Shown: positions 1 through 64,000 of the stretch, piece by piece
How positions within the stretch are numbered: the stretch's first letter is position 1
Layout: the number at the start of each line of letters is the position of its first letter
From: Argopecten irradians
Lineage: Eukaryota > Mollusca > Bivalvia > Pectinida > Pectinidae
Length of the DNA stretch: 64,000 bases
Assembly: GCF_041381155.1 (NCBI RefSeq)
Contig: NC_091135.1
Location: forward strand, 4,791,620-4,855,619
Direction of reading: 5' to 3'
Notes under the pieces: model-generated
Database searches by the model: none
What the model was told of the DNA's origin: nothing
Seen by the model: the letters and a program-made list of their open reading frames with translations, nothing else
Translations under genes and position numbers: made by a program

Positions 1-1440
1 TGGTATACCTGCCAAAATTTTACAACTTGGCTCTGACCCACCATCACTGCCCCTAACAAATTTGGTTAATTTCTGTATAGCAGAAAATAAATTCCCAGAT
101 AGACAAAAGCAGACTCAAGTTACCCCTATTTAAAAAAAATAGGATCCAATGAATGAGGAGAATTATAGACCTGTGAGTGTTTTACCCTCTCTATCTAAAG
201 TTTTTGAACGGATCATCCACAAACCAACTTTGCTCATATTTCGATTCAATTTTTTATCCTTTTCTCGCTGCTTTCAGGAAGGGCTTTGGGTGCCAGACTA
301 CTCGGCTGCGACTCCTGAAGGATTGGCGTCAGGCCTTGAATCGCAATAGATATGTTGGTGCCAAGGAAATGGATCTATCTAAGGCCTTTGAATGCCTCCT
401 GATGGACTGTTGGTGGAGAAGCTGCGGGCATATGGACTTAATAGTTCATCATAAGATCTTGTCCGCAGGTACTTCAGCAACAGGCTCCAACGGACTAGTC
501 TGCAGGGGCCCAATACCAGTGACTGGAAGCAGCTGGCTAAGGGAGTAAGGGTCGATTGTTGGCCCACTTTTGTTTAACATTTTCATTAATGACATGTTTT
601 ACCAAATAGAAAAATGTAATTTATATAACTATGCAGATGACAACACCCTTTCTTTTGCCAGCAATGACAATATCACTCTTTCAAATACAATGGGAAAAGA
701 GAGTCAGAATTTGATAAATTGGTTTGATAAAAATGGGATGCAGGCAAATCCGGAAAAAAATTCAAGCAACCTGTTTATGCAAAAGAACTGTAAACCTCAT
801 CCCTTCCTTCAACATTGGCAACCAAGAAATTCAATGTGAAGGTTCTGTAATATTATTGGGTGTTGACATCGACTCTGATTTAAAATTTGATTTATATATT
901 GCCAACATTTGTAGACAAGCCTCAAAACAACTTTGTATTTTAAACAGAATTGGCTGTTATCTTAGCAAGAAGTGCAAAATCACTATTTTTAAATCTTTTA
1001 TTTTTCAAACTTTGATATTGCCCTTGAGCATGGCACTTATGTAGTATGAAAACGCAAGAAAACCAGAGAAGATTCAGGAAAGGGCTGTTCGTTTCATTGA
1101 AAGTGATTTTACTAGCCCTCTACACATACTGTTAGAAAGAAATAAGTGCTATTTCCTTCATGTTAGGAGAATACGAAGTATGGCCGTTGAAGTTTTAAAG
1201 ATTTTACTTGGTATTAGTCCACATTATAATGCGTAAATTTTGTAGTCTCACATTACACTTTTAGACATGACTTCACGGCAAAAGTACCACAGGTCAGGAC
1301 CACAAGTTATGGCAAGAAATCGTTCCGTTTTGAGGCATTCCAGGTGTAGAATAGTCTTCCGAATGATATCAGAATGGCCGAATCCATCACTGTCTTCAGA
1401 AAGAAGCAACATTTGTACCAACTACGATTTTTTGTAAATA
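1..1440 (+). mobile_element. LINE fragment (CR1/Jockey-like reverse transcriptase), copy A
   Basis: The plus strand encodes pieces of a non-LTR reverse transcriptase in several frames. They include a YRPVSVLPSLSKVFERII block (about 165-220), a DLSKAFECL block (about 370-400), FNIFINDM (570-600) and the catalytic YADD at 630-641. The C-terminal 'thumb' region follows to about 1430. No LTR, protease or integrase is visible. Several frame breaks and stops separate the pieces, so it is inactive. The 5' part lies beyond the window edge; the full 5' extent is seen in copy B. The 3' end is not sharply defined. Confidence 0.9.
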
Positions 1441-2589
1441 TTGAACTTATTTGTTGCTTTCTGTGTTTTTCCTGCTGCTTTTAATGCATATCTTACTTTA
1501 GTTTTGTTTATTTTGTTTTTTAGATGCTTATTTTTATTGCTTGTGTCACAAATGTCAGTCTTATTAGTGTACTCTTAATTATTTTCTTAGATGTTGTATT
1601 GCTGTTTTAGAGTATGCTTTAGACCTATCCACATTGATCCGCCATCTTGAAATTTTAGAGTTATCCTCCCTTTGATCGGAGTAAGACACTTCCAGCTTAC
1701 ACCTATCTGCATTTTTGAGTCGATGAATCGATTTTTCCCGATTTGTTACACGTTTCTTTGCTGTGTTGTTGGTAAAACTTTTTGAACTACATATATGTAT
1801 GTGTTTTTTCTCGTAGATATTGGATAGTTTCCCCACTTTTTCGTTCATTTTTTGAGTGGGCGTGAGTGGATATTAAAAGATTCATTGGAGGGTCCATTCG
1901 ACTTCATGAGTCCGATCCTACGTCTTCCACCTTTCCGGAGACTGTATTAAAGCATGGCGAAATTAACATGTGGTAATACACTGGTCACTGTAATGTTATC
2001 ACTAAAACATCTAACATATGTATATAGATTGCAAATTTTAAAAAAGGAACTGTGTATTCTCTAGCAATTCCAAACTTGAAAATCATGATGTCCCTCTACA
2101 AACTGTTTTTGCCACTGATTTTATGTTATACATGTAGTGTATGAATTACTTTTAAAGTAGCTATAAACTTTATAGCTAGTTTAAAAGTAATTCGTAAGTG
2201 TATGATCCTAATTGGTGACTGATTAACTTATAACGCACTGTGTACATGTACCTTTGATTGATTATAGGCAAGGCTATTATAATATAGGACTCTTTCATTT
2301 CATTTGGAATCATTTTTACTCAAAACCTAATACAAGTTGTCAATATCTGGTATACGTGTCATCATTCAAACAAATGAATTACTGTGTGGTTGTTGTTGTA
2401 TTTGAATTGGACACAGAAAGAATAAACTGTAGATTAAGGATTGTGTATTTTTATTTATTTTTTTTCATTATAAAAATCACCTTTCAAACCAAAAGTATCA
2501 ATAGGATAACATTTGTGCATACATATATTAATAAAACTGTTAAAACTTACCATCTATTAATAAAACTGTTAAAACTTACCATAGCTGTG
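1441..2589. other. No gene seen (copy A), LINE 3' flank
   Basis: AT-rich DNA also present in copy B at about 37461-38604. A minus-strand open frame at 1579-1848 is kept in both copies but matches no family I recognise, and three of its residues differ between copies. A short inverted repeat (about 2140-2195, TAAAAGTAATTC arms) lies here. Nothing else is supportable. Confidence 0.5.
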
Positions 2590-2843
2590 CACAGGGATCT
2601 GAGAATTAGTCACAGATTATATAATTATGGACTCACCAGAGTGCCCGAAGACCATATTTAGGCTTTTTAGGGGTCTAGATCAAAAATCGGTAAAATTCAT
2701 ACTCTACATAGTACTATATAAGAGTATATAGAGTATGTTTTTATCGATTTTTGATCTAGACCCCTAAAACGCCTAAAATGGTCTTAGGGCACCCTTGTGG
2801 GTCCATAATTATATAATCTGTGACTAATTCTCAGATCTATGTG
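2590..2843. mobile_element. Palindromic MITE, family 1, copy A
   Basis: A ~254-bp near-perfect palindrome. It opens CACAGGGATCTGAGAATTAG and closes with the complement (CTCAGATCTATGTG). It includes a 'ggactcaccagagtgccc' block that recurs inverted in the right half, with a short TATA-rich centre. There is no coding capacity. Other copies lie at 16843 and 21215, and at the corresponding sites in copy B. Confidence 0.85.
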
Positions 2844-2859
2844 TCACTGTACATGTGCT

Positions 2860-4300
2860 GTCAATGTTTCTGCTACTTGTAATAGTTTGAATCAATTGTT
2901 TATGTGAAGCCAAATCTTACATGGATTATTTGAATTGTACCTTGAAAGGTTTGCTTTCTCCTGAAAGACTTGGTAAATAATGAAGGTCTATTCAATGCAA
3001 TCAGAAACATTCAATGCCATTCATCATCCCTTTAGTAGGTGTTTAGCACGCTGGTAAGTCAAAGACCCACTATAGACTAATATATGGAAATATAAGTCTA
3101 TAGTGGGTCTTTGACTTATCAACGTCCTAAACACCTATGCTTTAGGAAGATAAATGTATTCTAAGATAATTTATATTCAAAATGAAATGGAAACGCTCTC
3201 TTTACTTCATCGTATTTTTTTTAATGTATTCAGATATACATGAGTGAATCCTGAATATGAACATAGTTTCAAATAAAAATACATTTGAATGATCTACATG
3301 TAAATCTTAAAAGTTGGTAAGCAAATGACAACAAAAGGTAATCAGTGGTAGGCGGTGCTCGTCTAAATGAAGATGAAGCTGAGAGAATGTACATGTATGT
3401 ACTTAATGTGTGTATATTTATGTGAGTTTTATTCCACCGCCTTCATGAAGAAGTTAAAATCTCTTCCATTGTTATGTGTTTACATATTAAAGTACATTGT
3501 CAACAATTAATCAACGTATTTAATGTTTAATGTAACTACAGAATCAGGGATCCTATATACAAATAATAATACATGCACATACATCATACCATGCTGTGAT
3601 ACAAATATACTATGATGATGCATGATACTGCAGTTATTGATATAAAAATGCACAGAATAAAGTATTTTTTTTCTCTTTTTAGAACATAGTACATTGTAAC
3701 TATGCTAGAAATCCATCTATATATGAATCACATTTTAGCCAGTGTGGTACCTTCATACTTCATGTAACACAGAATCAGGGATCCTATATATCAAAAAACG
3801 GGAAAGAAAACTTGGCTTATCTACACATGTATTGTATGTATTTTTTATTTATTATATATAGATACAATACACTTACGTTTAGGCTGATCAAAGTTCTTAA
3901 GTGACTGATATGTATCTTAGGATATTTTTTTGTAAATTTCTTGTGAAATTTATTATTACAGAAGCTAGCACACGTCCCAAACCAAAAGAAAACTATCTGC
4001 AAATCTTGATATTTCCAATTATTTTTTCAAGCTGGCATAAATCTTGTGCATCATCCTCACTAGCCTTACTGAATTTTCCCTTTCATAGAAATGACCATGA
4101 CAGTGACACACAGCCCATGGCAAACTGTAGAAAAATATTAACACTTAGTATAATATGTAAGGCACTTCATAAATAATGATGATTGTAGGAGAATTGGAAG
4201 ACATACTCGTTTGTTATTTGATATGGAATACGGATGGATAATACATTAGATATTTATGAAAAATGATTGTTTTATATTCTCTTTCAGACATGGATACATA
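2860..4300 (+). repeat. Left arm of a large inverted repeat, copy A
   Basis: This stretch reappears in reverse complement at about 19745-20870. Recognisable shared blocks are 'aatagtttgaatcaatt', 'ccttgaaaggtttgctttc' and 'tatggaatacgg'. The arms differ by tens of percent in places, so the inversion-duplication is much older than the A/B duplication. No gene is seen. The arms also carry MITE family 1 at their outer ends. Confidence 0.75.
3036..3137. mobile_element. Short palindromic MITE, copy A
   Basis: A 102-bp inverted repeat. Left arm TAGGTGTTTAG...GTAAGTCAAAGACCCACTATAGACT, right arm its complement ending CTAAACACCTA. It interrupts a sequence that is continuous in the inverted arm at 20700-20760, which lacks it, so it is an insertion later than the arm duplication. 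Confidence 0.8.
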
Positions 4301-5865
4301 ACCTATACTCTTTTCTATTCAGTGACATATTCCCTACCATTGCTTCCAGAAATGGTTAATTATTATCCAGGTTAGTTTCAAGTAAGGATTTATAAGTGTC
4401 CAAGTCATTGGTTTGAAGATTTTATTGCTCTCAAATGACTGTGACATGGCCTTGGACTAGTATAAAACAAAGTCTCAGAAGTGTACATACATTGTAATAA
4501 CCAAATATGCATTATATATTATATATACCAGGAATAAAATCTAGACTAGGTTTTTATAATAAACTATAGTCCTTTTAAATTTGGGAAAAGTTTATAATAG
4601 CGGCATAATTGGATATTTGACCATTCTCATTTTGGTAGAAAATTATCATTTTTGAAGAAGTGTTGTAACACCTAGAATTTTATTGCAAGATTCAGTAAAA
4701 AAATTTGTTTTAGCTCCATCATAAAAAAGCTTAAGTTTATCGTAGATATATGTAGAAGATGTATGATAAATATGAAAACATTTACAACCATACATGTAAG
4801 TCTTAAAATGTGCTGAAAATAAGACAAATGGGCAATTTTTTTTCACAAAAGTGTTTTTTAGCTTCAAAAGGCGATTTCTTAAGTTTAGAGGAGAATTTCA
4901 GGCATTAAATTTAATTGTTGTAAAAACATAGACATACACTTTCGAATGTTGTCTGCATCTACATTTGTACATGTTTTGATGTACATAATAACTATTCATT
5001 TAATTAAAGACTGTATAGGAAGATAGATTTAAGATTAAATATTTAAACCATGCATACTTTCAGATGTGGTTTATTAGATGACAACTTCAGTCCACATGCT
5101 CATATTTAAAGTTTATTCCAATTGGTTATGATAGTGGGAAATGTTTACATACATACAGTATAGTGTACATAACACAATTTAACAAAATGTTGTTAGGGTA
5201 ACATTAAATACTTTATTCAGTTCAAACACATAAGTTTCACATTCTATCAATAATAATTAGCATAAGCATAGAATTTTATAGCATAAAGGGGTATTTTTCA
5301 TCAAGAACCGTACATGTAAATGGTGAGAGGTCAAACTCTACATGTGCCATGGTCGAAGACACAATATTTATTGATCTATTTCACTGAAAACGGCTACTTG
5401 TAAGTGTTAGAATTAAATCAAAGATCTTGCACACAAATAGACTTTGTACAGTGTAATACCGCCATTATCACACTACCGACGACTTTGAATCGTTTGTATT
5501 AGATATGACTTGACAGTTAACAATATTCTTTCACGTGGTTTAACCAACAGTTCAAGATCCAAACGTAACACACATGTACCTCTAAAGTTTCGTAATTAAC
5601 GTGTTTTACGCGAAAGATCTACTACTAACAATTCTCATCCATGTAAACCGGAAGTTGCTTATCCCGACCCCACTATCGCTTTTCAAAGGGCGATAATAAA
5701 AAAAAATTAGCATGCACCATGTCAATTTTTAACTTTTGCCATTATTGCATGCATGAGCTTTGTGTTTGCATGACTTAACAATTTAGTGTGCCTTCTGTGA
5801 TGCATGCTTCCTCTGAATATCTCTGTGATGTCTCTGTTTATTTTCGTGTAGTAAGAACCTCTCTC
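4301..5865. other. No gene seen (copy A), upstream of UNG exon 1
   Basis: AT-rich DNA shared with copy B (about 40311-41910). A minus-strand open frame at 4646-4867 (B: 40580-40831) is degenerate between copies and not recognised. Near 5640-5700 is a short block (GGGCGATAA, then CGGAAGTTGC upstream) whose complement recurs near 11090-11130. It looks like the end of a mollusc-type MITE. Confidence 0.45.
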
Positions 5866-8214
5866 ATCGGGTATTATCACGAAAATTGAAGAAATTTATA
5901 ATGAATTACAAGTGTTCTAGATCTGAATATTGATATGTTTACTGTAACTTCCCTTTTATATAGATTTGTGTTTCATGAATTGTCTTCGGAAGAACAATTA
6001 TGATTAATATGAAAAGAGATTTCTAAAATATATGTTATCTAATGATGGATTCCTCTTAATGTAAATTGAATTTTGTTGGGAAAATATTTCATTGAGAGGA
6101 ATATTCAAATACCATAATCAGTAGTTGAATAGTAATGATCAACATAAGAAAACCAGTTAATTATCTATATTTATCACACATTGGTACATTGTAATATAGG
6201 ATATGATTATAAAGGAAAATATCTATACATTTATATACATGTACTTTACACCTAAAAGACTAGTACTGGTACTTCAATATCACATTACCTGGCACTTTTG
6301 CTCATTTTTTATTCACAGTAAGACCAACATTTCCTTAGTATTACAGTATATGCTCTGAACAACTGTAAAAATGCATACTATATATGGACGTTTAGGAAAG
6401 CAATAGATGTATAATTGTAGTTTTGTTAAACACATCACTGTATGAAGATACACATAGGAATTTTAGTTCTGAAGGTTTTGCAACTACAGACATTGTTTTG
6501 AAATGCATACTCATTGGAAAAAAGTACAATAAGAAACATTAATTTATGTGTTTAATTCACATAATATGGTAGCAATAGGGAGTTGAAAAGTAAACTGCGA
6601 AGTCTACAGTGTAGCCTTGGAATTATAGTTGGTATATATTAAACATATTGTAAATCATCATGTTTTGGAACAATTATGCAAATTTAGAAATTTCTATACC
6701 AAATTTGTCTCTGTCTATGCATGCTATATCAGAAATATCATTGCAATATTTAAAAAAAGTGACCACTATACTTTATATCATGATCATTTACCCTAGCTTT
6801 TGGATGATTTTGTACTAAAGAATTGTGACCAAATTTTACTTATTTCAGTTTCATGATATGTTGTTAAAATGTCAAATATTGTCTATCTAGTAGTTACTTT
6901 TTGTCACTTATTTGTCACTTATTAACTTGAATGTTTACGACAATTGGAGCAACAGTTGGATCTGTCACCTGAATATAGCATTTCATCAAATCCAAAGTAT
7001 TTCAGTATCTGAGACCGGAGACAGGTGGGGGTGTTTCTACACAAGTCTTGCATGTCTTTTGTAATGCCTGGTCTGTTTGATGCTATGTCATTGTTGTTGT
7101 AATACAGAACAGCATGTGCTGCTTGACTGGATCGCCCTGCACGCCCTGACTCTTGCACATATACTTCTCTATTGTTCTAGGAGGTCTAAAGTGAATCACT
7201 CTACTTACACTCTTAGCATTTAAACCCATTCCGAGGGCCACTGTAGCCAAGACAAGTCGAAGCTTGGGTTTCTCGAGACACAGTTCGTAATCTTTAAAAA
7301 ATACGGTTTTCTGGAATAGGGTTATCTCTTGGATCATATGCATCATGTCCCAATTTCTTTTCGATATATTTGAAACAATAACCAAGGGAATCTAAACTTT
7401 CCACATACACAATAGTTACAGGAAATTGGCCTCGTTGTTTTTTTAACTTTTCACACAACGGTGAAATCAAATCATCAAACTTATCAAGTTTCCTGATATT
7501 TGGCAACCTTGTCTTCTTTTCGTAGAAAATGTTTGGACGGTCAGGGTTACACACTAACTATTTTTACATTTCTAAATTGTAAAATTCTCATGAGGTGATC
7601 TAACCCATCTTTTGTAGCTGTTTGCTGTTAATGCGAGGTGAGGAATGTCAGGAAAAAGAGCGGTCAAATCCCCCAGTTTATTGAAACTTGGTCGAAACTC
7701 ATCACCCCTGTAATTAAAATGTTAAATGTGGGCGTCGCCATCTTTGTTTACCTTACCAACATGATAAAATTTGTGATTTTTCAGAAAATACATCATATGC
7801 ATTTTTCTTATATTAAACATTCGTAGAACAATAATTATTATCATATATCAAAGTAATGAGGTAATTTAGAAACGAATTAAACACATTAAGTACGTTTTTT
7901 AGATGTACTTTATTATTGGGAATTTTACTTCGTCTGAACCGCATTTCCATAAAATCTGCGCATATCAATACGCTCACATCCAAGGGTAATATCCCCGAGG
8001 AGTTCCGGGTGGGCGACGCCCACATTTGACATGTGTTGCCAAATGGCATTAAATCAATACGGTGTTTCTTTCGATCTGAAAGCGGAACGGAAGCGCGTTT
8101 TAGAACATATATTAAGTAGACAAGATACTGTCGCGTGACGAAATATCTTAAAATAAACAAGTAGTTCGCTGTTGACATCAGAGGTGTATTTTCGTGATAA
8201 TACCCGATGAGTTC
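5866..8214. mobile_element. Copy-A-only block with short inverted ends, carrying the RecQ remnant
   Basis: Homology with copy B stops near 5866 and resumes around UNG exon 1. The block begins with 'catcgggtattatcacgaaa' (about 5867-5887), and its exact complement sits at about 8190-8210. That is what a TIR transposon or an inverted insertion would show. A related motif (CCCGGAACTCCTCGGGGATAT on the minus strand) lies near 7985-8010. No target duplication could be assigned. Calling it one element is inference. Confidence 0.4.
6922..7712 (-). pseudogene. RecQ-family DNA helicase remnant
   Basis: Minus-strand pieces match the second half of a RecQ-type superfamily 2 helicase. Reading 5' to 3' there is an FRPSFNKLGDLTALFPDIP block with the motif III-like ALTA (about 7710-7630). 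The start of RecA domain 2 follows (NPDRPNIFYE, near 7540; VTIVYVESL, near 7420). Then come motif V (LATVALGMGLNAKSV, about 7240-7200), motif VI (ESGRAGRS, 7155-7130) and a zinc-binding-like tail (CRNTPTCLRSQILKYFG...CCSNC) ending at 6922. The ATP-binding Walker A and DEAH parts are missing. An acceptor-like 'ttttaattacag' precedes the first block. Frames are broken in several places. This insert is absent from copy B. Confidence 0.8.
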
Positions 8215-8380
8215 AGGATGATTACACACTCCCTGACGCGGGAGTAATTATTATTCAACAGAAATAAATGTAACTATCATCGTATTAAGAAAAATAATCA
8301 CACTGCTAACATGATTTAATTGAATTTAAAAAAATATACAAGCATTTTTTTGTTAAAAAACAAACAAATTCTCATGTTAC
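7713..8380. other. No gene confirmed; upstream flank of UNG exon 1 (copy A)
   Basis: It holds a minus-strand open frame (7813-8229) with an RNSSGILPLD-like stretch I associate only loosely with mollusc repeats. It also holds the inverted terminal motif at 8190. It has no clear counterpart upstream of exon 1 in copy B (41915-42008). Confidence 0.35.
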
Positions 8381-8720
8381 GTGTTGCAAGTTGATATCCA
8401 TTTAATTCTCAATACGAACACCTCAACCATAGTCACACACCTTAAAACTCAACCACAAGTAGATCGGCCGCTGATAATAACAGGAAATAGTCTCTGCTTG
8501 TCTGTCCGTCTTCTAAGTATCTATTCAATATCAAACATGTTTCCATTAAACCTATATCAACATCTAGGGGACAACAGCTGGAGAATTGAACTAGAGACGG
8601 AATTTACAAAAGACTACTTTAAAGAGCTTGAGCACAAATTAGAAGAAGATGATGAGGACAAGACTTTCCCTCCACGAGACTTAATTTTCCATGCCTTTAA
8701 TTAAAACTCCATTGGACAAG
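8381..8720 (+). other. UNG: UNG copy A exon 1
   Basis: Ends ...CATTGGACAAG then donor GTAGGT. An open frame runs from ATG 8381; a second in-frame ATG near 8536 corresponds to MARYN in copy B. The stretch IITGNS...SNM before that second ATG changes between copies only by replacements, which suggests it is translated. A TAA is met at AFN-stop, one extra base before the donor. Confidence 0.75.
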
Positions 8721-9208
8721 GTAGGTGGAATTTAAAATATAATTATTACTTACCTGATAAGGACATATGTTTGACTTATATACTTATGTCTATTTAACTT
8801 GTTAAACAGGGATCATTTTGTTACGCAAATGGAGGATTCTGTGAAATGAAAATGGATAAAGTTGATTTAATAATCAAAGTACTGAAAGTACTAAATGGCT
8901 CGGTCTCGATGACAGGAGGAATATATTTCTAAGGTCAACACTTTCTTTTGGCAATAAGAAATACATTTGGCTGGTGTTATTTCCTGCAGTTTTTAGTTTT
9001 GAGGATTCCTTGGACACCAAGGTATAAAATAAGAGACACATGCTAAAATCTTGGGAGCCCATTCTAATATTTCCTATGATGGTACATGTTTATGCCAAAT
9101 GATTTTATAGCATTTTAAACATTTTCCTTGTTAATTTGATGTCAATGAAAATATCCATTCTGAATTGCTATTCTCATCAATTTCCTGGGACCACAGTGTC
9201 ATGATCAG

Positions 9209-10125
9209 TTAACAAGTATTGTTTTGCAGCAGAGACAGACAAGAGGCATATTTTTCTATGCCAAAATGTCTTAAATATAGAATATATCTGTCCTCTAGAA
9301 GACTTACCAATATAGTCATACCATTTCTGAATAAATTGGCCAATTGGTTTACTTTTAACAAGTTTTTGTAATTATATATTCTATTGTAAAACAGCAAGTT
9401 GATTGATATATCCAAACATAATTTAAACCAGCTCTGGATAAAATATCTTCAACATATTACAGCCATTATAAAACACTGGTCCAGTTTCATATAAAATATA
9501 CATTAATTTATAAATGTTACTTGATGTTATGAAGTTATGGCCAAAAGTAATCATTCTACATTTTATTTCAATATCAATTGGGTATCTTGTTAGCTCGCCA
9601 TAGACCATGATTGTTTGTACACTTTCTTAAAGATTTTTTTACAAAAGTACAAATGAATTTGTTTACAACATTTGTATTTTCAAATCCCCATTCTTCTGAC
9701 GAGTATAATAAAACTGGCATTACAAGTGAATAAAAAAATTTCAGTTTAAGATCAACAGGAAGAGATACATTCCGTAGTTTCTTAAAATAGCAAACAAGGA
9801 TTTAATTGTTTATTCAGCAGTTTTTCCCTTTCTTTTGAAAACACTACCATTAGTATTAAAAATATACCTAGATATGTATACCCTTCTTATTAATCTAATT
9901 CCATATTCCATAAAGTAAACTGGTGTTGTTGGGCCAATTTACGTTTTGAGAATATTACAACTTTTATCTTTCTGATATTAAGTTTTAATTTCCATAAATC
10001 GCAATATTGTTCAAATTCATTTAACATTTGTTATAGACCATCAGATGTTTCTGATATCAAAACAGTGTCATCGGCATATAAAAAGATAAAAAATTTGTAT
10101 TGTATATATGGAATTTTAAGATAAT
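9209..10125 (-). mobile_element. LINE fragment in UNG intron 1, copy A (minus)
   Basis: Minus-strand pieces of a non-LTR reverse transcriptase: [10 protein letters not shown] (YADD at 10067-10078), then [16 protein letters not shown] (9608 downward), [15 protein letters not shown] and QFIQKW-like C-terminal pieces. The C-terminal blocks match those of the LINE at 55223 ([16 protein letters not shown]). 5' truncated near 10125, with multiple frame breaks. Antisense to UNG. Confidence 0.85.
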
Positions 10126-10306
10126 ATGAAACTACCACCACATCTCCATTTCGCCCCGAAATTGATTTGCTCCCGATCTAATATGATTCCAATTACAGAA
10201 ATCATTATTGTAACAATTTTGATGCTTGAGGTGAGATATTGATTTCATTTTTTCCGTTGCGGGATAACTGTCACTAGTAGGGTCTAAATGTGTGGGGCGA
10301 ACCAAC

Positions 10307-10384
10307 TTCGGAGCGAAATATTTTCGGGACGAAAAGTCTAGATACTTCGGAGCGAAATATTTTCGGGACGAAAAGTCTAGATAC
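10307..10384. repeat. Two 39-bp tandem units, copy A only
   Basis: The unit CTTCGGAGCGAAATATTTTC...GTCTAGATA occurs twice here and once in copy B (about 43965-44003). Confidence 0.8.
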
Positions 10385-10657
10385 ATCTTAAGCAATTCAC
10401 GTAAAAATTCAAACAAAAGATCATTTGGATAGTGTACATGGTAAGGATATGAAAGCAGTAATCTGCTCTTCCCATTTCAACATTACAGATACGCTTATTT
10501 CAGTAACTTTCATTTTCAAAATTTGCGATTTAAAATTGCCGGTAAAATCAAAGTTGTTGAATACACTGCCGCTAGGAGTGCTAGTATCTGTGAGCAATTT
10601 CTAAACCAATCATATTGAGGAAATTGACTGAAAGAGAATTTGCTCCATGATCACAAA

Positions 10658-10680
10658 GGCGAGGTCGTAATGACCTCGCC
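10658..10680. repeat. Perfect 9-bp-arm hairpin, copy A
   Basis: GGCGAGGTC, five bases, then its exact complement, followed by A6 and GGGCG. B has it unchanged at 44311-44333. Function unknown. Confidence 0.7.
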
Positions 10681-10684
10681 AAAA

Positions 10685-11892
10685 AAGGGCGTCATAATTT
10701 TACATGGCAACATCACTAATGCAACTTTTCACATTATTACTCAAATGGAAACAAATTTCATTATCTAAATGTTTGTAAAAGTCACAAAAAATCATCTCTA
10801 TTGCTTACTATGGAGCTAAAAATAGAACACAGATAAAATCTCAGTTATATAGTGAAAAAGAGTTTGGTCTAGTTGTAATCGGGCTGTGTGTGTCCGATAG
10901 GTAGTTGACAAATCTCGCCAGTCTTGAACCCAGCACCTGACGTTGTACAGGTGTTTTACGTAGCTGATGACTGTAGATGACATGTATGTTTAAATGCATG
11001 TACTCGCCAAGAGCCACATTTCCTGGTAGTATACTTTTACTGTCAGTGACCTACTCCAACGATGTATAGACCTATCTGGCTATCCATATAACTTTTTTTG
11101 AGTTATCGCCCTTTGTAAAGCGAAAGTGGCGCATGGAGTAAACAATGGTAGCCCTATTCTGTTAATTTTCGTTCTCAAACAGTTATTTTTAATCATATTA
11201 GTTATTATCTAAATATTTACGTTGGTTATAATTGTTTTACTGTTATTATTCAAATTTTAGTTTTTTTTTACTAATAGCACGTTATCATTTTCTAGCTCAC
11301 GTTATATGTTTGCTACTGACTTATCTTTACCTTTGCACGCGTTAGTCTTTTATAAATGATGTTAGATTCAGTGGCTGATGTTATTATTGATTGTGCATGG
11401 TTATTATTTTAATTTCCCTTGTTATTGCCAGCATGTTACGTGATTTTTATGTGGAATTTTGTTAGCATCAACAGAACATGTGATTATTTACATGACCGCG
11501 TTACGATTAAGTTAAAAAAGTTATTTTTCCGTGAAAGCGTTATTTTTCCATGCAAATACCGCTTCTCCATTCTCCATTGTTCTCAGTGACCCCCTATGGC
11601 GACAGCGCAGTGAGCCGGCGGGCGAGCTTCGCTAGTGTGTTGATCACCGACCCATGACGAGAGCACGGCTGGCAATATAAGTCGACTATATCGCTACCGC
11701 ATCGCATGTGCTGTGCGATCTGTGCAACACAACATGTATATAGTTTTCAGCTACTATATTTACCAAACTTTACTCCGGAGTTTGCATTCATTGTTTAAAT
11801 TCATAGAAAATTCTTTTCCATTTCTTGGTCGTCTTTGTAATGATTTATGTATAAGGGTTTGTGATGGATTTTGTCATTACTTAACTATACTG
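10685..11892. other. No gene confirmed (UNG intron 1, copy A)
   Basis: Shared with copy B (about 44338-45530). In B a minus-strand frame of 102 codons (44353-44661) is open but unrecognised, and A does not keep it open. A GC-richer patch at about 11585-11710 with 'aatataag' resembles a promoter, perhaps belonging to the LINE just downstream, but this is weak. Confidence 0.4.
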
Positions 11893-12152
11893 TAGTTCTA
11901 ATTTGACACGTACCTGTTCCTTGATGATTGGTTTGACGTCACAAATAGCGTAAAACATAGTTCTAATTTGACACGTACCTGTTCCTTGATGATTGGTTTG
12001 ACGTCACAAATAGCGTAAAACATAGTTCTAATTTGACACGTACCTGTTCCTTGATGATTGGTTTGACGTCACAAATAGCGTAAAACATAGTTCTAATTTG
12101 ACACGTACCTGTTCCTTGATGATTGGTTTGACGTCACAAATAGCGTAAAACA
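11893..12152 (+). repeat. Four tandem 65-bp units each with a CRE-like TGACGTCA, copy A
   Basis: Four essentially identical 65-bp units (starts 11893, 11958, 12023, 12088). Each contains GATTGG, an inverted CCAAT box, and a perfect palindrome TGACGTCA, the cAMP-response-element core. It lies directly upstream of the LINE fragment at 12154. Copy B has one unit. Enhancer activity is inference. Confidence 0.92.
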
Positions 12153-12153
12153 A

Positions 12154-13170
12154 GGCTGTAATATTTCGCCGACAATGTTTACGATTTATATAAACGACCT
12201 GGCTGTCGAAATAGCCTTCAATGTCTCTATTTTATTTTACGCAAATGGTATTGCACGATACTTCACTATAAGCTATGGCAACTATAGTGGGTGTCTAACT
12301 TTCATTTTATTTGTTGTTATCTGCTAATCGACATTACCGACAAATACAAATATCTTGGATTTTGATTTACCGAATTTCTGAATATGGAAATGCCCGCACG
12401 AGAACTAGCAAAATCTACCGTCTTGCCAATGTTTTAAATATTCTATTCATAAATACCGTTTCGTCCAGTTTGTTAAAAAAGCGTTCCTTTACTTTCTCGG
12501 TTCCGGTACAAATGCATCCAATGTCGTCACAAGAGATGATCTAGGATGGAGATTTTGTAATGTGAAACAAAAAATAGAGGTTTGTATGCTGTGGCTGACG
12601 ACTCAAAAAGTCATCAGTGGTCAAAAGGAAATGGAGAAGCTGAGAATGTCGGGTAGACAAATAACTTACCGAACGATCGTTGATCGACTTCTATGTACCT
12701 ATTCCTAATGTTAAACAGTGCCTTCTTAAAGCCTGGTATATATTTATCCAGGAAGATACAGCCGACTGATATCGACGACTATGGAATGACATTGGCCGAA
12801 TAAATGGAAATAAACATATGACGTATCGTACATTTAAGAATGAACCATAAACAAATCTTAGCAAAATTTCGTTGTGGTAACCTAAGCTAAAAGTCGAAAC
12901 ATTTAATTACAGGATCATTTGTGTACTCTATATATGCTCATCTAAATAGTGTTGAGGATGAAACTCACTTGATCTCATGTACAGTTTTAATTCATTTACC
13001 TGTCAGTGTGACAGTGATTTTTTTCTTCAAATTAGTGTCTCGTAAGCCAGTTTGGCTGTATATCATTATCATAGGTTCTAACTTTGAAATAGTTTTCACT
13101 TTTTCACCTCTCTGTGGTTTTTATGTGATTTTGAGATGGGATACTCAAATAAAGTAAGTTGCATTGTATT
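12154..13170 (+). mobile_element. LINE fragment (second RT family), copy A
   Basis: The first frame reads [20 protein letters not shown] then FYANGIA. These are the GCxxSPxLFxxYINDL and YADD blocks of a non-LTR reverse transcriptase with the catalytic Asp-Asp replaced by Asn-Gly. Later frames hold TARELAKS-like, FLGSGTNAS...RDDLGW, and a C-terminal zinc-knuckle-like [11 protein letters not shown] (about 12960) before a TTGTATTGTAT 3' tail. 5' truncated and broken in several frames. Confidence 0.82.
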
Positions 13171-13511
13171 GTATACCATGTAACACCGAGGTTTCATCAT
13201 CGCGGATCCTGGTGAGTAAGTTTATGATATGCAAATGATTCAGCTAATAGTTACATTTCATCATATTTAGCAACACTTTATAGTATTTTAGGATTCTCGA
13301 TACTGTACGCAATGTGGTTGACATTCTCTACGACCCGTATACATTTATATCAATCTTAATAACTAATCAGTTAGTGTTATTTCGGACTGAAGAAGGCCCT
13401 ATAGCGGCTGAATATATATTCCATAGAAATGATTTGATTTTTTTATTTTACTTTGAATTTATTTTGGCCTTTTATTTCGGATTATTTATATACTAGCTTT
13501 ATACCGTTTTT
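13171..13511. other. No gene seen
   Basis: Unstructured AT-rich DNA shared with 46621-46961. A 60-codon open frame (13314-13496) is preserved except for one residue but has no recognisable features. Confidence 0.4.
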
Positions 13512-14552
13512 AATTTAACAAATTTAAATTTCGTCTTTTCGCGGCAAAAAGACGAAAATTAACAAACCTTAATTTTCGTCTTTTCGTCTTTTCGCCCCGA
13601 TTAGACGAAATTTAACTAACCTTAATTTTCGTCTTTTCGTGTGGAAGTCATTTTTAAATCGTTTTATCTTAATATTGACTTAATTGTTCAATATGGAAGC
13701 ATCAAAGTAGTTTATGATAACAATCGATTTATTAAATTGATAGTATTACAAGGTTCTTCGTCAATAACTAAGATTAGAAGTTTTAAAACAGAAGTCAACA
13801 TGTATGTTTACAGCAGTTACGTAGATTTCTCACACGTGGCATGTGCCACGTGCCACTAACAGATTCATCATTCCGCTAAAATCCTTTAGCTTGATTAATA
13901 CTTTTTTTTAAATCTAATCGCCCTATTTCGCAATTACGCTTATTAAAACATTGCCGTGTATATGCACATACTGAACTTAAGATGCTAAACATAGCACTTA
14001 CAGGAGTTGCCTCCCCTATACAACTTGAAAAAAAAAAGTTGTCGGCGGGTAATATTTGAAAGCGTTTGAACCACGGATCAATTTGTTAACAAAATAAATT
14101 CTGAAAGACAACTCGTGAAGACTTTGAGTTTAAAGGAAGGACTTGTACCAAGAAATTGCTCAAATACCGTTAATTATAACAGTCAATCAGTAGGTACAAT
14201 GTACGGTATATTATTTGAAAAGAAATTTTGACTACTACATACATGACGTGGTCTTCATCATAATTGTACATTAGAAATTACATTATAATCTCCGTCGTAT
14301 ATGAAAGATGACAAAGTATATCTGTAATTTTTCGGGGCGAAAAGACGAAAATTAAAGGCGCTAATTAGCGTGCTTCACTTTCGTCTTTTCGTGTTTGACT
14401 TTTCGTCTTTTCATCTTTTCGCCGCGAAATGACGAAATTTAATTTGTTAATTTTGGCGAAAAGACGAAAAGACGAGGATTAAGGTTTTTAATTTTCGTCT
14501 TTTCGGGCCGAAATGACGAAAAGACGAAATGGCATAAATCAGCCACCGTAAT
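13512..14552. mobile_element. TIR element with TTCGTCTTTTCG subrepeats, copy A (left end lost)
   Basis: Both flanks of the element carry runs of a 12-base module (TTCGTCTTTTCG and its complement CGAAAAGACGAA) joined by near-palindromic CGGGGCG or CGCGGC cores. The intact right end reads GGCATAAATCAGCCACCGTAAT. The left terminus (ATTACGGTGGCTGATTT) seen in copy B is absent here, removed with the 3.5-kb deletion. No transposase frame is visible. Confidence 0.85.
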
Positions 14553-16842
14553 ATTGAATACAATTGCACCACGGCCGAATCGCACTGCCTTCCTTTCGTT
14601 TGAAGTAACCTTGAACAAGTAACGGTTTGTTTGTGGTTTTGGTTGAAAGCCCTTCCCGCTCATTCTAATTGGTCGTTTACCTGCAGTTAGTGAAGGTGTC
14701 CGACAGCAGCAGAGTGAAGTCACGTATACACACTAATTCATTAAAAAAATTAACACACCATCAGAGATATACCTCAAACACTACATTGAATTTTCTGCTC
14801 ATAAGCATGTTTCATATACATGGATATGGATTTTATTATAGTATTTTGAAATAATTAAAATAATCATTTGAGACTATTTTCATTGAATGAGGCTGTGTAC
14901 TGTATTTTTCATTGAAATGATAGTATGGATCGAACTACTAATAAAGTCAAATAACATCTATACGAAGACTGCATCTGTATTACAGCATACCGCTTATTAT
15001 TAAGGAAAACTTGTAACGGCAATCCTTTGATCTCCCACACAGCTCAGGCGACGACCAGTTTGCAAAACGTTTCTGATTGGCCGATCAACCAGGGAACAGT
15101 ATCGACGTGAGTGTCACACTTCGATTGACTAAAAGTGTAAGACTACTTGCTGTACATGTAGCTACATGTATACCATAAACACCGATCATTGGTATTCCAG
15201 GAATGTACCCTCCACTAAGGGGAACCAAAACGCCAGGACATATCACATTGTATGTCCCTTTCGTATTGATTGTGTTGGAGACGAGCCTCACTATTTATAT
15301 ATTTGTTTAAAACGAGTTGATATAATAGCTATAGTTTTATCCGCTGCGCACGGACCGTCTCTGTTTCCGCTGTGGTGGAATTCATTGTAAGGGATGCAAG
15401 GCATGTATACATATAATGCATTGTATGATGCGTTAGACACGGTTCTCGGTTTTACGATGGCCGCTGATTAAGTAGTTGTGCATTGTACATTTATAACTTG
15501 ATAAAGAGTGCATGACCGTTTACTTGAAGTAGATAAATGCACAACTACTTCAGAGTATATGGTCATGTACACTTCGTCAAGTTATAAATGTACAACTAGT
15601 TCTACTTCAATCAAAAGTAGTAATTTGACGGCTCAAACGGGCCACCGTACATTTTTGTAGTTTACCTGTACAGGATTTAAAATTGTGTAATGCATAGTTA
15701 ATGAGAACACACCTTGAAATGTCCTTTACACATACCAGTCTCGATATTTGATCCTTTGTTTTGTTAGATGGAATTTAAACAAACGTGCTGTCACGCTACT
15801 GATCTTAGAATCTATATAACTTTGTCTTCTTTCAAACAAAAATGAGATGAGTCATCATTGACACTTAACCTGACAAATAATAGATAGTTATTGTGACATT
15901 GGGCAAGTAGTATAGTGTTACTGCACATTTTTTTCTCTAAAAGATGCATATGTCTGGAACTTCAAGCAACACATCAACATGCCGTGTCAGATTTTGACCC
16001 GAAGTGGAATCCAATATACATTTCTTTTTCTTCGTCACATATATCAAACGATGATTTAAAATTCATATTCTAATAATAAATTTCTTTTGTGAATAATTTT
16101 ATAGTTTGAGAAAATCAACTAAAAATCTATGCCCAACTTGATCTCACATGTGCTTGTTTTTACCGATGAAGTTAAAGTTAGAAATTGTACCGTGCCGCGA
16201 TTTCCGTTTAAGTCATTATCTAATTTGTAGAGGCGATAGAAAACTTATTTCGGCATGTTATGAATTACATATTTGAGTATTTTGAACAATGGATTCTCGG
16301 TTTTCTTGGTATGTATAGTAAATAGATATTTTTTTTTATTTTGTATTAGGATTAAGTTTACTGTGTAGTACACAATATACTTATTACATGTACATAATCT
16401 ACGAGAAAATTATTGTTTGAAGAGTGGATTTCTTTCAATATAAGTGGTCACACATAAAATTGACAATATCAACTACAAACACTGTGAAATGCAAGTATTA
16501 ATTCTTGCTACTTGTTGCATATTTCGAGACACAATTTCGAATCTACGCTCCGGCGCTTAGGCCGTCTGACACACGACGTCAACAATTTAAAAATTCTCAG
16601 AATTAAGTTTAGCATGATTTTTCAACTCACTGAAAGAGAACAAAGACGTTGCCAAATGAATTTTTGTTTTAGATAAAAGTTGTCGGTTATTTTCTGTTGT
16701 TTTACAACATGTAAACAGTATCCCGATAGCTCAAGAAATAAGGGAGATATTGCTATTTTCTCAACACCGACATAAAAATGCGTAGAAATGAGTAGTTGGG
16801 AGTTAGGCCGTCCATACTTATTTCTCCGTACCCCACTTCTGA
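14553..16842. other. No gene confirmed (UNG intron 1, copy A)
   Basis: Shared with copy B (about 51600-53852). It contains the hairpin MITE at 15475. Several ATTGG boxes occur (for example near 14670 and 15075), but no coding frame is recognised. Confidence 0.4.
15475..15608. mobile_element. Hairpin MITE, copy A
   Basis: Two ~60-bp arms in inverted orientation share ACATTTATAACTTGA, CATGACC and GAAGTAG. ~134 bp in all. Confidence 0.65.
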
Positions 16843-17035
16843 CACAGGGATCTGAGCATTAGTTACAGATTACATAATCATGGACCCACCAGAGTGCCGT
16901 AAGACCATTTTCAGACGTTAAGAGGTCTAAATCAAAACACGGTGTTAAAATCATCCTATACATGATACCTTATACGAGAAGAAAGGGCACTTTGGTGGGT
17001 CCATGATTACGTAATATGTGACTAATTCGCAGAAA
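16843..17035. mobile_element. Palindromic MITE, family 1, second site, copy A
   Basis: CACAGGGATCTGAGCATTAG at the left, then ACCAGAGTGCC. The inverted right half (GGGCACTTTGGTGGGTCC...GTGACTAATTCGCAG) ends where the long-TIR element has inserted. Diverged from the copy at 2590. Confidence 0.8.
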
Positions 17036-18910
17036 GGACCTCTTTCACGAACAATGGAAATTTGCCCACGAACCAATTTTATTAAGACTAAATGTTACAT
17101 ATAGCAACATTAATGCAAACCCTTGAAATACGTTTAAAAAATTCAAAAGGTCCCAGGGGACCTGTGCTGTGGCCAAATTAATGTTGCCAAGTAGAGGTGT
17201 ATGACAGGGTTCCCTTTTCGATTCAAAAAGGTATCAAAATAATGTTTTATGTCATAAAACTGTATTATTTTCTGAAGAGTATAAATAATTACATATTATG
17301 ATCACAAATATGTAGACAAAATGTGACAAATAAAATTTTGGTTACATTTTAAAGACAGAAAATATCGAAATTTTGGGTGTTATTTTTGGCCATATCAATT
17401 ATTAACAATGGTGATTCATTAAAGAGCATATTTACAGTGAAAAGAGTGATTAAAATGGGATTCTGTAACTGTGTGGTTTGAGAGAGAAGAGTTACCAGGT
17501 TACATGGGTCATGTTACAAACCTACAGTAGTTCAATTATTTGAAGGGCTTCTGGTAGATTAACATTTATGTTGATTCATGCTAACAAAATCAAAATTTAA
17601 TGCCTGAAATGTTAAACTTATGCCATTTTGATAGATAGTATGATGTGAAAAATAAAACTGTGGACCTCAAAAACTTTTGACTGTTTCATTAACCATAAAA
17701 GATGCTGTTATTTTTTTAACTGAAAAAAAAATTCTTAGTTAATCTTTATGGAATTCATGAAAATTCTGAAAAAAAATCAAAAACTCGAAATCAAACTTCA
17801 GTTGATTGATCACAAAATGTTCTGAACAATCTAAATATTAAACTGCTAAGAAATACTTAATATAGTAAAATTAATACAATTTTGAACGAAAAAAAATCAA
17901 TTTGTCTATGGTTTTTTTTAAACAAAAACTTGTATGTAATGGTGTGATTTGATGCCATTGCCAACACTTTGAAAGCAAAATATTTGAAAAACAACAACAT
18001 TATACATATATGTACTTATACACTGGAGGTGTGAAAATTGGTAAAAACTTGATTCTCTTACATAATAATCTACTCCCACCCATTTTTTTTTCTAAATTTT
18101 GTTATTATTTTACTCTATATGCCCTTCAGCTGTAAATAAAAATAATATTTCTGAGAATGCAGTTGCAATCATTATCTAGCTTGAAAAGTGAACGATAATG
18201 CCCTAAAAATTCCGAAATACTTTGTTATTGTGATTCAATATTTTGATTATTCTACAATATACAGGTTATCAAATCATATATTACTTTACATTTAATGTAA
18301 CTAATGAGTACTAAATAAGATTAAGAAATTACTTTCTTTGTTTTCTCTATTTTAAGATTGAAAAGGGCCGTGGTGCGACCACGATGTAATACTGCTAAAA
18401 ATGGACCTTGCTATATTATAACATTTAAACGACAAATTTACCGGTCCACAATTTTTCTGAAATTTTCACAATATTTACTTCAGGTAATGAGCCAACTTTT
18501 TAGAAAATATTTTTTGGTGCACTCAGACTGGAAATGGGTGAATCACCATTGTTGATAATTGACATGGACAAAAATAACACCCAAAATTTCGATATTTTCT
18601 GTCTTTAAAATGTAGCCAAAATTTTATTTGTCACATTTTGCCTACATATTTGTGATCATAATATGTAATTATTTATACTCTTCAGAAAATAATACAGTTT
18701 TATGACATAAAACATTATTTTGATACCTTTTTGGATCAAAAAGGGAACCCTGTCATACACCTCTACTGGGCAACATTAATTTGGCCACAGCACAGGCCCC
18801 TGGGACCTTTTGAATTTTTTAAACGTATTTCAAGGGTTTGCATTAATGTTGCTACATGTAACATTTAGTTTTAATAAAATTGGTTCGTGGGCAAATTTCC
18901 ATTGTTCGTG
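17036..18910. mobile_element. Long-TIR non-autonomous DNA transposon, copy A only
   Basis: A 1875-bp insertion flanked by the 11-base direct repeat ATTCGCAGAAA (17025-17035 and 18911-18921). Copy B has one such sequence at 54961-54971, the empty site. Terminal inverted repeats of ~370 bp (about 17046-17416 and 18541-18910) begin CACGAACAATGG; ten extra bases, GGACCTCTTT, lie outside the left one. The interior is AT-rich without a convincing frame. Long TIRs plus a 9-11 base target duplication suggest a Mutator-like MITE (inference). Confidence 0.9.
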
Positions 18911-18921
18911 ATTCGCAGAAA

Positions 18922-19744
18922 TTTATACAGGTGTACTGTTTACGTTTCGGTTGACTGGTTACGCTTGTGTGTATAATTTCTCAGGTGTGAGCTGTTTATA
19001 GCTTGCACTGTGTTTTCTCTTTTATATTCTGGACTTAGTCTTGTTAGCTTGATTAACGAAACTTGTGTAGGCTTTTCACATTAGTACTGGTGAGTATATG
19101 GACAGTGCGGATTTGGGAACTGAAATATAGGCTTTACAATCCTGTGTAAAAACTTTCATTGCGAATGCTCATGGGAGGTGTCGTGTAACAGGGCATGGGG
19201 GAAGGATGGGCGACAGTATTACTGGGGAGGCCGCTCATGGGTAAAAGGGACTAAGTAGGTTATTGTAGTAACTGATATGGGGTTAGAGTGAGTTAAATTC
19301 CGAAACTGATAGGCCAGTACTGAAAATACAAACTTGTAATTTGGATATTTGAGGGGTTGTTGTTATTAAATAGTATTGATATTACAATTTGATAGGACTA
19401 ACATTTGTTGTTCAACTTGTTTTTCATGTTTGCTGTATACAGTACATAAAATAGTCAGAAGGGAGACTTTCATTCCGTTTCATTCTAATTTCCGAGGGGA
19501 AAAACACATTTACGCATATTAAGGAGCACCATATTCACCTAACTTGCACCACTCTCTGCCTCTTTTATACAGATATATTCAACATTCACACATAATAAAT
19601 ACTTATTGTTACAGTAATACTGCATAGTAATTTGGATTGTTTGTGTAATTAAATAATAATAATGATGATAAATATAGAAGGACACATAAAATCATGTAGG
19701 GAAAATGTCACTGATTAGAAAAGATCATAGATTATGAATTGATT
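18922..19744. other. No gene seen (UNG intron 1, copy A)
   Basis: Shared with copy B on either side of its LINE insertion (54972-55222 and 56296-56880). No feature is recognised apart from the empty LINE target TCAT at 19169-19172. Confidence 0.45.
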
Positions 19745-20870
19745 AATGTCTGAAAGTGGACCTAAAAGAATCATTTTTCATAAAATTCTAATGTATTATC
19801 CACCCGTATTCCATATCAAATAACAAACAATTATGTCTTCAAATTCTCCTACAATCATATTTATTTATGATGTGCCTTACATAATATACATAGTGTAAAT
19901 ATTTTTTTACTGTTTTTCAAAGGATATGTGTCACTGTCAGAGCCATTCCCATATTAAAGCGACAATTCAGTGAGGCTAGTGTGGATGATACACAAGATAT
20001 CTGTCGGCTTGAAAAAGTAATTGGAAATATCAAGATTTGAAAATAGTTTTCTTTTGGTTTGGGCAGTGTGGTAGCTTCTGTGATTTCATATGATATTTAC
20101 AAAAACATCGTTTAAGATGCATACCAAACACTAGAGAACTTTGATTAGCCTAAAACCAAGTGTATTATATTTATGTATAATAAATAAACAATATATACAA
20201 TACATGTGTAGATAAGCCAGGTTTTCTTTCCAGTTTCCAGTTTTTGATATATACGATCCCCGATTCTGTGTTTCTAAAAATATAATTTCTTCTGTGCATT
20301 TTTTCATAAATAACTGCAGTATCATGCATCATCATAGCGTATTTGTATCACAGCATTGTTTGATGTATGGGTATGGATTATTTGTATATAGTTGTCATCA
20401 ATCTATAAACAATTTGCTTAACAAAGCGATGGAATACAATTCACATAAAAATTCATTTAGTTTCCTCTTCATTTTGACGAGCAACACCTAAAGTGATTAC
20501 CTTTTGTTGTCATCAGCTTATCAACATTTTAAGATTTACATGCAGGGCATTTCAAATTTATTTTTATTTGAAATTTTGTGCACATTCAGGATTCATACAT
20601 GTATATCTAAACAAATCAACAAATTGCTATGAAGTATGTATAAAGAGTGCACGTGCATTTCATTTTGAATATAAATAATATTGAAATACATTTATCTATC
20701 TATAGGAACTTGAATGGCATTAAATGTTTCTGATTGGAATGAATACACTATCATCATTTACCAAGCCTTTCAGAAGAAAGCAAACCTTTCAAGGTACAAA
20801 TCAAATAATCCATTTAAGATTTGGTTTCACATAGAGAATTGATTCAAACTATTAAAAAGTCCGCAGTTGT
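19745..20870 (-). repeat. Right arm of the large inverted repeat, copy A
   Basis: Reverse-complement partner of 2860-4300. It lies inside UNG intron 1, while its partner lies upstream of exon 1. Short open frames in it (20131-20325 minus, 20294-20678 plus) mirror those of the left arm and look non-coding. Confidence 0.75.
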
Positions 20871-21214
20871 TTATGTTTGAATAGTAACAGCGAAATCCAT
20901 ATATATAGATGTACAACGTCCCGAGAAGAGACTTTTTATATCCGGCCAATGAGATTGCATCTGAAGCCTCGCTCATGCATATTTTATCGGCCACACAGAC
21001 AGTATGAATTTTAATTCGATGATTTTCATGTTTGTCATAATGGGGCTTATATCATCTTAATTATGGCACTTTGTATATATGTGTAGGATGATTTTGAAAG
21101 GAAAATTATCGCTCTTTCCAACGGTAGTAACCGTTTTTATGACGATGTACTAGAAATGTGGTTTTATAGCCGATAAAGGTAGGCGGTTAGAAATTTTGAG
21201 TCTGTGAGTTTCCA
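20871..21214. other. No gene seen
   Basis: Shared with 57991-58264 and 59362-59436 of copy B. It contains the empty insertion site of the Helitron-like element (about 21137-21141, CGTTTTTATG). Confidence 0.45.
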
Positions 21215-21355
21215 CCCTTCTCGTATATAGTACCACGTAGAGTATGATTTTAATCGGTTTTTTTATTTAGAGCTCTAATACGTCTAAAAATGGTCTTAGG
21301 GCACTCTGGTGGGTCCATGATTATATAAACTGTAAGTAATTCTCAGATCCCTGTG
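21215..21355. mobile_element. Palindromic MITE, family 1, third site (half), copy A
   Basis: Right half of the family 1 palindrome: GGTCTTAGGGCACTCTGGTG...GTCCATGATTATATAA, ending CTCAGATCCCTGTG. The left half is missing or rearranged (CACCCTTCTCGTATATAG remains). Confidence 0.75.
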
Positions 21356-22204
21356 GTTCCGGTGACCTCTCTGATTGGCCAATCATAAAGGTAAAATGAA
21401 ATATCGTTCAGAGCTAATATAATCTTTTTGTATATAGATAGTCATTTCTCCCTAACAGCATATGTATGAATAATTGATGTGACGAAATGACTTGTTCATA
21501 CGCATCTCAACCGAGATAAGTGTACGGATCTTTGATTTTTATCGTAGATTCTATGACGCTGCAAAACTACAAGTTTTAAATGTAGATATTATAAATTCGC
21601 CGCAATTTGCGAATTTGTAACTATAATGTAAGAGAAAGATACAAAGATAAATTGTTATGCATCGTGAGATGACCCCTCAAACCGCTGAAGTCGCACTCCG
21701 AGTCTGTGTCTCTGTCGATGGTAGAAATGTCTATTTTGAACAGCGAAACATGTCTATCGTATCAATATGATAATAAACACACTTCTATGTAACAAAGCAC
21801 ATAATTAACAAAGTTCAAAATAATTTATCACTTAAAGTTCTGATGAAGTAAAGGAAAGTATTTATTACGATACATCAAGGACGTAAACCATCTCCTTGCA
21901 ATAGTCCAAATGATAATAAACGAAAGTGCTACGCACACCTAGGTGGAGGAAGATTCCATGCTGAAAATTAAGGTTAGGAAGCAGTTAGGGAGCACTTAAT
22001 GTAAAACAGACATATTTATAGTTTCATACAATTTTTAAAACAACTTTATCTATTTTCATTTCACAGAATCCTGCATTTGCGTAACAAAATGATCACTCAA
22101 ATGAAGGACTGTTGCTCAAATGCAAAGCTATCCCGCTTACACGTCCCACATCTGTTTAATGTGTCCTCATTCGACAAGGAAGATGGAATTAAAAACATTG
22201 TTTT
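21356..22204. other. No gene confirmed; contains an inverted copy of the start of UNG intron 1
   Basis: Shared with 59579-60412. About 60 bases (22038-22097) are the near-perfect complement of 8812-8880, just downstream of UNG exon 1 (key block TTACGCAAATG...GATTCTGTGAAATG). Nothing else is recognised. Confidence 0.5.
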
Positions 22205-23060
22205 AGCCCGAAGTAAAGGCCGGTGAGCTTATGTCATGGCGCGGCGTCCGTCGTCCGTCCGTCAACATTTCTTTAAATCGCTACTAGTCATAGAGTTCTA
22301 CATAGATTGTAACCAAATTTGGCCAGAAACATCCTAAGGGGAAGGGGAACAGAGTTTGTATAAATTTTGGCTCTGACACCAATGGCAGGAGGGGCGGGGC
22401 CTAAAAGGGGAAATAGAGATAGACCATTTAAATCGCTTCTTGTCATGGAGTCATGCATGGATTGTAACTGAATTTGGGCAAAACGATCCTTGGAGGAAGG
22501 GAAACATAGTTTGTATAAATGTTGGCTCTGTTCCCCCGGGGGCAGGAGGGGTGGGGCCCAATAAAGGAAATAGAGGTAAATCCTTTAAATCACTACTAGT
22601 CATAGAGTTCTGCATGTAATGTAACCAAATTTGGCCAGGAACATCCTTGGAGAAAGGGGAACAGAGTTTGTATAAATTTTGGCTCTGACTCCCGGAGGCA
22701 GGTGGGGCGGGGCCCAAAATAGGAAATAGAGGTTAATTATATAAATTGCTACTAGTCCTAGAGTTATGCATGGATTGAAACCAAATTTTGCCAAAAACAT
22801 CCTTATGAGAAGGGGAACAGAGTTTATATAAATTGTTTTTTTAACAATCCATGCAGAACTCTAGGACAAGTATAGATTTTGCCTAAATGTTGGCTCTGTT
22901 TTTGGCTTTGACCATCTAGAGCAGAAAGAGTGGGGCCCAATAGGAGAATTAGAGGTAAATATTCCAATTCCTTCAGAAAAGAAACAATGATCCTGTATTC
23001 AGAACATTACTTAGCATTACAAACCAGGTGTGCGATACAGGCCCTCTGGGCCTCTTGTTT
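22205..23060 (+). mobile_element. Helitron-like element with ~155-bp tandem repeats, copy A
   Basis: A degraded 5' end (AGCCCGAAGTAAAGGCCGGTGAGC), then CGGCGTCCGTCGTCCG. About four tandem units follow (starts near 22275, 22430, 22587, 22743), each with GTAACCAAATTTGGCCA and GGGGCGGGGCC. The 3' end is a GGCCCTCTGGGCC hairpin then TCTTGTT. Non-coding; open frames inside (22451-22800 minus) are artefacts of the repeat. Older than the duplication. Confidence 0.8.
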
Positions 23061-23610
23061 TGTGTTAATTGGAATTCATATACACAATTAACCACCAATT
23101 ATAATCCGATGATGAATAACGTTTATAAGGTGGAGCATCTTTAATGGTAGAAAGGATGTATTAATAACAAATCAATTTTAATAACTATTCCATACATTCC
23201 AACTTACTGAACGTCTTTTAATGTGAAACTGAGATTTAAGGAGTTCGGGTCAAAGTTTAAATTCTTGACCAATAAAACGTCCAGAAGGTCATATTCTACC
23301 AATGGAATACCAATAGTTTAAACAGTATTTTCGGGACATAAACATAAACAAATTGAAAGCTTATATAAATTCCTTTCACAGAACATTTAGCCTGAGACTG
23401 GAATGACACGACGTATGCTGGTAGAAATATATGTTAGACAATGACTTTGTCAATTCTGTGCTAAAGACAATGATATGTTAATCATCTGCCACATACACAA
23501 TTAAGGGATGATTATGAATGTTCAGACAGGTTACTGGGCATTACTTGCTTAACTGATCACAATTCCACAATGACAAAAGTATAATGTAAATCAATCTTAT
23601 TGTCTTGCAG
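23061..23610. other. No gene seen (end of UNG intron 1, copy A)
   Basis: Shared with 61269-61820. It ends in the exon 2 acceptor 'tgtcttgcag'. Confidence 0.5.
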
Positions 23611-23658
23611 GTGAAAGTAGTTATTCTTGGACAGGATCCATACCCTACACCTGGCAAC
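23611..23658 (+). other. UNG: UNG copy A exon 2 (catalytic loop)
   Basis: A 48-base, phase 0 exon between 'tgtcttgcag' and 'gtaaga' encoding [16 protein letters not shown]. The Asp of GQDPY is the general-base residue of family 1 enzymes. Confidence 0.9.
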
Positions 23659-23974
23659 GTAAGAATTACTCTTAGTTACTAAAAAGTTATAAAAATATAA
23701 TTGCTTTATTCTTGATCAATACCAGTTCATGTAAAATTTTCAGCAAGCACAGAATCTCTGAAGTGTAACAGAAATATATATATGTTTTAACCTATGTTGG
23801 CTTGTTATATTGAAATGTACATTTTTTGTCATATTTTGCCAAAATGACACCACAACTAACTAGTCAACAGTAATACATAATGTTAGGCCTGATGCAGAGA
23901 CTTCTTCTATCATCTTAATTATGTTTAAGTACACCTAGAGCTCTAAGATGTGATATATAGGCATGCATAATATC

Positions 23975-24125
23975 AGAGTAATCGGCCCTTGCGGGTAGGT
24001 ATTGATTGTGACATCATGTGTTTGCGAGCGTAACGTCACTCATACATTTCAGATAATAAGACGTGAGTTTCGCTCACAAAACAATGACGTCACAATGGAT
24101 ACCTACCCGCCAGGGAGATAACTCT
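23975..24125. mobile_element. MITE in UNG intron 2, copy A
   Basis: Inverted ends AGAGTAATCGGCCCTTGCGG / CCGCCAGGGAGATAACTCT, with GGTAGGTAT and TTGTGACGTCA blocks paired inside. 151 bp. Terminal AGAGTTATCTCCC-type ends are common in mollusc MITEs as I recall them. Confidence 0.7.
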
Positions 24126-24226
24126 GTGATATGCAAAGACCGAATATAGTCATGCATAATATCACTAGTTTAGGGCCTAATACCTTAATAATTTTGCAAT
24201 GTTTTTTATTGGTTACTCATTTTCAG

Positions 24227-24405
24227 GCCATGGGGCTGGCGTTCTCTGTACCACGCGGATGCGGATTTGAAGTACCGCCATCATTGCAGAACATATATAA
24301 ACTGTTGACCAATGAATATCCGCATTTTAAAACCCCTAATCACGGAGATTTGACAGCATGGGCCAAAAGAGGGGTTTTTCTGCTCAATACTGTACTGACA
24401 TTTCA
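24227..24405 (+). other. UNG: UNG copy A exon 3
   Basis: A 179-base exon from acceptor 'ttttcag' to donor 'gtaagt', encoding [20 protein letters not shown] and LLNTVLTF. By eye identical to copy B. Confidence 0.9.
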
Positions 24406-24814
24406 GTAAGTATCGTATTGGCATTCCTCGTTTAATTCAAAGGCGTTCCAGTAGGTGCTGTGGCTGAGTAGGTGACGTTGATTTTATGGTTCAGTAGGCC
24501 TAACAGGATTTTGTATGGGGGATTTTTGAAACTACTATAATAGTGAACTTGGATGCAATGGATATTACATATTTCAAATTTTAGTCCAATTACACCAAGA
24601 AACAGTTTACCTCTGGAATTTCTCTTCAAAACTTATACATGTTGTATGTGTACCACTATTCTTGCCAAAATGAAGTAAAATGACTCCTTGTATTTCCAAA
24701 TTAATTTAGAAAAAGCATGCAGTCATCACAGACCCACCCCATGGATTATGACAAGATCTGTTATATTATAGTAATACTATTTTCAATGATGTTTGGCTTT
24801 CTCTTGTCTTGTAG

Positions 24815-25116
24815 AGCCAAAGAACCTGACTCACAACCTGACTCACATTCCAAGTATGGCTGGCAGACCTTTACTGATCAAGTTATTAGCATCATCAGTG
24901 AGAAGCGTGCCGGCGTCGTGTTCCTTCTTTTCGGCGAAAACAACAGCACACGAAAAAAAAAATTAATCGACATAAAAAAACACACTGTCATCAAACGTCC
25001 CATCCTTCTCCTTATTCATTTCATTTGTTTAATGAATACGATTGGAAGTGTTTTTCTTCGGTTGACGAGGCCTTGATGAGATGTGCGACCAAACAAAAAT
25101 GGACTGGTCACTGCCA
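24815..25116 (+). other. UNG: UNG copy A exon 4 (frameshifted)
   Basis: Starts after 'cttgtag' and completes the Gln codon of the VLTFQ motif. It encodes [14 protein letters not shown] and VVFLLFG. The run CGTCCCATCC has one C fewer than copy B (CGTCCCCATCC), so HPSP and everything after it are out of frame. The position of the copy B stop reads CCA here. Confidence 0.85.
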
Positions 25117-25138
25117 ATGTACTCCGCACAGTAATGTT

Positions 25139-25545
25139 TTTGAAATGGGTTTAATACTGGCCAAAATCAATCAATATTTACAAGATTTATGGGACTTTAA
25201 AATCGTCAAAACCGATAAATCCATGGTTTCCACTCGATAACTTTAGTATTTATTTTTCCATTTCAACCAAAATTTTATGTATTATTTCATATCAATGTGA
25301 TCTCGGATGAGTTTGATAATGGTCAAAATCCGTCAATATTTATAAGATTATGGGACTTTAAAATCGTCAAAACAGATAAATTCGTGGTTTCCGGTCGATA
25401 ACTTTAAAAATATTTAATGTCCGATTTCAACCAAGTTTTTTTATATTGCTTTATATCAATGAGATATTAAATGGGTTTGATACTGGTCAAAATCCGTCAA
25501 TATTTGACAGAATTACGGAACTTTAAAATCGTCAAAACAGTGTTA
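25139..25545 (+). repeat. ~165-bp tandem repeat downstream of UNG, copy A
   Basis: Two full units and one partial unit. Each holds 'ctggtcaaaatccgtcaata', 'gggactttaaaatcgtcaaaac' and 'gtttcc..tcgataacttta' (starts near 25139, 25305, 25465). The UNG copy A frame runs into the first unit, and stops at 25240 if the exon 4 frameshift is a sequencing error. Confidence 0.8.
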
Positions 25546-26030
25546 AGGGTTTGTTATACACTATCTGAAACCATGCAGTTAGAAATCAGGTTACGGACAC
25601 TACAGCAAAAGTGTAGTGTCCGTAACATTCACGACCCTGTAGTTCTTAGCAATACTCATAAGGAAATAAATTTTACATATTATGGCATACATGTATTAAA
25701 CCAAGTAGTTACTACACACAAAAAGGAATAAATGTTCAAAACATTATGTAGGAATAATGGAACTAGTTACGGACATTAATGTTTTTTACTTTTTTTTTCT
25801 TTACCCAATACAGGGTTATTGGATTTGATATAATTGAAGTATTTTTCTATAACAAGTGTGTTCGTTCTTGTTAACTAACAATGGTATATATGACTACTTT
25901 ATTGTCGTCAGCACATAGCAAAAATGTCATTAATAAATATATTGAGATGGAGGGGACCTAATTTTGAACCTTAAGTAACCCCATAAAGATACTACACCAG
26001 ATGCTTCAGTTGGAAACGTCTGTTACCGTT
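25546..26030. other. No gene seen (spacer)
   Basis: A short inverted pair around GTTACGGACACTACA / TGTAGTGTCCGTAAC (about 25590-25626) is present. Nothing else is recognised. Confidence 0.4.
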
Positions 26031-26300
26031 AGTTGGTTGGCTAGTCTTAATGTTCAACAACCACGGCTAAGGACGGTCTCCTTTGTATGAAATGTGTAAT
26101 GTGTGTGCCGTGTGGATGTCTGCATGTTTTGGGATACTGGGGTATATTCGTGTTGTCGCCTTGAAATAGTGGGACTTTTGCCCATTTCATGCTGAGCGGC
26201 AAGCAGAACAAAAAATACTACTGTTCTTTACTAAGCTTATGATGTGATTCGGCCAGGAAACCCAGACCCTTCCCCAGGTCGTGTGAAAGGCAGTCAAAGG
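26030..26300 (+). repeat. Interspersed repeat copy, mollusc type (diverged)
   Basis: Reads GGACGGTCTCCTTTGTATG...GTGTGTGCCGTGTGGATG, then GTTGTCGCCTTG and CTGAGCGGCAAGCAG. It is a diverged relative of the copy at 27535-28135 in the same order (GTCTCGTGTATGCGACGTGT; GCTGAACGCTCAGCCGGAGCAG). Class unknown. Confidence 0.55.
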
Positions 26301-26339
26301 ACCTGATCAAGTTATTGAGTATCAAAGCAACGGTAACAT

Positions 26340-27290
26340 TCATGTCGATCCAGAGGACAACAGGAAGAATGCACCAAGAACGTAAAAGCGGCGGAGATGG
26401 AGAGCCAGGGAGCTTGAAATCGGTTAGAGACTTAAGAGGAAACTAGTCTGGAAATTCACTCCCATGTACGCTTCAGTTAATCCCGAGGGCTATATATGAT
26501 GTCTTGTCACCAGAAACAAATCTACATAGATGGGGACTGGTTGACGACCAGATATGCCAGCAGAGTGACAAGACTGGAAGTCTAGGAGTAATAGAATCAT
26601 CTGTTCGTGTGAAGTGACACTGGCTAAAGGGCATTCCACATGGAAGTATGATCAGGTGCGTAGGTAACTACATCCTGAAGAGGATGTAAGGAAGGTGTAC
26701 ATTCAGAGGGAGTGGCAATGCAACAATGAACACGAATCTGGACATTTTGGGTCGTTCAGATGACTGGGAGATACGCGTGGTTCTCGGAGGGAGACAGCAA
26801 GTCTTCCCAGAGATGGCAAATACCACACTATGACCGGATATAGTGATGTTATCTCCTAGTAAGAGAGAACTGGTAATGCGTCCTGTGAGACGAGATGTGA
26901 ATCTGCCCACGAGCAAAAGAAGACAAATATGCTTAGTTGACTAGTGAATGCGGAAGGAAGGACTGACAGGCATAGACCTTCCCTGTAGAGGTTTGCCTCC
27001 GAGGATTTCTCAACCAGTCATACTGGACTAGAGAATGTTCGGAGCACTTGGCATCACAGGAGGTGCAATTTGGAAGACGGAAATGAGAGGGTTGGGGAAG
27101 GAGCCAGAGAAGTTAACTCAGTGGATGTGAATGAACATATGTGATAGAAGTTGGATGCTAACCATCTAACTGTCACGTCACCCGGAGAAAATAAGTGTTG
27201 GAACCCTCGAAGATAGATGGATCTGGCTGACGACGACAACGAAGGTTACTCAGCAATGCCAACAGCTGTATTCCGGTACTAGGTAATCCA
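26340..27290. repeat. Purine-rich unclassified repeat region
   Basis: About 950 bp of GA-rich DNA (GGAGATGGAGAGCCAGGGAG and similar). A related ~130-bp piece recurs at 29340-29470 (GGAGATGGAGAGCCAAGGAG). On the minus strand 26916-26668 is open for 82 codons but has no motif I recognise. Base composition differs clearly from the surrounding AT-rich DNA. Confidence 0.5.
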
Positions 27291-27534
27291 TAGTGATACT
27301 TGTATAAGCATTCCCCTATCTTTTTAAAGCAACAGTTTGTACTAGGCTTGTTTCTACATCAAGTAGGCTGATATTTTAGAGCAGTTTAAAGCTACACATT
27401 AGCAAAAGTGGTCTTTATATACAGGTAAATTGTGGTATAAGTGACCATTTGGGACCATTGTTCTTTTTCTATGAACGATATGCCTAAACCATACCAATCA
27501 AAATTCATTTAATTTGATTGGTTGAGTGATTATA
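27291..27534. other. No gene seen
   Basis: Featureless AT-rich sequence. Confidence 0.4.
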
Positions 27535-28135
27535 TTAACGTCCTAGTATTAACAGTCAATGTCGTTTAAGGACAGTCTCGTGTATGCGACGTGTGGCGTG
27601 TTTGATGTGCGTGTGTATTTTGAGAGGCTGCGATATATCTGTGGTGAGTCGTTTTGTTAAAGTAGAGCTATTGCCCTTTTTAGAGTGTTATCTTACTGAA
27701 GTACGCCCACAAAGACACCGAACAAGCACATCCCACTCTAGACTAGCCACCAGTCTCTAGAATATCAAAAAATCACTAAAATTTGGCTTGATTATTTTTG
27801 TCTCTATTGCATGCCTGATTCTAGACTAAGTTTTAAACTAGGGGGGAGACAATCTAGTAAAGAAGTCTTATCAGCAACTAAGGGTCTGGTGGCCAGTCTA
27901 ATCCCACTCAGTCACATGATACTTAATTATAACCGGGCGAAAAAGTCGCCGGCCCCTTTATGCTGAACGCTCAGCCGGAGCAGAAACTACCACATTCATA
28001 GACTGACAAGTGTGTCTCGGCTAACTGAATAGGTTAAGAAGAAGAAAGAAAAGATAACTAAAATAGTCGCCTTTTATGATTATGCAATAGGGGAAGCAGG
28101 TAAATTCTAACACCCTTCCTGCAGGGAATTAAAAT
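27535..28135 (+). repeat. Interspersed repeat, mollusc type, split by a MITE
   Basis: Starts ACGTCCTAGTATTAACAGTC, runs through TTTTGAGAGGCTGCGATAT and GAACAAGCACATCCCACTC, is interrupted by the 162-bp MITE, and resumes AGTCACATGATACTTAATTA...CCTTCCTGCAG. I recognise this order from bivalve sequence, but its class (SINE, Helitron or other) is not clear from the window. Confidence 0.6.
27739..27900. mobile_element. 162-bp MITE with 9-bp target duplication
   Basis: Ends TAGACTAGCCACCAG and CTGGTGGCCAGTCTA, flanked by ATCCCACTC on both sides (27730-27738, 27901-27909). The size of the duplication points to a Mutator- or hAT-like parent (8-9 bp). Confidence 0.88.
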
Positions 28136-28780
28136 TCATTAAGCATGTACAGGAATATGCTATTTATTTGGTATATTAAGATACGTTGATGCATTATGGA
28201 GCCTAACAAACCATTCAATATTTTCATAATAACATTTTCGAATACTGATTAAACTATTTTATGGCCCTTCTAAATATTGCACATGCTACTGTAGCCAGCA
28301 TAGTTAAACAACAATTAATCGATAGTCCAACATTACTAAAAAAAAAGTGGAAAAGGAGGGGCCAAATATTGATCCTATGGGGAATTCTTGTAAGGATACC
28401 ATAACAAGTTGCTGCAGTTGGAAGCCAGTTTCACTTACTGATTCTTATTACGGAGATAGATGCACATATTCCCCACCCAAACCATATACATTAAGCTGCC
28501 TCAGCAACAAGTGCGGAGGACAGACGAAAGTCCGTAGTGATATGGCAGTGTGTTGATCCAGGGCCAAACATCAATATTCCATGCATCTCAACTTGTGTGT
28601 TTGACAGCCAAATCCTCATACAAATGATGAATTATTGCGAAGAAAATTCTGGAATTCGGGAAGTTCTTTTCTAAAAAAAATTGACATGTGGATTAATTTA
28701 TGAAATATAATGAAATATATGGAGCCATAGAATGTAGACATTCTGGATATAGAATAGAAAGTGCGGACCTAATTCAGACA
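28136..28780. other. No gene confirmed
   Basis: A plus frame at 28347-28556 is open for 69 codons but has no recognised motif. A CTGCAGTTGGAA block near 28412 resembles 26000-26015 and may be repeat-derived. Confidence 0.35.
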
Positions 28781-28783
28781 CTT

Positions 28784-28784
<1 letters not shown>

Positions 28785-28829
<45 letters not shown>

Positions 28830-28874
28830 GTGTGTGTGTGTGTGTGGTGGGGGTGTGTGTGTGTGTGTGTGTGT
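28785..28874 (+). repeat. (GT)n microsatellite
   Basis: About 90 bases of GT dinucleotides with interruptions TTG and GGTGGGGG. Confidence 0.97.
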
Positions 28875-29140
28875 CATCAATCTACTATACACAGTGATAT
28901 TAGTTAAATGTATGATAGAAGTGAATCTACTTATATCTATTACGTTATTTATAGGATGATAATGGTTTATTCTCTCTTACTTGACAGGGTTATCCCGCGG
29001 TTGCTAGGGAAAGATTACTCTGTCTTTTTCCGGGCTAGGGAAAAAACCAGCTCACATGCACTAGATAGTGACGTCATCAATAAATGTGGCGTTAATGTCG
29101 ACTGAATTTTCACCATTTCTCTGTAAAGTATGGGAGAAAA

Positions 29141-29296
29141 AGAATCTTACATGGGCCAGTCAGGTGGACAGGGATATCTCAGCCCTTGTGAAAAATTTTG
29201 ACCATCAATCTTCGGCAAGCATCGGGTTGATTAGGCCAAAATCTTTCACTCAGGTTGGGATATCCCTGTCCACTTTACAGACCCATGTAAGATTCT
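29141..29296. mobile_element. Foldback MITE
   Basis: 156 bp. Left arm AGAATCTTACATGGG...GTGGACAGGGATATC is complemented at the right by GATATCCCTGTCCAC...CCCATGTAAGATTCT. Confidence 0.85.
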
Positions 29297-29339
29297 ATTA
29301 CTGATGATTAGGACTCAATACAGGATTAGCACATAAAAA

Positions 29340-29470
29340 GAAACTAACTAACGTCAGGAAGAAGAGGAAAGTGAAAGCGGGGAGATGGAGAGCCAAGGAG
29401 CATGGAATGGGTGGCAGACTAAAGAGAGGAAACTTTTACTAGGTACACACTCCCATGGTAGCTCTAGTTT
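29340..29470 (+). repeat. Second piece of the purine-rich repeat
   Basis: GGAGATGGAGAGCCAAGGAG...AGGAAACTTTTACTAGG parallels 26380-26470. Confidence 0.55.
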
Positions 29471-29784
29471 ACCATGAGAGTTGTCTATTATATTTTGTAA
29501 TCACAATCAAACTACATAATTCAATTTTGCTTGTAAGTTAACCAGCATTTTCAATGGCTACACAATTAACTAAATTTTAAAAATCAAGGAATAGATAGCG
29601 TCGCCGTTTGTAACGTCGCTTCTGATTTGGCTGATAACGGCGTTATGATTTCATAGAAAAAAAGTCCTAAGATGAATTGTGAAGATATTTCCTGTATTAA
29701 ATTGAATTATCAAGATTGATTTGAATCAATTTGTTTTTGTTATGGTACTAATACCACACAGGTCACGAAAACACTGGGTTCAAG

Positions 29785-30140
29785 TCAGTGTGAGAATTCA
29801 TTTACTTGGTGATCAGATTTTGCCAGATCTTGCTTCATGCTAGCAGAAGACTTTGTGACAAAGTGCTCAGCCGAATTAATTATCCCTGTATTCACCAAAG
29901 GTAAAAAGCAATTGGCTGCCTCAGGGGTTGACTTATCAAGGAAAATATCGTCTGTAAGAATCCACATGAGAGAGTAATAGGACAAATGAAGAACAGATTT
30001 ACGATGTTGAAAGGACCAATGTCAGTTCGATGTGTACGAAGTTTGAAAGACGAAAGTTTGTGATCAACAGAATCAAGTTGTGATAAATTGATTTCTGCTT
30101 GTGCTGCTTTAAATAATTTAATTTTAGGCATCGTGTACAA
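29785..30140 (-). pseudogene. Unidentified coding-like remnant
   Basis: Two minus-strand frames look protein-like. One is PKIKLFKAAQAEINLSQLD ... KLRTHRTDIG (30130 to about 30000). The other is WILTDDIFLDKSTPEAANCF ... LAKSDHQVNEFSH (about 29960 to 29785). They adjoin, and a shift of one frame would connect them. I do not recognise the family. Residue composition (few stops, mixed charged and hydrophobic residues) is unlike the surrounding DNA. It may be an exon of an old gene or a repeat-encoded piece. Confidence 0.35.
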
Positions 30141-30189
30141 AAGAGTGAATTTATATAGGCAATGGATGTTGTAGTACTGATCATGTAAT

Positions 30190-31185
30190 TAATTCAAATT
30201 TTATGGTTTCAAAATCTGTTGGTAAGCTGGCCATGGGAATTGAGTATTACTAGGATGATACTGATCATGAATCAATTTGAGAAAAAAAATCAATTAAAGA
30301 AACAGTTGTCGTATTTTCGGCATGAAATTATTGCTTCAAAAATAAGAGAGGGGCACTCACTACAGGGAATACAGTAAGTGTAATAATTATATGTCAATAA
30401 ACTTGTCAAATTATTTTATTTAAAAAAGAAAACTATCTTTAATCATGATCATAGAGTTACCATAATGTGACATTAACAATAACAGATGTAACTGTTTTTG
30501 TACCTGTCACTTGTCTATGTAAGAACACACTGATGTCTCGATATATAAATCACAATATTTGGCTACGATACAATAATTCATGATGTACCTAAAATTATCT
30601 TTATGAATTTGATCACTTTACTTCTTGCAAATTCAAACTTAAATTACATTTAGATTCGAAACAAGTCATTTCAATCAAACATATGTAAAAAGATTTCAAA
30701 CTAAGCCAGTCATTAACATTTTTTGAAGATATATTTTCTGTTTAATGTATTATATATTAAAAACAGCATAAATGTTTGTGAGTGTATCAAATATTGTATT
30801 GTAAAAAAATATCGTGATATGAATGTATCACAATAAATCATTGCACCTCTAGATCTACTGATTTTAGCAGATTTACAACTGGAGATAGTTCACTGCTCCT
30901 AGTACAAAATATCTCTTTATACAACATTTATCTGAAGTAACAAAAAAAAATCAAACTGAAAAAAAAAATCAATAATTTAATAGGAAAAACAACCTAATTA
31001 ACAAAATCTGCACCACTAAAGATATATCGCGTCAGCATAAAATATAACCTTCCTATATTTGTATGAAATATCACATTCATATAGTTTAAGTTTACATTCT
31101 ATGTAGGACATATCACAGATAAGTTTAACCTGTGCATACGGTATATATTTAGCTTCTATATAGGATATATTACAAACAAGTTTAA
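30190..31185. other. No gene seen; degenerate ~60-bp tandem repeat at the right end
   Basis: AT-rich. From about 31020 to 31187 there are loose repeats of 'taacctt...tctatataggacatatcaca', which resume at 32250 beyond the hAT-like element. Confidence 0.45.
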
Positions 31186-31187
31186 CC

Positions 31188-32246
31188 TTCAGGGATGGGT
31201 TCAATTACATAGCAATGTAATTAATTAAATTACACATTACATTTTAAAATGGCATTACCATTACCATTACATGTATTTTGCAATGTAATTAATTAAATTA
31301 CCATTACTTTACCAATGTAATTAATTAAATTACACATTACTTTCAGTTTTTTAATAAAAGAACAACTTTTATCCCACGGACTGGGCACTATAATAAATAT
31401 AGCTATCTTCATACAATACATATCCATGTACATTTGTATACTAATTTAAGATATGCATTCATTAGTAAGGTACTTTAAATTTCCAAATATCAGTGATCAG
31501 AAATATTACATAGTACGGATACTAAGATAGTCTACATTGGTAGAAGTAATGGAAAGAAAAAGAAATATTAGGTACATGTAATAATTGTGTTTACATGATA
31601 TGTATTAACTTTGCCACCTTTGAAATTCTATAGATGTGATAAAGTCATTGTAATGCAGTTTACCCCATAGTGTTTTTCTATATATATAAATGCATATTCT
31701 TTTACTAATATGTGCTGGAAACTAAATCTTTTATTAAGCCATATACCTAGTGTCACTTAGAATTTCACATTAGGTGTGATTCTAACCAGATATCTGGTAT
31801 AGACCCCTTGTTCTTTAAATCAAACTTTATTTTCTACCTAATTTGATACAATTAAGGGCATAGGTGGGAAAGACATTGTTCTCACTAATGATAATGAATG
31901 CTAAATAAAGAACTGTTATCAAACTATATGGTAGACATGCATAGTAATAATCACAAGGATATTAAAGCTAAAATGAAAAGATAAAAACTTTAGTGAGAAC
32001 AGAAATATGGAAAATATAATCTGACAAATCTATTTATATTCATGACCTTTAAAAAACATCACATGGAATTGAAATGTAATTGAAAAATAAATGAGCATTA
32101 CATGCATTTTTGTAATGTAATTAATTAAATTACCATTACATGTAATTGAAATTTGCTTCAATTACACATTACATTCAATTACTTGAAAAATTGTAATGCA
32201 TTACAATTAATTACCATTACATTTTCAATTACCCCATGCCTTCTGT
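31188..32246. mobile_element. hAT-like non-autonomous element with AATTAATTAAATTAC termini
   Basis: The left end reads CAGGGATGGGTTCAATTACA, followed by repeated AATGTAATTAATTAAATTAC. The right end is the approximate complement (TTTTCAATTACCCCATGCCTTCTG). CAGGGATGGG-type ends are usual for hAT elements. It splits a degenerate tandem repeat. No 8-bp duplication is certain and no transposase frame is present. Confidence 0.5.
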
Positions 32247-32289
32247 GCATATATATTAAGAACATATCACATTTGAATTAACCTTCTTT

Positions 32290-33892
32290 ATATATTTATA
32301 TTCTATATATGGTTTTTTTTTCCAGAAGGCCTTTCCCGCAACACTCACAATATAAATGTCCATCCGGTGAAACCCCCAGAATTTTTTTTCCGGTATCATG
32401 AATCCTGCATTGTCAACTTTCAATGATAAATGATGATCTGTGATATCTGTCATGAAGATTTCTCCTTGTCTCAAGTTCCACCCTGTTGTCTAACTTCATT
32501 AAGATTTGGTACAGTTTATATCCATCATCCTCATGAAGTTTTTCACCCCAGTTCAAGGCAGGTACATTAGGAGATGATGTGTTTATTATAATTAGGTATA
32601 TCAAATCTTTTTGAGGATTGACACTGATGGTTTCAAAATAGAAGTGTTCATTACCTCCCCTGCCACTGAAGCTGTAGTGCGGCCAGACGTCTGGTGATGC
32701 CATGTCAAAGAACTGAACCTTCTACTTTTCTAGATTGAGTTGCTGAAATATGTACAGTACTAAAGGTTCTGTCACATAACTCAGAGACATGCAGTTGAAT
32801 GCTGGTTGCTGTACAATTCTCTCAGGGGAAGTGGACGTTTCTTGTCGTCTGGTTTTGGTCCCAGTCCAATAAGATTTCCAGAAAAATCTTTAAATGCGCT
32901 TTACCCAACCAGATTCTCTCCTAAGGTACTCAATGACTGTAAGAATGTCTGTTGTTCTTCTTCAGTGACAGGTGTTGGCATTGTCTACTTTCTGTTTTTC
33001 TTGATTACACGATCTTTAGCCTCTTGTTTGTAGAATTGAATCTCCGAGATTGGTGCAGGCTTAACATCCTTTGTGAAGCACTGGTTCCACAAACAGGACT
33101 CATCTGTACAGGCAGACCTTGCACATGTATATCCAAAACGGACGGCAGATTACATCTTGAATAGTAGGGCACCAATATGCGAGCAAGTCTCCCAAAGCCA
33201 AAAAAAAGGAGTTTTTTTTAAATATTATATTAACTTGAAGACTTAAGAATGATTTTACCACAAAATTGTGCTGGCTTATATGTGTTGTCAATCCAAGACA
33301 GTGAGTGTGGTTATATGTTTAATTATAAAACAACAAGCTTATTTAATTGTAATACTGTTTCTGTAAAAGTAGTTATGCCCTTTGTTGGGCAGCAGCCATT
33401 GTCAACACCTCCGAGACAAAATCATTTCAAAACGATTATTTGATGATTATCTCTGGCCAGAAGATATCTTTCTTATTTATCAAAATGTTCATTTCTAATT
33501 TTTATTCACATTACAATAATGGCAGAATATTTATCTATCAAGACTTTAGATTAAATTTATTATAATCTCAAAATATATTTAGAATATTACATTTCTACAT
33601 CCTCCCAAGTCAAACAAAAATCTAATTTAATCACATAAAATACTTAACATGATATTATATGAAGAGATATAAATGTAATTACCCTGCCATAGTCGCAATG
33701 GGCAATAATAACTGGTCCATCTCTCTTTACAGCAACCCAACGGTAATGAGGTTCATCTGTTACCCTCCATGAGGGTTTAACATCGGCCTTTGCAATGATA
33801 TTTCCTGTAACTGTCTTTCTGTGAAGAACTGTCTGTACCCATCGAGAGACAAAGAATACATGGGCGTCCAGCAGGGATCTGTAATTTTCCAT
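32290..33892 (-). pseudogene. SWIM zinc finger + YqaJ-type nuclease gene remnant
   Basis: Minus-strand pieces, in order. An exon (33892 to about 33645) reads NYRSLLDAHVFFVSRWVQTV...KPSWRVTDEPHYRWVAVKRDG...IIAHCD, the first half of a SWIM-type Zn-binding domain, ending near a donor-like site. Its second half (a Cys-Ser-His block before GALLF-like sequence) is recognisable near 33190-33140. A Cys-rich linker with CFTKDVKPAPISEIQFY follows (about 33090-33020). A YqaJ/lambda-exonuclease-like domain comes last, with VPALNWG (near 32560) and a VSPDG...CECCG block (near 32350). In this family the nuclease is related to phage recombination exonucleases, and members in invertebrates often look mobile. 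It is broken in several places and clearly inactive. Confidence 0.72.
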
Positions 33893-34749
33893 AGCCTCTA
33901 ATGAATATACACCTGTAAAATAAATTCTTCATTTAAATGATAATTCTAATGTTTTTTCATTTACATACAGCTGGGTAGAAAAATCAAAATGGATATTTTT
34001 TATTCAAATTATTTTTTTTATCTCAATCAAAGTAAAAATTAAACAGTTTTAAACAATCTTCATATTTAAATGTGAATCTACAGTTTGCTGTTATCATTTT
34101 GTATTCTTGTTTACAAGTTATACATGTTACGCCCTGCAAATATGATTGTATATATCTAGATATTCACTTAATATAATAAGTTATAATGAGAAATTTCTGG
34201 ACGAAATCGTGTTTAGAAAAAAGCCCCATTGTACATGGTAGATAAGATATACAGCAAAAATTATATACAAGTATCAGAAGATAACCCTAAAGTGATGACA
34301 TGTGCATGTACCTTTCAATCATGTGGAATGGCATGACACGTTTTAATCATAGATCTATTTTAGCGTTTATACCTACAGATATAGGCATAAACCACAATGT
34401 TTTTATCATATACAGGTACATGTATATTTTAATTAATTATCTTTATTTTCAATCCCTACATTTAAGCATTAAACTATCTTCCTATAGCATCTATGATCTA
34501 TATAGATGCCAGAGCTTTGCAGTCAATCGTCATAATGCGCGCTAGCAAGTACAAATAAATGTAAATACTTAGATTATACACTACAAATCATTATTTTACT
34601 ACATGTATTTTGATGTAGATCTATATGCACATGTAGTTCTTGTGTTGATACCCAATGTCTTTCACAGACAAATATATACATGGGGATACAGGTATACGAG
34701 GTTCCTGCATAAATAACTTATGTAAACTCTAGGCCCAAGATCTGTCGTC
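33893..34749. other. No gene seen
   Basis: AT-rich DNA. The 81-codon plus frame at 34300-34545 has no features. Confidence 0.4.
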
Positions 34750-34848
34750 ATGGCTACCAGGCCTAGTGCCCTTTTCTCCTTTTTCCCCGCATCACCACGT
34801 AAGGCGACACCTTACTTTCAAGAGAGGATGATCAGTTCGGCGTCACAG
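34750..34848 (+). CDS. Candidate UNG2-like first exon (PCNA-binding N-terminus)
   Basis: An ATG-started 33-codon stretch reads MATRPSALFSFFPASPRK and continues to a phase 0 donor CACAG|GTAGGT. Nuclear UNG2 of vertebrates begins MIGQKTLYSFFSPSPARK, where QKTLYSFF is a PCNA-interacting box. The spacing LFSFF plus SPRK matches, though the usual Gln of the box is Pro here. It lies 7.2 kb upstream of, and on the same strand as, UNG exon 1 of copy B. The matching region of copy A would lie left of the window. A splice acceptor in the right phase in front of exon 1 is not obvious, so the linkage is inference. An unrelated protein with an FF-type PIP-like start is the alternative. Confidence 0.42.
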
Positions 34849-35529
34849 GTAGGTATACATATTGTCTTCAACTCCAGGGGGTTAGGATAGCATGCTGTGA
34901 CAGCCTCTGTTCCTGTATAACTATACTTATTATTATAGATTAATTGCACAGCTCGCTGACAAAAATATAGTATATTTTGGAGTTCCATGCAGTATCTTTC
35001 TCTTATATATATTCTCATATACACATGTTGACGTGGTCACGTGACATTTACAATATATGTAGTGGATCACAGTTCAGCCAGGTGTATCAATGCCAAAAAT
35101 AGATCGAAAGGCCTACTTCTGTCCGTATTGATACCAGCGCTAGGGTGGATTATTTAGGTATTTAAAACTTTCGTCGCGTATATTTCAGTTAAGATAATTA
35201 TATGTTGATTTGTTGTCTTATAAGTCACTGATGACTTAATATTACTCATACTCACGTGGAAATTGGATAATGTTACTGTAAACATCGTTGCACTGTATGT
35301 AATGGCGGCCATTGTTTCGGGTCATTGACCCAGGTATCAAGCAGGGACCTTGTAGGGGCATTTATCTTCGCCAATGAGGTGAAACTTCTCAATATAACTT
35401 CCTTTTGCATCCGAGGGTAACTCTTCTTTGTAATCAAACGATATGATTCGATGAAAGCATAGCCTGACTAGGGGTCCTCAAAATTAAAAAAAGACCTATC
35501 TACATTTCATACAGCATGTGTATTTTATG
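34849..35529. other. No gene confirmed
   Basis: It holds CCAAT-type and ATGGCGGCC (about 35302) motifs. If 34750-34848 is an exon, this would be the start of its intron. Confidence 0.35.
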
Positions 35530-37460
35530 AAACTGATGATATATACTGAGCCCATGAACATATGCTTAAAGATGTTATTGACGAACACCTTTCTATAAAT
35601 GAAAAGGTACCCAAATTTAACAAGCCGCCCCTCCCCCCATCTTTTTTAACAGTAAGTTACGCAAGGCTGTGTATGCGTTTTTACTTCTTCGTGGGCCAAA
35701 GTCCAAGCACTTCTGGCCTACAGTCAAGCCTTTTCTGTCCAACAAAGAATGTACAGAAAACACCACTGTCTTGTGTGAAGATGACAAGGTGGTCACTGAC
35801 CAAACTATAGTGTGCGAAATATTCAATTCATATTTTGTAAACGTTGCCAATGGTATTGGGGCTGACCTAAATAGCAATGACCTGTCGAATCATTTTAGTA
35901 ACCCAGATATCAAAAACTATCGTAGTACAGACACCAAATTTGGTTTCACCCCTATAGAGCCCGCAGAGCTCGACAAAGCAATAAAAACTAGATATCAAAA
36001 AAAAAAAATAAACTGGCGTAGATGGTATACCTGCCAAAATTTTACAACTTGGCTCTGACCCACTATCACTGCCCCTAACAAATTTGGTTAATTTCTGTAT
36101 AGCAGAAAATAAATTCCCAGATAGACAAAAGCAGACTCAAGTTACCCCTATTATAAAAAAAATAGGATCCAATGAATGAGGAGAATTATAGACCTGTGAG
36201 TGTTTTACCCTCTCTATCTAAAGTTTTTGAACGGATCATCCACAACCAACTTTGTTCATATTTCGATTCAATTTTTAATCCTTTTCTCGCTGCTTTCAGG
36301 AAGGGCTTTGGGTGCCAGACTACTCGGCTGCGACTCCTGAAGGATTGGCGTCAGGCCTTGAATGGCAATAGATATGTTGGTGCCAAGGAAATGCATCTAT
36401 CTAAGGCCTTTGAATGCCTCCTGATGGACTGTTGGTGGAGAAGCTGTGGGCATATGGACTTAATAGTTCATCATAAGATCTTGTCCGCAGGTACTTCAGC
36501 AACAGGCTCCAACGGACTAGTCTGCAGGGGCCCAATACCAGTGCCTGGAAGCAGCTGGCTAAGGGAGTAAGGGTCGATTGTTGGCCCACTTTTGTTTAAC
36601 ATTTTCATTAATGACATGTTTTACCATATAGAAAAATGTAATTTATATAACTATGCAGATGACAACACCCTTTCTTTTGCCAGTAATGACAATATCACTG
36701 TTTCAAATACAATGGGAAAAGAGAGTCAGAATTTTATAAATTGGTTTGGTAAAAATTGGATGCAGGCAAATCCGGAAAAAAATTCAAGCAACCTGTTTAT
36801 GCAAAAGAACTGTAAACCTCATCCCTTCCTTCAACATTGGCAACCAAGAAATTCAATGTGAAGGTTCTGTAATATTATTGGGTGTTGACATCGACTCTGA
36901 TTTAAAATTCGATTTATATATTGCCAACATTTGTAGACAAGCCTCAAAACAACTTTGTATTTTAAACAGAATTGGCTGTTATCTTAGCAAGAAGTGCAAA
37001 ATCACTATTTTTAAATCTTTTATTTTTTCAAACTTTGATATTGCCCTTGAGCATGGCACTTATGTAGTATGAAAACGCAAGAAAACAAGGGAAGATCCAG
37101 GAAAGGGCTGTTCGTTTCATTGAAAGCGATTTTACTAGCCCTCTACACATACTGTTAGAAAGAAATAAGTGTTATTTCCTTCATGTTAGGAGAATACGAA
37201 GTATGGCCGTTGAAGTTTTAAAGATTTTACTTGGTATTAGTCCACATAATAATGCGTAAATTTTGTAGTCTCACATTACACTTTTAGACATGACTTCACG
37301 GCAAAAGTACCACAGGTCAGGACCACAAGTTATGGCAAGAAATCGTTCCGTTTTGAGGCACTCCAGGTGTAGAATAGTCTTCCGAATGATATCAGAATGG
37401 CCGAATCCATCGATCACTGTCTTCAGAAGAAGCTGCAACATTTGTACCAACTACGATTTT
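35530..37460 (+). mobile_element. LINE fragment (CR1/Jockey-like), copy B
   Basis: Same insertion as bases 1-1440, but here the linker before the reverse transcriptase is visible: a DEHLSINEKV-like block near 35580 and a KHFWPTVKPFLSNK block near 35705. A poly-A-like indel region at about 36000 follows. The RT core comes next (YRPVSVLPSLSKVFERIIHNQL from about 36187; YADD at 36652-36663). Frames are broken in several places. It is 5' truncated with no endonuclease domain seen. It lies between the candidate UNG2-like exon (34750) and UNG exon 1 of copy B. Confidence 0.9.
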
Positions 37461-38604
37461 TTGTAAATATTGAACTTATTTGTTGCTTTCTGTGTTTTTC
37501 CTGCTGCTTTTAATGCATATCTTACTTTAGTTTTGTTTATTTTGTTTTTTAGATGCTTATTTTTATTGCTTGTGTCTCAAATGTCAGTCTTATTAGTGTA
37601 CTCTTAATTATTTTCTTAGATGTTGTATTGCTGTTTTAGAGTATGCTTTAGACCTATCCACATTGATCCGCCATCTTGAAATTTTAGAGTTATCCTCCCT
37701 TTGATCGGAGTAAGACACTTCCAGCTTACAACTATCTGCATTTTTGAGTCGATGAATCGATTTTTCCCAATTTGTTACACGTTTCTTTGCTGTGTTGTTG
37801 GTAAAACTTTTTGGACTACATATATGTATGTGTTTTTTCTCGTAGATATTGGATAGTTTCCCCACTTTTTCGTTCATTTTTTGAGTGGGCGTGAGTGGAT
37901 ATTAAAAGATTCATTGGAGGGTCCATTCGACTTCATGAGTCCGATCCTACGTCTTCCACCTTTCCCGAGACTGTATTAAAGCATGGCGAAATTAACATGT
38001 TGTAATACACTGGTCACTGTAATGTTCTCACTAAAACATCTAACATATGTGTATAGATAGCAAATTTTAAAAAAGTAACTGTGTATTCTCTAGCAATTCC
38101 AAACTTGAAAATCATGATGTCCCTCTACAAACTGTTTTTGCCACTGATTTTATGTTATACATGTAGTGTATGAATTACTTTTAAAGTAACTATAAACTTT
38201 ATAGTTAGTTTAAAAGTAATTCGTAAGTGCATGATCCAAATTGGTGACTTGTTAACTTATAACGCACTGTGTACATGTACCTTTGATTAATTATAGGCAA
38301 GGCTATTATGATATAGGACTCTTTCATTTCATTTGGAATCATTTTTACTCAAAACCTAATACAAGTTGTCAATATTTGGTATACGTGTCATCATTCAAAC
38401 AAATGAATTACTGTGTGGTTGTTGTTGTATTTGAATTGGACACAGAAAAAATATACTGTAGATTAAGGATTGTGTATTTTTTTTCATTATAAAAATCCCC
38501 TTTCAAACCAAAAGTATCAATAGGGTAACATTTGTGCATACATATATTTCTTTTCTGCAACCTAGTGTCTGGAAATAAAATTGTTAAAACTTGCAATCGC
38601 TGTG

Positions 38605-38853
38605 CACAGGGATCTGAGAATTAGTTACAGATTATATAATTATGGACTCAACAGAGTGCCCGAAGACCATTTTGAGGCTTTTTAGGGGTCTAAATCGGTA
38701 AAAATCATACTCTACATAGTACTATATAAGACTATATAGAGTATGATTTTTATCGATTTTTGATCTAGACCCCTAAAACGCCTAAAAATGGTCTTAAGGC
38801 ACCCTTGTGGGTCCATAATTATATAATCTGTGACTTAATTCTCAGATCCATGT
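38605..38853. mobile_element. Palindromic MITE, family 1, copy B
   Basis: Counterpart of 2590-2843: same CACAGGGATCTGAG termini and central fold. It differs by a few substitutions and an 8-9 base indel next to the loop. Confidence 0.85.
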
Positions 38854-38869
38854 ATCACTGTACATGTGT

Positions 38870-40310
38870 TGTCAATGTTTCTGCTACTTGTAATAGTTTG
38901 AATCAATTGTTTATGTGAAGCCAAATCTTACATGGATTATTTGACTTGTACCTTGAAAGGTTTGCTTTTTCCTGAAAGACTTGGTAAATAATGAAAGTCT
39001 ATTCAATGCAATCAGAAACATTCAATGCCATTCATCATCCCTTTAGTAGGTGTTTAGCACGCTGGTAAGTCAAAGACCCACTATAGACTAATATATAGAA
39101 ATATTAGTCTATAGTGGGTCTTTGGCTTACCAACGTCCTAAACACCTATGCTTTAGGAAGATAAATGTATTTTTAAATTATCTATATTCAAAATGAAATG
39201 GAAATGCTCTCCTTACATATACTTCATTGCAATTTTTTGATATATTTAGATATACATGAGTGAATCCTGAATATGAACATAGTTTCAAATAAAAATACAT
39301 TTGAAATGATCTACATGTAAATCTTAAAAGTTGGTAAGCAAATGACAACAAAAGGTAATCAGTGGTAGGCGGTGCTCGTCTAAATGAAGATGAAGCTGAG
39401 AGAATGTACATGTATGTACTTAATGTGTGTATATTTATGTGAGTTGTATTCCACCGCCTTCATGAAGAATTTAAAATCTCTTCCATTGTTATGTGTTAAC
39501 ATATTAAAGTACATTGTCAACAATTAATCAATGTATTTATAGTTTAATGTTAACTATATACAAATAATAATACATGCACATACATCATACCATGCTGTGA
39601 TACAAATATACTATGATGATGCATGATACTGCAGTTATTGATATAAAAATGCACAGAATAAAGTTTTTTTCTCTTTTTAGAACATAGTACATTGTAACTA
39701 TGCTAGAAATCCATCTATATATGAATCACATTTTAGCCAGTGTGGTACCTTCATACTTCAGAAACACAGAATCAGGGATCCTATATATCAAAAACTGCAA
39801 AGAAAACTTGGCTTATCTACACATGTATTGTATTTATTTGTTATTTATTATATATAAATACAATACACTTACGTTTAGGCTGATCAAAGTTCTTCAAAGT
39901 GATTGATATGCATCTTAGGATATTTTTTTGTAAATTTCTTGTGAAATTTATTATTACAGAAGCTAGCACACGTTCCAAACCAAAAGAAAACTATCTGCAA
40001 ATCTTGATATTTCCAATTATTTTTTCAAGCTGGCATAAATCTTGTGCATCATCCTCACTAGCCTCACTGAATTTTTCCTTTTATAGAAATGACCATGACA
40101 GTGACACATAGCCCATGGCAAACTGTAGAAAAATATTTATACTTAGTATAATATGTAAAGCACTTCATAAATAATGATGATTGTAGGAGAATTGGAAGAC
40201 ATACTTGTTTGTTATTTGATATGGAATACGGATGGATAATACATTAGATATTTATGAAAAATGATTGTTTTATATTCTCTTTCAGACATGGATACATAAC
40301 CTATACTCTT
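38870..40310 (+). repeat. Left arm of the large inverted repeat, copy B
   Basis: Counterpart of 2860-4300. It pairs in reverse complement with about 56880-57990. No gene is seen. Confidence 0.75.
39047..39148. mobile_element. Short palindromic MITE, copy B
   Basis: Same element and same position as 3036-3137. Its presence in both copies puts its insertion before the A/B split. Confidence 0.8.
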
Positions 40311-42008
40311 TTCTATTCAGTGACATTTTCCATACCATTACTTCCAGAAATGGTTAATTATTATCCAGGTTAGTTTCAAGTAAGGATTTATAAGAGTCCA
40401 AGTCATTGGTTTGAAGATTGTATTGCTTTCAAATGACTGTGACATGGCCTTGGACTAGTATAAAACAAAATCTCAGTTGTGTACATACATTGTAATAACC
40501 AAATATGCATTATATATTATATACACCAGGAATAAAATCAAAAAAGGAACAAAAGGTTTTTGGGTAAACTATAGTCCTTTTAAATTTGGGAAAAGTTTAT
40601 AATAGCGGCGTAATTGGATATTTGACCATTCTCATTTTGGTAGAAAATTATCATTTTGAAGAAGTGTTGTAACACCTCGAATTTTATTGCAAGATTCAGT
40701 GAAACAGATTTTTTTAGCTCCATCATAAAAAAGCTTAAGTTTATCGTAGATATATGTAGAAGATGTATGATAAATATGAAGACATTTACAACCATACATG
40801 TAAGTCTTAAAATGTGCTGAAAATAAGACAAAGGGGCATTTTTTTCACAAAAGTGTTTTTTAGCTTCAAAAGGCGATTTCTTAAGTTTAGAGGAGAATTT
40901 CAGGCATTAAATGTAATTGTTGTAAAAACATAGACATACACTTTCGAATGTTGTCTGCATCTACATTTGTACATGTTATGATGTACATAATAACTATTCA
41001 TTTAATTAAAGACTCTATAGGAAGATAGATTTAAGATTAAATATTTAAACCATGCATACTTTCAGATGTGGTTTATTAGATGACAACTTCAGTCCACATG
41101 CTCATATTTAAAGTTTGTTCCAATTGGTTATGATAGTGGGAAATGTTTACATACATACAGTATAGTGTACATAACACAATTTAACAAAATGTTGTTAGGG
41201 TAACATTAAATACTTTATTCAGTTTAAACACATATGTTTCACATTCTATAAATAATCATTAGCATAAGCATAGTATTTTATAGCATAAAGGGGTCAAGAA
41301 CCATCAAGAACCGTGTATATCATGTATATGGCGAGAGGTCAAACTTCTACATGTGCCATGGCCGAAGACACAATATTTATTGATCTATTTCACTGAAAAC
41401 GGCTACTTGTAAGTGTTAGAATTAAATCAAAGATGCTTACACACAAATAGACTATGTACAGTGTAATACCGCCATTATCACGCTACCGACGACTTTGAAT
41501 CGTTTGTATTAGATATGACTTGACAGTTAACAATATTCTTTCACGTGGTTTAACCAACAGTTCAAGATCCAAACGTAACACACATGTACCTCTAAAGTTT
41601 CGTAATTAACGTGTTTTACGCGAAAGATCTACTACTATACAATTCTCTGTCCTTCCATGTAAACCGGAAGTTGCTTTACTCCCGACCCCAATATCGCTTT
41701 TCAAAGGGCGATAACTCAAAAAAAAGTTTTGTGGATGGGTCTACATTAGCATGTACCATGTCAATTTTTAACTTTTGCCATTTATTGCATGCATGGGCTT
41801 TGTGTTTGCATGACCTATAACAATTTAGTGTTATTTTACTCTGCCTTCTGTGATGCATGCTTCCTCCTGTTATATATCTCTGTGATGTCTCTTTTATTTT
41901 CGTTACAGTAGTAAGAATAGCTCTACTGAACTAAAGTTGCTTTGTTGTAAAAAGCACGACTTTTAATAAAAATTCTTGTATCTTGCATCTAGTATATATG
42001 GTGGATAA
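40311..42008. other. No gene seen (copy B), upstream of UNG exon 1
   Basis: Counterpart of 4301-5865 up to about 41910. The last ~100 bases (41915-42008) are private to B. A possible acceptor 'tttcgttacag' lies at 41898-41908 but leads into stops. Confidence 0.4.
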
Positions 42009-42374
42009 ATGTGCAACTTACGTAATATTGTCACAACTCCCCGACTTACCCCAAACAAAGATGGCGGATGTGACGTACATGTCGACTTCGAGAACGTTCG
42101 GTGTTATCTATTTCAAAAACGTATCATAACAGGAAATAGTCCCTGCTTGTCTGTCCTTCTTCTACGTATGTATTCAATACCAAACATGGCTAGATATAAC
42201 ATAAATCATTATCTAGCGAGCGACAGCTGGAGATGTGTACTAGGGATGGAATTTACAAAACCCTACTTTCAACAGCTTCAGCAAAAATTAGCACTAGATT
42301 ATGCGAATGGGAAACAGAATTTCCCTCCACTAGACTTAATTTTCAATGCCTTTAATTTAACTCCATTGGACAAG
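42009..42374 (+). other. UNG: UNG copy B exon 1
   Basis: 122 codons, phase 0, ending LTPLDK before GTAGGT. The DNA just inside includes an AAGATGGCGG motif (about 42058-42067) like a YY1 site, so this stretch may double as promoter or 5' UTR. Confidence 0.8.
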
Positions 42375-45300
42375 GTAGGTGGAATTTAAAATATAATTAT
42401 TACTAACCTGATAAGGACATATGTATGACTTATATACTCATGTCTATTTAACTTGTTAAACAGGGATCATTTTGTTACGCAAATGGAGGATTCTGTGAAA
42501 TGAAAATGGATAAAGTTGATTTAATAATCAAAGTACTGAAAGTACTAAATGGCTCGGTCTCGATGACAGGAGGAATATATTTCTAAGGTCAACACTTTCT
42601 TTTGGCAATAAGAAATACATTTGGCTGGTGTTATTTCCTGCAGTTTTTAGTTTTGAGGATTCCTTGGACACCAAGGTATAAAATAAGAGACACATGCTAA
42701 AATCTTGGGAGCCCATTCTAATATTTCCTATGATGGTATATGCCAAATGATTTTATAGCATTTTAAACATTTTCCTTGTTAATTTGATGTCAATGAAAAT
42801 ATCCATTCTGAATTGCTATTCTCATCAATTTCCTACCCCAGTATCATGATCAGTTAAAAAGTATTGTTTTGCAGTAGAGACAGACAAGAGGCATATTTTT
42901 CTATGCCAAAATGTCTTAAATATAGAATATATCTGTCCTCTAGAAGACTTACCAATATAGTCATACCATTTCTGAATAAATTGGCCAATTGGTTTACTTT
43001 TAACAAGTTTTTGTAATTATATATTCTTTTGTAAAACAGCAAGTTGATTGATATATCCAAACATAATTTAAACCAGCTCTGGATAAAATATCTTCAATAT
43101 ATTACAGCCATTACAAAACACTGGTCCAGTTTCATATAAAATATACATTAATTTATAAATGTGACTTGATAATTTATTTGATGTTATGAAGTTATGGCCA
43201 AAAGTAATCATTCTACATTTTATTTCAATATCAATTGGGTATCTTGTTAGCTCGCCATAGACCATGAAATTGTTTCTACACTTTCTTAAAGATTTTTTTA
43301 CAAAAGTACAAATGAATTGTTTTACAACATTTGTATTTTTAAATCCCCATTCTTCTGACGAGTATAATAAAACTGGCATTACAAGTGAATAAAAAAATTT
43401 CAGTTTAAGATCAACAGGAAGAGATACATTCCGTAGTTTCTTAAAATAGCAAACAAGGATTTAATTGTTTATTCAGCAGTTTTTCCCTTTCTTTTGAAAA
43501 CACTACCATTAGTATTAAAAATATACCTAGATATGTATACCCTTCTTATTAATCTAATTCCATATTCCATAAAGTAAACTGGTGTTGTTGGGCCAATTTA
43601 CGTTTTGAGAATATTACAACTTTTATCTTTCTGATATTAAGTTTTAATTTCCATAAATCGCAATATTGTTCAAATTCATTTAACATTTGTTATAGACCAT
43701 CAGATGTTTCTGATATCAAAACAGTGTCATCGGCATATAAAAAGATAAAAAATTTGTATTGTATATATGGAATTTTAAGATAATATGAAACTACCACCAC
43801 ATCTCCATTTCGCCCCGAAATTGATTTGCTCCCGATCTAATATGATTCCAATTACAGAAATCATTATTGTAACAATTTTGATGCTTGAGGTGAGATATTG
43901 ATTTCATTTTTTCCGTTGCGGGATAACTGTCACTAGTAGGGTCTAAATGTGTGGGGCGAACCAACTTCGGAGCGAAATATTTTCGGGACGAAAAGTCTAG
44001 ATACATCTTAAGCAATTCACGTAAAAATTCAGATACATTCTTAAGCAATTCACGTAAAAATTCAAACAAAAGATCATTTGGATAGTGTACATGGTAAGGA
44101 TATGAAAGCAGTAATCTGCTCTTCCCATTTCAACATTACAGATACGCTTATTTCAGTAACTTTCATTTTCAAAATTTGCGATTTGAAATTCCCGGTAAAA
44201 TCAAAGTTGTTGAATACACTGCCGCTAGGAACGCTAGTATCTGCGAGCAATTTCTAAACCAATCATATTGAGGAAATTGACTGAAAGAGAATTTGCACCA
44301 CGATCACAAAGGCGAGGTCGTAATGACCTCGCCAAAAAAGGGCGTCATAGTTTTACATGGCAACATCACTAATGCAACTTTTCACATTATTACTCAAATG
44401 GAAACAAATTTCATTATCTAAATGTTTGTAAAAGTCACAAAAATCACCTCTATAGAAATAAAAATAGAACACAGATAAAATCTCAGTTATATAGTGAAAA
44501 AGAGTTTGGTCGAGTTGTAATCGGGCTGTGTGTGTCCGATATGTACAGTTGACAAATCTCGCCAGTCTTGAACCCAGCACCTGACGTTGTACAGGTGTTT
44601 TACGTAGCTGATGACTGTAGATGACATGTATGTTTAAATGTATGTACTCACCAAGAGCCACATTTCCTGGTAGTATACTTTTACTGTCAGTGACCTACTC
44701 CAACGATGTATAGACCTATCTTGCTATCCATATAACTTTTTTGAGTTATCGCCCTTTGTAAAGCGAAAGTGGCGCCTGGAGTAAACAATGGTAGCTCTAT
44801 TCTGTTAATTTTCGTTCTCAAACAGTTATTTTTAATCATATTAGTTATTATCTAAATATTTACGTTGGTTATAATTGTTTTACTGTTATTATTCAAATTT
44901 TAGGGTTTTTTTTATCTAATAGCACGTTATCATTTTCTAGCTCACGTTATATGTTTGCTACTGACTTATCTTTACCTTTGCATGCGTTAGTCTTTTGTAA
45001 ATGATGTAAGATTCAGTGGCTGATGTTATTATTTATTGTGCATGATTATTATTTTAATTTCCCTTGTTATTGCCAGCATGTTATGTGATTTTTATGTGGA
45101 ACTTTGTTAGCATCAACAGAACATGTGATTATTTACATGACCGTGTTACGATTAAGTTAAAAACGTTATTTTTCCGTGAAAGCGTTATTTTTCCATGCAA
45201 ATACCGCTTTTCCATTGTTCTCACTGACCCCCTATGGCGACAGCGCAGTGAGCCGGCGGGCGAGCTTCGCTAGTGTGTTGATCACCGACCCATGACGAGA

Positions 45301-48300
45301 GCACGGCTCGCAATATAAGTCGACTATATCGCTACCGCATCGCATGTGCTGTGCGATCTGTGCAACACAATATGTATATAGTTTTCAGCTACTGTATTTA
45401 CCAAACTTTACTCCGGAGTTTGCATTCATTGTTTAAATTCATAGAAAGTTCTTTTCCATTTCTTGGTCGTCTTTGTAATGATTTACGTATAAGGGTTTGT
45501 GTTGGATTCGGTCATAAGTTAACTATACTGTAGTTCTAATTTGACACGTACCTGTTCCTTGATGATTGGTTTGACGTCACAAATAGTGTAAAACAAGGCT
45601 GTAATATTTCGCCGACAATGTTTACGATTTATATAAACGACCTGGCTGTCGAAATAGCCTTCAATGTCTCTATTTTATTTTACGCAAATGGTATTGCACG
45701 ATACTTCACTATAAGCTATGGCAACTATAGTGGGTGTCTAACTTTCATTTTATTTGTTGTTATCTGCTAATCGACATTACCGACAAATACAAATATCTTG
45801 GATTTTGATTTACCGAATTTCTGAATATGGAAATGCCCGCACGAGAACTAGCAAAATCTACCGTCTTGCCAATGTTTTAAATATTCTATTCATAAATACC
45901 GTTTCGTCCAGTTTGTTAAAAAAGCGTTCCTTTACTTTCTCGGTTCCGGTACAAATGCATCCAATGTCGTCACAAGAGATGATCTAGGATGGAGATTTTG
46001 TAATGTGAAACAAAAAATAGAGGTTTGTATGCTGTGGCTGACGACTCAAAAAGTCATCAGTGGTCAAAAGGAAATGGAGAAGCTGAGAATGTCGGGTAGA
46101 CAAATAACTTACCGAACGATCGTTGATCGACTTCTATGTACCTATTCCTAATGTTAAACAGTGCCTTCTTAAAGCCTGGTATATATTTATCCAGGAAGAT
46201 ACAGCCGACTGATATCGACGACTATGGAATGACATTGGCCAAATAAATGGTAATAGATATATATAACGTATTGTACATTTAAGAATGAACCATAAACAAA
46301 TCTTAGCAAAATTTCGTTGTGGTAACCTAAGCTAAAAGTCGAAACATTTAATTACAGGATCATTTGTGTACTCTATATATGTTCATCTAAATAGTGTTGA
46401 GGATGAAACTCACTTGATCTCATGTACAGTTTTAATTCATTTACCTGTCTCAGTGTGACAGTGATTTTTTTCTTCAAATTAGTGTCTCGTAAGCCAGTTT
46501 GGCTGGATATAATTATCATAGGTTCTAACTTTGAAATAGTTTTCACTTTGATGTAAACTCTCTGTGGTTTTTATGTGATTTTGAGATGTGATACTCAAAT
46601 AAAGTAAATTGCATTGTATTGTATACCATGTAACACCGAGGTTTCATCATCGCGGATCCTGGTGAGTAAGTTTATGATATGCAAATGATTCAGCTAATAG
46701 TTACATTTCATCATATTTAGCAACACTTTATAGTATTTTAGGATTCTCGATACTGTACGCAATGTGGTTGACATTCTCTACGACCCGTATACATTTATAT
46801 CAATCTTAATAACTAATCAGTTAGTGTTATTTCGGACTGAAGAAGGCCCTATAGCGGCTGAATATATATTCCATAGAAATGATTTGATTTTTTTATTTTA
46901 CTTTGAATTTATTTTGGCCTTTTATTTCGGATTATTTATACACTAGCTTTATACCGTTTTTACCTCATTATAATAACTAATCAAATACATATATACCTTA
47001 CATATGTATTATAGTTCTGTAGAAAATGTCACTTCAATTCGACACTTCACGTTGCAGTTTAATGTAGTTAACGCGGACTTAGAATTTAAAAATACATTAA
47101 AACTGAATGATTTCGCCATATTAATCGTACAATGTACGTGTAACCAGAAACATATATACATATGTATGTATGTTTCTGGTGTAACAACCACTTGAGATAT
47201 TTGCTGTAATTATTAATATGATCAATGGACAGGTCTGCACTACATACGGCCGCGATCGTTTCAACTTTGCAGTTGATCAGATCATTTTTTAAACAAAAAT
47301 CAAAACAAAACATACATCAATACGACTTTCGTAGAGAACCTGTGCGATATTGGGTGACTGAATAAATAATATAAACTTTGTACATTTGAATTCAAAAATT
47401 CTTATTTTCTAGCTTTACTTTTCTCGTACAGCAAATAATTTACCATGTACACGTAATCTACCGCTCCGATGATGTATTTTGTTAAAATGGAGGAAGTAAA
47501 GAGAATAATGTACAAAATTTACTTCACCTTCCTAGGTGTAATTACGTATCATAGCCTTCACGCCTGTATACCGCCCCAGGGGATGGCATACGACATCACG
47601 GATGTGTATTTCACGGTCGGTTGATCATCAGACGTCGTGCCATATATAGGGGTGAAACCGAATCATTTGTTATCGTCAATTTACCTGTGTGACTCGTACC
47701 CGTAAACGAAGTTATATTACTTGTGAAGGTACATTAACCTGAGACATAGAATAGATAATAGTTCAATAGTAGCGTATGTTAGATATAGACTGTAATACCT
47801 CTGGTATTCATATCAATCAATCGAATCAAAAAAGTTAATTTATTTCATATACGTATCAAAAGTGACAGTCCTTCCTAAACCAGACATCTATCTGTCATGA
47901 TGTGTAAGTCTGGTGTCAGGGCCAGAGTATCTCGGGCTAACCTGGTAGAAATAGCGAATGTTCAGTTTTCAATATTTTGCATAGATGAAATCATGATCAT
48001 ACTAGAGTTTCAATGAGTGTAATCAAGGATATATCCGCGGTCTAATAAAACTGAATGTAAAATGTAAAAAATGGGTTTGTAATATTTTAATCTAGATGTA
48101 TTTGTAATACTTGGATTAAAATAATTGATAAAACCAAGGACGTATATGAATCACTTATAAATCCTTGATAAAACTTTGTGATAATAGAACACGACTTATC
48201 TCATTATAGAATGGAGAGTTTCCAAATCAACTTGATTTCATTGAAAATATAAATTTTAACCCCTTCTCCCTATAATGTTTTATGGAACTCACGAAATTCT

Positions 48301-51300
48301 AATATTCTGTTTCAAAGTGGTTTTTCACCCTTTTGCACCAACAATTTTGGTTAACAACTCATATATATTTAGAAACTTCATATCACACCCTTTTCAGATT
48401 TTATAAGAAAAAATATGTTTTTGCGTTAATGACGTTACCATAGCAACCGGAAATTGGGACTTTCACAAAAATGTAAAGTTTCTTACATGTACATGTATAG
48501 CTCTTAAAGCCTATGAAAGTGATTTAAGTGTTCTTTTAATAACTTAATAATCAAGTATATCATTGAATAAGAGATGAAAGTTCTATTGAATGTCATATTT
48601 TCAATTTAGTTTTGGTTGTTACCATGGTTACCAAAAATATTTATAACCGACGATTTTTGAAAATGTTTTGATTTAGCGATGTATTTGTCATGCTTTAGCT
48701 GTAGCAAAAATGTTTTATTTTGAAATGTTGGTTACCTTTCAACTTGCATATTGACTTTTGAAGAGAACAGGGTCAAAGTTGATGACAAATTATTGAATTT
48801 TGGCACTAAAATATTACCATGGCAACTGAAAGCAGGTCTATATATTTTGTTTAGCTTATAGAAACATTTATTTGGGCCTCCAGTCGAATGGAAAGGTTTT
48901 TTTTTATTATGTAACGTTTTGTTTGACTCGTTACATGTATGTATTTCGAAAGTCAAGATATTCAGGTGAATATGTTTACATATGCCATTGGATATAATCA
49001 AAATTTCAATGCAGTACTCTTCATATGTGTGTACACTGCAGTAATTTGTTAGTGACCAACGCAACTAATTTATTAATGTACCTAGTGTCACCTTTTCCTT
49101 ATTCCTCCACACAAAAGTATCAATACCATCAACAGAATAAACGTTGACAGAGCAAAAGTTTGTAACACTCAGGGACTTATATGGATTGCATTTTACCTGT
49201 ATAAACGGAAACAGGAAAATAAAGCATGTATGTATATGTACACTTTTCAATGTTTCATAGGGTTAGATGTATTATGCGTGTGTACAATGCTCTGTCTCCA
49301 TAGGTAAGGAAAAGAGATGTATAGGACAGGAGCCTCCACTGTCTTGACCATATTGTATATAGCATGCAATGGTACTTTTGTGTTATGTCTTGTTTAGTTT
49401 GTAGAAACACTGCACCTTACATATATGATACACAGCTATATATGTATGTTATCCAACACAGGCCTTTGTCACTATAGATACAATGTATATATAGAGGTGT
49501 CCGTATATCTGTATAGCCAAAGGCCTGTTGTGTCTACAAGCATGTGTATTTTGTCTTGTCTAAATTGTAGATATATAGATTACATGTATCTGGTATCTTT
49601 GGACTTTGGTCACATCATACAAGCACGTTTGATAGAATTACATACACTTTACTCTACTTTCAGTACACGTTTTCAATTGGTTTAACTACATATGTATGAA
49701 TATAAAATATCCATGTAAATGCATCTATACATTATGTCTGTCCTGCCATGTTTTCTTTTTTAAACAATAACTTGTGTATGTTCACAACTGTATAAATTAA
49801 ATTAGAAAGCACTTAAAAATGAGATACAAGTATGATATTTTTAATTAATAATGCAGATTGGAATATGTTTGTTTGTTTGTTTGAGTTTTACGCCCAATCG
49901 ACAACTCGGGTCATTTTCGGCCAAACTACAGGTCAGACATTAATATCAGGATATAAACAATGATTGCATCTAAAAGATCGGGATAAGAAAAAGGCAAGTA
50001 AGAAATAAAACACTGATTATAAACGTTGATTTTATATAAAAAAAAATTCCATGGTATAAAATAGTTTTGGTTAAAACACATGAGATAACTATGGTGATGA
50101 ACTGGGTGAGTTTCATAACAGGAGATTGGTTATCTTCCTAAGGTAGTCACCCACTGATGTCCATACACATGTAGTCCAAACTGACGTACCTGTAAGTTTT
50201 CAATAAGACACATTTGTAAAAACCATTAAGAATGCTATTACTGAATTATATCCTTTAAATGGCAGTCTCTGTTTGTACAAGCATCAAATGAAATGTATGG
50301 TACACTCTAAGTAACTAAGTATAAACACATATAGTTTTAAAAAATGCTCATAATTACGGTGGCTGATTTGTGCCATTTCGTCTTTTCGCCCCGAAAAGAC
50401 GAGAATTAAAAAACCTTAAATTTCGTCTTTTCGGGGCGAAAAGACGAAATTTAACAAATTTAAATTTCGTCTTTTCGCGGCAAAAAGACGAAAATTAACA
50501 AACCTTAATTTTCGTCTTTTCGTCTTTTCGCCCCGATAAGACGAAATTTAACTATCTTAATTTTCGTCTTTTCGTCTTTTCGTGTGGAAGTCATTTTTAA
50601 ATCTTTTTATCTTAATATTGACTTAATTGTTCAATATGGAAGCATCAAAGTAGTTTATGATAACAATCGATTTATTAAATTGATAGTATTACAAGGTTCT
50701 TCGTCAATAACTAAGATTAGAAGTTTTAAAACAGAAGTCAACATGTATGTTTACAGCAGTTACGTAGTTTTCTCACACGTGGCATGTGCCACGTGCCATT
50801 AACAGATTCATCATTCCGCAAATCCTTTAGCTTGATTAGTACATTTTTTTTAATTCATTAATGTTATTTTTTGTGTTCTAATCGCCCTATTTCGCACTTA
50901 CGCTTATCAAAACATTGCCGTGTATATGCACATACTGAACTTAAGATGCTAAACATAGCACATACAGGAGTTGCCTCCCCTATACAACTTGGAAAAAAAA
51001 GTTGTCGGCGGGTAATATTTGAAAGCGTTTGAACCACGGATCAACTTGTTAACAAAATAATTTCTGAAAGACAACTCGTGAAGACTTTGAGTTTAAAGGA
51101 AGAACTTGTACCAAGAAATTGCTCAAATACCGTTAATTATAACAGTCAATCAGTGGGTACAATATACTGTGTATTATTTGAAAAGACATTTTGACTACAT
51201 ACATGACATGGTCTTCATCATAATTGTACATTAGAAATAACATTATAATCTCCGTCGTATATGAAAGATGACAAAGTATATCTGTAATTTGTAATTTTTC

Positions 51301-54300
51301 GGGGCGAAAAGACGAAAATTAAGGTTTGTTAATTTTCGTCTTTTCGTCCCGAAAAGACGAGAATTTTTGAAGGCGAAAAGACGAAAATTAAAGGCGCTAA
51401 TTAGCGTGCTTCACTTTCGTCTTTTCGTGTTTGAGTTTTCGTCTTCTCATCTTTTCGCCGCGAAATGACGAAATTTAATTTGTTAATTTTCGTCTTTTCG
51501 GGGCGAAAAGACGAAAAGACGAGAATTAAGGTTTTTAATTTTCGTCTTTTCGGGTCGAAATGACGAAAAGACGAAATGGCATAAATCAGCCACCGTAATA
51601 TTGAATACAATAGCGCTACAATGAATTGCACCACGGCCGAATCGCACTGCCTTCCTTTCGTTTGAAGTAACCGTGAACAAAAGACAAGTAACGGTTTGTT
51701 TGTGGTTTTGGTTGAAAGCCCTTCCCGCTCATTCTGATTGGTCGTTTACCTGCAGTTAGTGAAGGTGTCCAACAGCAGCAGAGTGGAGTTACGTATACAC
51801 ACTAATTCATTAACAAATTTAACACACCATCAGATATACCTCAAACACTACATTGAATTTTCTGCTCATAAGCATGTTTCATATACATGGATATGGATTT
51901 TATTATAGTATTTTGAAATAATTAAAATAATCATTTGAGACTATTTTCATTGAATGAGGCTGTGTACTGTATTTTTTCATTGAAATGATAGTATGGATCG
52001 AACTGATAATGAAGTCAAATAACATCTATACAAAGACTGCATCTGTATTACAGCATACCGCTTATTATTAAGGAAAACTTATAAACGGCAATCCTTTGAT
52101 CTCCCACACAGCTCAGGCGACGACCAGTTTGCAAAACGTTTCTGATTGGCCGACCAACCAGGGAACAGTATCGACGTGAGTGTAACACTTTGACTAAAAG
52201 TGTAAGAACACCGATCAGTGATATTCCAGGAATGTACCCTCCACTAAGGGGAACCAAAACGCCAGGACATATCACATTGTATGTCCCTTTCGTATTGATT
52301 GTGTTGGAGACGAGCCTCACTATTTATATATTTGTTTAAAACGAGTTGATATAATAGCTATAGTTTTATCCGCTGCGCACGGACCGTCTCTGTTTCCGCT
52401 GTGGTGGAATTCATTGTAAGGGATGCAAGGCATGTATACATATAATGCATTGTATGATGCGTTAGACACGGTTCTCGGTTTTACGATGGCCGCTGATTAA
52501 GTAGTTGTGCATTGTACATTTATAACTTGATAAAGAGTGCATGACCGTTTACTTGAAGTAGATAAATGCACAACTGCTTCAGAGTAAATGGTCGTACAAC
52601 TAGTTCTACTTCAATCAAAAGCAGTAATTTGACGGCTCAAACGGGCCACCGTACATTTGTTTTTTACCTGTACAGGATTTAAAATTGTGTAATGCATAGT
52701 TAAGAGAACACACCTTGAAATGTCCTTTACACTTACCAGTCTCGATATTTGATCCTTTGTTTTGTTAGATGGAATTTAAACAAACGTGCTGTCACGCTAC
52801 TGATCTTAGAATCTAAGTAACTTTGTCTTCTTTCAAACAAAAATGAGATGAGTCATCATTGACACTTAACCTGACAAATAATAGATAGTTATTGTGACAT
52901 TGGGCAAGTCTTATATAGTGTTACTGCACACATTTTTTCTTCTTAAAGATGCATATGTCTGGAATTTCAAGCAACACATCAACATGCCGTGTCAGATTTT
53001 GACCCGAAGTGGAATCCAATATACATTTCTTTTTCTTCGTCACATATATCAAACGATGTTTTAAAATTCATATTCTAATAATAAATTTCTTTTGTGAATA
53101 AATTTATAGTTTGAGAAAATCAACTAAAAATCTATGCCCATCTTGATCTCACATGTGCTTGTTTTGTACCGACGAAGTTAAAGTTAGAAATTGTACCGTG
53201 CCGCGATTTCCGTCGAAGTCATTATCTAATTTGTAGAGGCGACAGAAAACTTATTTCGGCATGTTATGAATTACATATTTGAGTATTTTGAAATGTATAG
53301 TAAATATTTTTTTTTATTTTGTATTAGGATTAAGTTTACTGTGTAGTACACAATATACTTATTACATGTACTTAATCTACGAGAAAATTATTGTTTGAAG
53401 AGTGGATTTCTTTCAATATAAGTGGTCACACATAAAATTGACAATATCAACTACAAAAATGTGAAATACAAGTATTAATTCTTGCTACTTGTTGCATATT
53501 TCGAGACACAATTTCGAATCTACGCTCCGGCGGTTACGCCGTCTGACACACGACGTCAACAATTTAAAAATTCTCAGAATTAAGTTAGCATGACTTTTCA
53601 ATTCACTGAAAGAGAACAAAGACGTTGCCAAATGAATTTTTGTTTAGACAAAAGTTGTCGGTTATTTTCTGTTGTTTTACAACATGTTAACAGTATCCCG
53701 ATAACTCAAGAAATAAGGGAGATATTGCTATTTTCTCAACACCGACATAAAAATGCGTATAAATGCGTACTTGGGAGTTAGGCCGTCCATTCTGCGATGT
53801 CATGCTACCGGATCCCGGTAAACATACTTATTTCTCCGTACCCCACTTCTGACACAGGGATCTGAGCATTAGTTACAGATTATATAATCATGGACCGACC
53901 AGAGTGCCGTAAGACCATTTTCAGACGTTAAGAGGTCTAAATCAAAACACGGTGTTTTTTTTTTAGGAAAAAAAAAGATTTTTATTACTTAAAAGAGAAA
54001 TGATACAATAAGTTGCCCTCACACAGGAGGGGATCCATTCAACTCACAACTTTTACACGTATTTAAATTCAAAAGACACAATGTAAAACTGCAGGGTTCA
54101 AGCAGAAGAAAAAATAAGTAAAAGCAAGAAAACTTGAAACTTCATAAAACTGCATTTGTAATCTCAGGCCTATTTTTAATTGAGGCATTTTAAGCTGTAA
54201 AGTTTCAGATGGTCTGAGATAGAGTTCATGGCAAAGTAAACAAGTGTTAATTTTTGGACTATAATGGAACTAACTATCATTCAAAATGGTTTGTAAAAAT

Positions 54301-57300
54301 ATGAAATGTTCTGACTTAAATTGCCTTTTCTTGACTACTTGAACCCTGTTTTAAGAAGCACATGAATACTGGTATGTTTGTTTGTACAGTACAGTTGTGT
54401 AGAATATTAAATATGAACAAACACATGGACACACAATTTTACCTCTCAACTACAGTTAGATTCCAGACAATTTATATATTGGCTGACGAGGGTGCCTCAC
54501 CTAACCTATTGCTTTCCTCTTCCAGTGGTGAGAGGTAATTATATATAATTTATAAAGTAAAATTATCATTTCTTACTCCTTTAATTACATTTCTTTGGGT
54601 GAATATTAGAGTATAGAGAGGAAAGAGAGAGAGAAAAAGAAGAAGAAGAAAGAGAGAGAGAAAAGAAGAAGAAGAAAAAAAATGGGGTGTGGAAGGGGAG
54701 CTTGAGGGGTAGATCTTGGAGGAGTAGGAAGGAGGGAAGAGGATGGTGCTATCAATGATAATTTATACAAATTTAACTTGATGATATATGAATAAAAACA
54801 TCTGCTTATTCTTAGAAGATGGATCAGCAACACTGTTGGTAGCATTGGAGAGTGGTTTAAGGAGAGACGAATATCACGGTGTTAAATCATCCTATACATG
54901 ATACCTTATACGAGTAGAAAGGGCACTTTGGTGGGTCCATGATTACGTAATCTGTGACTAATTCGCAGAAATTTATACAGGTGTACTGTTTACGTTTCGG
55001 TTGACTGGTTACGCATGTGTGTATAATTTCTCATGTGTGAGCTGTTTATAGCTTGCACTGTGTTTTCTCTTTTATATTCTGGACTTAGTCTTGTTAGCTT
55101 GATTAACGAAACTTGTGTAGGCGTTTCACATTAGTACTGGTGAGTATATGGACAGTGCGGCTTTGGGAACTGAAATATAGGCTTTACAATCCTGTGTAAA
55201 AACTTCAATTGCGAATGCTCATAATCAGAAATGTTTCATTACCGATAGATCTACAGTTAAAACTATTTGATGCACTTGTGATGCCAATTTTATTATATGC
55301 ATGTGAAATCTGGGGTTTCGAAAATATTAAGAATATAAAAAAATTACACTTACAATTTTGTAAACGGATTTTAAATGTCCGTATTAGTACACCAAATTAT
55401 ATGGTATACGGTGAATTGGGCAGGTTCCCTTTAGAAATTGAAATAAAAACAAAAATGATTATGTTCTGGCATAAACTCGTAACGGGGGAAACGAAATTAT
55501 CTACTACAATGTATAAATTATTGTATAAGTTGCATCAGGACTCCGTATTCAGTTCTAGGTGGTTATTATATATTAGAGATATATTGAATAATACTGGGTT
55601 TAATGATATTTGGTCACTTCAACTATCTTGTACAGTTAATAGAAATTATCTTAAAACAATTATTAAACAAAGACTACAAGATCAATTTATTAAAAATGGT
55701 ATCATGAAATTGACAGTTCCTCGCGAGGTCAAATGTATTCTTTTTTAAGTCTCAATTCAATTTTGAACCATACCTTTTAAAACTTAATCATAACCAACGT
55801 AAATATCTGTGTAAATTTAGAACTTCTAATTTAAAATTCCCTATAGAGACAGGCAGATGGAACAACATCACTCGCGAGGAAAAGTTATGTCCTCTCTGTA
55901 CAAATTGTATTGGAGATGAGTACCACTATCTATATGTATGTAATCATGAATCTGTTGTAGCATTACGAGGAATTTATATGCCAAGATACTACTTTACTAA
56001 TCATAATTATCACAAAATGAAAGGAATGTTTACTATCTGCAATACAGCTCTATTAAGTAAAGTAAGTAGTTTTATTCAGAGAGTAATTAAGCTTCTTTAA
56101 ACTATATAAGGAAAAATAGAATTGTTAGTTTCAATGTATTTAAATTTGCCTTTTGATGACTGTATCCATCTATTATTTCCTTCTTTATTTTCATTTTTAT
56201 AATTATTATTTTTGTTCCTTTTGACCTCTTGTTGCATATGTACATATGTCATGAGTGAATAAATAAAATCTTGAAATCTTGAAATCTTGAATCATGGGAG
56301 GTGTCGTGTAACAGGGTACGGGGGAAGGATGGGCGACAGTATTACTGGGGAGGCCGCTCATGGGTAAAAGGGACTAAGTAGGTTATTGTAGTAACTGATA
56401 TGGGGTTGAGTGTATTAAATTCTGAAACTGATAGGCCAGTACTGAAAATACAAACTTGTAATTTGGATCTAAGAGGGGTTGTTATTGTTTAGTAGTATTG
56501 ATATTACAATTTGATAGGACTAACATTTGTTGTTCAACTTGTTTTTCATGTTTGCTGTATACAGTACATAAAATAGTCAGAAGGGAGACTTTCATTCCGT
56601 TTCATTCTAATTTTCGAGGGGAAAAACACATTTACGCATATTAAGGAACACCATATTCACCTAACTTGCACCACTCTCTGCCTCTTTTATACAGATATAT
56701 TCAACATTCACACATAATAAATACTTGTTGTTACAGTAATACTGCATAGTAATTTGGATTGTTTGTGTAATTAAATAATAATAATGATGATAAATATAGA
56801 AGGACACATAAAATCATGTAGGGAAAATGTCACTGATTAGAAAAGATCATAGATTATGAATTGATTAATGTCTGAAAGTGGACCTAAAAGAATCATTTTT
56901 CATAAAATTCTAATGTATTATCCACCCGTATTTCATACCAAATAACAAACAATTATGTCTTCAAATTCTCCTACAATCATATTTATTTATGATGTGCCTT
57001 ACATAATATACATAGTGTAAATATTTTTTTACTGTTTTTCAAAGGATATGTGTCACTGTCAGAGCCATTCCCATATTAAAGCGACAATTCAGTGAGGCTA
57101 GTGTGGATGATACACAAGATATCTGTCGGCTTGAAAAAGTAATTGGAAATATCAAGATTTGAAAATAGTTTTCTTTTGGTTTGGGCGGTGTGGTAGCTTC
57201 TGTGATTTCATATGATATTTACAAAAACATCGTTTAAGATGCATACCAAACACTAGAGAATTTTTATTAGCCTAAACCTAAGTGTATTATATTTATATAT

Positions 57301-60300
57301 AATAAATAAACAATATACATGTATACAATACATGTGTATATAAGCCAGGTTTTCTTTCCAGTTTTTGATATATAGGATCCCCGATTCTGTGTTTCTAAAA
57401 AAAAATATTTTCTTCTATGCATTTTTACATTAATAACTGCAGTATCATGCATCATCATAGTGTATTTGTATCACAGCATTGTTTGATGTATGGGTATGAA
57501 TTATTTGTATATAGTTGTCATCAATCTATAAACCATTTGCTTAACAAAGCGATGGAATACAATTCACATAAAAATTCATTTAGTTTCCTCTTCATTTTGA
57601 CGAGCAACACCTAAAGTGATTACCTTTTGTTGTCATCAGCTTATCAACATTTTAAGATTTACATGCAGGGCATTTCAAATTTATTTTTATTTGAAATTTT
57701 GTGCACATTCAGGATTCATACATGTATATCTAAACAAATCAACAAATTGCTATGAAGTATGTATAAAGAGTGCACGTGCATTTCATTTTGAATATAAATA
57801 ATATTGAAATACATTTATCTATCGATAGGAACTTGAATGACTTTAAATGTTTCTGATTGGAATGAATACACTATCATCATTTACCAAGCCTTTCAGAAGA
57901 AAGCAAACCTTTCAAGGTACAAATCAAATAATCCATTTAAGATTTGGTTTCACATAGAGAATTGATTCAAACTATTAAAAAGTCCGCAGTTGTTTATGTT
58001 TGAATAGTAACAGCGAAATCCATATATATAGATGTACAACGTCCCGAGAAGAGACTTTTTATATCCGGCCAATGAGATTGCATCTGAAGCCTCGCTCATG
58101 CATATTTTATCGGCCACACAGACAGTTTGAATTTTAATTCGATGATTTTCAAGATGTTTGTCATAATGGGGCTTATATTATCTTAATTATGGCACTTTGT
58201 ATATATGTGTAGGATGATTTTAAAAGGAAAATTATCGCTCTTTCCAACGGTAGTAACCGTTTTTAGCTCACCTGGCCCGAAGGGCCGGTGAGCTTATGTC
58301 ATGGCGCGGCGTCCGTCGTCCGTCGTCCGTCGGCGTCCGTCTGTCCGTCAACATTTCCTTTAAATCGCTACTAGTCATAGAGTTCTGCATGGATTGTAAC
58401 CAAATTTGGCCACAAACATCCTTAGGGGAAGGGGAACAGAACTTGTATAAATTTTGGCTCTGACCCCCCCGGGGGCAGGAGGGGCGGGGCCCAATAGGGG
58501 AAATAGAGGTAAATCCTATAAATCGCTACTTGTCCTAGAGTTCTGCATGGATTGTAACCAAATTTGGCCACAAACATCCTTGGGGAAGGGGGTACAGAGC
58601 TTGTATACATTTTGGTTCTGGTACCCCGAGGGCAGGAGGGGCGGGGCCCAATAGGGGAAATAGAGGTAAATCCTTTAAATCGCTACTTGTCCTAGAGTTC
58701 AGCATGGATTGTAACCAAAATTAGCCACAAACATCCTTGGGGGAAGGGGAACAGAACTTGTATAAATTTTGGCTCAGACTTCCCGGGGGCGGGAAGGGCG
58801 GGGCCCAATAGGGGAAATAGAAGTAAATCCTTTAAATCACTACTTGTCCTAGAGTTTTACATGGATTGTAACCAAATTTGGCCACAAACATCCTTGGGGG
58901 AAGAGGAACATAACTTGTATAAATTTTGGCTCTGACCCCCGGGGGCGGGAAGGGCGGGGCCCAATAGGGGAAATAGAGGTAAATCCTTTAAATCACTACT
59001 AGTCATAGAGTTCTGCATGGATTGTAACCAAATTTGGCCACAAACATCCTTGGGGGAAGAGGAACATAACTTGTATAAATTTTGGCTCTGGCCCCCCAGG
59101 GGCTGGAGGGGTGGGGCCCAATAGGGGAAATAGAGGCAAAATTTGTGACCAAATTTGGCCATAAACATCCTTGGGGGAAGGGGAACAGAACTTGTATAAA
59201 TTTTGGCTCTGACACCCTGGGGGCAGGAGGGGTGGGGCCCAATAGGGGATTTAGAGGTTAATATTAAAATTCCTTCAGAAAAGAAACAATGAACCTGTAT
59301 TCAGAACATTACTTGGCATTACAAACCAGGTGAGCAATACAGGCCCTCTGGGCCTCTTGTTATGACGATGTACTAGAAATGTGGTTTTATAGCCGATAAA
59401 GGTAGGCGGTTAGAAATTTTGAGTCTGTGAGTTTCCACCCTTCTCGTATATAGTACCATGTAGAGTATGCTTTTAATCGGGTTTTTTATATAGAGCTCTA
59501 AAACGTCTAAAAATGGTCTTAGGGCACTCTGGTGGGTCCATGATTATATAAACTGTAAGTAATTCTCAGATCCCTGTGGTTCCGGTGACCTCTCTGATTG
59601 GTCAATCATAAAGGTAAAATGAAATATCGTTCAGAGCTAATATAATCTTTTTGTATATAGATAGTCATTTCTCCCTAACAGCATATGTATGAATAATTGA
59701 TGTGACGAAATGACTTGTTCATACGCATCTCAACCGAGATAAGTGTACGGATCTTTGATTTTTATCGTAGATTCTATGACGCTGCAAAACTACAAGTTTT
59801 AAATGTAGATATTATAAATTCGCCGCAATTTGCGAATTTGTAACTATAATGTAAGAGAAAGATACAAAGATAAATTGTTATGCATTGTGAGATGACCCCT
59901 CAAACCGCTGAAGTCGCACTCCGAGTCTGTGTCTCTGTCGATGGTAGAAATGTCTATTTTGAACAGCGAAACATGTCTATCGTATCAATATGATAATAAC
60001 AAAGCACATAATTAACAAAGTTCAAAATAATTTCACACTTAAAGTTCTGATGAAGTAAAGGAAAGTATTTATTACGATACATCAAGGACGTAAACCATCT
60101 CCTTGCAATAGTCCAAATGATAATAAACGAAAGTGCTACGCACACCTGTTGTGGAGGAAGATTCCATGCTGAAAATTAAGGTTAGGAAGCAGTTAGGAAG
60201 CACTTAATGTAAAACAGACATATTTATAGTTTCATACAATTTTTAAAACAACTTTATCTATTTTCATTTCACAGAATCCTGCATTTGCGTAACAAAATGA

Positions 60301-63300
60301 TCACTCAAATGAAGGACTGTTGCTCAAATGCAAAGCTATCCCGCTTACACGTCCCACATCTGTTTAATGTGTCCTCATTCGACAAGGAAGATGGAATTAA
60401 AAACATTGTTTTAGCCCGAAGTAAAGGCCGGTGAGCTTATGTCATGGCGCGGCGTCCGTCGTCCGTCCGTCAACATTTCTTTAAATCGCTACTAGTCATA
60501 GAGTTCTACATAGATTGTAACCAAATTTGGCCAGAAACATCCTAAGGGGAAGGGGAACAGAGTTTGTATAAATTTTGGCTCTGACACCAATGGCAGGAGG
60601 GGCGGGGCCTAAAAGGGGAAATAGAGATAGACCATTTAAATCGCTTCTTGTCATGGAGTCATGCATGGATTGTAACTGAATTTGGGCAAAACGATCCTTG
60701 GAGGAAGGGAAAACATAGTTTGTATAAATGTTGGCTCTGTTCCCCCGGGGGCAGGAGGGGTGGGGCCCAATAAAGGAAATAGAGGTAAATCCTTTAAATC
60801 ACTACTAGTCATAGAGTTCTGCATGTAATGTAACCAAATTTGGCCAGGAACATCCTTGGAGAAAGGGGAACAGAGTTTGTATAAATTTTGGCTCTGACTC
60901 CCGGAGGCAGGTGGGGCGGGGCCCAAAATAGGAAATAGAGGTTAATTATATAAATTGCTACTAGTCCTAGAGTTATGCATGGATTGAAACCAAATTTTGC
61001 CAAAAACATCCTTATGAGAAGGGGAACAGAGTTTATATAAATTGTTTTTTTAACAATCCATGCAGAACTCTAGGACAAGTATAGATTTTGCCTAAATGTT
61101 GGCTCTGTTTTTGGCTTTGACCATCTAGAGCAGAAAGAGTGGGGCCCAATAGGAGAATTAGAGGTAAATATTCCAATTCCTTCAGAAAAGAAACAATGAT
61201 CCTGTATTCAGAACATTACTTAGCATTACAAACCAGGTGTGCGATACAGGCCCTCTGGGCCTCTTGTTTTGTGTTAATTGGAATTCATATACACAATTAA
61301 CCACCAATTATAATCCGATGATGAATAACGTTTATAAGGTGGAGCATCTTTAATGGTAGAAAGGATGTATTAATAACAAATCAATTTTAATAACTATTCC
61401 ATACATTCCAACTTACTGAACGTCTTTTAATGTGAAACTGAGATTTAAGGAGTTCGGGTCAAAGTTTAAATTCTTGACCAATAAAACGTCCAGAAGGTCA
61501 TATTCTACCAATGGAATACCAATAGTTTAAACAGTATTTTCGGGACATAAACATAAACAAATTGAAAGCTTATTTAAATTCCTTTCACAGAACATTTAGC
61601 CTGAGACTGGAATGACACGACGTATGCTGGTAGAAATATATGTTAGACAATTACTATGTCAATTCTGTGCTAAAGACCATGATATGTTAATCATCTGCCA
61701 CATACACAATTGAGGGATGATTATGAATGTTCAGACAGGTTGCTGGGCATTACTTGCTTAACTGATCACAATTCCACAATGAAAAAAAGTATAATGTAAA
61801 TCAATCTTATTGTCTTGCAGGTGAAAGTAGTTATTGTTGGACAGGATCCATACCCTACACCTGGCATGGTAAGAATTACTCTTAGTTACTAAAAAGTTAT
61901 AAAAATATAATTGCTTTATTCTTGATCAATACCAGTTCATGTAAAATTTTCAGCAAGCACATAATCTCTGAAGTGTAACAGAAATATATATATATATGTT
62001 TTAACCTATGTCGGCTTGTTATATTGAAATGTACATTTTTTGTCATATTTTGCCAAAATGACACCACAATTTACTAGTCAACAGTAATATATAATGTTAG
62101 GCCTGATGCAGAGACATCTTCTATCATCTTAATTATGTTTAAGTACACCTAGAGCTCTAAGATGTGATATATAGGCATGCATAATATCAGAGTAATCGGC
62201 CCTTGCGGGTAGGTTATTGATTGTGACATCATGTGTTTGCGAGCGTAACGTCACTCATACATTTCAGATAATACGACGTGAGTTTCGCTCACAAAACAAT
62301 GACGTCACAATGGATACCTACCCGCCAGGGAGATAACTCTGTGATATGCAAAGACCGAATATAGTCATGCATAATATCACTATTTTAGGGCCTAATACCT
62401 TAATAATTTTGCAATGTTTTTATTGGTTACTCATTTTCAGGCCATGGGGCTGGCGTTCTCTGTACCACGCGGATGCGGATTTGAAGTACCGCCATCATTG
62501 CAGAACATATATAAACTGTTGACCAATGAATATCCGCATTTTAAAACCCCTAATCACGGAGATTTGACAGCATGGGCCAAAAGAGGGGTTTTTCTGCTCA
62601 ATACTGTACTGACATTTCAGTAAGTATCGTATTGGCATTCCTCGTTTAATTCAAAGGCGTTCCAGTAGGTGCTGTGGCTGAGTAGGTGACGTTGATTTTA
62701 TGGTTCAGTAGGCCTAACAGGATTTTGTATGGGGGATTTTTGAAACTACTATAATAGTGAACTTGGATGCAATGGATATTACATATTTCAAATTTTAGTC
62801 CAATTACACCAAGAAACAGTTTACCTCTGGAATTTCTCTTCAAAACTTATACATGTTGTATGTGTACCACTATTCTTGCCAAAATGAAGTAAAATGACTC
62901 CTTGTATTTCCAAATTAATTTAGAAAAAGCATGCAGTCATCACAGACCCACCCCATGGATTATGACAAGATCTGTTATATTATAGTAATACTATTTTCAA
63001 TGATGTTTGGCTTTCTCTTGTCTTGTAGAGCCAATGAACCTGACTCACATGCCACGAATGGCTGGGCTAACTCACATGCCGAGTATGGCTGGCAGACCTT
63101 TACTGATGAAGTTATTCGCATCATCAGTAGGAAGCGTACCGGCGTCGTGTTCCTTCTTCTCGGCAACAAAGCACACGAAAAAAAAAAATTAATCGACATA
63201 AAAAAACACACTTTCATCGAACGTCCCCATCCTTCACCTTATTCATTTCATTTGTTTAATAAATACGATTGGAAGTGTTTTTCTTCGGTTGACAATGATT

Positions 63301-63347
63301 TGATGATGATGGGCGACCAAACCTGGAAAATGGACTGGTCACTGTAA
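42009..63347 (+). CDS. UNG: Uracil-DNA glycosylase, copy B (open, four exons)
   Basis: Exons 42009-42374, 61821-61868, 62441-62619 and 63029-63347 join with GT-AG sites to an open 303-residue frame. The order is family 1 UNG: SW...EFTKPYF near residue 70, [11 protein letters not shown] near 105, loop [16 protein letters not shown] (123-138), [62 protein letters not shown] and the catalytic His motif HPSPYS, ending DWSL. The protein removes uracil from DNA in base-excision repair. Oddities: the loop has Pro where most UNGs have His (GQDPYH), Met replaces the Gln and His around QAHG, and exon 4 has a duplicated SHA...GW stretch. Two in-frame starts exist (42009 and MARYN near 42188). An upstream exon at 34750 could replace the first start. 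Intron 1 is 19.4 kb. Confidence 0.9.
42854..43785 (-). mobile_element. LINE fragment in UNG intron 1, copy B (minus)
   Basis: Same insertion as 9209-10125, with YADD at 43726-43737. The frame 43379-43068 ([12 protein letters not shown]...[16 protein letters not shown]) stays open longer here than in A. Confidence 0.85.
43997..44063. repeat. Two ~33-bp tandem units, copy B only
   Basis: The unit GATACATCTTAAGCAATTCA...AATTCA occurs twice here and once in copy A, directly beside the 39-bp unit that A duplicated instead. Confidence 0.8.
44311..44333. repeat. Perfect 9-bp-arm hairpin, copy B
   Basis: Same hairpin as 10658-10680, unchanged. Confidence 0.7.
45531..45595 (+). repeat. Single 65-bp CRE-like unit, copy B
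   Basis: One copy of the unit that is present four times in A. It includes TGACGTCA, with one base different (AATAGTG). Confidence 0.9.
45597..46620 (+). mobile_element. LINE fragment (second RT family), copy B
   Basis: Counterpart of 12154-13170 with the same YANG at the active site, so that change predates the duplication. The last frames have extra small indels relative to A. Confidence 0.82.
46963..50352. other. Copy-B-only segment, no gene confirmed
   Basis: About 3.4 kb absent from copy A (A joins the equivalent of 46961 to 50448). It has a small hairpin around 47145-47180 (CCAGAAACATA/TATGTTTCTGG) and a CATATATAGGGG promoter-like motif near 47643. A GTTTGTTTGTTTGAGTTTTA block at about 49867 resembles a common mollusc SINE-type end. 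Minus frames at 48732-49064 (110 codons) and plus 49425-49685 (86 codons) have no recognisable domain. Confidence 0.5.
49867..49990 (+). repeat. Possible SINE-type relic
   Basis: GTTTGTTTGTTTGAGTTTTA, then CGCCCAATCGACAACTCGGG and TCATTTTCGGCCAAACTAC. I recall a 'TTTGTTTG...TTTAACGCCGCATCGACA' motif as widespread in mollusc DNA; the assignment is from memory and tentative. Confidence 0.35.
50353..51599. mobile_element. TIR element with TTCGTCTTTTCG subrepeats, copy B (both ends present)
   Basis: A 1.25-kb element bounded by ATTACGGTGGCTGATTT and its complement. Inside each end are several alternating direct and inverted TTCGTCTTTTCG modules; the middle (about 50600-51290) is unique AT-rich DNA with no transposase. 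It is therefore a non-autonomous TIR element with long subterminal repeats. The superfamily and target duplication could not be fixed. Confidence 0.85.
51600..53852. other. No gene confirmed (UNG intron 1, copy B)
   Basis: Counterpart of 14553-16842, including the hairpin MITE at 52502. Confidence 0.4.
52502..52612. mobile_element. Hairpin MITE, copy B (right arm partly deleted)
   Basis: As 15475-15608, but about 25 bases of the right arm, including its ACTTCGTCAAG portion, are missing. Confidence 0.6.
53853..54968. mobile_element. Palindromic MITE, family 1, second site, copy B (split)
   Basis: The same MITE as 16843, interrupted after CACGGTG by the retrocopy at 53957-54874. The right half resumes at 54875 and runs to the ATTCGCAG end. 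Confidence 0.8.
53957..54874 (-). mobile_element. Poly-A-tailed retrocopy (mRNA 3' region), copy B only
   Basis: A 918-bp insertion flanked by the 9-base direct repeat CACGGTGTT (53948-53956, 54875-54883); copy A has the empty site near 16935. On the minus strand it ends with AAGTAATAAAAATC, a T9 run, CCT and an A-rich tail. That is a polyadenylation signal followed by poly-A, as expected of an mRNA reverse-transcribed by LINE machinery. A pyrimidine-rich CTTCTTCTTTT / CTCTCTCT tract lies near 54615-54680. No coding frame is recognised, so it may be a 3' UTR of an unidentified gene or a tailed SINE-like element. Confidence 0.75.
55223..56291 (+). mobile_element. Recent 5'-truncated LINE insertion, copy B only
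   Basis: A 1069-bp insertion between TCAT repeats (55219-55222, 56292-56295); copy A has a single TCAT at 19169. It encodes the C-terminal end of a non-LTR retrotransposon ORF2: [26 protein letters not shown] and [16 protein letters not shown] (to 55748). A second frame from 55744 to 56100 holds [14 protein letters not shown] and [12 protein letters not shown], a Cys-rich tail typical of this clade. The two frames meet at a T6 run. The 3' end is a tandem CTTGAAAT repeat rather than poly-A. Its low decay and absence from A mark it as young. Confidence 0.88.
56880..57990 (-). repeat. Right arm of the large inverted repeat, copy B
   Basis: Counterpart of 19745-20870, in UNG intron 1 of copy B. 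No gene is seen. Confidence 0.75.
58265..59361 (+). mobile_element. Helitron-like element with ~157-bp tandem repeats, copy B only
   Basis: It begins AGCTCACCTGGCCCGAAGGG (a hairpin with GGTGAGCT) and ends with the GGCCCTCTGGGCC hairpin plus TCTTGTT. Between are five ~157-bp units (starts 58362, 58520, 58677, 58834, 58990) and a partial sixth. The empty site in copy A reads CGTTTTTATG, so insertion made no target duplication and falls at a T/T or T/A step. Terminal hairpins plus no target duplication fit a non-autonomous Helitron/Helentron (HINE) carrying a minisatellite core. This family assignment is inference. Confidence 0.85.
59437..59578. mobile_element. Palindromic MITE, family 1, third site (half), copy B
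   Basis: Counterpart of 21215-21355 with the same missing half. Confidence 0.75.
60413..61268 (+). mobile_element. Helitron-like element with ~155-bp tandem repeats, copy B (old insertion)
   Basis: Counterpart of 22205-23060, nearly identical including the degraded 5' end. Confidence 0.8.
61821..61868 (+). other. UNG: UNG copy B exon 2
   Basis: A 48-base exon encoding [16 protein letters not shown]. It differs from copy A by three bases, all replacements (Leu/Val, Asn/Met). Confidence 0.9.
62189..62340. mobile_element. MITE in UNG intron 2, copy B
   Basis: Counterpart of 23975-24125, with one extra T near 62214. Confidence 0.7.
62441..62619 (+). other. UNG: UNG copy B exon 3
   Basis: 179 bases, by eye identical to 24227-24405. 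It encodes the [20 protein letters not shown] core and ends two bases into the Gln codon before GTAAGT. Confidence 0.9.
63029..63347 (+). other. UNG: UNG copy B exon 4
   Basis: 319 bases with intact HPSPYS (catalytic His) and a TAA at 63345. It contains an imperfect in-frame duplication of ACTCACATGCC...GGCTGG ([16 protein letters not shown]), so this loop is about ten residues longer than in human or E. coli UNG. Confidence 0.88.
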
Positions 63348-63357
63348 ATGTACTCCG

Positions 63358-63484
63358 GACAGCAATGGTTTTGAAATGGGTTTAATACTAGCAAAAATCC
63401 ATCAATATTTGCAAGAGTTATGGGACTTTAAAATCGTCAAAACCGATAAATACATGGTTTCCGCCCGATAACCTTAGTATTCAT
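63358..63484 (+). repeat. Single unit of the ~165-bp repeat, copy B
   Basis: One unit, starting just after the UNG stop codon. Homology with copy A ends in its last bases. Confidence 0.75.
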
Positions 63485-64000
63485 TTCAGGACTCGAATTT
63501 TACTTTTTTTGTCACTTGCTAAAAACAGCAAGTACCTTATATTTCTACTTGCTAAACTGTCTTTGTACTTGCTATTATTATCTTTTGGTACAAATAAAGT
63601 GTTTTGTTGTAAATAACGTGTTTTATTGTGTGTATGTGACTGAGAATGTATATAGACATAAAGGACGCACTGACCCCATATTTGTATTTTAACTAATTTT
63701 TACTTATTATTGAAATTACAAGCAATGAAGTCAAGTACTAGTACACTTGTAGTAAGTTCGTTATTTTAACCAAGAGTCATTAATAGTACTTATTTCTACT
63801 TCAGGGTTGAATGTTCAAATGAAATCACTGTAATATAATCCAAGAAACTGTGAAAATGAATTGATCAATATTCATGCTAAGATCATGGATTAATATTTGT
63901 CATATTAATTATCAAAGGACTCCGATGAATTGATCAAAACTAAGTTTTAGATTGATTTAAACATCAACTTGGAATATTTCTGAAAATCAAATTCCATATC
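63485..64000. other. No gene seen
   Basis: AT-rich sequence with repeated CTTGCT motifs near 63515-63590. It has no counterpart after copy A and no coding frame. Confidence 0.4.

Follow-up and report, generated by a model that had tools for sequence, protein, structure and literature searches.

How could two adjacent copies of a gene for uracil-DNA glycosylase (UNG), usually a conserved repair enzyme, come to differ far more in some exons than in the introns between them? This question is raised by a locus of the scallop Argopecten irradians, which we analyzed within a stretch of 64,000 bp (hereafter the window; C2:4791620-4855619, in an assembly totaling 846 Mb). The window carries tandem UNG duplicates, designated copy A and copy B, both of which lie where a previous inspection of the nucleotide sequence alone (the sequence-only reading) had placed them. 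Our results indicate that a fast-evolving UNG duplicate without the N-terminal tail has probably been subject to recurrent positive selection on its N-terminal part, and that copy A was disabled later.

Organization of the tandem UNG locus

BLAST matches and their alignment delimited two duplicated units: unit A, whose part inside the window spans positions 1-25255 and which starts approximately 5.3 kb before the window, and unit B (29798-63486). A repeat is located between the units (29798-30260), and its relatives, at 88-91% identity, start 5,284 bases before the window and approximately 1.5 kb past its end, so that related repeats lie before, between and after units A and B. The joined sequence of 113 kb contains no N. 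The bounding repeats and the uninterrupted sequence would fit a tandem duplication through unequal crossing-over. Further similar, but rearranged, stretches are present outside the units (25809-30309 with 64527-70013). Open frames at 35669-36058 and 55209-55748 resemble, by eye, pieces of a LINE-type reverse transcriptase. Rfam and tRNA scans of the 64-kb window detected nothing.

A protein search of the genome placed another UNG gene, encoding protein P0003, at C2:4777727-4780781, i.e. 11-14 kb upstream of the window start. P0003 shares its inner exon-intron borders with copies A and B, and its aa sequence is 59% identical over 79% of the copy B query. Its first exon, encoding a basic N-terminal tail, had no match in the duplicated units at an E-value of 0.001; the annotated ATG of A and B appears to fall near the position of the splice acceptor of the next P0003 exon. 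Because of its place, the shared inner borders and the highest identity, P0003 is presumed to represent the direct parent of the A/B lineage, and it served as the outgroup for the branch counts given below.

The protein tree groups A and B in a single clade (support 100/100), whose closest relative among the scallop UNGs it leaves unsettled. The branch to A and B has a length of 0.79, compared with 0.19 for P0003, which suggests that the A/B lineage was already evolving fast. Another scallop, Mizuhopecten yessoensis, has three UNG proteins (P0123, P0124 and P0125), one of them with a long additional N-terminal part and two of them recorded on contigs of identical length; these form their own clade in the tree, separate from A and B.

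Structure and predicted products of copies A and B

Copy B, located on the forward strand, consists of (i) exon 1 (42186-42374), with the annotated start MARYN and a frame that remains open for 59 more codons in the 5′ direction, to position 42009, (ii) exon 2 (61821-61868), encoding the GQDPYP loop, (iii) exon 3 (62441-62619), identical to that of copy A, and (iv) exon 4 (63029-63347), encoding the HPSPYS loop and ending with a TAA stop codon. The spliced product corresponds to A. irradians protein P0001 over 244 residues (81% of the 303-residue query). Among solved structures, it matched E. coli UNG chains (E-value 6e-54) and, in total, 45 distinct chain sequences at an E-value of 0.001. Judged by sequence similarity, copies A and B belong to the family 1 uracil-DNA glycosylases (UNG, PF03167), with uracil excision as a predicted activity only.

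Copy B keeps the GQDPY, FSV, LLN and HPSP motifs, including the D, Y, F, N and H positions that act in catalysis; within the motifs, H is replaced by P at one position and L by Y at another. The copies resemble P0003 and the UNG family in their inner exon borders, their retained catalytic motifs and their matches to solved UNG chains, but differ in having GQDPYP for GQDPYH, HPSPYS for HPSPLS and LLFG or LLLG for LLWG, and in lacking a match to the N-terminal exon of P0003. GQDPYP and HPSPYS, common to A and B, are older changes inside the catalytic motifs. An AlphaFold model of copy B, built from an alignment of 22 sequences, had a mean pLDDT of 86.7 and a pTM of 0.88, with residues 145-150 below a pLDDT of 50.

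Copy A, also on the forward strand, comprises exon 1 (8537-8720), exon 2 (23611-23658), exon 3 (24227-24405) and exon 4 (24815-25116). It does not represent an intact gene: exon 1 contains a surplus base and an in-frame TAA near position 8702, single-base losses break the frame of exon 4, and the stop codon is altered. Its protein (P0002) carries the NCBI label LOW QUALITY. Copy A has the disrupted frame of a pseudogene, with assembly error as a possible cause.

Divergence of exons, introns and flanks

The copies were compared in an alignment of 16 collinear blocks picked from the BLAST matches, and the non-exon rate was calculated without the two outer flanks (8474-8536 and 25114-25255). Non-exon DNA differs at 625 of 28,806 aligned sites (2.2%), which is higher than the approximately 1% previously proposed for the introns. 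Intron 1 differs at 212 of 12,628 sites and intron 2 at 8 of 567. In exon 1, counted from the ATG (8537 in A, 42186 in B), 34 of the 183 aligned sites are different, compared with 3 of 48 in exon 2 and 19 of 295 (6.4%) in exon 4. The reported identity of exon 3 (0/179) and intron 3 (24406-24814 of copy A, forward strand; 0/409) was reproduced. Tandem arrays with units of approximately 157 bp occur in intron 1 at 22271-22837, in copy A and with a counterpart in copy B, and at 58331-59262, an array that copy B has in addition. Intron 1 of copy A also carries perfect tandem copies of a 65-bp unit (11893-12152), of which copy B appears to have fewer.

Overlapping stretches of 183 aligned columns taken from non-exon DNA (28,623 in total) never reached 34 differences; the maximum was 18, so exon 1 stands out on its own. 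At the non-exon rate, 3.1 replacement changes would be expected in exon 1, where 33.5 were counted (P = 5e-24 under a Poisson model that assumes an even rate). This value overstates the certainty, as do the other Poisson values, because the substitution rate varies along the units, which include long identical runs. Exon 2 shows 3 changes vs 0.8 expected (P = 0.04). Exon 4, taken as a whole, lies inside the noncoding range (6.4% vs a 95% point of 6.7% for 150-column windows).

Contrary to what had been supposed, the divergence continues past the outer exon borders, since both outer flanks also differ. The 5′ flank of exon 1 (8474-8536 of copy A, forward strand) has 6 differences in 63 sites and is partly similar to the P0003 intron that precedes the matching exon. 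The frame of this flank is open for 60 (A) and 59 (B) codons upstream of the ATG, and five of its six changed codons replace a residue; it may be coding. The first 64 bases of the 5′ extension of copy B match repeats at four other places in the genome. The 3′ flank of exon 4 has 15 differences in 142 sites, and is mostly composed of a dispersed tandem repeat (25144-25540 in copy A, forward strand; unit of approximately 160 bp) that recurs throughout the genome, often in small tandem arrays; for this reason it was dropped as a neutral yardstick. Five of the 30 columns before the repeat differ, two of them in the copy B stop codon, and the 10 differences in the 112 columns within it (9%) may result from the comparison of different repeat units.

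Local divergence at both outer ends may thus be higher than in the introns. A local neutral rate near 10% in the exon 1 region, as the flanks might suggest, is hard to dismiss firmly, because the silent sites of exon 1 number only about 33. Against such a rate exon 1 would, by simple arithmetic, still be in excess (33.5 vs 14 replacements), and exon 4 would show no excess.

Replacement and silent changes

We obtained dN and dS from Nei-Gojobori counts, with gapped or frame-broken codons removed beforehand. Branch counts were made by three-way parsimony, in place of a branch-site test, with the two copies and one outgroup from a single genome. The codon sets of the changed-codon and dN/dS counts differ slightly (60 vs 58 for exon 1, 84 vs 68 for exon 4).

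The earlier observation that the exons had diverged almost entirely by amino-acid replacement was confirmed: synonymous codons account for 0 of the 28 changed codons in exon 1, 0 of 2 in exon 2 and 1 of 15 in exon 4. Silent changes in these three exons amount to 2.5 of 52 by the Nei-Gojobori counts vs 26% expected (binomial P = 2e-5 for two or fewer and 1e-4 for three or fewer). Over the whole coding sequence, dN is 0.113 (49.5/472.5 sites) and dS 0.019 (2.5/130.5), a ratio of approximately 6. Exon 1 has a dN of 0.286 (33.5/140.8), well above both its dS of 0.015 (0.5/33.2) and the non-exon divergence of 0.022, as expected under positive selection; this dN is approximately 13 times the non-exon rate. 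Exon 2 has a dN of 0.089 and a dS of 0, and both values are zero in exon 3. For exon 4 alone, dN is 0.085 and dS 0.049.

With P0003 as the outgroup, the ratio of replacement to silent changes in exon 1 is 13:0 on branch A and 15:0 on branch B, with six ambiguous sites; the corresponding ratios are 1:0 and 2:0 in exon 2, and 3:1 and 9:1, with one ambiguous site, in exon 4. For the four exons together, and leaving out the seven ambiguous sites, branch A has 17:1, branch B 26:1 and the stem plus the P0003 branch 66:36. The two copies combined (43:2) differ significantly from the stem plus outgroup branch (Fisher P = 3e-5), which does not hold for exon 4 alone (12:2 vs 17:11 on the stem; P = 0.16). 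When compared with half the non-exon rate, replacements over all exons are in excess on both branches (A, 17 vs 5.1 expected, P = 3e-5; B, 26 vs 5.1, P = 5e-11). Exon 4 exceeds the non-exon rate on branch B but not on branch A (3 vs 1.75 expected, P = 0.26). The proposal of diversifying selection was therefore supported for exon 1, where both branches carry replacements only, and not for exon 4 alone. The evidence from exon 4 is equivocal, since by itself this exon does not separate selection from locally higher divergence.

Mutational bias was rejected as the source of the pattern, since the spectrum is neither GC-biased (13 W to S, 17 S to W and 15 other changes) nor deaminase-like (7 C>T or G>A changes among 45). 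Alignment error was also rejected, because exon 1 has 41 gap-free codons from the ATG.

Constraint on the changed sites

Conservation of sites was judged on 14 other UNG proteins. The changed sites of exon 1 include 7 of the 29 family-conserved positions compared with 21 of the 31 variable ones (P = 9e-4); in exon 4 the proportions are 11 of 58 and 6 of 31 (P = 1.0). Each copy has kept 57 of the 67 near-invariant family positions and lost 10. Exon 1, away from the catalytic motifs, accounts for most of the A-B differences, and exon 3, which encodes the catalytic core, has none. Since the conserved positions of exon 1 were mostly held while others changed, we infer that both copies produced a protein while they were diverging. 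The changes in exon 1 of copy A are all replacements, and for this reason its frame was most likely broken after the selection had acted, unless the break is an error of the assembly.

Search for a donor and probable gene conversion between the copies

Exchange with a divergent donor, the finding that the sequence-only reading had set against selection, received no support: searches of the A. irradians assembly with exons 1A, 1B and 4A and with the P0003 protein revealed no third copy of the A/B type. For exon 1A, all 3 candidates were scored, and they proved to be A, B and the upstream UNG; for exon 1B, all 6 were scored, and the matches were exon 1B itself, A and, in its first 64 bases, the four repeat places. 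Exon 4A with its flank found A, B, the upstream UNG and 3′-flank repeats among the 40 of 935 candidates that were scored; because the repeat drew most of the listed matches, the negative result for exon 4 also rests on the P0003 protein search (32 of 32 scored), which added only a distant second type of UNG.

This second type, represented by two places in C11 and one in C669, was rejected as a donor, being too divergent (42-43% identical to P0003). The three loci (L014, L015 and L016) are fragments of the second UNG type (GVLLLNSCLTV... and LVFILWGSYA.KKG); in L014 and L016 an exon piece is tandemly repeated many times with a period of approximately 61 bp, in a satellite-like manner.

Conversion from the upstream UNG was also rejected. 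Of the 50 sites that differ between the copies, 15 match one of six scallop UNGs in copy A alone, 10 in copy B alone, 6 in both copies and 19 in neither. Residues like those of scallop UNGs are thus kept at different sites in A and B, a pattern that a single conversion tract would not give.

Between A and B themselves, gene conversion is likely. The tract formed by exon 3 and intron 3 has no differences in 588 bp vs 12.8 expected (P = 3e-6), which points to recent local conversion, and intron 1 contains an identical run of 863 columns ending at position 23365. Such exchange may help to keep the introns similar.

Origin of the exon divergence

The explanation that we regard as probable is as follows. 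A UNG duplicate that lacked the exon for the basic N-terminal tail would itself have been duplicated in tandem, probably via unequal crossing-over between the flanking repeats. After the split, many replacements would have accumulated in exon 1 of both copies, and also in exon 4 of copy B, with a divergence of only about 2% at silent sites and in noncoding DNA. Recurrent positive selection would have acted on the N-terminal helices, sparing most of the catalytic motifs and most of the exon 1 positions conserved in the family, and local gene conversion, over exon 3 and intron 3, would have homogenized other parts. The frame of copy A would have been lost afterwards, provided that its frameshifts are real and not errors of the assembly.

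The alternative that survives best, although we consider it unlikely, is that A and B are older paralogs or alleles, which split early and whose introns and exon 3 were homogenized by conversion; exons 1 and 4 would have been spared, either by selection or by adjacent non-homologous DNA that kept conversion out. DNA without a BLAST match does adjoin exon 1 (5848-8473 in A and 41904-42122 in B) and lies past exon 4, both outer flanks are diverged by approximately 10%, and the identical tracts of 588 bp and 863 columns suggest that conversion occurs. A similar case, described in PMC3924837, is that of the human red/green opsin genes, a tandem pair whose introns have diverged little and in which divergence peaks in an exon; there, conversion is held to have homogenized the introns of an old pair. 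In contrast to the opsins as described there, the silent exon sites of the scallop UNG copies are as low as the introns. In exon 1 this holds among the very codons that have changed (0.5/33.2, few sites limiting the test), which disfavors an old donor or an old allele. The replacement excess of exon 1 would, moreover, still require selection.

It is less probable still that the pattern is an artefact of assembly, with A and B being two alleles set in tandem, or the exons containing consensus errors. The frameshifts of copy A would agree with this. Bivalve alleles can show about 2% divergence together with many indels, so that the distance between the copies falls within their range. Sequencing errors, however, are not expected to cause only replacements or to avoid conserved sites, and the N-free 113 kb with repeats bounding the units fits a tandem duplication. 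If the copies are nonetheless allelic, the replacement excess stays and still requires selection.

Relaxed constraint or pseudogene decay alone is the least probable explanation. In its favor are the broken frame of copy A, the loss of near-invariant positions from each copy and the failure of the changes in exon 4 to avoid conserved sites. Decay, however, should not proceed faster than the neutral rate of the introns, as exon 1 does; this explanation is contradicted for exon 1 and stands for exon 4 only.

If recurrent positive selection did act on exon 1, the selecting agent is most plausibly a protein that contacts the face formed by this exon, i.e. a partner of the N-terminal helices. UNG inhibitors of the DNA-mimic type occupy the cleft in which the enzyme binds DNA. 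Conflict with such an inhibitor is not our first guess for the recent A-B changes, because most of these are found in exon 1 and not in the catalytic motifs. A more speculative and rather doubtful idea is that the tail-less scallop UNG has come to take part in an open-ended conflict. The opponent would be a virus, a mobile element or a partner protein, the N-terminal face, and not the active site, would be targeted, and tandem copies would turn over by rapid replacement and loss.

Comparison with known systems and significance

The small serum protein genes of the habu snake form a duplicate array in which, according to PMC6609765, two young pairs have KA/KS values of 1.74 and 1.54, with intron divergence of 0.065 and 0.049. 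The scallop copies resemble these genes in being duplicates with a replacement excess and low intron divergence. The difference is that the snake pairs are serum proteins with a lower ratio, whereas the scallop genes belong to a repair enzyme family and have an overall dN/dS of approximately 6. Exons of snake venom genes are the subject of PMC2711939.

Among the titles and abstract openings listed for UNG with positive selection and for UNG with scallops in the open-licence literature, none reports this pattern; earlier reports are possible. We judge a replacement divergence in exon 1 of about 13 times the noncoding value to be very high; repair enzymes of the UNG kind are usually conserved. 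If the finding is confirmed, the locus, in which a live and a broken copy stand next to the upstream UNG, would provide a system in which to find what acts on mollusc UNG.
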